Position numbers and translations under genes: made by a program. Shown one piece after another: positions 1 through 64,000 of a DNA stretch of 64,000 nt. Each line of letters begins with the position of its first letter. Positions within the stretch are counted from its first letter, which is position 1. Under the pieces are notes generated by a model, which saw only the letters and a list, made by a program, of their open reading frames with translations, made no database searches and was not told the DNA's origin. Where the stretch lies: positions 434,001 through 498,000 of the forward strand of contig JAEBUN010000011.1 in NCBI GenBank assembly GCA_023014365.1, written 5' to 3'. This DNA comes from Lepiota brunneoincarnata (taxonomy: Eukaryota; Basidiomycota; Agaricomycetes; Agaricales; Agaricaceae).

Positions 1-390
1 GACTCATCCCCTACCAAATGCTCGGTCGCCTCTAGCCACTCTCATGTCCGCCAGCAGAACCCAAGGAAAATAGAGAGCTGCTCATAGCTATAGGCTGCTG
101 TAGAGTGGCTCGAAGGTGCCTGGACCCTTGCTCTCCTGGGTCTCACAACGGATCATGTCGACCCTGTGAAAGCTTTCCTGACACATATCGGCATCTTCTC
201 TATGGTTGCGTGCGCAGTGAGCTGTATGTGCAGAGGAAGAGTTGCTGCGGCTAGCTGAGCACGGGGACTGTAAGTGGCTCATAATCGATCAGGCGACTAA
301 TTAAAGTTATCGGGTCACGGCCCTTTGTTTCCTCCTGTTCGCCACATGTCACCATTGAAATATTAACCACTTCTTCCATCTCCCCCCACA
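1..390. other. Non-coding stretch upstream of the F-box-type gene
   Basis: I see no supportable gene here. Short open frames on both strands have no recognisable domain. The last 40 bases before the ATG at 391 are pyrimidine-rich, as is common just upstream of basidiomycete start codons. Confidence 0.5.
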
Positions 391-1885
391 ATGCCCATCG
401 CTCATCGTCGTCCTAAGGCTAGACCAAGGCAAGTACCTACCTCAAAATACCCTCAGTCACCCAAGCTCACCCGTCTTAGACCCTAAACTTGTTGATCTAG
501 GACATGTTCCCATTACTTCACTCAACTACATCATACCATCAAGCGCCGATGCTTCCAGGATTGAACATAGTCTTACCAATGCTACCCTTGAGCTCAAACA
601 GCTTGAATCCAACATTTCCAGGACGCAGCGCCGCTTAGAGTCACTCTACGCGCGTCGCGAAGAACTGCACACACAAGCGCTCCGATACCGTGTCGCCTTG
701 GCACCATATAAACGACTCCCGACCGAAATCATGCGAGAGATCTTCGTCGCTTGCCTACCCGAAGTTGTTCACCTCCCTCCCCGCATCGACGAGGCTCCCC
801 TCTTACTTACCCGTGTCTGTTCATCGTGGCGTGCACTGGCGCTGGGAACACAGGAGCTCTGGTCAGCCTTCGGCGTGGTATTAGGCACACGGGCGTGGGG
901 AAACAATGATGCGTTGAATGCCCTTCGTACCTGGCTCAGTCGATGTCCCGATCGTCCGTTGTCTTTCAAGATCATCATTGCCCCAAGGGCACCCTTCCCC
1001 CTTCCTGGTGTCCGACATCCCATCCTCCCCGTAGATCTCATCACACCTCACACACGGCGGGTGCGAAGATTAGACTTGCAGAATATATCCGGCGAACAGA
1101 TGAACGCCTTAATCACTCTCCCACCTGGGACTTTCCCTCTCCTCGAGGAGGTGGCCATTTTCCTTCGCGATAGTTGGATGTTCCGCATGGAACCTCAAGA
1201 TGCCACTGCCTTTCGTGACGCGAGTCGGCTGCGTAGTGTAGCTATACATGGTCTCGATGGTACTTTCAATCCGGTGGCCTTGAATCTCCCTTGGGACCAG
1301 CTACATACCCTTCACCTTGATACCCTGCTGAGTAGCCCTGTCGGCTGCCACGCGATGCTTCGACTTTGCACTTCCCTTCGAGAGGCTAGCATTCGTGTGA
1401 TGCGGATCGAAGACTCGACATCACGCCTCCTGACCCGGTTACCCCCTACCCACCTCCCTCACCTCCGTTCTTTGGTCATCCGCTTTGAATCCACGGCTTA
1501 TCATAACAAGTTCATTGAACCACTCGTCTTACCGTCCCTGCGTTCCTTCCAGACGCGATTTGACTGGCGGAACGACGCTTCGGGGACAGAAGACGCGGCG
1601 AATTGCTATACAGAACTCATTTCACGCAGTGCGTGCCCTGTGGAGAGACTTCATCTTTTTCGTAATTCGCTCGAGATGAATCTTGGGGCGTTGTTTGAGG
1701 TGGCTACGGATTTGAAGGATCTGTTGCTTGTTGATCATGTGAGAGTGCCTGTTGAGGTTTGGGATAGACTAGGAAGGGGGGAGATTGGTGTCAAGTTGGA
1801 GAGGCTGAGAGTGAGTGTGGCGGTTGTGGAACCGTTGTTGAATATGCTTGAGGCGAGGAATGGGTATACAGGGGAATCATGCTAA
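391..1885 (+). CDS. F-box-like / leucine-rich-repeat-type protein
   Basis: The long frame ending at 1885 matches the large agaricomycete F-box family. A helical, probably coiled-coil segment (about 545-690, reading SNISRTQRRLESLYARREEL) is followed by a degenerate F-box core (LPTEIMREIF at about 716-745) and a roughly 330-residue leucine-rich tail with W/LP repeats. Family members probably act as SCF ubiquitin-ligase substrate adaptors, but no substrate can be inferred. The frame is open from 359 but its first in-frame ATG (731) lies inside the F-box, so an upstream exon is needed. The ATG at 391 has a good context (ACAATG). It could join through a short intron ending at 500 (weak GTC donor) or a GC-AG intron starting at 429 and ending at 543. 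I could not decide between them, so the 5' end is uncertain. Confidence 0.7.
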
Positions 1886-2992
1886 TAGCGGTGTGGATGC
1901 TTCGATGTATGGGTTTACCTGACTCAGGGGGTACTGGTGGGGACAACGGTAGTGGCAGGGAGAGGAGCGTGTTGAGAGAGATCGAATTGGGTTGTCCGAA
2001 GCCGAGTTTTCAACAGAAGTGGAGGATGGAGCGGTTGGAGAAGCTTGGGTTTACGAATTTCGCTCTGCCATTATGCGTTTTTTGATCACTGAGGTGGGCC
2101 TTGCTTCGACTTTTTTTTCTTTTTTTTTTCTTTCTTTTTTCTGTCTTTCTTGTTTAGGACGTCACTTTACTGTAGCATGTTGTAGGAACAGTTCGCTCAT
2201 TGAAGTCCCGTTCAGACCACACGTTCTGATCGCTATTGTATGTACTGCTACTCATTTTCTGCCAGGAATGTATCCATATCGGGTACCCACACCCTCATAG
2301 TCTTCCTGCCTGATGCAATACACCCTCCTCGTGTTTTGATAAGCCCTAGGCCTATACCCTTGATGTGGGCAGCTGACCATATGGATGTTCATCGATAACA
2401 CCACCGCACCTTGTGTAGGGAACTACTCCATCCACACATGTACTTCTGAGAAGATCTCGGTTATAAGGCTCATGGGCCCAGCAGGTCCGGTCCGCTGATA
2501 ATCAAACTGATTCTCAAAACACGCAAGTATATATATATATGGCATCAAACAACATGCCCCTCTCCTTCCTCAAACTTCTTGAATTAATATCGGACTATCC
2601 ATGGCAGCTAATTATAGAAACACGCGGAGCAACTCGAGAGCAAGGTTGTTACCCAAAGTTAGTTAATGTCCAAGTGAAACCGTGGTTGGAAAGCCGTGGG
2701 GTAAAAGCAAGTTCATGTATCTCTCGAAAGAAAGGGGGTTGAAATCGAAATCGGAAAAGAAAGGGTTTGGGAAGAATTAAGAAGAGTCCAGAGGAGAAAG
2801 CGTTCGAGCGGTTTAAAAAGGGGGTATTTCGTCTGTTAACTGGTAAGTAAAGAATGTGTGAGCTCGGGAGGTTTAGATCCGGAAACGGGGGCCCGTAATG
2901 GGAATAGAAGAGAGTTTCTTTTCGAATGCGCGGTATTTACGCCATTGTCGTGTTCTTCGCCGGGCGGGGGAGAATCAGGGGGGAGGGAGCAA
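1886..2992. other. Intergenic: T/C tract and TA repeat, no gene seen
   Basis: A T/C-only tract lies at about 2109-2148 and an (AT)n run at about 2527-2538. A 67-codon ATG-started frame at 2539-2742 has no recognisable domain, homologous copy or splice context, so I do not call it a gene. Part of this stretch serves as 3' flank for both convergent neighbours. Confidence 0.5.
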
Positions 2993-3020
2993 TTAGCAGT
3001 GCCAATCAGTCCTATAGGAA

Positions 3021-3064
<44 letters not shown>

Positions 3065-4641
3065 GGTAAGTCACAACGGAACCCGCGGATGAGAAAACGA
3101 TGACTGACGGTTCGTGATTGGGCGGCACCAACACTCTGGTAGGGGTTCTTGCCGACACACTCGGCAACGGTGACGAGTCTGTAGCCAGCACCCTTGAGCT
3201 TGTTGATGGCGTATTGCAGCGTCTGGTGTCTGAAAATACGACCAAAAGCGGATTAGGAATCACACATCAAGGGCTCGGCAGGGCAGTCGACAGGAGACTA
3301 GGACTTACGCGGTTGTTTCTATAAATATGAAATAGAACGGGAAGAAAGAAAAAAAAAAAACACGAGTCAGAAAATTGATCGTCATTTCGCAGGTTATCGG
3401 AGATGGGAGCCAGGGTGGAGTAGAAGAAGGTGAACGTACCGTAGACCTCGTGTTGGAGTGAGAGGATGGTGCTGGGATGGCGAGACACCGCACTAGTCGT
3501 ATTGAGCCTTCTGCTGGGCAACGCTGCTACCTGTGGAATCACCCGAGCTAAAAAAAATTTTAAAAAAGCGCCAGGTCAGGGTAGCTGCTAGAGGGGAACA
3601 CGGGGGAACAACGTGGGAAAGGATTCGTACTCTAGGTCCCAGAGTACAGCAGCCTGACCGCGAGCGCCCGAGGCATCAAGAACCAGGTTGTTGTATTCTC
3701 CGTATGCTAGAACGCGGTTGCCAGATGTCAGATTATGTTCTAGCTCCAAGGAACATGACATACGAGGACGCATAAAGGCCGGGTAAGCACCCGTGATCCG
3801 TTGAAGCGCCTCTATTTTGGGAACAACACCCAACAGGGAACCGAAAATAGGGTCGGAGACAGTGCGATTATAACCAATCAGAATCAGGGGTGTTAAGAGA
3901 AAAAAAATGTCAGATTGAGGACTAGAATCTGGGAACCAAGAAACGAAACTGACGTTCGACGCGCCACATTTCGTCGTGAACTAGAAATGGGTAACGAAAA
4001 GAATGTCATGAGCAATGGACTCGTGAGAGATGGTGGGGGGTTGGGGGGGGAAGCCTGAAAACTTACTCTGATCCCAAGAGAGCGAGGTGAGGTGCTTGTG
4101 AGCCCAGGTGTGTGAGGCAACCTGGTGGCCGTGGCTGTAGGCGTAGTTGACGTTGGAGACCATGTCGGGATCATAGATGCATCGGTCTATTGGTGAGAAA
4201 ATGAATGGTGATTCGGTGGTTAGACGGTTTCTAAGCTCACAATTGTTGCCATCTAATCACACGGTAGGTGTCAACGACGAACAGTTGGTAGATGGGCGGA
4301 ATGGGGAGACGTACTATAGAAGAAGGTCCCTTTGGCGCCGTTCGCGTCGAGTATGTTGACAATGTCCTTCCTATAAGGTTGACGCGTCAGTTTAGGTTGG
4401 GCATACTGACAGGAGATGATGCTGACGCGTAGATGTAGGGGCCGTCATCCTGAGGTATTGAGAAAGTTAGTAAACACGATAAAGAGGAGGGGAAGTCACC
4501 CACAAAAGTCAAGGCAGCCGTGTTGGGCGTAGAGCAACGAGTGATGACTTGTGCCCGCGCCCTTCTTTCGAGGTTCTCTGTTGCTGGAGCAGCGAGACCA
4601 AGAACAGCAAGAGAAACAGTAGCGAAGAAGGTGGCGATCAT
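2993..4641 (-). CDS. Polysaccharide (chitin) deacetylase, CE4 family, with internal frameshift
   Basis: Secreted NodB-fold esterase that removes acetyl groups from chitin or chito-oligomers at the cell wall. Exon 1 (from ATG 4641) encodes a signal peptide (MIATFFATVSLAVLGLAAPA) and ends in ALTF. The next exon begins DDGPYIY, completing catalytic motif 1 (TFDDGP). Later exons give AKGTFFY, motif 2 (HTWAHKHLT, metal-binding His), EMWRVE, motif 3 (MRPPYGEYN, built across an intron), WDLDSGDST (donor GTACGA at about 3640, acceptor at about 3552), LSLQHEVYETT and a tail ending NPYQSVG. At least eight short introns are needed. The frame carrying SVAQQKAQYD meets TAG at 3495-3493, while the homologous continuation SRHPSTILSLQHEVY lies in the next frame: a one-base shift. 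The last splice (through the GA repeat) and the C-terminal ending DWHC-stop at 2993 are uncertain. It may be a pseudogene or carry a sequencing error. Confidence 0.8.
3025..3060. repeat. (GA)n microsatellite
   Basis: About 18 uninterrupted GA units. On the deacetylase strand this reads (CT)n and lies in what should be the last intron, just before the putative 3' splice site CTATAG. Confidence 0.95.
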
Positions 4642-5299
4642 TGCTTAGGACGAAACTCTGAGCGAGGGGTACGACGGGTGAGGGGAGGGGTCTAACGGAA
4701 CCTGAGGAGGAGATGTCATGGTGCTTGGAATTTATATGTCAGGCAATTGGGCAAGGACGGTAACCTGTACCTTCCGGGATGGTCGCTTCATGCTTAGAGC
4801 AAACTATGTACTAGTTGACGTAAATACGAAATGCCGAGTTCGGTTGTTCGGTGCCATCAGTGCTGCACCCTGAAAGAAGCCGAGACAAACGCTTGAATAT
4901 TTTCGGTGTTCGTTCGCCGCTCGACGGAATTGGTATGCACCTTGTGAAACGTGATGTCGAGGCCCTTCTTTTGGGGATGGTGGAAATAGGGTGTAGTAAT
5001 CACGGTATCGAGTCAACATTGACCGAGGACGGTCCCAGCACTGGGGCGGGAAAGACTCATAGGGGATGCTTGTTTTATGAAATGATGAGTATCACTGATG
5101 GACCGCCGAGGCGGGCGGAATCAGCCACTGTCCATGTGGAGGAGATATTGATTACGCGATGTACGCCCCACGTGCTTGTCTGAAACCCCTCAAATACGTT
5201 CTCTGTGGGGAATTACCCGCTATCCCGACTCTTGCACTACTACAATCACGCTCGTTGGTATACACTCCCTGTCGTTCCCCGCATATATCCACTGGAACG
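4642..5299. promoter_or_regulatory. Shared divergent promoter region
   Basis: This 658-bp gap separates the deacetylase start (4641, minus) from the ferritin-like start (5300, plus). Both neighbours encode predicted secreted proteins, so common control is possible but not shown. TATATG at about 4734 and CATATATCC at about 5281 are candidate TATA-like elements. Open frames in this gap have no recognisable domain. Confidence 0.4.
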
Positions 5300-6269
5300 A
5301 TGCACTTCTGCACCATTCTCACTGTCTCTTTTCTACCTGCGCTTATTGTTGCCACGCCAACGCCTCGTGATAACTGGTCCGGCGATGATCTCCAGGTCCT
5401 CAACTTTGCCCTTACCCTGGAACAGTTGGAGAATGCGTTCTATCAGGACCGCCTTGACAAGTACTCTCAGGACGACTTCCTCAAAGCTGGCTTGCCTGAT
5501 TGGGCCCGCGCTCGCTGGTTGCAAATTCGAAAACACGAACAAGTCCATGTTGATTTCCTTACTACGGCGATTGAGGCTGCCAAAACTGAAGCGGTTAAGA
5601 CCTGCAAGTACAAGTTGTCTGTGGTTCCCTTGTCCTTCAACTCGCGTTCTCAGTTGATTGCCGCGCTACAGCCCGGATCGTGACCCGATTTCTTTCTCCA
5701 GAATTAGCTTGACCTTGGAGACCATCGGCGTCAGCGCTTATAACGGCGCACTACAATACTTACAGAACAAGGATTACCTGACTGCGAGCGGTTCCATCAT
5801 CACCGCCGAGGCCCGTCACGCTGGCTGGATCAACTCTGCTATTATGAGGAAGAACCCCTGGAATACCGCGTTTGATGTTCCGCTTACTCCCCGCCAGGCG
5901 TATACCATCGTTGCAAACTTTATCAAATGGTGCCCCAGCGAGAATACTGCTCTCCTTCCTCCCGGCGTCACGAATGTATTCCCTCAGCTAACGATCTTGG
6001 GCGACCTCTGGCCCGCTCAGAAGGGACTAGTCAAGTTTTCCGGCGTAGAGGCGTGCGGCGATGAACAGTATTGGGTCGTTATCAAAACCGGAGTCGGCGA
6101 GCTTCGGGCGAAGCTGGAGGAAGACGGCTGGTTCTTCGTCCCCAAAGAAACAGAGGCCAAAGGAGCTACCTATATATTCATCACTTCCGACGATGAACCC
6201 GTAAACGATGATAATATAGTTGCTGGACCCGCACTCGCCATATTCGATTTCGACAGCCAGGCTAACTGA
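5300..6269 (+). CDS. Secreted ferritin-like domain protein (Rds1-type)
   Basis: Two exons, 5300-5616 and 5672-6269, joined by a 55-bp intron (GT at 5617, AG at 5671), give a predicted 304-residue protein with no internal stop. I chose this splice because it keeps the family pattern C-x-Y-x-F-P followed by DP-x-SF. The N-terminus is a signal peptide (MHFCTILTVSFLPALIVATP). The ferritin-like (PF13668-type) four-helix region includes LEQLENAFY, IRKHEQVHVDFL, LETIGVSAYNGA and ITAEARHAGW, supplying the Glu/His residues expected for metal binding. Fungal relatives include the stress-induced Rds1 protein of fission yeast; the enzymatic role is unknown. Length is normal for the family. The stop (TGA) lies 44 bp from the convergent fucosidase gene end. 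Confidence 0.85.
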
Positions 6270-6312
6270 CACATATTTGTACATGTCCAACTCGTAACAA
6301 TACAATCTTTTG

Positions 6313-9300
6313 TCAAGCAGTGCTGTACTCGACTTGGAATGCCCAAGCATTCTGCACGTCCTTGACCAGCTCTTCAGTCACTTGGATGGTTGTTTTCCCG
6401 TCACTTTCCATATCCCATCCGAGTTCCGTTTTGCTCACGGTGGCGTTTGGATGTAATAAGAATACTTTATCCCCGGGTAGCATGGGAAGTCGCTTCTGAA
6501 TGACAAGCTCTCCCCCTGATGGCTTATTGAAGGTGATGATGCAGAGGGTCATCGGAGTAGTCGTGAATCGAGCAGGGGGCTGTGTTGTGTTTCCTACCAG
6601 CTGGTCTTGAGAGCTTTGGAACCAATAATCCTACAGCTATTAGGTTAGCAAACGGAGGATTTCAAATGTTGGAACAAACCGTATCAAAGATACAATCGCC
6701 GCCATAACCGAGCCATCTCCCCGCATCAAGCAAGTTGTTAGCCATTGGGGCTATTATTTCTCCTTCAGCATTGGGTCCCACGTCCAGCAAACTGAAAGTC
6801 TAATTGGTTGGCTATTCTTTGATAGAAGGGGGGGATTAAACACGCACAAGTTGCCGTTTTTCGATACAATGTCAACTAATGTTTGAATGATTGTTGTCGC
6901 ATTTTTGTATTGACTGGCATTCGTCGCCGAATTGAGTCCATAACTGAAAGGGTCCATTCCCTCGTTCGACTCCCAGTTCCGTGTCTGGATTGCCCCAAAC
7001 GTAGCGTACTCGGGTGTATCGAAATCGGGTACTGCGCCACAGCCTGTTTTGATTATAATATATCATCAGAACATATAGAACCATGCCCTAATAGTTCTCA
7101 CGGTTATTGATAGTAACTTGTCTTCCTTGATCTTGTGCGTGGTTATAGAACTGGGCGGCCAGTTCTAGGGTTTTATTCGCACCACCTATATCGCACCACT
7201 ACAGAGTGTCAAATATTTCAGTTTTTCTTTTTGTGATTGTTTCGGAACTGGGGGCCCGAAACCTCTTTTTACTTACCATGATTTCTGTGTCATATTTCTT
7301 GGCTAGGTCCAACATATGCGGTAGCTGCAAATCGTCGATATAGTCAGCAATCTTCAATCTCCCGGTATAGGGCTCAATCTCGGAGTTGTTGAAGGCATTG
7401 TGTGCGAGTCCTCCAGGCCATTCAGCGAAACCATACTTGGCCGAGTCTGGGTTAAACCTAAAGTTTTTTTTTTCAACCCATCAACGAAAAAAACTTTTGG
7501 CACAATCTGATGTGGATCGGGGGAGAGGAGGAGGAGACTAACCATTCTGGTAACGAATAATACGTGCCGCGATGGATGTGAGGTTTTTCACGTTTGGCGG
7601 TCTCCATGAGTTCTTGGAGGAAGTCTCGTTTGGGACCTAGATGTACGCTGCTCCGGTGGGTGGTATTCCCTGTGTCAAAGAGTGCGAAGCCGTCGTGATG
7701 TTTCTGTTTGTGAGGGGGGTGGGACTTCAGATTGCTGATGGTGTGGCGGGAGAGCGGGGCTTACGGTGACGAAGACAAAGTACTTTGCGCCTGCCCTATC
7801 AAATAGATCAAGCCAGTTGCTAGCGTTAAATTTGATGCAGTAAAATTGGCGATAAAATCATCGTAGACAATGTCCTGTAAGTTAATCCGGCAGGTATAGA
7901 TCGGTGATTGAGTAAGCTCAAGGCGGGTAGATTGGTAGTGGGGAGATAGTACGAACCGGACCGTATGTTTCGAGATGGTGATTCCACGTCGGGCTGGGCG
8001 GGTGGTGGAGATCCCAACTGGTGAGAAACCGTGAGTATTATGAGTCGTGGGGGTGGAGGGTAGGGTGGCGTCGTTCTTCCACTTGTTTCGCTAAGCAAAG
8101 AGGGACTTACTCGTACCACTCGGCGTATGTGTTGCCCGGCGCCTGGAGTCATTAATGAAATAAAGTCCCTCTCTACAGAAGCTTGATGACATACCCAAGC
8201 CGGGAAGCTGTACACTCCCCAGTGTATACTTTCGGAAGCATCTAAGTGCCCTTAATACCGATCAATGACAAAGGCTTACAATATCCCATATTTCGCTTTC
8301 TTCCACTACACACAACAGCAATACGAATCAAGTCGAGCCACTGACTTTGATGCGAAGTCGAACTCACCCAGGTAGGAGCCTCATGCAACGCAAGAACCTC
8401 AGGATCGGCACTCCACTCCTCAACTAGGGGCGAAACCTCCCATCCACCCACAGAACCCACAAGCTTCCCTTTACTGTCCCTCACCTCCACAACCGCTTTC
8501 GACCCCCTTGTGAGCTTCTCCGTTCCGCTTACGAGCACATCGACACGAGATTTGGTCTCCTGGGACGAGTCGGTGCACGACCCCGGCCTGGAGCGTCTTG
8601 ATTCCATTACCGCTGATACTAATCGTGTGCTTGGAGTTGAGAGACGTTGATTTGGAGAGGGTGAATGTCGGAAGGATATTTGCGAGTGTGACTTCGACGA
8701 CCTGTGCACGCTGAGAGTGGTGGGAGTTGGGGAGGAGTTCCCATTTGGTTGTGAACCTCGCTCTGCGGATGGAGAGCGTCGCTTGCGATTCGGGTGCTGC
8801 ATTATTACTATTATTGTGCGCCGCCTGTCGTTTTTCGATTGAGCTGGAGGCGGTTTCAGCAGCGGGGGCCGATGTCGGTGGTGTTGGTGGTGATGCTGAA
8901 GGTGTGTACGAAATTGCGAAGAGATGGAGTCTGTGTGAGGGGTTGTTGAGCGGGAACAAAATGGATTGGAGCTTGGACTCGGAGGGAACGGCGGTGGACC
9001 ATTGGTATATCTGGCTCGAGTTGAAGTTCTTGATGAGGCTGTTGTTCCGGAGCTCGAAATGGTATGGTCTGTGCATTTTGTTATTCAAATTGAAATGCAT
9101 ATGTAGATAATGGAGAAAGGCACACTTACGTTTGGATCTCGCCGCCATTCAAATTTGGCCATCTCCACCAGTTTTTGGCATAGACTGACATTCTTGTGAG
9201 CTTGAAATTATTCAAATACCTTGCTCAAGAAGCTCACGCTGAACAACCAACGTGGAATTATTCTCGAAATTCAAAACAAAGCTCTTCACAAATTCCCCTC

Positions 9301-9706
9301 CAGAAGCGTCTCCGGCGTACAAGAAGTGTAGTTCATGAACATACGTCGGGTCAATTGTCGCGAACTTGCCCGTTTGCGATTACGTTGTCAGTGCCGTTAC
9401 CCCAGTTCTCTGGGGTGTCATACTATATTCCGAATTTCAACTGACATTACCACACGCAAGGAAATTCCGACCGGAACGACGAACCTTGATCCCATCGTGT
9501 GTGAACGGACCGCGGGGTAAAAACTGACTATCAAAACTACCTCCATGCCCGTCGAAATCGGCTGATCCATTGGATGACGCAGCCTGATTATCGAATATTG
9601 TCTTGAGAGGTAAGGAGACGGAAGTAAATGGATGTATTTGAGCCGACGAGACAAGCTGGAATGCCTGCAGCAAAACGAAAATGCTGAGCGTGAGCCCTTT
9701 TCTCAT
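6313..9706 (-). CDS. Alpha-L-fucosidase, glycoside hydrolase family 29
   Basis: Multi-exon secreted retaining exo-fucosidase that releases alpha-L-fucose from glycans. The start at 9706 gives MRKGLTLSIFVLLQAFQLVS, a clear signal peptide; in-frame codons further upstream (to 9763) contain no ATG. The first third (about 9640-8390) is an N-terminal beta-rich segment typical of fungal GH29 proteins (NWWRWPNLNGGEI, YHFELRNNS), with a low-complexity Ser/Pro/Ala stretch. The catalytic domain follows: YSFPAW, SNWLDLFDRAGAKYFVFVT, HHDGFALFDT, YYSLPEWFNP, AEWPGG, then IMWCDIGGANKT, whose Asp is the expected nucleophile, then FGAIQTRNWE and LLDVGPNAEGEI. The last exon (6552-6313) is a beta-sandwich C-terminal domain. 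About ten short introns are needed; their exact borders were not all resolved. I see no disabling change. Confidence 0.85.
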
Positions 9707-10104
9707 TTTGCCTGGGTGACTGGTTTCCCTGTTGGAAGCGGGGGGCTCGAAGGAAGCCCACAAGGTGAGGAGAGTGTGGGAGGGATATATAGATATTCAG
9801 GTGGGTTCTTAGATGTGACGTATTTTTGATAACGAGGAGTGGGTGCAACCCACCCATCGCAGCTGATCATTCCAGCTAGCTTCTGCGGCCATAAAAATAG
9901 AGGGTAGAAGGGGGAGGGGGGGGGATTGCGACGGGCCGCGGGCACAGAAGCGGAGAGAAGTAATATTCATGTGACTGTGTCAATGTCAAATGGAACAGTG
10001 GGTTTGACACCAGAAGGCTGATATTCTGGACTCAAGGATTATTTTAGCCCGAGGGAGGTGTCCAAGTACAGAGGCTCCGGGGGGACGGCCCCAAGGGCAT
10101 GTTG
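9707..10104. other. Fucosidase 5' flank, no gene seen
   Basis: A TATA-like GATATATAGATA lies at 9782-9793, about 75 bp upstream of the fucosidase ATG on the opposite strand. A G-rich run is at 9909-9924. Nothing else is recognised. Confidence 0.4.
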
Positions 10105-10195
10105 GTCGGACGGTCAAAGGACCAGGTCAAGGGGGCTTCATTCGTTTTTTTTTTCCTTGCAGGAGGGACCATGTTTGTAGTAAGAGTAGGTCCGT
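10105..10195. repeat. Dispersed local repeat R6, copy 1
   Basis: The core GCAGGAGGGACCAT and the preceding AAAGGACCAGGTCAAG recur in diverged form at about 13,965-14,050 (GCAGGAGGGGCCAT) and 25,815-25,885 (GCAGGAGGGCCAT). In copies 1 and 3 it lies on the 3' side of the duplicated membrane-protein gene, so it is part of the duplicated unit. Confidence 0.6.
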
Positions 10196-10383
10196 TAGAT
10201 TCGCCAGGGCCCTAGGAAGGCAGATACAATAGGTGGTACATCGACAAAAGGCTATAGGAAAGGCATACAGATGCAGTAGTCTAGGTAATGGCAGCAGCTG
10301 GGGGTAAGTTCGCGGTAAAAGCCCGAGTCTATGGCCTACGAGTTCGATGTCTTTGTCGTGTGATCATCCCCCCCATCACACTA

Positions 10384-11626
10384 TTAAACAGGATTCTTCC
10401 GCTCCCATAAATGAAACCACCCTACAACTGGCAGAAGCGAGAGTACACCACCCCAGATAGGGGCAACCATTATCTTGGCTTGTGATACAACCGCATCATT
10501 CTCCACGTTAAGGGTGGCAATTGCGACTCCCATGAGCACTATCCCAACAAATGATGCAAATCCCGCAAGAAAAATGGTGCCAAATCGCAGAGCACGTCTC
10601 CCAGTATACGCAACAATTGAAAATTGAGGGTCGAGTGGGCCTGTCCATTGTGTAAAGATGCATAGAGAGAAAGATAGAGCAAATGCGGCCCAGGATAGGC
10701 TCATAAGTCCAACGGAGCCCCTAGCACCAGAGAAGATGGTTGAAAATGTTATGCCTGCGAAAGGAACGATGAACATTCAGCTAGCCTTGGGAGTCGTCAT
10801 AGCTCTTACCGCTCCCAAAAAAGGCGACAGTGGATACAGCTAGAAGACGTTCTTGATGAGTTTCAATGAATTCCTGAAAGTGGGAACAGGTAAGGGTGGA
10901 AATGTCGGGTCCCAGCTGTCGCAGTGTGGAATCCATCATGTCGTCACAGTACCTTGGCATGAGCTTCAAGATTAGGGTGAGGAAAATGTTCGCCTCGCCG
11001 AGACGGGTCGTAAGCGAGACCGGCAAGCAGAACCAGTTTGAGTCGCTCTTCGTGTAATTTGTTCAACTGCAATAAGTCCCCCCCCCCCACTCATGGCGTT
11101 GGTAGCATCCATCATCTGTGAGCGGCACTGCTCACCTCGGTTTCGGCGCGACGTTGACTTCTCAACGAGGTCCAGAAATTCTTTGAGTGCATTGGTATCG
11201 TTCGGTTCTGGTTGCGGAAACTCCTTCCTCGCTCTTTTCAATTCCCGGAGCTTTGGATGAGCTTAAGCATCTCGGAGCTAATTCTAATTGCTATCGAAAT
11301 ACGCACGATGTTGTCCAGAAAACTTATGTCGGCGTCGATGTTCTCTAAATCTTGAAGAGCCTTGGGTAGTCCTCTCTGGACGACGGGGAAAGGTGAAAAC
11401 CATGTTTGGACCATCGCATGTGCTGTCTGAATAGATTATGAACGTTGGTAGGAAAAATTCCAAGAGAAGGGAGGAGCAGCAGGAGCCAAGGTCGGTGGCC
11501 GTCAGACAGATAGGTTTGCGAAACAATCTGCTTCATGAATGGTGAATTAAACGCCTTGACAACATCTGCATGGTGACCAGTCCCCAGTTTGCTTATATAA
11601 TCGTTTTGTTCAAATCGTGTGAACAA
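10384..11626 (-). CDS. Multi-exon membrane protein of unknown function, copy A (possibly a pseudogene)
   Basis: I do not recognise the family. The last exon (10,776-10,384) has three or four hydrophobic segments (SLSWAAFALSFSLCIF, TIFLAGFASFVGIVLMGVA, GGVLSLLPVVGWFHLW) and ends KNPV. Upstream exons are helical and charged: AVSTVAFFGS, RGEHFPHPNLEAHAK, LRELKRARKEFPQPEPNDTN, then ISFLDNIV and RWSKHGFHLSPSSREDYPR near the N-terminus. Exons are separated by short introns (for example GTGAGC donors). The copy at 27,078-28,274 has the same exon order and roughly half-identical protein. Compared with that copy, about 11,345-11,360 has a one-base loss after SSREDYPR that leads to a TAG, so copy A may be dead. 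Confidence 0.55.
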
Positions 11627-11654
11627 GGATTAATGATTATTCACTCGGGAACTG

Positions 11655-12470
11655 TGACCAGGTCTCAAGGCTCAGGTCTTGCTAGGTTGCACGGGCGCTT
11701 TCCGGTCACCACCGCGCTACTCATCAGTCCGCCCTGCCGGAATGGAACCTGATAGCTGACTATGTCAAGTCAGCCATCTCATTGTACCCGAGCCTCTTTA
11801 TCAGTTTGGAATTCAGACATCCTAGGGCTTGAAAGTTGTAAGTAGGTGACAGAACGTGGTGCAACATATTCGGTCATTCTGTGGGATTGGAACTCTCCAA
11901 TTTCAAAAGACGAAGCCCAGTAGGTTTACAAGCCATTCTCGGACATAGTCGTACACATAGTGAATCTGCATGGTGCCTGTATTCTAGGAGCGAAATGAAT
12001 GTCAGGTGCTCTATACTGTCAGTCTAAAAACATCAGCGGACCTTTCACTACAACTTGGGGCGCTCTTTTGCAAGAATAGCAACAGCTTTGAGAGCGATGC
12101 CAGTTTTCCTACAAAATGAGCTGTGAAACCGCATCCAACAATGCTCAGGATACTTTATTGAAGGAAAGCTAGGTCCTCTATCAATGAATAAAGGCGTGAG
12201 CAAAGTCAGACAAAACAACCGCAGGGCTTTGGTACCAATAGATGACCAGGTGGTGAGGCAGCAGTGGACCGAGTAGGCTGGGTGGAAGAGGAGCAGAAAA
12301 TTGGCAAGATACAGTTTGGGGGACTAAAGGGATCAAGGAGGGTGCTGAGAAGATGGTCTCAGGCCTGTTCCGGAGGCGAAGGGAATCAGATTTCAAGACT
12401 GCTCATAAATGAGCTGCTGGTTCCAGGTGCCTGACCACTACTCTGAAACCAAGAATGGGTGGATGCTTTT
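11655..12470. repeat. Duplicated non-coding blocks R1-R3, copy A
   Basis: Three adjacent blocks have diverged twins elsewhere. About 11,660-11,825 matches 21,165-21,335 (shared CTACTCATCAGTCCGCC). About 11,880-12,080 matches 22,780-22,990 (shared TATTCTAGGA, ACAACTTGGG). About 12,125-12,470 matches 24,385-24,735 (shared AATGCTCAGGATACTTTAT). No gene is seen in them. Confidence 0.75.
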
Positions 12471-12545
12471 GGATATTTATTTCAGCTTTAGCTTGCATTC
12501 AGCCATTTACATTGCTAACCTCGTTCCTAAGCTGTTTCTTTGCGC

Positions 12546-12908
12546 TTAGCTTGATCTGCCCCCCCTCCCTTTACTTCCGCTGGTACCTTTTTCACCTGTG
12601 CCGCCACTTTTTTTTTTTGGGCCGCCCTTTTCGACTTTGCCTTCAGTTGTGCCTTTACAACCCCTTCCGTCTTCAGCAATGCGTCCTTTGCCTCTAACTG
12701 CCATGGCTTTTGCCTGTTTATTCCTGTCCTGTGCAGTCAAGCTGTCATCTTCTGGCTCATTGTATGCAGTGACTTCAGTTGCATCCTTGATCGCTGCCAC
12801 CTGCATGTCTATGTATTGCCAGCAAATTTCAGGTGCCATTCAAATACTACGTGGATATACTTACCAATGACCCGGGACATCTCTCGCCTGGTCGGGGGCT
12901 GCCATCGT
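12546..12908 (-). pseudogene. Repeat-family small gene R4, copy A
   Basis: One of three local copies of a small Lys/Ala/Glu-rich gene of unknown function. The 97-codon frame 12,839-12,546 begins MAPEICWQYIDMQVAAIKD. A GTAAGT donor at 12,864 and acceptor at 12,809 suggest that the start lies in an upstream exon (12,908-12,865, reading REMSRVI) and that the MAPE segment is partly intronic. Downstream sequence is low-complexity (KKKSGGTGEKG). No domain is recognised. The copies at 21,404 and 24,836 are clearly related, so this is a repeated element or an amplified gene fragment rather than a unique host gene. Confidence 0.45.
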
Positions 12909-12909
12909 C

Positions 12910-13940
12910 GTATATTTAGCGCTAACATCCAGGAAGGGATAGAGAAGATTCAATGACCTTTTTATCCATGTTGCCGATTGGTGTCGTGCCAGTGACTGGG
13001 CGTAGAAGTGGCAGATGGTACCGGAAAAAATATGTCAAAGAGAAAAAGATAGGAGGGGTAGCTTTCCTTTTTATTCTTGTTTTTTTCGGGGGATGAAGTC
13101 TGATGGGTCGTCCCTGAATCATGACTGCCTATGTTGCTTTTATTTTTTTCATTATTCCCCCAGCTTCTCACCCGAGAGCATCAATAAGAGTTAAAGTATA
13201 TTAATGGGGCCAATGCACCCAATTCCATTAGTGTTTCGTGTCAATCGATCATCATCATTTTTCCATCCGATCCAATCACGATCATCACTGAAACAGTGAT
13301 GTGCCAGTGCATTAACAGCCTGTGAGTAAATAGATACAAACTGATCAGATTTAGTTCTCGTATGATAACTTTGGCCTCTGGATTATACAGTATATAGACA
13401 GAATAGGTATTGTATGTATGTTTTATGTTCGTCGGGTATTCCTGCTTCATGAAGCGCGCTGATGAGTAACTCAGCGGCACAACACTGCACCGAAACCAGG
13501 GATAAGTCCTAAATTTCTCAAAATTGTGTTTGATACCTGTTTCTTTTGCATGAGCACTCCGAGTTTCGTGATCCGAGGTTCGATCCGGATTCGGGTTCCA
13601 AGTTCGACTCCATTCCGGGTTCGGCTTCCGAAAACTACGAGAGGTAGCATGGGGCAGTTGTTGCACATGCAGCCACATGCCCACCTCTACATTGGAGCAC
13701 TAATTCACACATTTGTGCTTCTTCTTCCCCAGCTCCACCGTATTCCGAATTCAGGCTAACCCATGCCGTGTTGTGTTGCCTTGATGCTCTCGTTGCAGCA
13801 GCAAGGTATATCAACGGGACAATCTATACCCAAAAGATGCATTTTTTTTGTGTAAATATTTGGTCAGGCTATGCATGGGAGATAGACGCAAACACTCAAC
13901 TTCCTGGAAATAGGAATCTATGGGATGGCAAAGAGCGCTG
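12910..13940. repeat. Duplicated non-coding block R5, copy A
   Basis: Diverged twin of about 21,780-22,690. Shared landmarks include AAGATTCAATGACCTTTTTA, TGATGGGTCGTCCCT, AGATACAAACTGATCAGATT and CTAAATTTCTCAAAATTGTG. The first part (12,910-13,200) also matches about 25,300-25,560. No supportable gene. Confidence 0.75.
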
Positions 13941-13944
13941 CATG

Positions 13945-14148
13945 ACCCTGGTAATCAAACAGCTAAAGGACCAGGCCAAGAGGCTCTCTAATTGGCCTTT
14001 TGCCTGCAGGAGGGGCCATAATTATGCCAGGAGTGGGCCACTTGGATGGTGCACATAGTTCTTGCCATCAGGCACTGTCCAGATAGATTATGAACATTGG
14101 TGGGGAAAATTCCAGGAGGAGGGAGCTCTGGAATACATATGAACAATC
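13945..14148. repeat. Repeat R6 copy 2 plus a fragment of the membrane-protein gene
   Basis: The region 13,965-14,050 is copy 2 of R6. About 14,083-14,135 (GATAGATTATGAACATTGG, AAAATTCCAGGAGGAGGG) matches 11,408-11,470 inside membrane-protein gene copy A, so a third, truncated copy of that gene lies here, and the copia element inserted into it. Confidence 0.6.
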
Positions 14149-14486
14149 TGTTAAATAAAGTGACAGATCACTTATTAGTTAGTAACGAATTATGATATAT
14201 AAGTAATTAGTTGTTATGTACACCCATCCCTTGGGGATGTCAATTAGTGGACACCGAGTTTCACGCCTCGTGTCCATTTTGACAGGATGGGACCTTAGAC
14301 TAGCCAAATCCTATTATGTGAAGGGGAGTTACATACGAAGAACCTTTACACTTGACCAAATCAGTGGGCTTATCAAATCACACTATTATTAACAATGTGT
14401 GAATACATCAGTGATTGTTGATCAACTTGAGCTAGTGACTAGTGATCAGTGTGTCACTGATACTATTGACTCTACTCAGTTCAACA
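14149..14486 (+). repeat. Copia 5' LTR
   Basis: 338 bp, TG...CA ends. Near-identical to the 3' LTR (19,511-21,096 once the Tc1 insertion is removed) and to the solo LTR at 55,339-55,676. Confidence 0.97.
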
Positions 14487-14498
14487 GGTTATGGGCCC
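14487..14498 (+). promoter_or_regulatory. Copia primer-binding site (initiator tRNA-Met half-molecule type)
   Basis: GGTTATGGGCCC follows the LTR directly. It is the complement of GGGCCCAUAACC, the anticodon stem-loop of initiator tRNA-Met, rather than of a tRNA 3' end. This is the priming mode known for Drosophila copia and yeast Ty5, which use a cleaved initiator tRNA-Met half. Confidence 0.85.
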
Positions 14499-14650
14499 CG
14501 GCTCTACACCATTTTAATCATTGATTGTTGGGGATACTGCTGCATATTGCTGCTACTGTGACTATTGGCTTATTGCCACCATATTGCGCTTTTATTGCGA
14601 GTTTATTGCGCTTTTATTGCGAGTTTATTGGGGATTTATTGGATATCACT

Positions 14651-14927
14651 ATGTCTGACTCAGTCAGTGCTAGAATTACACCTCTTACCAACTCCAACTA
14701 TGGAGAGTGGTCAGGTGAAATGCAGGCATGGTTGATGTCAAAGGGATTGTGGAATGTGGTCAGTGGGAAGGAGAAAAAGCCTGAAAAGGATCAGGGGAAT
14801 ATAGATGCTTGGGAATTGAAGGTGCAAAAGGCTGCTGGTGACATATATCTGTTACTGGATCGTGACCAAAGGGTGCATGTTCGAGATTTAGTGGGGGAAC
14901 CAGTTGAAATGTGGAAGAAGCTTGAGG
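14651..14927 (+). CDS. Copia gag, 5' part (interrupted)
   Basis: The ATG at 14,651 starts MSDSVSARITPLTNSNYGEW, the typical N-terminus of copia-type gag. The frame runs through WLMSKGLW and VHVRDLVGEPVEMWKKLE. It is cut at 14,927 by the 698-bp solo LTR and resumes in frame at 15,631 (the duplicated TGAGG counted once). Confidence 0.9.
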
Positions 14928-15625
14928 TGTTATGATCCGTGCTCCTTCTGTATCCGAGGATAACTGGAGACGGCCTTCAATCACTCTACAAGGTGTCCGA
15001 GACGGTTGGCCTTATAGAGCTTAGTGGATCGCGCTCAATGAGATAACGAGGGAAGACGCCAAGTTAAGGCAGAGAGGTAAACGACCGCTGTTAACAAGAT
15101 TAAAGCTTGAGGCTTTAATCTCTACTTGTACAGACCTTATATACCTATGAGATGCTATATACTCGTTATAGGTTACTTGGCTGTTCTACTGGTTGTGCGC
15201 AGTCCTGACCATGATGCACATCCTGGCTGATGGCATCCTAGTGTTATTTATATTACAATGAGTCAGTACTTTCGCTACTGCTGTGCAATGTTCCATCGCT
15301 TTCCTCTGACTCATAATCTTCTTCTCCCGATTGTATCTCCATGGAGTCTTCTCCGTTCTCGCTCTCCATTCTCTCAGTGCTTCCATCCGTATCGGAGGTT
15401 GGGTCGGTTGATCCATGGTTATCTTCCTCATCCTCGGGGTATTCCAATATATCCTCCAGGGTTATCTCCATTCCTGCTTCTCTCGCCAGGTCCTGCATGG
15501 CAGTGTAATATTCCCCTTCCTCGTCTTCATATTCTTGTGCCCGTAATTGGTCTGTAGTCTCCTGTACCCATCTTGTAAAGTTGAACAATAGTTCTTGTTC
15601 CTCCCGGTCTGGACTGTTCATAACA
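14928..15625. mobile_element. 698-bp solo LTR (family L698), copy 1, inside copia gag
   Basis: Begins TGTTATGA and ends TCATAACA, a perfect 8-bp terminal inverted repeat with TG...CA ends. Flanked by the 5-bp duplication TGAGG (14,923-14,927 and 15,626-15,630). A second copy of identical length lies at 47,538-48,235. No internal region of this element is present in the window, so its superfamily is unknown. A perfect stem-loop (GATTAAAGC / GCTTTAATC, 15,098-15,120) is included. Confidence 0.93.
15253..15621 (-). CDS. Acidic 122-residue reading frame inside the L698 LTR, copy 1
   Basis: The ATG lies four bases from the LTR edge (TGTT-ATG) on the minus strand and the frame stays open for 122 codons: MNSPDREEQELLFNFTRWVQ followed by an acidic, Ser/Glu-rich, probably disordered region ending SSSESTDSL. 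Copy 2 (48,231-47,863) keeps the same length with six substitutions. It could be the start of a gag-like protein whose 5' end lies in the LTR, or a chance frame. No domain is recognised. Confidence 0.45.
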   Translation of the reverse strand: MNSPDREEQELLFNFTRWVQETTDQLRAQEYEDEEGEYYTAMQDLAREAGMEITLEDILEYPEDEEDNHGSTDPTSDTDGSTERMESENGEDSMEIQSGEEDYESEESDGTLHSSSESTDSL

Positions 15626-17009
15626 TGAGGAGGTGCATCAGTCCAAAAAACCTGGTGCTCGATTCAATGCATATGATGATCTCTTCTCCATTCGTAAGAA
15701 TGATGAGGAATCATTAGTTGATCTGGGGACACGAATAGAGAAGGCAATGGCAACTATACAGGATTTACGTCCTACCAAGTTCACCATTACCAATCTTGAT
15801 GAGGAACTACAATGCATGGTGTTGATTCGAGCATTACCAGAGGACTATGCGCACCTGTCAACAGCACTACTACTACAGGACAAATTGACCAAGTCAACTG
15901 TCCTTGCTGCCTTCTGAAATGAGGACCTCAATCGTCAAAAGCGAACAGAGATAGCCAATCGGGCAATGGTGGGAGGCTTTGGAGGAAAGAAAAAGTGGAA
16001 ACCAAAGACACCAGGGGTTGTAGTCACTTGCTATGTCTGTGGCAAAGTGGGGCATATTGCGAGAGTGTGTCATGATCGCAAAGACAAAGTTGGGACAAAT
16101 ACAGCAGAGGCACACAGAGTTGAGGAAAGTGGGGAGAAGATGCCAGAGTCAGCTCATGTGGCAAGTACTCTTTCTGGTTTTGAGGCATGCTTTACATCAT
16201 CTAATAGTTTCCATTGGATTATAGACACAGGGGCCTCTTCTCATATGACCCCTCATAAAAGCTGGTTACAAGATTACACTCCATTTAGAGTTCCTGTTCG
16301 ACTTGCAGACAACAGTATTGTATATTCAGAGGGTATTGGACATGTTATCTTCAGACCAGTTATTAATGGACAATTAGAAAGAGATGTTGAATTTACCAGA
16401 GTACTACATGTTCCGGCATTACGGAGTAATCTTCTTGCTGTTCTATACCTAACTCTTCATAAAGGGATTGATGTTCACATTTCTCTTGATAAACTACAGT
16501 TCTTCCAAAAAGACCAATTACTATTTACTGGTTCAGTTAAAGGTACTACTGGTTATCTTGATGGTTCTACTGTAGAAAATATAGAAAATGTTCATATTGC
16601 ATCAACTCTCCCTCTGAATCTATCTCTGTGGCATAAATGGCTTGGGCATCACAACTATGAGGACATCAAACGGATGATCAAAAGTGACATAGTTAGTGGA
16701 ATGACAGTAAGCTCATCTGAGAAGCCTGATCCAATCTGTGAGCCATGTCTAGCAGAAAAAATGCATGCAAACCCATTCCCCCCTTCAGAACATAGAGCAT
16801 CACAGTCATTAGAACTTGTTCACTCTGATCTTCACCAAGTATCAGTAACATCATTGGGTGGTTTCAATTATTGGGTTACATTTATTGATGACTTCTCTCA
16901 ATTTCGGGTTGTCATACCCTTAAAGAGAAAGAGTGATGTATTTGATGCATTCAAGCAGTTTAAAGTGTTTGCAGAAAATCAAACTGGACACACTCTGAAA
17001 ACCTTCTGA
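15626..17009 (+). CDS. Copia gag 3' part, CCHC knuckle, protease and integrase 5' part (with stops)
   Basis: Resumes gag (HQSKKPGARFNAYDDLFSIR), then meets a TGA at 15,915. Continues with a CCHC zinc knuckle (CYVCGKVGHIARVC), the aspartic protease site (IIDTGASSHMTPH), the pre-integrase HHCC region (HKWLGHHNY ... CEPCLAEKMH) and the first integrase Asp (LVHSDLHQ). A second TGA at 17,007 falls just before the second catalytic Asp. That Asp is itself changed: the usual DNGGEY reads NKGGEY. Confidence 0.9.
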
Positions 17010-17030
17010 TGTAACAAAGGGGGTGAATAT

Positions 17031-18158
17031 ATGGGATCAAACTTTATCAAGTTCCTTGATGATTGTGGCATTGCTAGACAATATACTGTGCGAAATAGGC
17101 CACAACAGAATGGTGTTGCTGAACGAGCAAACAGAACACTTAATGAAAGGATCACAGCTATGATCTCAGAAGCTAATCTGTCAAAGGGGTACTGGGGTGA
17201 ATGTCTTGCTGCACTTGTTCATGTTTGGAATCGCTGTCCCACATCTGTACTGCCAAGTATGACACCATATGAGGCATGGTATGGCAAGAAACCTGATGTC
17301 AGTCATCTTAGAGTTTGGGGGTGTATCACATATGTCCATATCCAAAAGGATAAAAGGTCACCACTTGGAAGTCATATGGAAAAGTGTGTATTCATTGGGT
17401 ATCCTGAAGGATATAAGGGGTGGAAATTTTACAATCCTGTTACAAAGAAAATAGTTATCAGTGAACGTGCAGAGTTTGATGAGCATATTGGTTTAAATGG
17501 TCCTCTCCATCACCAATTGCAACCTAATGATATAAATGATAAAGAACCTGTTCTACCAGCCCCTGAACCAATCCTGGTACCACTCACTGACCCATTGACT
17601 CCATGTGTACAAATACCACCAACTGGACAAGTTGAAGCAAATGATGAACAGGATGATGATATCAGAGAAGGCCTACCAAGTGAACCTGAAATTGACTCTA
17701 GACCAATTGCTATTCGAAAGCCCAAACGGAATGTGGCACGCCCATTAGGATATTGGAAGCATAGAGAGCCTAAACCACTGGTCACTGACTCAGAATCAGA
17801 GGATGAGCAACAGAATGCTCAGTATAGCCAAGAGATGGAACCACAGTCATACTCTGAGGCATTAGAGCGACCAAATGGTGAGGGTGATAAATGGCATGAG
17901 GCAGCACTAGAGGAGATTAATGCCCACCTCACAAATGGAACTTGGTCACTTGTACCACTGCCTCCAGGGGAGAAAGCAATTGGGTCTAAATGGGTGTTCA
18001 AGGTTAAACACAATGCAGATGGCTCTATAGAGCATTACAAAGCCCGTATTGTAGCAAAGGGATTTAGTCAGCGACCAGGACAAGATTATTTTGAAACCTT
18101 TGCATCAACTATGCATCAGAGTACCATCCGAAACTATACTTGCTCTGGCTGCTATTGA
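17031..18158 (+). CDS. Copia integrase 3' part and reverse transcriptase N-terminus
   Basis: Same frame as the preceding segment after the TGA at 17,007. Contains RNRPQQNGVAERANRTLNER with the third catalytic residue (Glu), the GKKPDVSHLRVWG region and the RT entry (GSKWVFKVKHNADG, YKARIVAKGFSQRPG). An extra A at about 18,130-18,133 shifts the frame, and the true RT continues in the frame that is open at 18,091-19,410. Confidence 0.9.
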   Translation: MGSNFIKFLDDCGIARQYTVRNRPQQNGVAERANRTLNERITAMISEANLSKGYWGECLAALVHVWNRCPTSVLPSMTPYEAWYGKKPDVSHLRVWGCITYVHIQKDKRSPLGSHMEKCVFIGYPEGYKGWKFYNPVTKKIVISERAEFDEHIGLNGPLHHQLQPNDINDKEPVLPAPEPILVPLTDPLTPCVQIPPTGQVEANDEQDDDIREGLPSEPEIDSRPIAIRKPKRNVARPLGYWKHREPKPLVTDSESEDEQQNAQYSQEMEPQSYSEALERPNGEGDKWHEAALEEINAHLTNGTWSLVPLPPGEKAIGSKWVFKVKHNADGSIEHYKARIVAKGFSQRPGQDYFETFASTMHQSTIRNYTCSGCY

Positions 18159-19410
18159 AGACCTAAATCTGCGTACTGTGGACATATCTCATGCTTTTAT
18201 CAATAGTGATATTGATGCTGAAGTATATATGAAGCAGCCAGAAGGGTTTGAGCAAGGGGGTTCAGAGTATGTTTGTAAACTGAACAAGTCCCTATATGGG
18301 TTAAAGCAGTCACCTCGTCTGTGGAGTGAAAAACTTGCAACTGTAATGGAAGGGATGAATTTCCATAGGTTGCACAGTGATCCATCAGTTTACCTCTATG
18401 CCCGGGATGATGTACGGGTAATCGTCCCTGTGTTTGTGGATGACATCACAATTGCATCAAAATCTGTTGAGAAAATGGACCAGTTTGTGGAAGAATTATC
18501 TTCACATTTCAAATTGAGGGACCTAGGTGAAACATCATTCTTATTGGGTGTTGAAATCAAACGAGATAGGCAACAGCACATATTGACACTGTCCCAATGT
18601 CAATATATTCTAAAGAAGTTGGAAGAGTTTGGAATGACAGAGTGCAAACCACGAACAACACCCATGATACCTAATAAGGTCCTTACACTAGATGACTGTC
18701 CAAAAACTCCAGAGGAAAAGCAAAAGATGGTTAATATCCCTTACATGAATGCTGTTGGCTCTCTCATGTATTTGGCCACTACAACACATCCGGACATTGC
18801 TTATGCTGTAGGGGTACTAGCATGCTTCAATGCTAACCCTGGAATGGCTCATTGGTCAGCTGTTAAACACCTGTTCCGATACTTAAGGGGTACATTGGAC
18901 TATAAGCTCACATATGGATCTGACTCCAGTATTGGTGATAGGATGTTTGTGACATATTGTGATGCTGATCATGGAGGAGACAAGGACTCTCGCAAATCCA
19001 CAACAGGATATTTGGTGAAGCTGGGTCAGGGGGTTGTGTGTTGGAGAAGCAAGCTTCAACCTGTAGTCACCAAGTCAACTACTGAAGCAGAGTATGTGGC
19101 TGGAAATGAAGCTGGAAAAGAAATCCTGTGGATGCAAAAATTGCTAGGAGAGCTTGGATATACTCCATGTGCCCCATCGGTACTATACACTGATAGCCAG
19201 TCTGCAATGTCTGTTGCCAAAAACCCTGATCACCATGGGAGGATGAAACACTTGGACATGGGTTATTATTGGTTGAGGGAGAAGGTGGCAATGAAAAAGC
19301 TACAGCTTGAGCACCTGTCTACTGATGACATGCCAGCTGATCTGCTTACAAAACCTCTTGCCCGAGTCAAGGTGGAGAAGTTCTGTGATCTTATAGGTTT
19401 AAGGAAATGA
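18133..19410 (+). CDS. Copia reverse transcriptase and RNase H
   Basis: Continues RT after the frameshift: ILALAAIEDLNLRTVDISHA, YGLKQSPRLW and the catalytic FVDDI. RNase H follows (YCDADHGGDKDSRKSTTGY, STTEAEYVAG, LYTDSQSAM, KHLDMGYYWLRE), ending at the TGA at 19,408-19,410. This part is uninterrupted and retains its catalytic residues. A purine tract (AGGGGG, 19,502-19,507) just before the 3' LTR is the probable second-strand primer site. Confidence 0.93.
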   Translation, partial: TILALAAIEDLNLRTVDISHAFINSDIDAEVYMKQPEGFEQGGSEYVCKLNKSLYGLKQSPRLWSEKLATVMEGMNFHRLHSDPSVYLYARDDVRVIVPVFVDDITIASKSVEKMDQFVEELSSHFKLRDLGETSFLLGVEIKRDRQQHILTLSQCQYILKKLEEFGMTECKPRTTPMIPNKVLTLDDCPKTPEEKQKMVNIPYMNAVGSLMYLATTTHPDIAYAVGVLACFNANPGMAHWSAVKHLFRYLRGTLDYKLTYGSDSSIGDRMFVTYCDADHGGDKDSRKSTTGYLVKLGQGVVCWRSKLQPVVTKSTTEAEYVAGNEAGKEILWMQKLLGELGYTPCAPSVLYTDSQSAMSVAKNPDHHGRMKHLDMGYYWLREKVAMKKLQLEHLSTDDMPADLLTKPLARVKVEKFCDLIGLRK

Positions 19411-19582
19411 TGGAATAGGAAGTTGGATAAGTGAAGGTGTGGAGTGGATCAGGGGGTTGTGCATTGGTGATCCACTACACAAATTAAAGAAGTGTTCTGT
19501 CAGGGGGTTGTGTTAAATAAAGTGACAGATCACTTATTAGTTAGTAACGAATTATGATATATAAGTAATTAGTTGTTATGTA

Positions 19583-20828
19583 CAGTAGGGTAGCAAAAGT
19601 TTTGCGAAAATCTGTCACATGACCTCGTTTAACAATAAACGAAAAATATTCCCACTGATCAACAACTCCACCCTACATGCCAAAAATAGCTGGACAAAAG
19701 AATACTGTCCCTGAACTACGCTCCCTGATATGTGCAAGGCATCAGGAGGGTATTCCTGCTCGCGAAATTGCCAATTTCTTTGGAGTCCATATTTCCACTG
19801 TCTATCAGGTTATCCATAGGCACAAAGAGCAGGGTCATCATGAGGATGCTCCCAGGTCTGGGAGACCTTCCTTATTGGATGACAGGGCAATGCGACACAT
19901 CAAAATTGTGCTGGAGAGAAATAGACGCCAAACTCTCCGCGAGATCACCCACACAATAAACACATTTCTCGACTCCCCTGCTCATCCCCACACTATCCGG
20001 CGTGCCATTAGGTATCAATTGGGTCTTAGCCAACACATTTCTGCAAAGAAACCATTTCTTAAGCCTTCCCATGTCAAAGCCAGGATGGTATGGGCAAGAG
20101 AATATCGGAGGTGGATGGAGGAGGACTGGAGACATGTGATTTGGACAGATGAGGCTTCTGTGGAGATTGGAAAGAGTTCAAAGGTGGTTTGGGTATGGAG
20201 GAGACCTGGTGAGAGGTACACAGAAAGGTGTTTAACCCCTACTTTCAAGTCTGGAAGACAGAGTCTTATGATATGGGGGTGCATGGCACATGGAAAACTC
20301 GGTCCACTGGTTCGTATACCCAAGGGTGCAAGGACAGCTGCAGATTATATTAGCCTCATCCTTAGTGGACCATTATGGGATTTTTATGGGAATTTATCAG
20401 AGGAGAGGGGGCAGGTAGCGGTGATGGAAGATGGAGCTCCAGTCCACCAGGCAAAGATCACCCGACAATTCCGCAAATCCCATCTCATCAATGAGCTTCC
20501 ACACCCAGCTCAGTCACCAGACCTCAATCCCATCGAACATGTATGGAGATACCTCAAAGTCAGAATAAATGACCGAGCAGAAATCCCCCAAAACCTTGAC
20601 AAACTTTGGGAGGCAATTCAGGAGGAGTGGAGGATGATTGATATAAATTATATTAATGACCTGGTCAAGAGCATGCCCGATCGTGCTCAGGCAGTCTATG
20701 AGGCCAAGGGCCACCATACAAAATATTAACATAATTTTAGATGCAGTTGTGGTAGTGTAGTGAATATTTTTAACGATTAATGCATTATTTGTCTTTGTTG
20801 TTTTCGCAAAACTTTTGTTACTGTACTG
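19583..20828 (+). mobile_element. Tc1-type DNA transposon, apparently intact
   Basis: 1,246 bp with imperfect terminal inverted repeats sharing CAAAAGTTTTGCGAAAA near each end, flanked by TA at 19,581-19,582 and 20,829-20,830, the expected Tc1/mariner target duplication. It encodes one uninterrupted transposase and sits inside the 3' LTR of the copia element. Confidence 0.97.
19677..20729 (+). CDS. Tc1 family transposase
   Basis: 350 residues, full length for the family. The N-terminus holds a paired helix-turn-helix (ARHQEGIPAREIANFFGVHI; SGRPSLLDDRAMRHI) that should bind the terminal repeats. The catalytic triad is visible: Asp in VIWTDEASVE, Asp in VMEDGAPVHQ and Glu in LNPIEHVWRYL. The last two are separated by 34 residues, so this is the DD34E (Tc1) class. 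There is no intron, stop or frameshift. It cuts and pastes its own element and may be active. Confidence 0.96.
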   Translation: MPKIAGQKNTVPELRSLICARHQEGIPAREIANFFGVHISTVYQVIHRHKEQGHHEDAPRSGRPSLLDDRAMRHIKIVLERNRRQTLREITHTINTFLDSPAHPHTIRRAIRYQLGLSQHISAKKPFLKPSHVKARMVWAREYRRWMEEDWRHVIWTDEASVEIGKSSKVVWVWRRPGERYTERCLTPTFKSGRQSLMIWGCMAHGKLGPLVRIPKGARTAADYISLILSGPLWDFYGNLSEERGQVAVMEDGAPVHQAKITRQFRKSHLINELPHPAQSPDLNPIEHVWRYLKVRINDRAEIPQNLDKLWEAIQEEWRMIDINYINDLVKSMPDRAQAVYEAKGHHTKY

Positions 20829-21101
20829 TACACCCATCCCTTGGGGATGTCAATTAGTGGACACTGAGTTTCACGCCTCATGTCCATTTTGACAGGATGG
20901 GACCTTAGACTAGCCAAATCCTATTATGTGAAGGGGAGTTACATACGAAGAACCTTTACACTTGACCAAATCAGTGGGCTTATCAAATCACACTATTATT
21001 AACAATGTGTGAATACATCAGTGATTGTTGATCAACTTGAGCTAGTGACTAGTGATCAGTGTGTCACTGATACTATTGACTCTACTCAGTTCAACACAAT
21101 C

Positions 21102-22990
21102 AGTCAATTTTGGCATCTGCTTTCACTAAGCAACTGTGGCCAGCCATACTCTACTCCAGCTATCTTTCAGGTCTCAAGACTCAGGTCTCCCCAGGTTGCA
21201 TGGGCACTTGCCGACCACTGGCGTGCTACTCATCAGTCCGCCATGCCAGAATGGAACCTGATAGCTGGCTATGTTGAGTCGGCCATCTCATTGTACCCAA
21301 GCCTATTATTCGTTTTGGAATTCATATGTCCTTCCAGGCGCCTCAACACGGTTCTGAAACCAAGAACGGCTTGCATTCAGCCATTTACTTTGCTACCTTG
21401 TTCCTAAGTTGTGTCTTGGGACTTAGCTGCATCCCTTTCCTTTCCCTTTGCCACCACCTTTTTCTTCCGTGCCTCTTTTCTTTGCGCCTTATTTTTCAAC
21501 TTTGCATCCAGTTGCGCCTGTACATCCTCTTCCGTCTCCAGCAATGCATTCTTTGCCTCTAACGCCGTGGCTTTTGCCTGTTTTTTCCTGTCCTGTGCAG
21601 TAAAGATGTCATCTCCTGCCGCATTGTACGCAGCTCCTTCATATGCATCCTTCACCGCTGCCATTTGCGTGTCTATGTATTGCCAGCAGTTTTCAGGTGC
21701 CATTCAAATATTACGTGGATATACTTACCAATGGCCTGGAACATGTCTGACAGGGTCGAGGGCTGCCATTGTTATATCTTTAGCACTAACATCCAGGAAG
21801 GGATAGAGAAGATTCAACGACCTTTTTATCCATGTTGCTGATTGGTATACTGCCAGTGAGTGAGCGTAGAAGTGGCAGATGGTACCGAAGAAAATATTTC
21901 GAAGAGAAAAAGGTAGGAGAGGTTGCTTTCTTTTTTATTCTTGTTTTTTTCGGGGGATGAAGTCTGATGGGTCGTCCCTAGATCATGACCACCCACGTTA
22001 CTTTTATTTTTTCTCATCATTCTCCCTGCTTCTCACCCAAGAGCATCAATAAGAGTTATAATATATTAATGGGGCCAATGTGTCCACCTCCGTTAGTGCT
22101 TTCGTATCAATCGATCATCAATCCGATCCAATCATGCTTGTCTTCATGAACTTGACCGATTAGCTCATCAGGTGTTGATCAGCCGCCCATATTGCCATGA
22201 ACCTGCCGTCCATCAGCAGGCCGCGAGTAGATAGATACAAACTGATCAGATTCGATAACTTTACAGTATTAAATAGAATAGATATTGTGTGTACGCTTTA
22301 TGTTCATCGGATATTCCCGCTTCATGAGCGGTTCGTGAGCGGTTCATGAAGCGTGCTGATGAACACACGTGTTACTCATCAGCGGCACAACGCTGCCCTG
22401 AAACCAGGGATAGGTCCTAAATTTCTCAAAATTGTGCTGTATTTTTTTTTTTCAGGGGTCTCAAATCCTGGGGTAGATCTGAGCATGTTGAAAATCTAAA
22501 GTTTGCATAGTGTATTCGCTAGTTGACATATTTGTGTTCCTTCTTCCCAAGCTCCGCCGCATCCTGAATTTAGGCTAACCCATGCCATATTGCATTGCCT
22601 CGATGCTCTTGTTGCAGCAACGAGGTATGTCAACAGGACGATCTAAACACTTTTTTTGTGTGTAAATATTGGGTTAGGCTATGGAGAATTGGTGGGATAT
22701 GCGTGTAGAGGAGACGGACGTAAATGCCTGGCAGTTGGGATCTGGCCATTTGACTACCAATCATAGCTGGGTCACCCGGTAGATTGAAACTCTCCAATTT
22801 CAAAAAATACGAAATTCAGTACCTTTACAAGCTATTCTTACACACGTAGCCGCACACATGGTGAACTCGCACGGTTCCTATATTCTAGGACCGAAATGAA
22901 TACCAGGCTCCAAATAAGTACTATAAACTGTTGGTGTAAAAACATCAACATACCTTCCACCACAACTTGGGCGCTCGCTAGCAAGTATCA
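21102..22990. repeat. Duplicated blocks R1, R4, R5 and R2, copy B
   Basis: Second copy of the blocks listed at 11,655-13,940, in the order R1 (21,165-21,335), R4 (21,370-21,770), R5 (21,780-22,690) and R2 (22,780-22,990). R3 is missing and R2 has moved behind R5 relative to copy A. Confidence 0.7.
21404..21765 (-). pseudogene. Repeat-family small gene R4, copy B
   Basis: The best-preserved of the three copies. Exon 2 (from about 21,672) reads TQMAAVKDAYEGAAYNAAGD and then a Lys/Glu/Ala-rich, probably helical tail (LLETEEDVQAQLDAKLKNKA) ending KSQDTT. A short exon (QPSTLSDMFQAI) lies upstream across a GTAAGT...ATAG intron of about 55 bp. No recognised domain and no clear start codon; likely part of a repeat. 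Confidence 0.45.
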
Positions 22991-24369
22991 GAAGTATGTA
23001 CAGCCGTGTTGGAAATTCTTGTAGCACGCGATGGATTGATCCGAAAAATAGCATAGATACACAAAAAAACCCTGGGGACAGTTCGTCGACAAACTCCCGG
23101 GTGGGGTTCTGGCGCTGACGACCACACGGCACTGGTGTTCTGTTGTCTCTCCCCCGTGATCGCCCTTCGCCGGTCAAACCCTCTGATTTGGAAGAGGTGA
23201 TTCAGTTCATTGAAGAGCCACCAACGAAGATGGGAACATTATACCTCCGCTTTGATGATCCTTGGGCTTTCTACGTGAGCAACCGCACTGTTTTGGAATG
23301 GCAAGGTCATTGCGCGACTGCTTTGAGGTGTGCCGGGTATGCTCGAAGCTCCTACTGACTACTGCAGGTGAGGGGGATTGGGTTTCGTCAACTGAGAATC
23401 TAGCAGAGCATGTGACGGAGATGTGAGACCTTTTGCACTTCTACCGAAGTTGGATATATCCAGGAATTGCGTATACAGGAATTCTTGTCTAGAGCAAGCG
23501 AGTCACAGGGAATCTGAAGCAATTACCGTAGTGCAAGCTCACAAGATAAATAAGGCAACAAAACTCACAAGCTCGCCTTGAATGAGTGATCCCCGTCGTC
23601 TCATTCATAAGAGAAAGGAGATAGGCGCATCGATACAGGAAAGTAATATGAACAGATGGTGGAAGTAAGAGGCAACGATAGATTAGATTACAGGAGCATT
23701 CGGCTACCTACATCCCTGGCATAGATTGTAAGCGCCATACAAGCAACGAGACAATTGTGCAGTGTGAGGGAGGAAACATGCCTACCCGCTCCTTCCTCAC
23801 CATTGTCCCATCAATCCCGACGTGACTCGACTCCCGAGGCATTGTCGCTCCTGGTGGCACAATGCCCCCCTCCTCCTTAGCGTAGTTTACTCCTTTGTTT
23901 CTGTAGACATATATTCACTTTCCATCGCGACTTATTTCGGTAGCTAATTGTCTCTGACTTGTAGTATAAATCTGAGTGCTCGAGCTGCGAGCACCTCGCT
24001 AGAGTAATCCCCCCCCCCCTTGCTCTCACCCCCTCTCTTGCTCTTCGGACCCACTGTCTTTACTCATTTCGTTCTATCCTCACCCTCTCTCTATGAGCAT
24101 CCTCAGAAACCAAGTTCTCGTTATCTTTCGTTATCTTCGCAGGGCCAGGGGCTGTTCTGTCGTCCTTGTGATAATCGTAATTCAGGAAGTCTTCCGCCAA
24201 GCCTAATGTTCAGGAGTACCGTCTGTATGGTATTCTGCCATTCTGTAATGCTTTCCTAAGGATAGGAGAGCGGAGACGCGATCCGGAGCTTGGTGTCTGT
24301 GTTTTATTTCGTTTTTCATTTTTTGTGTGTTTACCCTACTTTTTGAACCAAAGATTAATTGCCTTACAG
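22991..24369. other. Stretch without a recognisable gene
   Basis: Two open frames overlap head to head at 22,878-23,177 (minus) and 23,143-23,358 (plus, containing DLEEVIQFIEEPPTKMGTLY). Neither matches a family I know. A C-run (24,008-24,018) and pyrimidine-rich DNA follow. It may hold an unrecognised gene remnant. Confidence 0.35.
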
Positions 24370-24384
24370 ATGAGTGGCGAAGCA

Positions 24385-25560
24385 GCATCCAAAAATGCTC
24401 AGGATACTTTATCGAAGGGAAGGTAGGCCCTCTATCAACGAATAAAGGCCTGAGCGTGGTCAAACAAAACAACTACGGGGCTTCTCTACCGATAGCCGTC
24501 CAGGTGACGAGGCGGCAGTAGACTGAGTAGGTCGAGTGGGAAAGGAGCAGAAATTTTGAAGGATACGGATTAAAAGACTGAAGGGATCGAGGAGGATGCT
24601 GAGAGGATTGTCTCAGGCCGGTTCCGGAGGCGAATGCAGTCAGATTGTGAGACCTCTGCTCACGAATAGGCGGTCAGTTCCAGGCACCTGACCACGACTC
24701 TGCAACCAAGAACGGGTGAACGTTTGAATATTTATTTCAGCTTTAGCTTGCATTAAGACATTCACTTGCTACCTCGTTCCTCAGCTGCGTTTTAGCGCTT
24801 AGCTGGATCTGCCCCCCTTTCCTTTCCCTTCGCCATCACCTTTTTCGCCTTTGCCCTCTCTTTTGTTCTGCCTTTTGCGCTTTTACCGCCGCTATTGCAT
24901 TCTCTCTTTCTTCCCATGCGTTTGCCCCCGTGACAAATGGACAGCGTACCCACTCCGCTGCAGTATTTTCGTCCGTCCATGCCGTATACGGAGCAGCCCA
25001 TCCCCCTCCGGTATCGCTCTCGGCCCTATGCTCCTGTACTCGAACGAGCCTTCCCCCTCCGGTATCGCTTTTGGCCCTAGGCCCCTGTACTCCTTCAACG
25101 GCCCTTCCCTCCTTTTCACGAACACTCATTGCAGCCGGTTTTGGCCGCTTCTTGGTCCAAGCCCACTCAACTGCCTCCCTCCACATTGCACTTTGCGGGT
25201 CTATGTATTGCCATCAGTTCTCAGGTGCCATTAAAACAATACGCGGATATGCTCACAGATGGTCCAGCGCTTGTCTTCCGAGCTCGAGGACTGTCATTGT
25301 CATATATTTAGCACTAACATCCAGAAAGCGATAGAGAAAATTCAGTGACCGTTTTACTCATGTTGCTGATTGACGCGCCGCCAGTGAGTGAGCGTAGGAA
25401 CAGCGGATGGTACCGGAGAAATCTTTTCGAAGAAAAAAAGGGAGGGGTTGTTTTCTTTTGTTATTGTTAATTTTTCCGGGGTATGGAGTCTGATCGGTGT
25501 TCCCTGGATCACAACTACCTACTTATTCCCCCAGCTTCTCACCCAAGAGCATCGATAAGG
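24385..25560. repeat. Duplicated blocks R3 and R4, copy C
   Basis: R3 (24,385-24,735) and R4 with its 5' flank (24,735-25,560), third local copy. Shared landmarks are AATGCTCAGGATACTTTAT and TTTTTCCGGGGTATGGAGTC (compare TTTTTTTCGGGGGATGAAGTC in copies A and B). Confidence 0.7.
24836..25236 (-). pseudogene. Repeat-family small gene R4, copy C
   Basis: Related to copies A and B (MAPEN, then WQYIDPQ) but with a TGA between these segments. The downstream frame contains an internal tandem duplication of a Gly/Arg-rich unit (RAKSDTGGG, RAESDTGGG), visible as a DNA repeat at about 25,000-25,090. Probably non-functional. Confidence 0.45.
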
Positions 25561-25769
25561 GTTATGAGATATGCGTGGGGCCAATGCTCCCGCTTCTGTT
25601 CGCTCTCGTAACCCCACCTAAGTACGCGGTGATCACACTCCTTGAAACTTGCTTATATACTCGTCGTTTGTTCAACTCGCGTGAATAATGATGATGTAAC
25701 GGCCCGGGCATCCGTTTTATGCTGCCCTACCTGGCATTGAGGAGTTTGCTTCGCAGGGTCCTGGGGATA

Positions 25770-25903
25770 GCTAAGAGCGCCGCATGGTTATGCTAATGAA
25801 CAGCCAAAATATTAGGTCAAGAAGCTCTCTATTTGGCCTTTCGCCTGCAGGAGGGCCATAATTAGGGTAAGAGTGGGTCACGTGGTGCGCAACGTTCTTG
25901 CCA
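25770..25903. repeat. Dispersed local repeat R6, copy 3
   Basis: Matches 13,945-14,066 (AAGAGCGC, GCATGGTTATG..., GCTCTCTATTTGGCCTTTCG, GCAGGAGGGCCATAATTA). It ends in GTTCTTGCCA, where the foldback element inserted. Confidence 0.65.
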
Positions 25904-26179
25904 CACTGCTGGCGTACGACTATATTTGAGCATGAGATATCCTTTATTTATATGCTGAAATATCAGACAGGATATCATAGCTGTGGATATAATAAATATC
26001 CATTTGTTATCCTACCTTGGGGTATTTGTTAGAACCAAAATAAAAAATATCTAACAGATATCTCAAGGTAGGATAACAAATGGATATTTAATATATCTGC
26101 AGCTATGATATCCCATCTGATATTTTAGCATATAAACAAAGGTTATCTCATGCTCAAATATAGTCATACGCCAGCAGTG
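25904..26179. mobile_element. 276-bp foldback element with CACTA-type ends
   Basis: The element begins CACTGCTGGCGT and ends ACGCCAGCAGTG, with a 3-bp duplication CCA on each side (25,901-25,903 and 26,180-26,182). Nearly the whole element is an inverted repeat: arms of about 130 bp, roughly 90% alike, around a short A-rich loop at about 26,035-26,053. The CACTG ends and 3-bp duplication fit the CACTA (EnSpm/CMC) superfamily, so this is best read as a non-coding MITE. It is AT-rich and would fold into a long hairpin as RNA. Confidence 0.85.
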
Positions 26180-27077
26180 CCACTTCGACATCCTTCGGCA
26201 TGAGGGGTTTCTACATAACCCGGATTGCGTCGAAAACGTTCTCCGGACTGCCATACTGGTCGAGCGGCTCTAATCCGATCCTTGGACTTCAGTGCCCTAG
26301 TGCAGGCCTCAGCATAGACGACGGCCCCTAAGCCGCCTAAGTCCAACCGGGACTTTTTCAGTCGTCGCTATATTCCATGACAAACGTCTATCCCACGGTT
26401 TATTTTGGCGTGCATCGTTCTTTTCTTTATCATTGCAACTTACCTCTATTTTACACCTGGGAGCAGTTACTTCGTGCTGTGGTTATTTTCACATTTCAAT
26501 TGTCTCGGGAACAAGAGAGAAAGGGCGATCCTGAGGCGGGCGTGCATGAGTAAGAGCCCTGGCTCACGATAATGATTTTCGTCGGTATGAGTCACGGTAT
26601 AACACCCTCCCCGATTTGAATCTCATTGTTTGGCTTTTCTTTGTTGTGAATAATGTTCAGTTTGTGTCACTGTCAATCCCGCTGGGTGATATCTAGGGTT
26701 AGTGGAATCATGTCTTCAGAACTCCTTGTCTTGCTGTAGGATGATCCCTGTGAATTGTTTGTGCTCTGGCGCATTCCTCTGCGTGTTCAGTCCGTTCTTC
26801 TTTGCTAGTATTGCTCATGCTTATAAATCCCCGTCCTGATCTTGTCCTCGGCCCTTAATTTTCCTTCGTGTATTGTCCACCTTCCTATACGAGTTACGAC
26901 TTGATATTCGGGTTCACCTAGGCTGCCCAGCATTAACAAACCCCACAAGTATATATATGCAGACTTTCCAGGGTGCCAGAGCAGCAACTATAACAGATGG
27001 TACATATACATACGAGAGAAAGTCTCGCAGATGAAGTAGTGGTACCAGCTGGAGTACGTTCGCAGTAAAAGCCCAGC
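26180..27077. other. Stretch without a recognisable gene
   Basis: No supportable gene or repeat is seen in 26,180-26,940. About 26,940-27,077 matches 10,190-10,383 (AGATGGTACATA, CGCAGTAAAAGCCC) and is the 3' flank of the duplicated membrane-protein gene. Confidence 0.4.
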
Positions 27078-28274
27078 TTATGGGCTATAAGTTTGGTTCG
27101 ATTTTCGCTGAATCTTCCCGGTCATCATACTATTGAAAAGAAGGTTTCCGCCCCCATAAATGAAACCGCCCACAACTAGCAGAAGCGAGAATACGCCACC
27201 CCAGACTGGCGAAATCTTTATCTTTGCCTGCGACACGGCACCATCCCCCTCCACATCCAGGGTGGAAATTGCAATTGCCATTAGCACCAGCCCGACAAAT
27301 GATGCAAATCCCGCAAGAAAAATGGTGCTAAACCGAGCGCCACGTCTCCCAGGATACGCAACAATTGAAAATTGCGGGTTGAGTGGGCTTACCCATTGCG
27401 AAAAGACGCATATAGAGAAAGACAGAGCAAATGCGGTCCAGGATAGGCTCATAAGCCCAATGGAGCCCCTGGTACCAGAGAATATCGTTGAAAACGTAAC
27501 ACCTGCATAGGCATGATGAACGGATGGCCGGAGCTAAGGGGAGTGCCGTAACTCTTACCGCTCCCGAAGAAAGCAACTGGTAGATACAGCAATAAGACGT
27601 TCTTTTTGAGTCTCGATGAATTCCTGAAGGTACGTAAGGATGGAGATATTAGATCATAGTTCTTGCCGTCCTGGAATCCGTCGCAGTCGTCACCATACCT
27701 TTGCATGAGCTTCGAGTGTGGCGTGAGGAAAATGCTCGCCGCGTTGGGAGACATCGTAAGCGAGATCAGCGAGTAAGACCATTTTGACTCGTTCTTCCGT
27801 GCAATTTAGTCAACTGTTCCTCATTTGTAGTATTAGCAGCGTTCGTGGCACTGTGAACAGAATGCTCACCTCAGTTTCGGTGCGGCGTTGATTCTCAATG
27901 ATATCCAAAACTTCTTTAACAGCGTTGGAATCTTTTGGCTCTGGTTGTAGGAACGCCCTCCTCTCTCTTTTCAATTCCCGGAGCTTTTGACAAGCTTAAT
28001 CATCACGGAACCGATGTCAGTCGCTAGAACACGCACGATATTGTCTAGGAAACTTATGTCAGAATCGATATCTTCCAAGTCTTGAAGATGCCTTGGGCGA
28101 TCCTCTCTCGACGATGGGGAATGGTGAAAACCAGGTTTGGACCATCGCTTGTGGCGTCCGGATAGACTGCGGATGTTGGAAGGAGATGTTCCTAAGAGGA
28201 GGAACGGCGTGGTAGGAGCGAAGATCGCTTGAGACACCGCTGATGAGTTTCGCCTCATGTATACATGACGGCAT
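27078..28274 (-). CDS. Multi-exon membrane protein of unknown function, copy C
   Basis: Paralogue of 10,384-11,626 with the same exon order. N-terminal exon RRNSSAVSQAIFAPTTPFLL ... RWSKPGFHHSPSSREDRPR, then LEDIDSDISFLDNIVRVL; a charged helical exon (LRELKRERRAFLQPEPKDSN); RGEHFPHATLEAHAKV; then AFFGS and the membrane exon with about four hydrophobic segments (LMSLSWTAFALSFSICVFSQ, LAGFASFVGLVLMAIAI, GGVFSLLLVVGGFIYGGG). Unlike copy A it has no frameshift in the N-terminal exon, so it is the more likely functional copy. Family and function unknown; exact splice sites not all resolved. Confidence 0.55.
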
Positions 28275-28528
28275 CTGCGCGGTGTGATATGAAAATGTAC
28301 CTGCTAGTTCGTGGTGATTAGCGCTGACAAATGACCCAACGGACGCATGGATCCGTTAATTTACGCAGTAGAAAACAGAGCTAGTGAAGGCTGTCTGCGG
28401 GTGATGGAATCGGTCGGCTCTCAAAAGTTTCGGAGCTCATATTTTACATGTATCGAATTGGTTGTCAACTACACCAATAGGCTACACACAGCCAAAGTCA
28501 CCTGGCCTGAGTTATGTCTAGGATACAA

Positions 28529-30753
28529 CTACAAATGAGGAATAATAGCTGTCCACGGTACACTGTGAAAAGTCTCTGGTGGTAAATCGCGTAACGAAGT
28601 AAAAGCAATAGTAATCAAAGCAAGTCTCCCAAAGATATACATCGGCATCCCGATCGTAGCTGATCTCGCCGCTAGATATGTCAAGAATTGATAAATCTTA
28701 ACCCTCGGGAATATCCAACCCGGCGATATGGTCCCCGTATCCACTGGATTCGGGTTCAATCTAGGCTGTCGAAATGGGCTCTGGCGGTGGCAGAACACCC
28801 AGAGAGCGATAGCAGGTGGGATTCCACATATCGCAAGAGTCGAGATGCGCCACAACTTTGCGCTTCGATGGGTGAAGGGAAATGTGACGGACCACGCCTA
28901 ATCCAGTGAATTGCACCGAAGATAGAGGTCAGGAGGAAAATGGTATACCAGATCCTTCGACGCGAGATTCTGTCTACGGTGCAACTGGGGCCAGCAGTAG
29001 AAGGTTGGCACTTGTAGTGGATATCTGTCATTTAACCAAGATTCCCGAGAGCTTGCTGATGTGCCCATCATCGATGCGAGAGGGCTAAAAAGGAACACGA
29101 AGAAATGATAAGGACCGAAAGTGTAAAGGGTCATGAATATGATGTAGGGCGACCAGAAGGGAAGGACAATGCACATTTGCAATATCCAAGGCCGGTTGCG
29201 TAGAAAGAGGGGGACATAAAAATCAACAGACAAAGGATTGTGGAGGGAATTCGATAAGGACTCGTCGTCGTCCATTTTGTGGTAGCGAATATGGATTGTG
29301 TACCACCCGCCATCAACAGTGAGGACAATACAGCGTGGAAAGAAAGACCACTTCCAGGGGAGTTGGTATTGCCATCTGGTTGGTGGTGAGCCAGTAATCA
29401 CTGGGGTATCCGCTCGTCTGACACGGTGAGTGGCGTTTTCAGTCTCGACACGAGGCGCAAGAGTAGCCTCAGGTACCGGGAACCATGGCAGCTCGTTGAG
29501 CTCCCTCCATGAATCGACCTCAGAGTCCTCCTCCATATCCTCCGGCTGTCCATCTCCATCTCCAGCCTTCTCTAGTTCTTCTTGGAGGTCAGCCTGGGAA
29601 GTCACTGTAAGCGTTTGAGAGCCTGAGCTTGGTGTACCGGCGACAGTGTCGTTATCAGATGGGGAGTGAGAAAACCAGGGTATTTCGTTGAGGTGCTCCC
29701 AGTCATTATCTTGCTCGTCGGCGATGTCGCCAAATGAAACTACCGGAATGGAAAGGGGGGTTGAGATCGAAGTCCTCGAAGGGGAGCTGAGGTGCGTCTC
29801 ATGCTGAAGGGCCTGAGTCTCTGCTGGCCCTGGCGGAGGCCTCTCGGACACTCTGATGGGGAATTGAACGTTCAATGGCTTATTCCACCACAGGATATAG
29901 GTGACAATATTCAGGACTGCGAAAGCCAAGGTAATGGTCTCTAGTTCCGTCAAAGGCAACCCCCAATATATCCGAGAAGTGTATTGCATGGCAAACCATA
30001 ACGTCTGGAGCAGGGCAACACTTTTGGACAACATATCCCCTTTACTTCGGTCCATAAGCTCCTCCTCGGTGTAATAAGGTACAAGGTTCATATCGCGCTC
30101 GAGGTCGATGTCTTCAAGGAATAGCGTCCAATATGGTTGGGTCTCCCGGAAGATGATGTAGCCTCCCATCTGAGCAAAGAAACCGTGTGTAAGAGTCCAC
30201 CTCTTAAGGCGCGTTGCTGGGATCGTGAGAATGCTGTCTACATGTTGAACGGTGAGAGACTTACTCTCATTCTCTTGTGAAGGAAAAAGGGAGTCCCAAA
30301 ACAACCGGAAGCAGTTGCGTGTGTCCTCTAGCCTGTGGTCAGTAATTCTCAATGAGCGCGTTGCAAAAGCATACCTGGTATTCCCTTGTACTCGTTATAT
30401 ATTCTCACAAGCCTTCGCGCAGAGAACCACTGTCTCATTGCCCACATCGTAACACACTCCGGGGCGATCCAAGCATACGCCATTACCATCAGCCGACTTT
30501 TGAAACGGGCTTGCCAACTTGCTTTGGGCGAAGGAATATTTGGGTGGACGGACACCCACGTGCAGGCAAATATTGTGGCGAGACACGACCATATGATGTC
30601 CCAGATCGTTCTGTTGTCATCGAACACGTTCGAGGCTCTCGGTTGTAAGTGGCTGGACGAACCACCGACCGGCGATGAGGCCTCTTCGAGTCCAACTATC
30701 GGAGCACCGATCAGGGGGTGGGTGAAAGCAAGGAGCAGGCACAGGCTTAACAT
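28529..30753 (-). CDS. Large fungal membrane protein of unknown function
   Basis: The ATG at 30,753 opens a signal-peptide-like start (MLSLCLLLAFTHPLIGAPIV), then the family hallmark IIWSCLATIFACTWVSVHPN and a helical exon ending at about 30,360. The main exon (to about 29,050) has WTLTHGFFAQMGGYIIF, several membrane segments (LETITLAFAVLNIVTYILWW, FWSPYIIFMTLYTFGPYHFF) and an acidic low-complexity middle region with a twice-occurring motif (ELPWFP, EIPWFS). C-terminal exons carry WYTIFLLTSIFGAIHW and a last segment ending at 28,529. This protein type is widespread and expanded in agaricomycetes; I believe databases label it only as uncharacterised or loosely as transcription-factor-domain protein. 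The last splice is not resolved. Confidence 0.65.
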
Positions 30754-31243
30754 GGGCCTGTGCTCCTCTGAGTAGCGTGGTTAGCGGATATATAATGCGC
30801 ACTGCTGTGAGGAAGATCAGAAATCATGTCATTTATCCATGGTGCTCGCACAGGATTTTTGTGCCAACAGAACCAACAGAACACTGTTGCCTTTTGTGAT
30901 ACAATTGCTGTCCAAATATTTCCCTGAGCGCCCGGAATTCTGCTCCAGTATTTATAGCGATGCTGTGCTACGGCTAGCGCAATACACGTGGCGAATGGGG
31001 CGCGCTTGATGTGGAGGATATATGGGTCTCCGAGCCTGCTAAGAGGCACGGGTGATATATACAATGATGAACCACTGTGGGCTGGGTACTTGGTCATTTC
31101 CAACGGAACCAGAGGACCCCTGACTTTGTGAATATCAGGACTAGTGGGAAAGTCTTGCCCAGAACCAGCTCGGTCACATGATCCGAGCGTGACCCTGTGA
31201 CTGGCAGAGACCCGTTGCCAACTAGCAGCTCTACCATACGACC

Positions 31244-31615
31244 ATGTCCACCGCTAAATACCAACCCATACCATCCTCACCGTCGAGGAGCTCGTCCTCA
31301 ATACAACTCAAACCACGTAGGAGCTCCTCTCTAGAATCTCCAACATCCCCTGCTGCATCCTCGGTCACCCTCTTCGACGAGGATTCGTCCGAAAGAGGGT
31401 CAGTGCGACACTTACCAGCATACGACTCCGATCCACGATTCCATCAAGCCTAAGCCGTCACCCTACGCTCGCGCCGCGCTGCTCATATTCATTGTCGTGA
31501 CGTTCTATATCGCCTTCGTCATGCGCGCGGAAATTTTCTACAGTCTCATGGGTCAGCAGGAGGAGAGGATTCAATCAGAGAGTAAGAAGTGGGCTGAGTG
31601 GGCTGGAGCACAAGT
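31244..31615 (+). CDS. Small Ser-rich single-pass membrane protein, probable frameshift
   Basis: The ATG at 31,244 gives a Ser/Pro-rich cytosolic-type head (MSTAKYQPIPSSPSRSSSSI, LFDEDSSERGS, DPRFHQ) and meets TAA at about 31,451. The next frame (+1) continues with PSPYARAALLIFIVVTFYIA, a clear membrane segment, then EIFYSLMGQQEERIQSESKK and a GTATGT donor at 31,615. Acidic/Ser-rich head plus membrane anchor suggests one protein split by a one-base shift at about 31,446-31,456. Head-to-head with the gene at 30,753. Any later exon is unresolved. Confidence 0.5.
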
Positions 31616-32433
31616 ATGTTCTATATCTCTGTTATTGGTCCACAGATTTATTTAAGAGCCTTCTAGGACTCCTATTGAGATTCGACCCTCTTTTCAACTC
31701 GAGGATCCCCTAAACAGTACAATTACCAACGCTCCTTCGCAACGGATAACTTAAATACTCAGACTATCAATGCCGGACTCTGCTATATTATTTTTGGTTG
31801 CTATACACTGAACTTGTATGACCGGATATTTTCATTCTTGGAATGACAGGAGACCCTTATCTTCTTTTCAATCGATCCCCCGGTTTTCACGCCAGCGTAC
31901 TCCCAACTTACGAATTTCTTCTTACGCGCGATCCCTTACTTCCCTTCGTCGAGCAAGCCTCAAAACGGTCCTGGTCCTTGGTCGCCTCCAGCTATCAACG
32001 TTCTTCTACGTGTCGCTGCGATCATTCACGTTAAACATCAATGCTGACCAGGTTGGATAGGGGTAGCCCCCTTATTCCGGTTCCCTAGCAACCAAACGTT
32101 CTTCTGCCGAACGGTGCACAGGCGGGTCTTGTTGGATTTAATACCCCATCCACAAAAAAACTTGGCAGCAACCTGAGATCTCATAATGCGGACCTGGAGA
32201 TACGAAAACCGGTTACATACCCGAACGATTAGGAGGAAGGGGGGTGGGGAGGGATGAGAGAACAAAAGAGTGGTGTGTCCCAAGAGACATCATAAGCGAG
32301 ATCCCAAAAAGCAACTACGTCTTCTAACGCGAGCGGGAAAATGAAGCGCAAACCATGACAAAAGACAAAAAAGATATTTATTCCTTCGTCCAAGAAAAAG
32401 GAGTCCAAGAGGCGAATAAAAATATCACAACTC
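31616..32433. other. Stretch without a supportable gene
   Basis: May contain further exons of the small membrane protein (for example around 31,760-31,850), but I could not join them. The rest is 3' flank of the transporter gene. Confidence 0.35.
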
Positions 32434-34485
32434 CTACAGATTATATACAAACCACGCCGACTTGTCACCGAGCCCTGGCGCTTCCTGGTTCCTCGACATC
32501 CGCGCCCTGATAGCCGCCTTCCTCCTATTCTGATCCCACAGGTAAAGCAAATTGAGCGTGCAAAACAACGCCATGATACCCGATAACACTAATAGGACAA
32601 TCGTCGCTTTGGTATACCGCGGTGGAGCACTGAGTGAACCTAGGAGCCAAGTCGCGAGGATTCCACCCGAGTTGGTCACAATAAATCCGATGGCGATGGA
32701 TGTGGCCCGTCGAATGTGGGGTGCTTCGTTATTGGCAATCCAGGTGGAGAGGGTTGGTGCTACCACAGTAGGTTCCTGGAATTGAGAGAAAGAGGGAGCC
32801 GTATTGGATAGTGTGCTTTGCGGAGCCTGGTGCATGTGTAACAGTAGTCATCGATTAAGTTTGAAGCGAGTTTAATTCTGCGGATGTTACATACCCAGGA
32901 AGAGAGCGAAGCCAATAGCACACAATATTGAGGAGAATATGGCGATAAGTCCACGGCAATGGTAGGCGTCGGAGATGTATGCCAGAATGGTAGCAACTAA
33001 CAAACGCGCGTCAGTCAGGTACACCACGCAGCAACAAGAAGGGTTCGAAGAAGCACAGACAGGACAGGCGGGAATCATCTCAATTACCATGCCAGCTCGG
33101 GCGTGGGGACTGATACGTACCAACGAAGGCCGCTGCGAATGGTGGTACCGTCATAAGTTGGGCACGGGCAGCGGTATATCCGAGGCCTTGCATGATTGAT
33201 GGGGCGAAGCTGAGGGAACGCTGTCATCGGGAGGTGGTTCTTGAAAATGAGGTAGAGAATCACTGACTATGCGAGACCAAGAAGAATAGCTCCTGGACGC
33301 AGAAAAATAATCGAATAAGCTCTATTTAACACCCAGGGTTTGGGCTGCTCACCATCACAAAAGAGGGGACAGAGACCAGCCAGACTTGTGGAAGTGTGAA
33401 TGCCTTCCCGACTTCACGCCAGCTGAAGGAATCCGTCTCTTTATTTTGTCCAGTAGCTCCGTCCTCCTTCAACTTCGCGATTACATACTCCTTCTCCTTG
33501 TCATTGAAGAAGTAAGCATGCGCCGGACTTCTCGGGAGGAGGAAGAAGGAGATGAGGCCGAATAGGAAGGTGAAAAGACCTTCCAAAATGAAGATCCAGC
33601 ACCATCCTGCCTTTCCACCAACGCCGTCGAGGTTGATGATTCCAAAGGCGAGTAGACCAGAGAACGCCCCGGACAATGAAGCGGCTTGGAAGAACGCAGA
33701 AACTCTGGAGAACCATCAGCTTAGCCCGACGAACCGACCTCGGTAATTTACCTCCACTGAAGTCTTTGCCGCGGGTAGAAGAAAGAAAGATAGAGAACGA
33801 GGCCAGGGAAGACGCCACCTATGGTCTAACTAGTACGACAAGTTCGGAAATGGGTGGTGTAAAGTGACCTTCTAGCAATCCAAGGAAGAATCGGCAGGCC
33901 AGCAGTCCACGGTAGGTTTGAACAACACCTGCTGAAGGGTTGAATCATGTTTGGCTTGCGCACACGCGCGGGTACCTACCCTGTAGAGTCGTCACAACAC
34001 CCCAAAGTGTCAGCATGGTCGGCAGCGTCAGATTAGGTCCGATTGCCTGGAAAGAGCTGGTTACGGTCGAACCTGAAACAGAATCCTGGCCTCTCACCTT
34101 GAGCAGTAGATTCGACGGCAACTCCGCTAAAATATAAGGCACATAGGTCACCGTCAGAGCAATACTATACTCCTTGTTGGACATATTCAAGTCTGTCTGG
34201 AGGCCAGCAACGCGAGCATTTCCTAGATTTGTACGATCCTGGGACAGGGAGTCAGCTCCACCCCCGAGTCAGACTCGCACGGACGCTTAACATACGCACC
34301 AGAAATGATAGGAAATGGAACATGGCCACCACGGGTAAAATGAAGAGGTCTAGCTTTCTCCATACACGGTTCTCCATTGCGTCGTCGAGAATAGGCGAAT
34401 CGCTCCCGTGGAACGTGTCGTCGTGTCTCCCAGAGTCACTATGAACGCGTTTTTCTGAGGACGGGGGCGATGGTGTTCTTTCCAT
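32434..34485 (-). CDS. MFS transporter (anion:cation symporter family), tandem copy 1
   Basis: Twelve-segment plasma-membrane permease of the fungal ACS/allantoate-nicotinate permease type; the substrate cannot be told. The start at 34,485 gives MERTPSPPSSEKRVHSDSGR and a cytosolic head; an upstream in-frame TTG is not used. The first membrane exon ends SFL and splices to DRTNLGNARVAGLQ, the family's loop motif. Then SNKEYSIALTVTYVPYILAE, PTMLTLWGVVTT, YRGLLACRFFLGLLEG, VFPGLVLYLSFFYPR, GWCWIFILEGLFTFLFG, FLLPRSPAHAYF, FTLPQVWLVSV, ATSIAIGFIVTNSGGILATW and a cytosolic tail ending WFVYNL. About eight short introns. No disabling change seen, so this is the reference copy for the other two. Confidence 0.85.
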
Positions 34486-35205
34486 GCTAGCAATATTAAC
34501 CGTCAACCGAAGGCAGCAGTGGGAGGAAAGAGCAAAATGGCTGGGGTTATTATATCAATGCCGTCAAACTTATGGCTCTGCACCGCAACGAGCGCTTCTG
34601 CGGTTCGGAACCTTATCATCTTGACCAATCCATGCCAACTTTTTCCGGACACGAAAGAAGTGTCCATCACGTGTATATCTTTCGTGTGTTTTTATCCTTC
34701 ACTTAAGTAATTGCTGTTCTCATGGCATGCGTAGAAGGAAGGCAGGCTCATCAATGATTCACTCGCGGCTGCCGAGGCGTGGAGACACCAATAACAGATA
34801 CCCGCATTCTATGAGCTACAGGAATTTCGCCTTCCCTAGGCTCCGACTACCCTGGAGCCTCTTATCCGCCACCAGCCAAGGACCGATAAGGTAGGACAAC
34901 CAAAGCGCTACATTTTGCCTGATAGATATGCGCATTCCGCTCTTCCAAACCCTTACTTTGAAACAATTAGCTTCTTGAAGAATACGTGATGCGATGTGCC
35001 CTCAATAAATTTTATGTAGCCCTGTGCTTTACTGTACGAGATGGATAATAGTAAACTGCAGCGAACTGCTCGGCCTGGGACCTATCGGAGCAAGTGCAAT
35101 ATACAGTCGTTGACGGTGAGGCGGATTGTGCATAATGCAAAAATCGGCGAATGCTTCATTGGGGATTTTGACCATTTGGATTCGGCACGAGAGCCCCAAA
35201 CCAGC
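34486..35205. other. Spacer between tandem transporter copies
   Basis: No gene. Parts recur downstream: the AGCGAACTGCTC segment at about 35,057-35,080 has a twin at about 62,130-62,150, and the cytosine-rich promoter-side segment at 34,590-34,720 resembles about 58,220-58,380 and 61,490-61,640. The whole transporter unit, not only the coding part, was duplicated. Confidence 0.5.
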
Positions 35206-35836
35206 CTACATATTCTCCCGCACCCCTTCAAGCGAAAAATTCATTCGCTCACCCAGGTGAAGAGTCAAGGAAGCAAACAAGAACTTATAACTTTTATAGA
35301 TTATACACGAACCACGCCAACTTGTCACCAAGTCCTGGCGCTTCCTGACTCCTCGACATCCGTGCTCTGACGACCACCTTCCTCTGAATCTGATCCCACA
35401 AAGCAGATTGAGCGCGCAAAATATCATCATAACTGAGAACACCAATAGGACAATTGTGGCCTTGGTGTACCTCTGCGGAGCACCGAGTGAATCTAGGGGC
35501 CAGGTTGCTTGGATTCCACCAGAGTTAGTGATAATAAATCCGATGGCAATAGATGTCGCCCGTCGAATATGGGGTGCTTCGTTATTGGCAATCCACGTGG
35601 AGAGAATTGGTGCTGCGACATAGGTTCCTGGAATTAAGAAAAAGAGGGACCCATATTGGATATTATTCTTCGAGGAGCCTGGGATTTTACTAGGCATCGG
35701 GTTTAATCAAGCTGACGTAGGTCTGCTTATGTCACTTACCCAGGGGGAGAGCAAAACCGATACTTAGTACACGGTATTGAGGAAAAAATTGCAACAAATC
35801 CACGGCAGCTATAGGCGCCAGATATGTAGGCAGAAA
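35206..35836 (-). pseudogene. MFS transporter copy 2, C-terminal part (disrupted)
   Basis: Matches the last exons of copy 1 (IRRATSIAIGFIITNSGGIQ; LSTWIANNEAP) but the tail is frame-shifted after LLCGIRF. Homology runs through GATATGTAGGCAGAA at 35,821-35,835 and then stops at the left end of the inserted retrotransposon. The N-terminal part lies 20.7 kb away at 56,565-57,896. Confidence 0.88.
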
Positions 35837-36010
35837 CGGGGCACCTGGCAAGGCATCGGGCCAGGTGCTGATTCTTGCGCGAGGGCAGACATGTGACGCG
35901 GTCACAACTACGGGGGAACTCCCCCCCTTCACTCCTACTCCCACCTCGCTACCCGTTTTCGATTTCACACGTACACCACACACTAGCCAGCGCCCTTTTC
36001 AAAAAACATC

Positions 36011-36688
36011 ATGCCGAGACAACCTCGACCTTTTACTCGGCGTGTGAGCGCAATGCCCAAACGAGACCTGGTTTCCCTAGCTCGCCGACTCCAACTTGAC
36101 CAACAGCTCACCAACAATGGCACCGTCATCCAACTTCGCAACGCCATTAACCAGCACCTACAAACACACCCAGAATTGGCACAAGACCCAACATATCAGG
36201 GTCTATACCCAGTACGCAACAGAACTTGCCAAGTCCCTGTTCCTGGCCCCTACAGACCTAGAACTCACTCCCCGTCAACTGAATCAGAATGGCCCACATG
36301 GAATGGTATTCAATCATCACCTAGAACATCACTACCACCATCACCACCACCACCATCATCACCACCAAGAACACCAAACCGACCTCTCCAACCACCCTCC
36401 ATCAACCCTCCTCCCCAGCCTCTCAACAGCTGGAACCAAAACTTTATCAATGATCAGAACCCCCCAAACATACCATCCCCACTGAATACCCCCCAACCAC
36501 AACAAAATACCCCACAGCCACATCCAAATACTCCCCAAGCACAAGAGAATACACAACAACAACAGATACACATAGCCCAACTACAACAAAACTGCAGTAA
36601 GCCCTCTTTTCAACCCCCCCCCCCCTCCCCTCCTCCCATCCTTCCTTGCGCATTGTCATTTTCAATGGCCAGACCTTTACAAACCTGA
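36011..36688 (+). CDS. Retrotransposon ORF1, gag-like
   Basis: ATG-started 225-residue frame. The N-terminal 65 residues form a compact SAP-like helical segment (KRDLVSLARRLQLDQQ; NGTVIQLRNAINQHL), which would suit nucleic-acid binding. The remainder is Pro/Asn/Gln-rich low complexity (a CCACCATCA-rich tract at about 36,325-36,370). The position, first ORF of the element, suggests gag. The family assignment is inference. Confidence 0.6.
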   Translation: MPRQPRPFTRRVSAMPKRDLVSLARRLQLDQQLTNNGTVIQLRNAINQHLQTHPELAQDPTYQGLYPVRNRTCQVPVPGPYRPRTHSPSTESEWPTWNGIQSSPRTSLPPSPPPPSSPPRTPNRPLQPPSINPPPQPLNSWNQNFINDQNPPNIPSPLNTPQPQQNTPQPHPNTPQAQENTQQQQIHIAQLQQNCSKPSFQPPPPSPPPILPCALSFSMARPLQT

Positions 36689-36901
36689 CCAAATTCCTTT
36701 CCTGAGTTCATATATTCATGATGCTTCATGGGCCTTACATACCCAAATACCTATGGGTACATACACACCAGTCTCCCCAATCATTAGGGGTTGACACATA
36801 TGAACCATCACATTCACCCTTTTACTCACTATTGGTCTATGCACCAAAGTCCCAAATGGTTCAATACCAACTTCTACTGGTCCCCATACCTTAATTACAT
36901 A

Positions 36902-36936
36902 GCCCCCCCCCCCCCCCCCCCCCCCCTTTTTTTTTT
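36902..36936. repeat. Poly-C / poly-T homopolymer tract
   Basis: About 25 C followed by about 10 T inside the untranslated part of the retrotransposon. Such tracts are prone to length error in sequencing. Confidence 0.9.
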
Positions 36937-37131
36937 ATATACCCAGGGCCTAAAAGGCGATACACCTATGGGATTATTCATACTATAATTCGAATGGCCT
37001 AATAATCCCTTCCCTGTACCTCCTTGTTGTCCTGCCACATTAATGCGGACCAGATACTTTCAACATCATGATTGTTTACCTCTACAAAACTATTATCCTA
37101 AATTATAAATGAAAGAACTCACCAAACCAAC

Positions 37132-37695
37132 ATGACAGACCACCTCATCATAGACCCCTTTGCCCAAGAGCGTCACACTGAGAACCCCCCACAGATGCTA
37201 CCACAAAAGGGACATCCTTGCATTATCTCAGGCTTCACAGGGAAGGCCTCTCCCTTTATCATCCCAGAAACTATACAGGCCAAAATACGAAAAGGCTGGA
37301 ACAAACATCTTTCCCTAACATACCTCACCAACAAGAACTGTACCCCTGGTTGTGACCCCATATCCACCAACCCTGAATATACAGTCAACAATAACACCGG
37401 TGTCCTCCTATCTGTAGATAAACCATTGAATGACATGAATGAACATGGACTTTCATTTGACAAATGGCACCAGGCTTGGCCCTGTCTTTTAGATCTCCTC
37501 CATTTATACATCCCAGACATCCATACAGCCTGGAGCCAGCACTTCCAGCAAATTTTAACCACCTCAGACCGTGCTGCCAAATGGGACTCTTGGCGAGAAT
37601 ATGACATCACTGTCAGAAGGCAGTCCATCATCCTCCCAATTGATCCCACCCTCTTCCATTGCAAGATCTGGGATGATGTCACTTCCAAACCCTAA
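37132..37695 (+). CDS. Retrotransposon gag-like continuation (second ORF)
   Basis: 188-codon frame with ATG (MTDHLIIDPFAQERHTENPP) ending at TAA. It contains Trp- and charge-rich sequence (DKWHQAWPCLLDLLHLYIPD; RAAKWDSWREYDITVRRQSI) like the capsid region of DIRS-type elements that precedes RT. It is separated from ORF1 by about 440 bp of broken frame, so ORF1 and this segment may once have been one gag. It shows no recognised enzymatic motif. Confidence 0.55.
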   Translation: MTDHLIIDPFAQERHTENPPQMLPQKGHPCIISGFTGKASPFIIPETIQAKIRKGWNKHLSLTYLTNKNCTPGCDPISTNPEYTVNNNTGVLLSVDKPLNDMNEHGLSFDKWHQAWPCLLDLLHLYIPDIHTAWSQHFQQILTTSDRAAKWDSWREYDITVRRQSIILPIDPTLFHCKIWDDVTSKP

Positions 37696-38000
37696 CTCAT
37701 TGAGCATTACAAATTGTTCGAAATGATCTAGTAAATAAGTCCATGTTGAAACAAGCTCAAGAGGGTGGATAAACGGCAACGTATATTGGCAAGAGCAAAA
37801 CAACAGCAGGGTGGGGAGTAAACAGACAAGGGTATCTACTCATAGACTAGGTGCATATATTCTAGCTACGGCGTGGCATCCGTGAGGCAGTCATGTGATC
37901 TTGGAAGTCAGCATTCCATCAGTTTGCTGAAATCACCAATTCCTACAGTCCACCCCCCAAAGAGGCTCACCATCAAAATATACCCCTTATATAACTCAAA

Positions 38001-39323
38001 GTGATCCATCTACGCAATTTCCACAAACAAATTGGAAGTCTCCACACTGTTGTTTTCTCTGCAGGGACTGAAATCATGCATCATGACAATGTACAGCTAC
38101 CATGCTCATCTCTGGAAAACCATTGGTCCTCCAAATGGGACCTGATGGAAAACGCTGAGATTCCAAAGGAAAAACATATTGTTTTTCATGGAATGGTATC
38201 TCAGGATGCTGAGGTGGATGTAATTGCACCCAAGGAGATCACAGATGCAGCCTCTGTCAAGGACCTGGACATGGAGCACAATCGTGCAACCTCATCTGAT
38301 TTCTTACTGATCTCAACCCCACTTCATGCATATGCCTGGGAGAGAGAACTTCGTATAGCAAACCTGTTCCATATCTTTTCTGATGTACCATATAGTATCT
38401 CACATGGTTTTGACATGGGAGTCCAATTGAAAATACTACATACCTTTACTCCACTTAATCACGTGTTGGCCTGCAACAATCCCCAAGTAATTGAGAGTCA
38501 CCTCAAAAAAGAGCTTCAGGCAGGCTGCTACATAGGACCCTTCTCTCGTTCACAGCTCAAGCTAATCATTGGTCCCTTCCGTACCTCTCCTTTTGGAACT
38601 GTACCTAAATCCAACTCAACTGAAGAGTTCCACATAATCCAAGACCTATCCTATCCACAAGATGACCCATCTCATACTTCAGTCAATGCCGAGATTGACC
38701 CTGACCAATTCCCATGTGACTGGGGAACCTTCTACCAGATATATGAGATCATTCACAATGCCCCTCCCAATTCCCAGGCTGCCACAATGGACGTTGATGC
38801 CACCTTCCGCTGCTGTCCCATTATTCCTGAACAACAGCCACACTTCATAACCCAATGGAACAATCTCTTCTACATTGATCATAATGCCCCTTTTGGGGCA
38901 TCCAGCTCAGGAGGAATTTTTGGCTGCCTAGCAGACGCCATGACAGCCCTAATCAGGCACTACACAAATTCACCTTGCGAGAACTGGGTAGATGACTTTG
39001 TCCTCTTTCGCTTTCCCCTCCCAACAACAAACTCAGAAGAACCCCCACATTACAAATATGACCTCACCACCATCTATCAATTGGCAGAAACCCTGGGATG
39101 GCCCTGGAAACCATCCAAAACACATCCTTTCAATGCCCAATTCAAGTACCTTGGATTCATATGGGATCTCAATGCCAAGACCATAGAAATTCCGGAACAT
39201 AAGAAAAACAAATATATACAGAAGCTGTCACCATGGCAGGTACCAAAACCCTGCTCACGAAAAGAGACTGAATCCATCCTCAGCACTTTAGTCCACTGCT
39301 CACTAGCCCTTCCTGATGGCTGA
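38001..39323 (+). CDS. DIRS/Ngaro-type reverse transcriptase
   Basis: Continuous 440-codon frame. RT motifs: PFRTSPFGTVPKSN, FHIIQDLSYP, MDVDATFRCCPI (motif A with catalytic Asp), HNAPFGASSSGG (motif B) and WVDDFVLFRF (motif C with the Asp pair), then the thumb-like FKYLGFIWD. The frame stops at a TGA (39,321-39,323), but the same frame continues into RNase H, so the stop is a mutation inside a longer protein. Confidence 0.9.
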   Translation: MIHLRNFHKQIGSLHTVVFSAGTEIMHHDNVQLPCSSLENHWSSKWDLMENAEIPKEKHIVFHGMVSQDAEVDVIAPKEITDAASVKDLDMEHNRATSSDFLLISTPLHAYAWERELRIANLFHIFSDVPYSISHGFDMGVQLKILHTFTPLNHVLACNNPQVIESHLKKELQAGCYIGPFSRSQLKLIIGPFRTSPFGTVPKSNSTEEFHIIQDLSYPQDDPSHTSVNAEIDPDQFPCDWGTFYQIYEIIHNAPPNSQAATMDVDATFRCCPIIPEQQPHFITQWNNLFYIDHNAPFGASSSGGIFGCLADAMTALIRHYTNSPCENWVDDFVLFRFPLPTTNSEEPPHYKYDLTTIYQLAETLGWPWKPSKTHPFNAQFKYLGFIWDLNAKTIEIPEHKKNKYIQKLSPWQVPKPCSRKETESILSTLVHCSLALPDG

Positions 39324-39947
39324 TCTTGCCTACCCACCATATCTCATTTTGCAGCTTCCTTCAATGGAAAATCACACTTCTCAAGGTGGACCCCGGATTC
39401 GGCCATTACCCATGATATCTGATGGTGGATAACTCATTTGCAGTACCCCTTTTGTGGTTCACCAATACTCACACCACCCCCACTGTCCAGTACCGAATTT
39501 TGGGTAGACACATCCACCTCCTGGGATATTGGTGTGATCCTAGATAAAGAATGGGACTCCTGGAAGCTAGCTGAGGGATGGGACAAACATCCTGCCCAGA
39601 AAATTGGATGGGCTGAGATCATTGCAGTTGAATGTGGCCTCAGATTAGCGGTCCACAGAGGCTACTTGAATTTGCACCTTACTGTCAAATCAGATAATAC
39701 TGGTGTCATAGGGGCAATTCAAGGCAGGAAATCCAAGAACCCGGAACACAATCTAGTCTTACAACAAATCACCACATTCCTCCGTACATACACACTATGG
39801 ATCTCACCCCTTTACATTCCTTCCAATTCTAACTTAGCAGATAAACCCTCCCAAGGAATCCCTATCAACCAACTCACTTGTTCATCAGATACCATTTCCC
39901 TCCCTGACATTTTAACACCCTTTTTAATACCCCAACCACTTCTATAA
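39324..39947 (+). CDS. DIRS/Ngaro-type RNase H
   Basis: Same frame as RT after the TGA at 39,321; another TGA lies at 39,419-39,421. RNase H-like landmarks are FWVDTSTSWDIGVIL, WAEIIAVECGLRLAVHRG, VKSDNTGVIGAIQGR and SNLADKPSQG, supplying the Asp/Glu/Asp catalytic residues. It ends at a TAA; a degraded linker precedes the recombinase. Confidence 0.85.
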
Positions 39948-40144
39948 AATTTGTGTCCTCTCACAATAACAGATTACCTAATCATATACCTGAGAAAACT
40001 AAAAACACTCACACCAACTCAATACCTTGAACCAAGCACCAAATGCCAACATGTCAGACACCCTGAAACGCAATACCTATTGCCCGTCTCACACATACCC
40101 CTAGGCAACTTGAACCCTTATCTCCTACACAATTAACCCCCTCC

Positions 40145-40396
40145 ATGCAACATAAAATTAACCTAGCACTACAACACAGCTGGGCCTCATCCACGCTCAA
40201 AACATACACGTCAACAATACAACAATTCCTTAAATTTTGCAACAGGGAAAACATCCCACAACAACAACACATCCCATCCCCGGAAATCCTATTATGTGCC
40301 TTCACAGCAGATGGAATCGGACACACATCTGGCAACACGGCTTGGAAAAAGATTGGAGCCATCAAAGCATGGCATTTAGCTAACAACTGGACACGG
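40145..40396 (+). CDS. Tyrosine recombinase, N-terminal part (cut by gypsy element)
   Basis: The core-binding (SAM-like) helical domain of a phage-integrase-type recombinase: SWASSTLKTYTSTIQQFLKF, ILLCAFTADGIG, NTAWKKIGAIKAWHLANN. Cut at 40,396 by the Ty3/gypsy insertion. The frame resumes at 55,016-55,020, where CAGCATGGGAGC continues the same protein. Confidence 0.88.
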
Positions 40397-41697
40397 TGAT
40401 ATGCTGATTTCACGCCTATACATGAATTCTGTACTCCGGAATGATTCTCTACATAGAATCATTGGCTATATCATTAAAGAACTCTATAGAGGATTGGTAC
40501 TATATCCTGTAGTAGCCAGTTCAACCGAACTGAGGATATTTGAGCCTCGGAAGTGTTCAAACCAGCTCATTATCACTAAGCTTAGTGAACCAAGCTATCA
40601 GAACACTCTCCGGAGGGATTCAGGACTCTACATAGTCTATCGAGTATACCCCGGTCGCATCAAGGGACCTTACGAGCAGTTTTCTGATGAACCCGAATGC
40701 GTTTGAACATAAAAGAATGTACCTAGTGGCTGTCACAGGCGTATTATGTCTATAGCGAGTTCAATAATGATGACCGGACCACGGAATGGAACGTCCAATG
40801 TTCGGGAGGCAATACCCGATGCCCAAAACCCTAGAAATATCAAAGACTCCTAATTAACAAGTGCTTTGTGGGTCCCGGCACTTCAGCATTCTGCTTAACT
40901 GAGATTAATTACAACGGATCAAGGGATTGTCCATCCGCTATACATTCCAATCATAATTGATCTGGAAACTTAACGCGCTTGCGTGGATGCAGAATAATGC
41001 AGACGAGCACAGAACACGTCTAGCTGGATTGCCATTCGTTAATCAGAGAAAAACCCATAACCCAGGGTGAGGTAGAAATGCTGCCGAACCTTCCAAAATG
41101 TTCTACAGTGCCTGTAACAATTAAGCTTATTGTTTTCTATTTCATATTTACTATCTCTCGTATGTATCTAAACAATATAAATACGGTTGCACTTGTTTGT
41201 GGAGAAGCAAGAGGTCTCACCCCTGCTTCCACATGCAAGTCTGCGAGCCGTGATCAAGAACGGTTTCAGAGGGCTATTTAGTGTGCATCGTTAAGTGTGA
41301 TTTCTTCAGTCGTCGACCAACCCAGAGACAGAGACAGAGACCAGAGTTCAGAGTTTAGAGTTCCAGAGTGCTAGAGACAGAGACAGAGACAGAGACCAGA
41401 GTTCAGAGACCAGAGACCAGAGACCAGAGACCCAGCACTTTGAATTGACAGGGATTGTCCTTTCATTGCTGCACCGTACGGCTAAGATAACTTCAACGGC
41501 TGTTTGTTAACCTCTAAAAACACTACTCTCTTGAATTTCACTGTCAGAACGCACCCCCAGAACACCCTAAAAGACAAAACTGTTCATTATCTATCTCATT
41601 CCACTTGTATTAGCTTAAGCTTATCGAATTGCGGCTAAGCTTAGTGAAAACAAGCCCACTATCTATATTAAAACCTACGAAAGTTTCTACCTTTTCA
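40397..41697 (+). repeat. Gypsy 5' LTR
   Basis: 1,301 bp. It has about 55 bp more than the 3' LTR in an AGAGACC-type minisatellite at about 41,323-41,432 (repeat units CAGAGA, CCAGAG). It contains four TAAGCTTA octamers (40,578; 41,122; 41,616; 41,636). Confidence 0.95.
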
Positions 41698-41699
41698 TC

Positions 41700-41717
41700 T
41701 GGAGCCCACCGCGAGGG
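41700..41717 (+). promoter_or_regulatory. Putative gypsy primer-binding site
   Basis: TGGAGCCCACCGCGAGGG begins two bases after the LTR end. TGG is what a tRNA 3' CCA would pair with. I could not assign the tRNA. Confidence 0.5.
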
Positions 41718-42262
41718 GGGTTTTCAGTTGAATTTCACGAGACAAACACCAAAAGACTTGGACACTGGCCCGCCTTTCACCTGCAAAGCAGAAAAAGGTT
41801 CAAGCAAAGACCGTAAAGTCACCCAAAACATCCTTCGAGAACAGTCTCAGGAAGGTCGACCCCCCAAAACAGAGAACTACTCGGAATTCCAATCGTCCAG
41901 AAGGTTCTGAAGGCCTCATCGCCGCTAGTACCTCTCGAAAGCGAAAAGATCCCGTTAACTCTTTAGCTGTGAACACAGCGAGTGGTTCAGCAGTTGCAGT
42001 ATTGAGAGAAGTCGCACCGCCAACCTCTACTGCTCCCAGAATTACTATAAGGCTTTCAGCCTCAGCTCGCAACATAGCGCATATTCTGCACACCGAAAGC
42101 CAGGATGGTCAGACCGTTCCTACCCTAAGCTTAGCGTTTACAAACCAAAACTTGTTTCATACAAACCCTCCTGGTGCCTCTACAGTACCACAGATATCAC
42201 AGTCAACTCCGACTGTACAGACAAACCAAACTACGCCGTCTACGACGACTACAGCTAGTAAA

Positions 42263-43744
42263 ATGGGACACGAGCATATGCCAATTCCCTTTAGCAATAA
42301 TGCTCCCAGATGGGATGCATCAAAACCACAGACATTGAGAAATTATCTTTGGACGCTTGAATGGCTCTTCACGATAACAAAGATGACGGACGATGCAGAA
42401 AGGATAAATTGGGCAGTGTCATATGTGGACCAGGATATTCATGAAGAGTGGATGAGTTTTGCGGAGTTCCCAGCAGGAAGCTGGACAGGCTTCATAGAGA
42501 GATTGAAGAAAGAGTATCCCGAGACTGTGGCAGCCGAGCAGGGCTCAGTACGACAATTGAGGGAACTCTGCACAGAGAGTAGAGGCATTGCGATGAATGA
42601 GGAGCATAGAGTCTTGGACTTCAAAAGGCGATTCATTCTAGAAGCAGAGAAGTGCCTGAAGTCGCTGGCGGTAGTCTCGAACTGAGAGCTAGTCGAGTTA
42701 TTTACGAGCGCACTGGACTCTGTGTTCCAGGACATACTCAATGCGAGATTAGCGATCACCGGGGCGCATAGAACCACGAGTGACAGGTCGGCACTAACTG
42801 CGAAGGATTTACACGAAGAGGACCCCTATGATTGGAGGATCGTCGTGGATAAAGCCATCGAAATTTCGATTGGCAAAACACTTATGCGATCCCTTCATCA
42901 GGATTCAAGGCCGGTGAACTTGGCATCAATGAGCCATCCACCTGCAACGTCCGGAACAGGGACTTATGACCCTGTAGTAAAGCAAGAGCTGCAAAGCTTA
43001 AAACAGAAGTTTCAGGATGAAGTCTCACAGATGGCAGGCGGTCTCGCTGAGCTTAAGGACCTCATGAATATCCAGGGGCATACTTTAAAATCATACTTAG
43101 AGAGTTTGGCGAAAGAAGGACATAATCATGCCGGTTATAATCACGCTCAGAGGAATACCGGAAGTGGGTCGGGAGGGTCGCTTTCCGACCGCAAGTGTTT
43201 CTACTGCTGGTTATTAGGGCATAGTTGGTTATTCTGCCTGGACATGGAGGCAGATAAACAAGCTGGCCGAATTAGAGTCGAAGGGAACAAAATATATATG
43301 GGAGATGGCTCGAGTATCCCTCGAGGAGAAGGGCCTATTAAAGAGAAAGTGGCAAAGTACTATGCGACAAAGGGACAACTCTTCGTTCAGATACCAGAAC
43401 TGCCGGAGGTTGAGCCTGAGTTACCGCAAGTGCCAACGTCAGCGGTGTTTGCACAGAGAGCGTTCCCAAGGTCAGAAAACCAAAGGTCACCAGCGGAAGA
43501 AGAAGTCCGCCATCTGAAGCAGTGCATGGAAATGTTGGAGACAGCTGCCATCCACGCCAGGAGTGCCCCAAAGGTTAAGCTTATGACCAGAAAGGATGAT
43601 AATGTCGAGATACAGTCTTTGGCCGAGCAATTGGCCCAGATACAGGCTAAGCTTAGTGGTTTGACGGATGGTATGCCCTCGGCAAGCCAGTATTTGGACA
43701 CCAGGAGTGGCGCAAAGACTTGGAACTTGGAGTTGGGTTTCTAA
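42263..43744 (+). CDS. Gypsy gag, interrupted by one TGA
   Basis: The first ATG in the frame is at 42,263 (MGHEHMPIPFSNNAPRWDAS). Capsid region: LRNYLWTLEWLFTITKMTDD, WMSFAEFPAGSWTGFIERLK. A TGA at 42,683-42,685 interrupts, and the same frame continues to TAA at 43,742 with ELVELFTSALDSVFQD, a coiled segment and a CCHC knuckle (CFYCWLLGHSWLFC, spacing C-x2-C-x4-H-x4-C). Gag coats the RNA and builds the particle. The frame is open upstream to about 41,739 but has no earlier ATG. Confidence 0.88.
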
Positions 43745-44853
43745 AGGGTTCGAGGAAGGAGCCGGCTCTGAAGAAGAAGGTCACCTTCGCCAGAGGACAG
43801 ACTCCTGAGGACGCGTCGGATTCCGAGCGATCAGAAGAATCAGAAAATGAGGAAATAGGGCAGACAACGGAGAAACCAATGTGTGCTGCAGCAGGAGAAT
43901 TACCATATAGAAATGTGAAACCACTGCGCCCGGTCGTTGAGGTACCACCACTGCCTGTCAGAAGGATGGAACCATCCAAGAAGGAGCCTGCATATAAGCA
44001 CCAGGCCCCTATAGAGAGGAATGTTGATGTTGAGGAAGTACTCAGCAGGGTATTGAAGCGAGAAGCCTCAGTATCGCATGGAGAACTCTTGGCATTGCCA
44101 CCGATATACAGGAATGCTTATAGAGAGCGCATTATGAGAAAACGGGTACCCACAAGTCAAAGCTTAATAGCAGGAGTAGGGCCCGGGGACGATGATACAG
44201 AAGATATAGAGATTAATAGTGGGCCAGTACAAGTCATGATAACGGAGTTGGCAGACGGCTCTTGGAAGTATGATACGGTGCTCCGAGAAGGCTCGGCAAC
44301 CCAAGCCTGGGTAGCTCAGGATCCAATCATGCAGTACTTGGAGTCACTGCCCCGAAGAGACAGGGGACGGCAAGTGTTTATTGCAAAAGAATGCGAGCCG
44401 TTGAGAGTAGTGCCAACTCTGATAAATGGGATTTGGCAGGAAGAGGCCTTGCTAGATAGTGGGTCACAGATTGTCTCCATGAGTCAGGAAGCGGCGATTG
44501 CATGTCAAGTTTCTTGGGACCCAGATACTACGATAAATTTGCAGAGTGCGAATGGGCAGGTTGAAAAGACTTGTGGATTGGCAAAGAATGTAGGCTTTAC
44601 CTGTGGGGGAGTCACAATCTATTTGCAAGTTCACATCGTTCGTAGCCCCGCGTATCGAGTACTCCTGGGACAACCCTTTGATGTAATGACGGCTAGCAAA
44701 GTCAGGAATAGCGCCAGTGGCGAGCAAACCTTGGTTATTACGGACCCAAATACCAGAGAAAGGGCTGTGTTACCAACTTATGCTCGAGGAGAGTGTAATC
44801 CTCCTAAGCTTAGGGAAAACAGTCAAAATTTTCAAGAAACCTCGATGAGTTGA
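43720..44853 (+). CDS. Gypsy protease region
   Basis: The frame is shifted by -1 against gag and overlaps its end, as expected for -1 ribosomal frameshifting. Lys/Glu-rich linker (KKKVTFARGQTPEDASDSER) followed by a retropepsin-like domain with the catalytic site LLDSGSQIVSMSQE, then SPAYRVLLGQPFDVM. Cleaves Gag-Pol. Ends at a TGA (44,851) and overlaps the RT frame, again by -1. Confidence 0.85.
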   Translation: MELGVGFLKGSRKEPALKKKVTFARGQTPEDASDSERSEESENEEIGQTTEKPMCAAAGELPYRNVKPLRPVVEVPPLPVRRMEPSKKEPAYKHQAPIERNVDVEEVLSRVLKREASVSHGELLALPPIYRNAYRERIMRKRVPTSQSLIAGVGPGDDDTEDIEINSGPVQVMITELADGSWKYDTVLREGSATQAWVAQDPIMQYLESLPRRDRGRQVFIAKECEPLRVVPTLINGIWQEEALLDSGSQIVSMSQEAAIACQVSWDPDTTINLQSANGQVEKTCGLAKNVGFTCGGVTIYLQVHIVRSPAYRVLLGQPFDVMTASKVRNSASGEQTLVITDPNTRERAVLPTYARGECNPPKLRENSQNFQETSMS

Positions 44854-46496
44854 CTGAGGGACAAGGAGAGGTGGCTTGTATAATAGACTATGATGATGAG
44901 AAGGGCCCTGTCGTCGCACAAACACTAAGCTTAGCAAAAGGAAGCTTCTCAGAGGCCGAGCTACAGCTAATGTTCATTGACCGAGTTATACACGATGAGG
45001 ACTGCCCACAGGAAGATAAAGCAACGGCGTTATTGTGCCTAGGATGCATAGCCAATGCGCAGGGCACAGAGGACCAGGGAATAACTGTCTTCGAAACAGA
45101 AGAAGATGATGAAGATACGGTACAATGCCTAGCTGGGAAGAAATATAAACCAGTAGCCTTAAAAGTGAGGCCAGTGTTGGGTGATCTACCGGAGAGATTC
45201 AGGATAAAACAAGAAATAAAAGGGGACCCACTGGCAGAAATGCCTGAGCTTAGCGTGCATCCTCCAGAGTTTGTCCTGACAGGCAGATATACGGAGGAGT
45301 GTAAGCTTAAGCTGGACGAAGCCCATGCAGGGGATTTCTTGTGGCCAGAGGAAAGAAAGCTGATGCACCACATCATGATGCTTCAAGAAAAGGCATTCGC
45401 CTGGACAGATGAGGAAAAGGGATGTTTTAGGGAAGATTTCTTCCCGCCGATCGAGATACTGATGGTAGAACATACTCCATGGGTTGAGAAGCCCATTCCG
45501 ATTCCACCAGCAATCTATGATGAAGTTTGTGCCATTATAAAGAGAAAGATTAGTGCTGGTGTATACGAGCCATCAAACTCATCCTATAGATCCAGATGGT
45601 TCTGTGTGGTGAAGAAAGATGGGAAAAGTTTGAGACTGGTACACAGCTTGGAACCGCTGAACAAAGTGACGATAGCGCATTCAGGACTGCTGCCAGCAAT
45701 GGAAGATTTGGCAATGCACTTCGCAGGCAGAGCTTGCGGAGGCATTCTGGATCTATATGTTGGCTATGACAAACAACTGTTAGCTGAGTTGTCTCGGGAC
45801 TTAACAACGTTCCAGACGCCTTTTGGAGCGCTACGCTTAGTGACATTACCCATGGGATGGACCAATTCAGTGCCTATATTTCATGAGGATGTAACAGCGA
45901 TCCTAACCAGTGAGATACCAGAATACACGATGCCGTACATAGGTGATGTACCTATCAGAGGACCCAAAACTAGATATGAGTTGCCAGATGGCACGGAAGA
46001 GATGCTGAAAGAAAACCCAGGGATCCGACGATTTGTATGGGAACACATGCAGATGGTCAATAGGATTCTACAGAGGATGAAATACGTAGGAGGAACCTTC
46101 TCTGGGCCCAAGACGACTATCTGCACTGATGAAATCACCGTAGTGGGTTTTGAATGCTCTTATAAAGGACAGTTGCCTGCCACAGACACCATTGGGAAGA
46201 TATTAAGATGGGGGGATTGCGAGAATGTCTCTGAGCTAAGGGGTTTTCTAGGAACAGCTACGCGCTGCAGGAATCATATCCCGAAGTTCATAGCCATTGC
46301 TGCACCTCTATACGAAAAGCTTAAGAAAGGGCAAGAGTTTGAATGGGGAGAAAATGAACGGAAAGCACAGCAGGAGCTGAAAGATGCAATTCAACGCTGT
46401 TTCCCGACCAGGAACCCCAAATTCCCAAGTAAACAACCCATAGTAGTAGCCATGGATACCTCATGGAGGGTGGTGGGATACTACATATATCAGTGA
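44850..46496 (+). CDS. Gypsy reverse transcriptase (altered active site)
   Basis: RT motifs: AGVYEPSNSSYRSRWFCVVK, LRLVHSLEPLNKVTI, GGILDLYVGYD (motif A Asp), LVTLPMGWTNSV (motif B) and PYIGDVPIRGP, where the expected YIDD reads YIGD, a one-base change (GAT to GGT) that should abolish polymerisation. Then FSGPKTTICTDEITVVGFEC and LRGFLGTATRCRNHIPKFIA. Ends at a TGA (46,494-46,496) in the middle of RNase H. Confidence 0.9.
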   Translation: MTEGQGEVACIIDYDDEKGPVVAQTLSLAKGSFSEAELQLMFIDRVIHDEDCPQEDKATALLCLGCIANAQGTEDQGITVFETEEDDEDTVQCLAGKKYKPVALKVRPVLGDLPERFRIKQEIKGDPLAEMPELSVHPPEFVLTGRYTEECKLKLDEAHAGDFLWPEERKLMHHIMMLQEKAFAWTDEEKGCFREDFFPPIEILMVEHTPWVEKPIPIPPAIYDEVCAIIKRKISAGVYEPSNSSYRSRWFCVVKKDGKSLRLVHSLEPLNKVTIAHSGLLPAMEDLAMHFAGRACGGILDLYVGYDKQLLAELSRDLTTFQTPFGALRLVTLPMGWTNSVPIFHEDVTAILTSEIPEYTMPYIGDVPIRGPKTRYELPDGTEEMLKENPGIRRFVWEHMQMVNRILQRMKYVGGTFSGPKTTICTDEITVVGFECSYKGQLPATDTIGKILRWGDCENVSELRGFLGTATRCRNHIPKFIAIAAPLYEKLKKGQEFEWGENERKAQQELKDAIQRCFPTRNPKFPSKQPIVVAMDTSWRVVGYYIYQ

Positions 46497-47537
46497 GATG
46501 GAGAAGACGCTAAGCTTATACATTATGCGAAGTTTGGGTCAATATTATTGGATGAGAGACAGCAGAGGTATTCTCAGCCCAAGCGAGAGCTATGTGGCTT
46601 AAGAATGGTGCTGGAACAGGAGAAATATTTATTGTGGGGATCGAGAAATCTAGTAGTGGAAACAGATGCAAAGTTTCTCTTTGGGATGTTAAACAACCCA
46701 GGAAAACTCCCAAATGCTACTGTAAACTGTTGGGTGGACTTCATTAGATCGTTCCACTTCACACTAGTACACAAAGAAGGAAAGACATTTGGGCCGGATG
46801 GACTGTCCAGACGACGTTACTATCCCGGTGATGAGACAGCCCGTCGTTTTGACGACGGATCCGAGGATGAGGGAGAGGAGTTCGAGTTGATCAAAGAAGA
46901 TCCGGGGGCTGCAGATCCGTTACCCTTGGAAGCCTTCTGTGATGAGATTGACAGTCACTCTGGCTTCTACCAGGGTCTGGCGCGTGATGTGTATGATTTT
47001 GAGTATGAGCTGGATCAAGCTCGGGAAGAGTACTTGGATGAACAACAGGCTAAGCTTAGGGTTATAGAAGACCCAGCCTGTCCAGAAAACCATCGACAAG
47101 TACTAAGCTTAATAATGGATGTCAGGCTAGTGCCAGATTTCGAAAAGGAAAAGTCAACCGAGATAGAGGAAGCATATGATGAGTTGCGCAGGACAGATAC
47201 AGCGCGAATACAGGACAAAAGAATACCCAAAGTCAGGGAATACCTGAAAACAGGGGGCAGTAGCGCAGCTGAAGGCTTGGATGAGCCGGATCTGCGTAAG
47301 CTTAAGCATATGGTGGAGCATTTCTTCTTGGACGAAGAGGGGAGACTGTATAGGATGAGCCCTAGTGGTCAGCATCAGCTAGTAGTGGATAAGGAGCAAC
47401 ATATGTATATGTTGCGAGCCAGCCACGACTTCCTAGGACACAGGGGAATATACGCAACCACTAAGCTTATAATGCAGAGGTTCTGGTGGCCGGAAGTTGA
47501 AGGAGACATAACTTGGTATGTGCAATCGTGCCATCTA
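46497..47537 (+). CDS. Gypsy RNase H and integrase N-terminus
   Basis: Same frame as RT after the TGA. RNase H: RYSQPKRELCGLRMVLEQEK, VVETDAKFLFGML, WVDFIRSFHFTLVH, GPDGLSRR. A charged linker leads to the integrase zinc domain (HDFLGHRGIYATTKLIMQRF, QSCHLC), which is cut at 47,537 by the 698-bp solo LTR. Confidence 0.88.
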
Positions 47538-48235
47538 TGTTATGATCCGTGCTCCTTCTGTATCCGAGGATAACTGGAGACGGCCTTCAATCACTCTACA
47601 AGGTGTCCGAGACGGTTGGCCTTATAGAGCTTAGTGGATCGCGCTCAATGAGATAACGAGGGAAGACGCCAAGTTAAGGCAGAGAGGTAAACGACCACTG
47701 TTAACAAGATTAAAGCTTGAGGCTTTAATCTCTACTTGTACAGGCCTTATATACCTATGAGGTGCTATATACTCGTTATAGGTTACTTGGCTGTTCTACT
47801 GGTTGTGCGCAGTCCTGACCATGATGCACATCCTGGCTGATGGCATCCTAGCGTTATTTATATTACAATGAGTCAGTACTCTCGCTACTGCTGTGCGATG
47901 TTCCATTGCTTTCCTCTGACTCATAATCTTCTTCTCCCGATTGTATCTCCATGGAGTCTTCTTCGTTCTCGCTCTCCATTCTCTCAGTGCTTCCATCCGT
48001 ATCAGAGGTTGGGTCGGTTGATCCATGGTTATCTTCCTCGTCCTCGGGGTATTCCAATATATCCTCCAAGGTTATCTCCATTCCTGCTTCTCTTGCCAGG
48101 TCCTGCATGGTGGTATAATATTCCCCTTCCTCGTCTTCGTATTCTTGTGCCCATAGTTGGTCTGTAGTCTCCTGTACCCATCTTGTAAAGTCGAACAATA
48201 ACTCTTGTTCCTCCCGGTCTGGACTGTTCATAACA
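47538..48235. mobile_element. 698-bp solo LTR (family L698), copy 2, inside gypsy integrase
   Basis: Same length and ends (TGTTATGA...TCATAACA) as copy 1 at 14,928-15,625. Flanked by ATCTA on both sides (47,533-47,537 and 48,236-48,240). Removing it restores the integrase HHCC zinc finger. The copies differ by roughly two dozen changes by eye, all transitions. Confidence 0.95.
47863..48231 (-). CDS. Acidic 122-residue reading frame inside the L698 LTR, copy 2
   Basis: Same frame, start and stop as copy 1 (15,621-15,253), with six amino-acid substitutions. Acidic and Ser-rich, no recognised domain. The start codon is the ATG in the LTR terminus TGTTATGA. Confidence 0.45.
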   Translation of the reverse strand: MNSPDREEQELLFDFTRWVQETTDQLWAQEYEDEEGEYYTTMQDLAREAGMEITLEDILEYPEDEEDNHGSTDPTSDTDGSTERMESENEEDSMEIQSGEEDYESEESNGTSHSSSESTDSL

Positions 48236-49302
48236 ATCTATGCCAGCAACGGCAAAAGGCGATCATCAAGACGCCGCCAATAGTAACGCCCACACCGTCG
48301 ATATTCCAAGTGCTACATGTGGACACACTACATATGACGCCAAGTTCTAATGGGTGTAGTTATATTGTGCATGGAAGGTGTGGACTGTCATCCTGGATGG
48401 AGGCAAAAGCTTTGAGAAAAGAGAATGCTAGTTCGATTGTGCAGTGGTTATTTGAAGATATCATTTGCTGATGGGGCTGTATAGTGAAGATTGTCACGGA
48501 CAACGGTTCTCCATTTAAGAAAGCTGTTCGATGGCTGGAAGAAAAATATGGGATAAAAGGAGTAACGATATCTCCTTACAATTCCAAAGCGAACGGGATT
48601 ATTGAAAGAGCCCACTGGGATGTGCGGCAAATGTTGTACAAAGCTACAGATGGAGATGTCAAAAAGTGGTATTGGCACCTACCGCACGTTATGTGGGCAG
48701 ATCGGATAACCATTAGAAAAGGAATGGGGTGTTCCCCGTACTTTCTGGTAACCGGAGCACACCCGACGCTACCTCTGGATGTCAAAGAGGCCACTTGGCT
48801 AGTACAACTACCAAATAAGTACTTAACCACAGCCGAGTTGATAGGATACCGAGCTCAGGCTTTGGCAAAACATGTTCGGCATGTTGAGGAGATGCGTCAG
48901 CGTGTTTCAGACACTAAGCTTAGCAAGGCTTGGGAGATGGAACAACAAGCAGCACATAAGATAAAAGATTATCGCTTCGGCCCGGGAGATTTAGTATTAG
49001 TGAGAAACACAGCTATAGAGAGCTCAGTGGACAGGAAGATGAAACCCAGGTATCTAGGACCCATGGTGGTCATATCTAGATTGAAGGGAGGATCATATAT
49101 CCTGGCAGAGTTGGATGGCTCTGTATGGCAGAATAAAGTGGCGGCGTTCAGAGTAATTCCCTACTTAGCCAGAAAACATATGCCGTTGCCGCTGGAGTTA
49201 CAAGAGTTGTTAGATCTGTTGCCAGAGGGACTGAAGACCCTGGAGGAGACTACTGAGGATGAGCCTAGTGACAGATGGGAGCCAGAAGAGTTGGAGGGAT
49301 AG
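48236..49302 (+). CDS. Gypsy integrase
   Basis: Continues the zinc finger after the solo LTR. Catalytic core: VLHVDTLHM (first Asp), a TGA at 48,469-48,471, [12 protein letters not shown] (second Asp) and [15 protein letters not shown] (Glu), giving the D,D(35)E triad. The C-terminal domain ([31 protein letters not shown]) is the usual GPY/F-type chromatin/DNA-binding module. Ends EELEG at 49,302. Confidence 0.9.
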
Positions 49303-49378
49303 AAAAAACCTGATATTGTGGACAGAACTATCTACTTATCGAAGGAAAACTATCCTGGGGACTGTAAAAGTGTTAAGC

Positions 49379-50725
49379 TTAAGCGGGGGAGGACTTGTCC
49401 AAGTCGGAAAGGTTGCGCAAAAGGCTTTTGAGATGGATGCGCTCTTGAATGAGGAATTGGAACCTCTTTAAGTTGGCTTCGAGCGAGGGAATAGCATTGA
49501 TGAAGTCCCGGCTGAGCGAATTGAGGTTGCATTTGACTGACCGAGCGTCGTCACCGCGAGATTCGGATTCATACTTGTCACAAGAGTGAGACAGGAGGTT
49601 TTGGAATTCCTGGAGCAAACGAGCTGCCCGGGAGAAGTGTCAGTACTGTTAAGCTTAGTGAAGAGAAGTGAGAAATTGCCCACCAGATAAGCCCGCAAAG
49701 GTGCGCTCATCGGAAGCAGACTCGGTACGGGCGCGCTTGGCAGTATTGGCGCTGGCTTTGGCTAGAACCTGTTCAGCCCAGACATAACAGCAGTGTTTAG
49801 TGTTCATATTGGGAACTTGACAATAGGAAAGAAGACGGACGGTGCCTTTAGACGATGAGGACTTTTTGACAGTCTCCTAAAGAGGGAGGAAGTCAGAATC
49901 AGTGGTTGGGGGGAGTGGAGCTGGCGCACCACGTTGGAGGTAGACAAACGACGCTTGCGATAAGGTGAGACTACACAAACCTCTTCGACGATAGCTTGAG
50001 AGACCTCCTCATCGACCATCATGTCCTGGAGGCAAGCAATTATCTCAGCCAATGTAATAGGTTGAGAAGCAGCTATATTACCGTGTCAGCACCAGTTGCT
50101 CGGGAGTTGGAAGCACTGGTCATACTCTCAGCAAGCTCAGTATCGGTGTCTACCACAACAGCAGCAGAGACAGGGGCCTTGCGACCTTTGCGAGGCTAAG
50201 CTTATACATGAGGAGACGATTGGAGCCAAAAGAACGCTAAGCTTACGTGTTTGGGGACAGCAGAGCCTTCGGCAATGTTGGAGGAAGTAGAGCCAGTTGT
50301 GGACGACGGGTTCTGAGCCTCTTTGGTCCTGGATTTGTGGGATTCTTCAGAATGAATGCGATTAATGCGGCTACAGCATTCAGAGAGCACCTTATAGATC
50401 GCGGGCATCTCATAAGACGAATGGTAGTTGTTTTGGTAAATTTCGTAGAGCTTGCGGATACGGAAGACGTAGTCCTGGTTGACATGAAGCTTGATAGCCT
50501 CATTATCCTCCGATAACGCTTCAATATAAGCAGACTAGAAATGATTTAGAAACGGCAAGAGAAGCATGGAAAGAGTAGACATACCCCAGGGGCGTCAAAC
50601 GCAAGGAGAGCCTTCTCGACGAGGGGACAAGCGACTTGGCCGTTTTGCAGGCGCTGAAGATGACCTTTGGCGTTGCTGATGAGATCGTCGAGCTCAACCT
50701 GGAGATGGGGGATAGAAGAAGCCAT
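49379..50725 (-). CDS. Antisense gene X of the gypsy element, unknown function, 341 residues
   Basis: Six exons on the strand opposite to gag-pol: 50725-50585, 50534-50247, 50195-50082, 50025-49981, 49876-49684 and 49623-49379, all GT-AG. The lengths sum to 1,026 bases (342 codons) with no internal stop, which supports the model. The protein starts MASSIPHLQVELDDLISNAK and is mostly helical (SAYIEALSEDNEAIKLHVNQ, IYKVLSECCSRINRIHSEES), with a Ser-rich stretch, a Cys/His cluster (YCQVPNMNTKHCCYVW), a basic patch (KRART) and a helical end (LLQEFQNLLSHSCDKYE). I do not recognise a domain. The octamer TAAGCTTA overlaps both splice sites of intron 2, lies in the last intron and overlaps the stop codon. 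It is placed between integrase and gene Y. Confidence 0.65.
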
Positions 50726-51411
50726 TTTCTTGCGAAGGGTGTCTGCTAGAATGAGGTGTCGCTCCCTCGCTTTTATAAGAAAAGGCCGTAGGCAGTGATG
50801 ACAAATCATAACGAGTGGATGAAGAGCACCCTCCACCCTAAGCTTATGACCTGAGGGGCCTAGAAAACCTGTAATCTTGAGTAGCCAGCCTTCAACAGAC
50901 TTGCTGAACCACAGTTGCCTTATTAGGTAACATGTCGCCAGGGTCTCGTGGTTATCAGTGTGCACAGGGATTCTGATGGAACGGTGAGGGCACCGAGTTC
51001 AATTTGGCTAGGGGGAGATGGGCCCCAAGTGGCGCAAGTGGCGCTTCAGTTTTGTTTGACACGACCTTTTTTGCGGCGAACACCATGTACAGGCTGGTTC
51101 GGGTCCGGACTTGTAAGAAAACCAGAATGGATGACCGGGTCACTACGCATTGCGGGTCACGGCACGCTGAGATGTCAATAAACATCACTGATAGATCAGA
51201 GAGGCATATAATGAGTATATAAGTGACTGGCAACATAAACTAGCTTAGGAGTCTCCCAGGAGGTCTTTAGCTTAGCTTTAGGAGATGACAAGAAAGTCAG
51301 AAACAGTTTAGCTTAACTCAGTAGGAGACAAGGAACAACAAGATGACTATTGGGATGTATATACATGACAAGATTATATACTACATCCAAGAAGTAAACT
51401 AGGCGCAGAGA
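50726..51411. other. Spacer between antisense genes X and Y
   Basis: Should hold the promoter of X (right side) and the terminator of Y. One TAAGCTTA at 50,839, about 115 bp upstream of the X start, and a cluster of related half-sites TAGCTTA / TTTAGCTTAA at 51,240-51,315. Confidence 0.45.
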
Positions 51412-53442
51412 TCACTCAAGGTCTTCTAGAACAGACTCCGGATCCTGAGTCATCGGGAAAGCGAGGAAGAGAAGCGATTTGAGCTCCTCAAATTCCTCGT
51501 ATGTTGGGACCCCCGGAAAGTTGTTGGCGAACTCAAAGAACGCCCAGACGTCTTCAAGGGAGTCGGCCATACCCATCTCTACAAAAGCCACGTTGTTACC
51601 GTCCAAGGCAGTCCTGGTAGCTTGCATCTCCTGGACGAATTGGTAAACTACACGGCGGTGGTGAAACGCCGAAGCCTTGTAAGCAACGCGGTTCGCCTCC
51701 AGGCTGACCAAGCTAGAGGACACAACACGCATGAACGCAGCCAGATCTAGAAAAATAAAGAGAATAAGAAAAGGGAAAAATAGTGAACAGAGAAACTTAC
51801 GGTATTCACTGGTCAGTGAGGATGTGACCAGGGCATTCACAACGCCGGCCAAAACCCGGGGATGGTCCGCGAAGGTACAAGGATAGTTGTACAAGTCGCA
51901 GCTGCGACACTTCTTACCCTTGCCCAGAGGCTCGCACTCCAACTTACGAGCAGCGCAAGAAGGACACCGAGACCGAGGTGGCACGTACTGGAGCAGATGT
52001 CAAAGCCATCAGTAAGGAACTACGAGAAAACTTGGAGAACGTACCGAAAGCTGGCTAGCTGCCAGCAGCCTAGGAAAGTCCTCACAAAAGAGCAGGACTG
52101 GGTGCCGGTATCCATGGTCCCGAATAATTTCGGCCTCAGAGCGCTGAACGCAAGCCCAGGGAACGTATTTCTTCATCCGCGTGTTGGAACTCTTCTTGGA
52201 CGAAAGGACGCATTGTTGACGTGACAGGCCAGCATGAGGGGACTCTTGAGGGATCTCCGGAACCACCGGGCTAGGCAAACGAGAAAGGACGGGGGTCGGA
52301 GAAGCTAAGAACGCGTCTTGAAAAACAAAAGTCGGTTCTTGAGGGGCAGGCGAAGGCTCCAGAAGGAGCTCCAAATCTGGAGAAGGAGAAATCTCCACAG
52401 CGCTTGCGGGAGACTCGACTGGAGCGCCAGCTAAGTGAGGTGGTGATGGTGTTGGGCACCTAGGCAAAGCCAGCACATGTTGCCCATCCAGAGAAGAGGA
52501 CCAGCTAAAGATTTTGAAGAGGTCAGCTTGAGAGACCTCAGGGACTGGAGAACGTGATGACGAGTTAGAACCCGCCAGGAATAAGGGGAGAGGGGGCGGC
52601 ATTGATGATTTTGCCCTCTGTTTGCCTTTAAAGGCAGCTGGTATACGCGCTAAAGCAGAAGTCAGTGGAAAGAACAAATATATTGTGAAAAACGACTAAG
52701 CTTATGCGTTGAAGTAGCAGAAGAGAGTACGGGGGAAGAAGGCCAGTTTGTTGAAGGGCCCAGCACCTCCGAACCTGATGCAATACCCAAGGGAGGGAGC
52801 ACCAGCAAGTCTTCCTCGTCCAGGGTGCGCAGAGAGATGGCGAGAGGGGGCAGTGACATTGAACTGGACGAAGCCTCTGTGGATAATCCACCAGAGGGCC
52901 CGCCAACGGGGATACCTGATGAGGGTTCTGCAGAAAATCCGGCAGAGCGCTCGTCGGTTGGATTGCACAACGACACGATGGAAATCACGCGTCTTGGCAC
53001 TGGAGCATACAAGGGAGAGGCCAGTGGAGGAGTTGGTTCGCGGGGCGGAGAGTATGGTGGAGGAGGGGTCCTTGCCACACCCACCTGACAATTTCCGCGA
53101 GCTCCTCGAGCTCCTCGCCCTCCTCTAGCCCTCCTAGTACGCAGTGCTGGTGGTTCCCATTGAGGTAGGAGGTTGCAACGCACCGGGAGGCAAATAGTGA
53201 GACCTAAAAGTAGAGAAAACATAAGTAAAGACAACGAGAACAGGGGAAAACGCGACTTACGTTGCGCGATCGATGATGAAGGCGCGCCTTGGGAAGCTGT
53301 TGAGGCGTTGCTCGGCCCAGGGTAGCCTGAAAACAGTGTTAAGAAAACAGACAAAACTGTAACTTGAACTCTACTTACTGGAAGAAGAGTCCGAGTCCTC
53401 CTCGTAGCGAGCACGTTTGCTGCTGCACGTGTTTCTGTCCAT
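51412..53442 (-). CDS. Antisense gene Y of the gypsy element: Zn2Cys6 zinc-cluster protein, 588 residues
   Basis: Six exons on the strand opposite to gag-pol: 53442-53379, 53326-53261, 53203-52694, 52649-52045, 51987-51801 and 51746-51412, all GT-AG. Their sum is 1,767 bases (589 codons) with no internal stop. The N-terminus is basic and Ser-rich (MDRNTCSSKRARYEEDSDSS). A long Pro/Ser-rich, low-complexity middle follows, then CVQRSEAEIIRDHGYRHPVL. At about residue 419-450 lies CPSCAARKLECEP... with Cys spacing C-x2-C-x6-C-x8-C-x2-C-x6-C, the exact pattern of fungal Zn2Cys6 (Gal4-type) DNA-binding clusters. The C-terminus is helical (YKASAFHHRRVVYQFVQEMQ). It probably binds nucleic acid. The start lies about 330 bp inside the 3' LTR. 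One TAAGCTTA falls at the end of exon 3 and one upstream of the start (53,636). Confidence 0.72.
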
Positions 53443-53769
53443 TGTTGATAGAAGTGGGTGTTGAAAAGTGAATATGCGAGCAGGATAGACGAGTAAGAAG
53501 TGAGAGGGAGAACGAAGGAGATGAAACGAGACCTTGGGACATTTAAAAGACCCAATAAAGAGATAAAAATTTAAGCTATAGCAACAAGAAGTTGATCTAT
53601 ACATTTAAACTCGGTGACATGACATCATTCTGAAATAAGCTTAGCGAAAGTGTGCTACCCTCGAAGCTGGTGAATGTTCTAGACCATAGAGCGCATCAGA
53701 GAGACTCAGATACTGCGAATTTGAAGGAGATAATGACTGAGGACAGTCAGCAATTTGGTTAGGGGGAGA

Positions 53770-55015
53770 TGATACACCGATTTCACGCCTATACATGAAT
53801 TCCGTACTCCGGAACAATTCTCTACATAGAATCATTGGCTATATCATTAAAGAACTCTATAGAGGATTGGTACTATATCCTGTAGTAGCCAGTTCAACCG
53901 AACTGAGGATATTCGAGCCTCGGAAGTGTTCAAACCAGCTCATTATCACTAAGCTTAGTGAACCAAGCTATCAGAACGCTCTCCGGAGGGATTCAGGACT
54001 CTACATAGTCTATCGAGTATACCCCGGTCGCATCAAGGGACCTTACGAGCAGTTTTCTGATGAACCCGAATGCGTTTGAACATAAAAGAATGTACCTAGT
54101 GGCTGTCGCAGGTGTATTACATCTATAGCAAGTTCAATAATGATGACTGGACCACGGAATGGAACGTCCAACGTTCGGGAGGCAATACCTGATGCCCAAA
54201 ACCCTAGAAATATCAAAGACTCCTAATTAACGAGTGCTTTGTGGGTCCCAGCACTTCGGCATTCTGCTTAACTGAGATTAATTACAACGGATCAAGGGAT
54301 TGTCCATCCACTATACATTCCAATCATAATTGATCTGGAAACTTAACGCGCTTGCGTGGACGCAGAATAATGCAGACAAGCACAGAACACGTCTAGCTGG
54401 ATTGCCATTCGTTAATCAGAGAAAAACCCATAACCCAGGGTGAGGTAGAAATGCTGCCGAACCTTCCAAAATGTTCTACAGTGCCTGTAACAATTAAGCT
54501 TATTGTTTTCTATTTCATATTTACTATCTCTCATATGTATCTAAACAATATAAATACGGTCGCACTTGTTCGTGGAGAAGCAAGAGGTCTCACCCCCGCT
54601 TCCACACGCAAGTCTGTGAGCCGTGATCAAGAACGGTTTCAGAGGGCTATTTAGTGTGCGTCGTTAAGTGTGATTTCTTCGGTCATCGACCAACCCAGAG
54701 ACAGAGACAGAGACCAGAGTTCAGAGACCAGAGACCAGAGACCAGAGACCCAGCGCTTTGAATTGACAGGGATTGTCCTTTCATTGTTGCACCGTACGGC
54801 TAAGATAACTTCAACGGCTGTTTGTTAACCTCTAAAAACACTACTCTCTTGAATTTCGCTGTCAGAACGCACCCCCAGAACACCCTAAAAGACAAAACTG
54901 TTCATTATCTATCTCATTCCACTTGTATTAGCTTAAGCTTATCGAATTGCGGCTAAGCTTAGTGAAAACAAGCCCACTATCTATATTAAAACCTACGAAA
55001 GTTTCTACCTTTTCA
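53770..55015 (+). repeat. Gypsy 3' LTR
   Basis: 1,246 bp, TG...CA. Differs from the 5' LTR by one minisatellite length change and roughly 30 substitutions that I can see, essentially all transitions. Four TAAGCTTA sites at the same places as in the 5' LTR (53,950; 54,495; 54,934; 54,954). Confidence 0.95.
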
Positions 55016-56094
55016 ACAGCATGGGAGCCATAGACTGTCATACATCATAACCAGCATACACAACCTCACACCCCTCAGCTCAGTCTGACAAAAACAACCC
55101 CCCATTACCAAACAAGCAATCAAAACCTTACAAACTTTCCTCAACCCTAACGACCCTTTTGATGTCGCTGTAATGGCATGCACATGCACAGCCTTCTGAG
55201 GACAATGCCACCTTGGAGAACTACTGCCAACATCCACCCATGACCTTTCCACCTCCACTCATCCAAACCGATCCTCTTTGCAACACTCCACTCACAACCA
55301 CACCACTTGGGTCCTCCATCTACCAGCCACCAAAACACTGTTAAATAAAGTGACAGATCACTTATTAGTTAGTAACAAATTATGATATATAAGTAATTAG
55401 TTGTTATGTACACCCATCCCTTGGGGATGTCAATTAGTGGACACCGAGTTTCACACCTTGTGTCCATTTTGACAGGATGGGACCTTAGACTAGCCAAATC
55501 CTATTATGTGAAGGGGAGTTACATACGAAGAACCTTTACACTTGACCAAATCAGTGGGCTTATCAAATCACACTATTATTAACAATGTGTGAATACATCA
55601 GTGATTGTTGATCCACTTGAGCTAGTGACTAGTGATCAGTGTGTCACTGATACTATTGACTCTACTCAGTTCAACAAACACACCGTCATGGAGAAGACAT
55701 TGCCCTCATTCATCAACAAGGGGTTTCCAGCCCCATTCATACCCTCTACAGACACCTCCAACTGAACAAACTGTCCAGGAACACCCTGCTCTTCACATAC
55801 AAGTCAAACAATAAAATACGGGCCCTCATGAAAAGGTCCTTCCTGACAAGATGCAACAAGATATGGAGTAGAATAGGCCAACCCAATATCACGGGACATT
55901 CCTTCAGGATCGGAGGGACAACACAATTTTTACTTGCTGGGGTACCCCCAGACATTGTCAAGACCATGGGTTGCTGGTCATCAGATGCTTTCCTCCGTTA
56001 CTGGCGTTCAACTGAAGACATTGCCCCACTATACACCACAGATGTTGGAATTGGTGATTCTGGCAAACTGATGGAATGCCGACCACTGGAGTAG
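55016..56094 (+). pseudogene. Tyrosine recombinase, C-terminal part (split by solo LTR, with stops)
   Basis: Continues the recombinase after the gypsy element (QHGSHRLSYIITSIHNLTP) through several TGA stops, is cut by the copia solo LTR (55,339-55,676) and ends with the catalytic region ITGHSFRIGGTTQFLLAGVP ... MGCWSSDAFLRYWRST. It holds the His-x2-Arg box, the Gly-Trp motif and the Tyr nucleophile. Frames differ between the pieces, so it is inactive. Confidence 0.85.
55339..55676 (+). mobile_element. Copia solo LTR
   Basis: 338 bp, same family as the element at 14,149-21,096 with only a few differences (for example ACACCTTG for ACGCCTCG). Flanked by the perfect duplication AACAC (55,334-55,338 and 55,677-55,681). 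It arose by LTR-LTR recombination and removes no recombinase sequence. Confidence 0.96.
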
Positions 56095-56564
56095 CTGACT
56101 GCCTCATGGTAGCCTCACTGTAGTTACACTTATATACCTGTTGTTCTCAAGTAGTTACACTGTCTGTTTACCTCCCTTACCCCCACCGTTGTCTCCCCTT
56201 GAATATATGCCGTTGTTGCTATACACCTTCTTGGGATGATTTCAACAACAGACACCTTTACCAATCCTCCACCCAAAACCCCAGGCATGAACAGACACAC
56301 CAACCACTCTCGGGGGTGAGCATGCCTCGTCAGCGCCGCGTCGGCTGGGCGGTTGTCTGGGTGACCTGACCACGCTCCCTCCTCGGCCTCACCACCTGGG
56401 GTCTCCTCGGCTTTCCTCAAGCCACGTCCCCCTTCATCCCAACCTTGCTCAGTACCGAGCCCCAACAAGTATCTTCGTACGCCTTCTTTATGAACAAATA
56501 ATTTGTTACCCTACCTAATCTAAGAATGTCTATCTTATATGTTATCTGGATCCCTCACAGCGCA
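56095..56564 (+). other. Right terminal region of the tyrosine-recombinase element
   Basis: Non-coding, C-rich (CCTCGGCCTCACCACCTGGG region). Expected to hold the split direct repeats of a Ngaro-like element. I could not match it by eye to the left end (35,837-36,010). Confidence 0.45.
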
Positions 56565-57896
56565 AGAATAGTAGAAACTAATAAACACGTGTCAGTCAGG
56601 TGCACTATATGGCGGCAAGAAGGATATGAAGAGGCATGGACAGGACAGGCAGGAATCATCCCAGTGCGCTCGTCAGCGGGGCGTGAGGGTCGCCACGCGT
56701 CAACGAAGGCCACTGCGAATGGTAGTACTGTCATGAGTTGAGCACGTACGGCGGTATATCCGGGTCCCGAGCAATTGACGGCGAGAAGCTAAAGAAACGT
56801 CATCATTGGTTGATGATACCAAAGGCGAGGAGGCCAGCGAACCCCGTAGACAAGGAAACAGCTTGGTAGAATGCAGTAATTCTGCAGAACCATCAGCTGC
56901 ATGACCTGGTGGACTGGCCTTGGCACATTACCTCCACTGAAATCTTTCCCGTGGGTAGAAGAAAAAGAGATAGAGAATGAGATCAGGGAAGACGCCGCCT
57001 ACGATCTAGCCAGTATGGCAAGGCCGGAAAGAGCTGACGCGAACCAGCCTTCTAGCAATCCGATGAAAAATCGACATGCCAATAGGCCATGATAAGTTTG
57101 AATAATACCTGCTGAAGGGTTGAATCGTGTTGGCTTGCACACCTGCGCACGCGCCTACCTTGCAAAGCTGCAACAACACTCCAAAGCGTCAACATGGTCG
57201 GCAGCATCAGATTAGGACGGATAGCCTTGAAAAGGATGGATTACCATCATACTTGAAAGACAGTCCTGGCCTCTCCGTCCCCGCATCATATTTTCGTTTA
57301 GGTATTTAAGTAGCACATTTGTACTTAGATACCCTAGCTCTTAACGACGAGGATGTATCCGCTGCCATAAGATCTCCGATAGGCTACAGCGTAACGGACC
57401 CACAGTCTCACTCTCTCAATTTCACTCACTCAGTCTCACTCAGTCTCTCTCTCAAGTTTCCCCACGGGCTCTCACTCAACCGGAATTGTACCTGTACCTA
57501 CTCTCACGAGGTCGAGAAGACGAGCCCAGCAACCGTTTCGCCGGTTGCACTCGTCTGTACCATTTTTGCTGCTAACGCGACACTCGCATTACACATTCCT
57601 AAGTCGGTCCGGAGACCAGCAACGCGAGCATTTCCTAGGTTCGTACGATCCTGGCGCGGGGTATCAGGTCCTCCAAATTCGGAGGCTCGCGGACGTTTAG
57701 ATACACACCAAAGGGACAGGAAATGGAACATGAAGGCCACAGGTACATTGAAAAGGTTCTGCTTTTTCGATACACGATTCTCCATTGCATTGTTGAGGAG
57801 AATAAGCGAGCCACTCCGGTGGGACGTGCTGTCATGTCTCTCAGAACCACTATGAACGCATTTTTCTGAGGACGGGGACGATGGTGCTCCTCCCAT
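56565..57896 (-). pseudogene. MFS transporter copy 2, N-terminal part (disrupted)
   Basis: Starts (from 57,896) MGGAPSSPSSEKCVHSGSER, like copies 1 and 3, then FMFHFLSLW and DRTNLGNARVAGLRTDLGM. The next block has lost the SNKEYSIALTV segment and carries unrelated, partly repeated sequence (CTCACTCTCTC..., about 57,380-57,470). Later exons are recognisable but scrambled (about 57,060-57,230; 56,930-57,010). Homology resumes at 56,565, where the retrotransposon ends. Not functional. Confidence 0.85.
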
Positions 57897-59104
57897 GTTA
57901 GTAGCGCCGACTGTCTATCGTGTTGTGAACAAGTGACTATCGAGGCAGATAGCGAACGTATGCCGAGCGAAGCATTAAAATATAAGCTATATGCTCATCT
58001 CAGTATTGTGAATCACGAACTGATGTACGAACACCACCCTCAAATTTTTACTTGTAATTTAGTAGGGATGAGAGAAATGAAGAAGACATGGAAGGACGTG
58101 GGTCCATGTCTGAATCCACAAGTTACAACAAACCGAGGCAGGTATTGGGAGCAGGCGAAGGAAACAGCAATGCCTGGGACTATTTCACCGATGCCCAACC
58201 CATAACACCGAGATTGTGACTCTGCAATGGCCCTTGCGGTTCTGGAGTCCGGACCATTATCATCTCGAGACATAACTAATCCATGTTAACTTTCCCTGGA
58301 TACGGAAGAAATTCTTGTCACGCGAATGTTTCTCGTGTATCTTCACCTTTCACTTAAGTGTCTGCTGTTCTCATGGTATGCGTAAGGGGAAAGCACGCTC
58401 ATCATCGGTTCAACTGAGCGGCCTGCAGCCCCGAGACGCAGGGGAAAGCTACCTAAACCATCGATAAACGTATTTTACGAGCTGTAGACATTAGGCCCTG
58501 TTTATTGTAGAGTATTTTTTCACTATACTTTTGACCACCAGAACCACGGCCCATTAAAGGTAGGGTGGCCAAGCAGCGCCTTCTGAGAATACGTGCACTC
58601 TCTTGTTCCAGGGCTTTGATTATAGGCAAGCGTTTCCCCGAAGAACACGCGATGCCCACGGTCACATCAGTCTTGTGCTTCGCCTTCGCACTGCTTAGGG
58701 ATGTGCAAAATTGGGTCAGTCAGAACACACAGCGTTGGCGGTAATCGCTGAACACTGGGATACTGAGCAAGGCCTGCGCTCTCTCACGCTTGGCAAGTGA
58801 TCTCACCTTTGGCACGTTTAGAGATCGAACATTCCGGCCTCCGCAGATGGTTGTGGAAGGCATGAACTGCGGCAAGCGGCCCAGTTTCAGAGTTGAGGGT
58901 GGATTTATCAGGGCCAAAGTGATGCAGTCGTCACCGTGGATGAGAGAATAAAAGTACGCCGTGTCCAGAGGTGCGTCATAGGCGAGAATACTAACCTCAA
59001 GGATCCAACACAAGGGAGCAAGCGAGGCACAAACCATGGTAAAAATTTCATTCGCTCATCCAAGAAAAGACTCCAAGAGGTACACAAAGATCGTACAACT
59101 CTTA
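57897..59104. other. Spacer between transporter copies 2 and 3
   Basis: No supportable gene. It resembles 34,486-35,205 and 61,144-62,280 in parts (GAAGAAATTCTTGTCACGCG; GTGTATCTTCACCTTTC) and so belongs to the tandem unit. Confidence 0.45.
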
Positions 59105-61143
59105 CATATTATATACAAACCACGCCGACTTGTCACCAAGTCCCGACGCTTCCTGACTCCTCGACATCCGTGCCCGAATAGGCCGCCTTTTTCTTATTCT
59201 GATCCCACAGATAAAGCGAATTGAGCACGCAAAACAACCCCATAATAACCGAAAACACCAATAGGACAATTGTGGCCTTGGTGTACCTCGGTGGAGCACT
59301 GAGTGAACCTAGGAGCCAGGTCGCGAGGATTCCACCCGAGTTAGTCATAATAAAGCCGATGGCAATGGATGTCGCCCGTCGGGTGTGGGGGGCTTCGTTG
59401 TTGGCAATCCACGTAGAGAGGGTTGGTGCTAGAATATAGGTCCCTGGGATTGAGAAAAAAAGAGACCCGTATTGGATGTTATGCTTTGCGGAACCTAATG
59501 CGAGCAATTCATGATTCAACCAGGCTCGAGTCCACGGATGTCACATACCCAGGAAAAGGGCGAAACCGATGGCACACAACATTGAGGAAAATACCGCAAT
59601 AAATCCCCGGCAACGATAGGCATCGGATATGTAGGCTGAAATAGCAGCAGCTAACAAACGTGTGTCAGTCAGGTACACCATGTGGCAGAGGAGAATTCGA
59701 AGCAGCATAAACGGGACAGGCAGGCGTCATCTCAGTTCCCATGTCAGCTTAGACGTGAAGGTTGATACGTACCGACGAAGGCCACTGCGAATGGTGGCAC
59801 TGTCATAAGCTGAGCATGGGCAGCGGTATATCCGAGGCCCTGGACAATTGATGGCGCGAAGCTGAGGAAACACCGTCATTGAGACGTACTTCTAGAGAAT
59901 GGGGTGGGGACGAATCACTATGCGAGGCCGAAAAGAACAGTCCCTAGGTGCATGCAAATTCTGAATAAGCCTTGGTAAGTACATCGAGTTGGGAATGCTC
60001 ACCGTCGCAGAAGAGGGGAACAGAAAGCAACCAGACTTGCGGAAGTGTGAATGCCTTTCTGACTTCACACCAGCTGAAGGAATCCGCCGCTTCATCCTTC
60101 CCAGTGGCTCCGTCCTCCTTCAACTTGCCAATTACATATTCTTTCTCCTTTTCATTGAAAAAATAAGCGTGTGCTGGACTTCTCGGGAGGAGGAAGTAGG
60201 AGACGAGACCGAATAAGAAGGTGAAAAGACCTTCCAGGATGAAGATCCAACACCACCCTGCCTTACCGCCAGTACCGTCTAGGTTGATGATACCAAAGGC
60301 GAGTAGGCCAGAGAACGCTCCAGATAATGAAGCGGCTTGGAAGAATGCGGAAATTCTGATATAACAATCAGCTTGGCCAAGCCAACTAATCTTTCCACAT
60401 TACCTCCACTGAAGCCTTTGCCGTGGGTAGAAGAAAGAGAGATAGAGAACAAGGCCAGGGAAGACGCCACCTATGGTCTAGCTAGTACGGGAAGGTCAGA
60501 TAAGAACTGCAGCAGACTGACCTTCTAGCAATCCAAGGAAGAATCGGCAGGCCAACAGTCCTCGGTAGGTTTGGACAACGCCTGCAGAAGGGTGAATCGT
60601 GTTGGCTCGCGCATGTGCACATGGGCCTACCTTGTAAAGTGGTAACAACACCCCAAAGTGTCAGCATGGTCGGCAGCATCAGATTAGGGCCGATGGCCTG
60701 GAAAGGATGGGTTATCCTCGAACTTGAAGGACAGCCCAGGTGTCTCACCTTGAGCAGCAGATTCGACGGTAGCTCGGCTATAATATAAGGCACATAGGTC
60801 ACCGTCAGAGCAATACTATACTCCTTGTTGGACATTTTCAAGTCGGTCTGGAGGCCAGCAACACGAGCATTTCCTAGGTTCGTACGATCCTTGTACCGGG
60901 GGTCAGGTCCTCCAGATTCTGAGTCAGAAGGACGTTCAGTATACACACCAGGAAAGACAAGAAGTAGAACATGGCCACAACAGGTACAATGAAGAGGTCC
61001 AGCTTTTTCCATACGAGGCTCTCCATAACATCGTCGAGGAGAATAGGCGAGTCACTCCTCTGAGACGTGTCATCATGCTTCCCATTTATATTATCACTGT
61101 GAGCGCGTTTTTCTGGGAACAAGTTCGATGGTGTTCGTTCCAT
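59105..61143 (-). CDS. MFS transporter (anion:cation symporter family), tandem copy 3
   Basis: Close paralogue of copy 1 with the same exon order. The start at 61,143 gives MERTPSNLFPEKRAHSDNIN; then FIVPVVAMFYFLSFL, DRTNLGNARVAGLQTDLKMS, YSIALTVTYVPYIIAELPSN, PTMLTLWGVVTTLQG, LLACRFFLGLLEG, GKAGWCWIFILEGLFTFLFG and ATSIAIGFIMTNSGGILATW. Near the end an extra C at about 59,185 shifts the frame: the tail reads AAYSGTDVEESGSVGTW (stop at 59,133) instead of the WFVYN ending, which lies in the next frame down to 59,105. Only the cytosolic tail changes, so the transporter may still work. Confidence 0.82.
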
Positions 61144-62500
61144 AGTAGCAGTGCTGATCGTCCACTGTGCTATGAACCAAGGGATGCGTAGGGAGAGAAC
61201 GAACATTTAAACAATGATCAGGAAAGTGCAGGTCTTAGGGTATAGCTATCTGCTCACCTCGGTATAGTGGACAACGAAACTGACGTGCAAGTCCTGGTAC
61301 TTAAGGATGTGGTGTCGTAAATGAGTGAACGAAGAAAGGAAAGAACGAAGAGCGTATGTAAGTACATGGGTCCCTGTTTGAATTCACAACATACCGATGC
61401 AAGCAATGGCGGCAGAAGAAGGAAACAGCAGTGCCTGTGGCTATTATACCCATGTTCGCCCACAACGTCAAGCCCATGGCCCCGTCACGCAACAAACACT
61501 TCTACGGTTCGGAAGCTTGAAGCCATATCATCTCGATCAACCCAACCTTTTTCCGGACACGGAAGTCCTTGTCACACGTGTATCTTCATCTTTCTTCTGA
61601 ATGATTGCTGTCCTCATGATGTGTGTAGGGGGGGGGGGCACATGAACCAGGAGTTCGGTCGCGGCCTCCGAGACGTGGGGGCACAATACTGAAATCGTAG
61701 ATAGCCGCATTTACTCTACAAGTGATGGATATTCGTTTATATCAGGCTCCGACCATATGGAGTCTTTCGTTCACTGCGATTACCACCAACGGCGGCCCAT
61801 TAAGGTGGGGGGACCGAGCAACATCTTCTGACAATACACGCACCGTGCTGTTCTACACCTTATTTTTAACAGCCGCTTCCCTCAAGAAAGGATGTAAAGT
61901 GCTTTGATGTCGCATCATAGTACTGTGCTTCGCCTTCTCAATGTGCGGAGACGTGCAAATTAGTTGATCCGGACTTGTTGACCGATGTAGCGTTTAACTG
62001 GCTGACAATCGATGAGTACAAGGGTATTGAGTGAATACGACTACATGAACACTCTCGCCAAGTGATTTTATCTCGGCACAATCAAAATCCAATTATGATA
62101 ATCTCTCGGCCTCTGCGAATAAGTATGAATGGCAGCGAACTGCTCCGCTTGGAGTATAAGGATGGACCCATCAGGGCAAATACGAGTAGATGGAAAGGCG
62201 GATTGAGTATAACACAAAATCTGCGAATAATTTATGGAGATCATTTGGCCACAAGGATTAGGCTTGAGAGCCTGAGGCCGGTCTAGAGGCGGTAATCATA
62301 TCTCTCGAACCTCCCTGATAGTCGTAACCCCAATTTCAATGTCCTCTGAGACACCTCTAATCGAGCCCTGGGAAGGCCCTATCTCAAGCGATGTCTAAAT
62401 AAGAATTAGTGTGGGTGCGCCTGAAGGGCTGACCCTGACCTACCTTGGACCTGGGCCGGAACGATATGTGGAACTATCAGATAAGAACAAAAGAGTATAG
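61144..62500. other. Spacer downstream of the transporter array
   Basis: No supportable gene. G-run at 61,628-61,637. The segment 62,100-62,240 is a diverged twin of 35,040-35,140 and marks the edge of the duplicated transporter unit. Confidence 0.4.
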
Positions 62501-63950
62501 TCAGAACTTGTCGCTCCTAACCGATCCCGTCGGACGAGACGAGTACTTCACACTTGGGGATATATCAGTATTACCTCGCGTATAGGTCGCATCCGTGAAG
62601 AGGACATTGGTGGGAGGACCTTGGCTTTCACCAACCACCCTTCCCAGGCTCGCCCGAGCGTTAAGCGTCGACATTAGAGCGTTAGTGTACAACTTTGACA
62701 ACATCATGTCCCACACAAAGTTCCTGCCCGGAAAGCGTGAGGACAATGCAACTGATGGGACTGTCGGAATGGCAAACACATACACAGTCGTATTCTACGT
62801 CGAGTAATAATGGCGATTAGTAAATTCTAACCTCGGGATCCACAAAACAATTGTGACTTACGGGAAGCGCCAGGAAGCATATCACAGTCCAACACAGCGA
62901 ATACGGCTGTTATCAACCCGGTCTGAACGGTCATCCTAATAATCTAGGATCATGAAATCCTATCAGATTCCCTCCTGCATTTCATTAGGCGACGGCCTCC
63001 CACCTTGTTGATCGTATTATCTGTTTCTACAAAGCCAGTCTTGCGTCTTGCCTGTTAAAACTGATGAGTACCAATAAAACAACGAACCGAAAAGAGATAG
63101 AAGGACCAAACTATAGACCAACGAGAGGGTAATGATAACATCAGCAATAGCAGACGCCAGCAACCAAGTCAGCGCAGGCCAATGCAGGTCGGCCTTGCGT
63201 ACAAAGCGTCGAACGACAGTCACTGTATAAGCCAACCATACCCCCCCACCTACCCCCCCACACTTTATTCAACACAAATCGCCCAATAACACGTATGGAA
63301 CACCGGGCTCACCAAGTGATATGCAGGACAATATGCTTATTACGCCTGGAACCCACACCCGTTCACTGATGATGCTTATCCTCCAGGCGATGAATAGTTG
63401 TATTGGAGTAGATATCAGAACCTAAGGGAAATAAGCAGCCACCGGCAATAATCAATGCGCCGGACTCAGTCACGACTAAGACCCTCAATCAAACATGACA
63501 AAAATGGCGCACCGTCATTATCGGCTCTGCGGCCCCACCAGCGCAAGCATAAGCCACAGATCCAGTCCGCATGCACCGGTTCGGTACGGAGCAGAATATG
63601 AATATAGAGATGTGTCGACAAGAACAGTGCCGGGGGGGGTGGAAGGTGGCGGTGATGCGTAATATCCGTGACCGTCGGCAAACATCCAAGGAGCACATGA
63701 TGGGGCAGGAAGTTGGGTTCATATCAGCATACCATCCATCAATCAGCAAGTACTAAAGGGAATTGATATGCTCTTGAGCAGCACGTGGGCACAGTTCCGC
63801 GTCGGGCACGACTCGTTCGTGAAATGTGGGGGGGAAGTGGCGCCCGTGGGTGCCCAGGTTCGACAAGAAGTGGCTCTCACCTGCGGGTAACACTACCTCG
63901 AGTAAGTACAAACGGAATAAACACGGCCAGAAAACAAGGACATACTAAGA
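62501..63950 (-). CDS. DUF6534-type multi-pass membrane protein (5' end uncertain or outside the window)
   Basis: Typical agaricomycete 7-segment protein with the C-terminal DUF6534 domain. Exons on the minus strand: VLISTPIQLFIAWRISIISE (about 63,425-63,330), then LTWLLASAIADVIITLSLVY with a KTGF segment (about 63,190-63,030), RMTVQTGLITAVFAVLDCDM (about 62,950-62,860) and FVWDMMLSKLYTNALMSTLN, the domain hallmark, in the last exon ending SVRSDKF at 62,501. The N-terminal exons (63,450-64,000) include a candidate TLGAT segment at the window edge but could not be joined. Function unknown. No disabling change seen. Confidence 0.65.
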
Positions 63951-64000
63951 GGGAAGAATGTCGTCGCAGCAGGGGTACCTGTAGCCCCAAGTGTCATGAG

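Follow-up and report, generated by a model that had tools for sequence, protein, structure and literature searches.

A dispersed palindromic octamer as a candidate family-specific mark in a fungal Gypsy retrotransposon

Structure of the element

The window analysed here, a 64,000-base stretch of fungal DNA, contains a 14.6-kb LTR retrotransposon (Table 1). Its LTRs flank protease, reverse transcriptase (RT), RNase H and integrase in that order, which places it in Ty3/Gypsy. Profile matches to the gag-asp protease and Integrase_H2C2 were above cut-off and those to RVT_1 and RT_RNaseH below cut-off, and homologs of the RT were found. Positions 41693–41719 are identical in a related element, family B (the element described here belongs to family A). 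No public DNA relatives were found in viral_contigs or genome_contigs.

Two open, spliced genes, X and Y, were modelled in antisense orientation after pol. X has 156 genomic matches and no public homolog in the protein database at the sensitivity of our search. For the third intron of Y we chose the donor in the right phase, the alternative splice choice having given stops. Fungal Zn2Cys6 clusters follow the spacing C-x2-C-x6-C-x5-12-C-x2-C-x6-9-C, and in the gene model the Y cysteines are spaced C-x2-C-x6-C-x8-C-x2-C-x6-C, within this Gal4-type pattern. Profile matches of Y are weak (Pfam Zn_clus, E 0.12; zf-ChsH2, E 0.00028; each below its own cut-off), and no PDB chain matched. Residues 335–557 have no homologs in the protein database at the sensitivity of the search, and the last exon of Y occurs at no fewer than about 120 genomic places at 71–99% identity, with a stop in about 12 of those listed.

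Table 1 Features of the element, in window coordinates
Feature	Position	Strand	Remarks
5′ LTR	40397..41697	+	1301 bp, TG...CA; 4 octamers
Octamer at LTR promoter	41122..41129		54 bp upstream of LTR TATA box (41176)
Primer-binding-site region	41698..41719	+	TC then TGGAGCCCACCGCGAGGG; named on our reading
gag-pol	41732..49299	+	Several open pieces (protease, RT, RNase H, integrase H2C2), interrupted in this copy; 12 octamers in coding sequence
Alternative octamer site	45245..45252		TGAGCTTA here, TAAGCTTA in 13 other copies
Octamer in pol	45302..45309		Present in 28 of 41 copies
Gene X	49379..50725	−	Modelled 7 exons, 317 aa, open
Two octamers in X (50197, 50238)	50197..50245		Form an intron's 3′ and 5′ splice sites
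Octamer at X promoter	50839..50846		69 bp upstream of TATAAAAG box
Gene Y	51412..53442	−	Modelled 6 exons, 557 aa, open; one octamer in intron
Zn2Cys6-type cysteine cluster of Y	51877..51966	−	In exon 51987-51801 of gene model
Octamer at Y promoter	53636..53643		34–42 bp upstream of weak TATA-like boxes
3′ LTR	53770..55015	+	1246 bp; 4 octamers; two blocks match 5′ LTR at 96.8 and 99.1% identity

An octamer concentrated in the element

The window contains 27 copies of the eight-letter palindrome TAAGCTTA, all within the element (40397–55015), four in each LTR and 19 internal; shuffles of the window gave a mean of 0.77 and a maximum of 3 (100 shuffles). A first-pass annotation made by eye had reported the same total, the same split and the absence of the octamer from the other 49 kb, and our exact count (zero in that 49 kb) bears out all three. 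Its start coordinates were exact for 22 of the 27 copies and slightly off for five (40578, 44936, 46510, 47050 and 47103 are correctly 40577, 44926, 46511, 47051 and 47104). The preference for C before and G after the octamer, also noted then, is real for the adjoining base (C in 25 of 46 half-sites, chi-square 25, from both sides of 23 sites with one LTR counted once), and over all 23 sites strong preference is limited to that base.

Exact copies outnumber one-mismatch copies by 19 to 9 in the 12-kb internal part, and the set therefore does not resemble a decaying repeat. The octamers are spaced as if at random, which lends no support to tandem spread. Some pairs of sites are alike beyond the octamer (46506 and 50192, 81% over 32 bases; 43625 and 47028, 75% over 32), so independent origin of every site is not required.

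Twelve of the 19 internal copies are gag-pol coding sequence. X has octamers at the two splice sites of an intron, inside a second intron and on its stop codon; across the antisense-gene region none of seven octamers is fully exonic in our gene models, compared with 57% of 8-mers there (P 0.003). At all three recognised promoters (LTR, X and Y) an octamer lies 34–69 bp upstream of a TATA-like box, an arrangement with a post hoc P of 0.0007.

Genome-wide, where the first-pass annotation had held that equal abundance outside the family would count against its reading, exact copies of TAAGCTTA number 5370; the reversed control has 842, and the 24 one-mismatch variants have 13,532 in all, on average about 564 each. 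The figure of 5370 is a genome total, of which a part was placed. We found no mention of TAAGCTTA in the literature searched.

Constraint on the coding octamers

Gag-pol contains 10 octamers against 0.11 expected under synonymous-codon shuffling (maximum 2 in 2000 shuffles). Of the 13 Lys-Leu pairs across the gag-pol pieces, 10 are written AAGCTT, while CTT accounts for 21 of 207 Leu codons. The coding octamers use two reading phases, encoding KL (9) or SL (3). Of the 12 sites, 10 can be aligned with family B, which never has the octamer itself there and differs from it by 4–6 mismatches (all-window mean 3.5). At position 45302, family A encodes R-K-L, and most of the homologs listed have R-K-E or R-K-D.

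Conservation among family members was assessed in 41 distinct copies of the pol region, replacing an earlier test on 30 pol loci (P 0.045). Of ten sites with good coverage, nine are intact in almost every aligned copy (26 of 27 to 41 of 41). The tenth is a swap: 28 of 41 copies carry the octamer at 45302 and the other 13 carry it at 45245, 57 bp upstream, with single-base differences at both positions. Compared with matched windows, the conservation of octamers gave P 0.09 over all seven tested sites, and P 0.008 only when the swap site was left out. Because of the excess over synonymous shuffling, the differences from family B and the conservation and swap among copies, the octamers look to be kept by selection that acts on DNA rather than on protein.

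A different dispersed motif in a sister family

Family B, whose RT is 63% identical to that of family A, has one TAAGCTTA in 9.9 kb. It has another dispersed motif, GTTANCTA, with 13 copies against 1.7 expected, the motif having been discovered on the sequence that also served for its first test; seven copies are in coding sequence, against 1.0 expected. Two further GTTAACTA occur in 0.69 kb of B outside the discovery locus (P 7e-5). The best ungapped 8-mer of B alone is under the simulated maximum (6.1 versus 6.8), and in the motif search simple-repeat words scored higher in three of eight window stretches. Ten of the 13 copies are on the pol-coding strand, a bias that may be due in part to stop codons that the motif has when reversed. 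Over the whole genome, counting both strands, the B motif is not enriched, since GTTAACTA (973) and GTTACCTA (749) are outnumbered by their reversed controls (2087 and 2694). An RT search found at least six internal B copies at 87–100% identity.

The start of L070, a 770-base stretch, looks by eye like a fragment of another retroelement. L070 lacks GTTAACTA, GTTACCTA and GTTATCTA and has one GTTAGCTA, a form absent from the 13 motif copies of L069. A homolog of Y in family B, suggested by eye, gave no alignment and is not supported, nor therefore is a joint change of protein and motif between the two families.

Candidate binding sites and other explanations

We propose that the octamers are a family-specific array of candidate binding sites for a sequence-specific regulator, most likely encoded by the element, a reading to which we give an even chance. 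The regulator, probably dimeric, would recognise the retrotransposon family by motif density. It would most likely be encoded antisense, as Y with its zinc cluster, perhaps with X as a partner. At the LTR, X and Y promoters it would activate transcription, and bound along the whole element body it would protect the copy from silencing. Three steps of this reading are inferred: binding of the octamer by a protein, the identity of that protein as Y (or X), and activation or anti-silencing as the result.

The site could instead belong to a DNA-binding protein of the host (an activator, an insulator or a centromere-type protein) that the family exploits, with X and Y doing something else. The abundance of one-mismatch variants makes background sites possible, and the octamers upstream of the element's promoters would suit such a protein. 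Known Zn2Cys6 proteins usually bind CGG triplets, and TAAGCTTA contains none; the usual preference of such domains for other sequences counts against the reading proposed here and in favour of a host binder. However, family B shares the genome and has its own motif in place of the octamer, and promoter use needs no spread through coding sequence and introns; we consider a host protein rather unlikely.

The self-complementarity of the octamer, its place at the two splice sites of an X intron and the largely single orientation of the B motif would also fit a signal in RNA, either loops for dimerisation or packaging of genomic RNA or splice and processing signals. Yet the octamers are unpaired to no greater degree than when their flanks are shuffled (0.44 versus 0.47), predicted hairpin loops hold 2 of 23, and the coding octamers lie in gag-pol, where no introns were seen. 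The first-pass annotation had proposed that the sites are kept as binding sites or processing signals; the first half agrees with the apparent selection on DNA, whereas two sites at splice sites and no RNA structure found around the octamers make processing signals less likely, and we regard an RNA-level role as improbable.

Non-adaptive spread by micro-insertion, gene conversion or biased mutation would account for the extra flanking likeness of some pairs, for the small indel relative to B that adjoins site 44805 and for the 13-copy swap if this was a single inherited event, but we find it very hard to credit, given a strong flank preference confined to the adjoining base, few one-mismatch forms, single-base differences at both swap positions and, at most B-alignable sites, an octamer that replaces aligned codons with no insertion.

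Comparison with known systems

VANDALs are MULE-type DNA transposons, and the element described here is not a VANDAL. In Arabidopsis, according to the portions of the sources covered, VANDAL families have short family-specific motifs that are rare elsewhere, whose high density serves VANC proteins as a recognition code and which differ between related families (PMC5735166; PMC10398659). The fungal element resembles that description in its dense family-specific motif, different in the related family (two families compared), in its sites within introns and upstream of its own genes, and in encoding extra proteins. VANC motifs are described there as tandem arrays in the same orientation in non-coding regions (PMC5735166), whereas the octamers are palindromic, randomly spaced, mostly coding and in a fungal Gypsy element. 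The VANC precedent invoked by the first-pass annotation thus fits in its self-recognition logic, because family B has a different dispersed motif, and does not extend to the arrangement of sites.

Sirevirus motifs, in the passages covered on these plant Copia elements, mostly have a CGG-CCG core, form CpG islands and are found in the LTRs and ahead of the ENV gene (PMC2829016). Like the fungal element they are LTR retrotransposons that carry many copies of a symmetric, element-specific motif upstream of a TATA box (PMC2829016); the octamer differs in being AT-rich and in running through gag-pol as well. In the plant Gypsy elements called Retand, ORFs for TRP28 run antisense in the stretch from pol to the 3′ LTR, and the part of their account covered describes tandem-repeat arrays and mentions no dispersed octamer (PMC11963269). 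Their accessory genes match those of the fungal element in position, orientation and predicted DNA binding, although the common antisense domain of Retand is TRP28 (PMC11963269) and not a zinc cluster. A literature search at the level of result entries returned nothing on point for fungal or mushroom retrotransposon regulators or for antisense zinc-cluster ones.

The different motif in the sister family suggests that each family may carry marks by which its own DNA-binding protein recognises it. More tentatively, and at somewhat less than even confidence, fungal Gypsy elements may have independently evolved VANC-like self-recognition, with a private octamer across the whole body including coding sequence, an antisense-encoded zinc-cluster reader and families that diverge by switching octamer. 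The literature covered describes, for plant VANDAL transposons, self-recognition motifs that are dispersed and bound by a protein of the element. If our reading is true, a fungal retrotransposon motif that overrides codon choice, together with the other motif of a sister family, would mean that the rule is perhaps general. How mobile elements mark themselves against silencing could then be studied in a clean and testable system, and with a short list of motifs, word counts alone would be enough to spot families.

A palindromic octamer concentrated in one Gypsy family

By exact count, the 8-letter palindrome TAAGCTTA occurs 27 times in the 64,000 bases of the window, always within the Gypsy LTR element whose family we call family A, with four copies in each LTR and 19 internally. 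The first-pass annotation had reported the same number and distribution; most of its start coordinates were exact, and 5 of the 27 were off by 1–10 bases. Dinucleotide shuffles of the window contain a mean of 0.77 octamers and a maximum of 3 (100 shuffles), and the internal 12 kb has 9 one-mismatch versions versus 19 exact copies. The adjoining base, already described as often C, is C in 25 of 46 half-sites (chi-square 25; next strongest position, 13), so the full site may be read as CTAAGCTTAG. Some site pairs have extra flanking bases in common: 46506–46537 in pol and 50192–50223 in an intron of the antisense gene X are 81% alike over 32 bases, beyond the octamer alone, and local copying may have contributed to the seeding of sites.

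In the genome searched (55.6 Mb, 95 contigs), where the window spans C5:434001–498000, we counted 5,370 exact octamers, with positions known for the first listed places only, compared with 842 for the reversed control and 13,532 summed over 24 one-mismatch variants. This genome-wide count was a check that the first-pass annotation had set for its own reading; the variants average about 564 each, and the octamer's density in the element is approximately 182 times this one-mismatch background. The reverse transcriptase (RT) protein has at least 79 scored genomic matches (86–100% identity), and exon matches number at least 156 for X and 198 for the second antisense gene, Y, all lower bounds of matches rather than whole-copy numbers.

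Profile matches follow the Gypsy order of protease, RT, RNase H and integrase H2C2, those to RT and RNase H falling below curated cut-offs. Gag-pol is interrupted in the window copy, and its pieces were searched separately; RT homologs with an organism given, among the matches listed, come from Armillaria and Meripilus, which points to a mushroom-forming basidiomycete as the likely host. The flanks of 40397–55015 have no target-site duplication, which may mean that recombination between copies produced this one.

Features of the window and of the family A element; octamer counts cover the copies aligned at each site
Feature	Position	Observation
Copia element	15966–19410	pol in separate open pieces
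Tc1/mariner-like (DDE_3) transposase	19677–20729	open; just past Copia element
GC skew	36–38 kb	strong, −0.39
RT match	38001–39323	weak, below cut-off; within 36001–40000
LTRs		1301 bp and 1246 bp; identity 96.8 and 99.1% in two blocks
Likely primer binding site		present in element
LTR tandem repeat	41322–41432; 54695–54750	CCAGAGA, 7 bp; ~55 bp more in 5′ LTR
Octamer	43576	intact in 26/27 copies
Octamer	43648	intact in 38/38 copies
Octamer	44805	intact in 41/41 copies
Octamer	44926	intact in 40/41 copies
Octamer	46511	intact in 40/40 copies
Octamers	47051, 47104, 47297, 47462	intact in 38/38 copies each
Octamer	48915	one copy covered
X (model)	49379–50725 (−)	7 exons, 317 aa
Y (model)	51412–53442 (−)	6 exons, 557 aa; six cysteines spaced as in Zn2Cys6 proteins
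Seven octamers, X/Y region		2 at splice sites of one X intron, 1 in another X intron, 1 at X stop codon, 1 in Y intron, 1 upstream of each gene

Conservation and apparent selection in gag-pol

Sixty pol loci yielded 41 distinct sequences after removal of 19 (by the places listed, 18 same-place duplicates and one further identical sequence). At 45302, 28 of the 41 carry the octamer. In the remaining 13, this position reads CAAGCTTA and the octamer lies 57 bp further upstream instead, at 45245, a position at which the 28 read TGAGCTTA. No copy among the 41 has both octamers or neither, and genomic octamers at C1:3271597 and 3271654 are spaced like a further copy having both. Because the 13 copies are 99.4% alike, the swap may be a single event. 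We consider it more telling than the moderate matched-window statistic, in which intactness of seven testable octamers was 0.95 versus 0.88 for 452 matched windows (P = 0.09), or 0.996 without the swap site (P = 0.008).

All 12 coding octamers lie in phases 1 or 2, encoding KL (9) or SL (3); phase 0 gives a stop. Synonymous-codon shuffling of pieces containing 10 of the 12 left a mean of 0.11 and a maximum of 2 octamers (2,000 shuffles) versus the 10 present, and 10 of 13 Lys-Leu pairs are written AAGCTT, CTT being a minor Leu codon (21 of 207). At the 10 coding sites that could be fully aligned with the sister Gypsy family, family B (2 of the 12 could not), no octamer is common to both families, and family B differs by 4–6 mismatches, against a mean of 3.5 over all 8-mers. 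At 45302, family A has R-K-L (C-K-L-K in the window copy) and most homologs listed have R-K-E or R-K-D, with one, P0087, having R-K-L-K like family A. From these patterns, the octamers appear to be under selection at the DNA level.

A different word in the sister family

The family B copy analysed, L069, is 63% identical to family A over the 44814–46493 piece and has one TAAGCTTA in 9.9 kb. With its letters taken from one copy, the strongest gapped word in this second of the two families compared is GTTANCTA, with 13 copies versus 1.7 expected (maximum 7 in 200 shuffles) and 7 versus 1.0 in coding sequence (maximum 5 in 2,000). It scores 8.5, above the maximum of 6.7 in 100 Markov simulations; three of eight overlapping window stretches outscore it (13 to 22) with simple-repeat words, and the best of the remaining five reaches 7.2. 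The best plain 8-mer of family B scores 6.1, under the simulated maximum of 6.8. The window in its entirety contains 2 copies of GTTANCTA versus 5.2 expected, with a single copy, at 50924, in the family A element. Outside the discovery locus, two further GTTAACTA occur in 0.69 kb (P = 7 × 10−5, in an interval that ended just past the second copy). A separate 770-base stretch, L070, gave no support for the motif, which shows no enrichment over the genome overall; among its first 100 listed places, 52 fall into 20 like-spacing groups, as would repeated LTR copies. In L069:672–1872 (minus strand), pol is followed by three or more short sense ORFs (of 70, 99 and 73 aa), each with a hydrophobic N terminus by eye, in the place of the family A antisense genes.

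Antisense genes and octamer placement

The region separating pol from the 3′ LTR contains two spliced minus-strand genes, X and Y, as modelled by eye on the basis of open frames and splice sites. For X and for residues 335–557 of Y, the protein search found no public homolog at its sensitivity; Y matches Pfam Zn_clus below cut-off (E = 0.12) and matched no PDB chain. Among the matches listed, the last exon of Y has about 120 genomic places at 71–99%, about 12 with a stop. Most X matches have one TAG where the second exon begins, which we read as a splice acceptor.

On these predicted models, none of the seven octamers in the X/Y region is wholly exonic (P = 0.003). In one modelled X intron, at 50197–50245, octamers supply both splice sites, 5′ (GTAAGC) and 3′ (TTAG), so motif and splicing signal have bases in common. 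In all three recognised promoters, those of the LTR, X and Y, a TATA-like box (weak in Y) has an octamer 34–69 bp upstream of it (P = 0.0007 by random placement, judged post hoc).

Known systems and a possible mechanism

The logic proposed for family A matches that of the Arabidopsis VANC anti-silencing proteins and their VANDAL transposons, the precedent offered by the first-pass annotation (PMC5735166; PMC10398659); unlike the system described there, family A is without tandem arrays and has sites in coding DNA (PMC5735166). A meeting report mentions unpublished work suggesting that VANC structure and target DNA coevolve (PMC12859917). Sireviruses have palindromic LTR motifs (PMC2829016), and Retand elements carry, where X and Y lie in family A, antisense DNA-binding-like genes (PMC11963269). 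No fungal counterpart appeared among the papers listed in our literature searches.

An alternative in which the octamers form RNA loops is not supported. The main rival is a host protein that binds the octamer. We infer that the binder is probably Y, with X a possible partner. The octamer would be the predicted binding site of a dimer, and its density would mark the family. Octamers at the LTR, X and Y promoters would serve activation, and those along the body protection from silencing; together, these two roles would explain why sites lie in both promoters and coding sequence.
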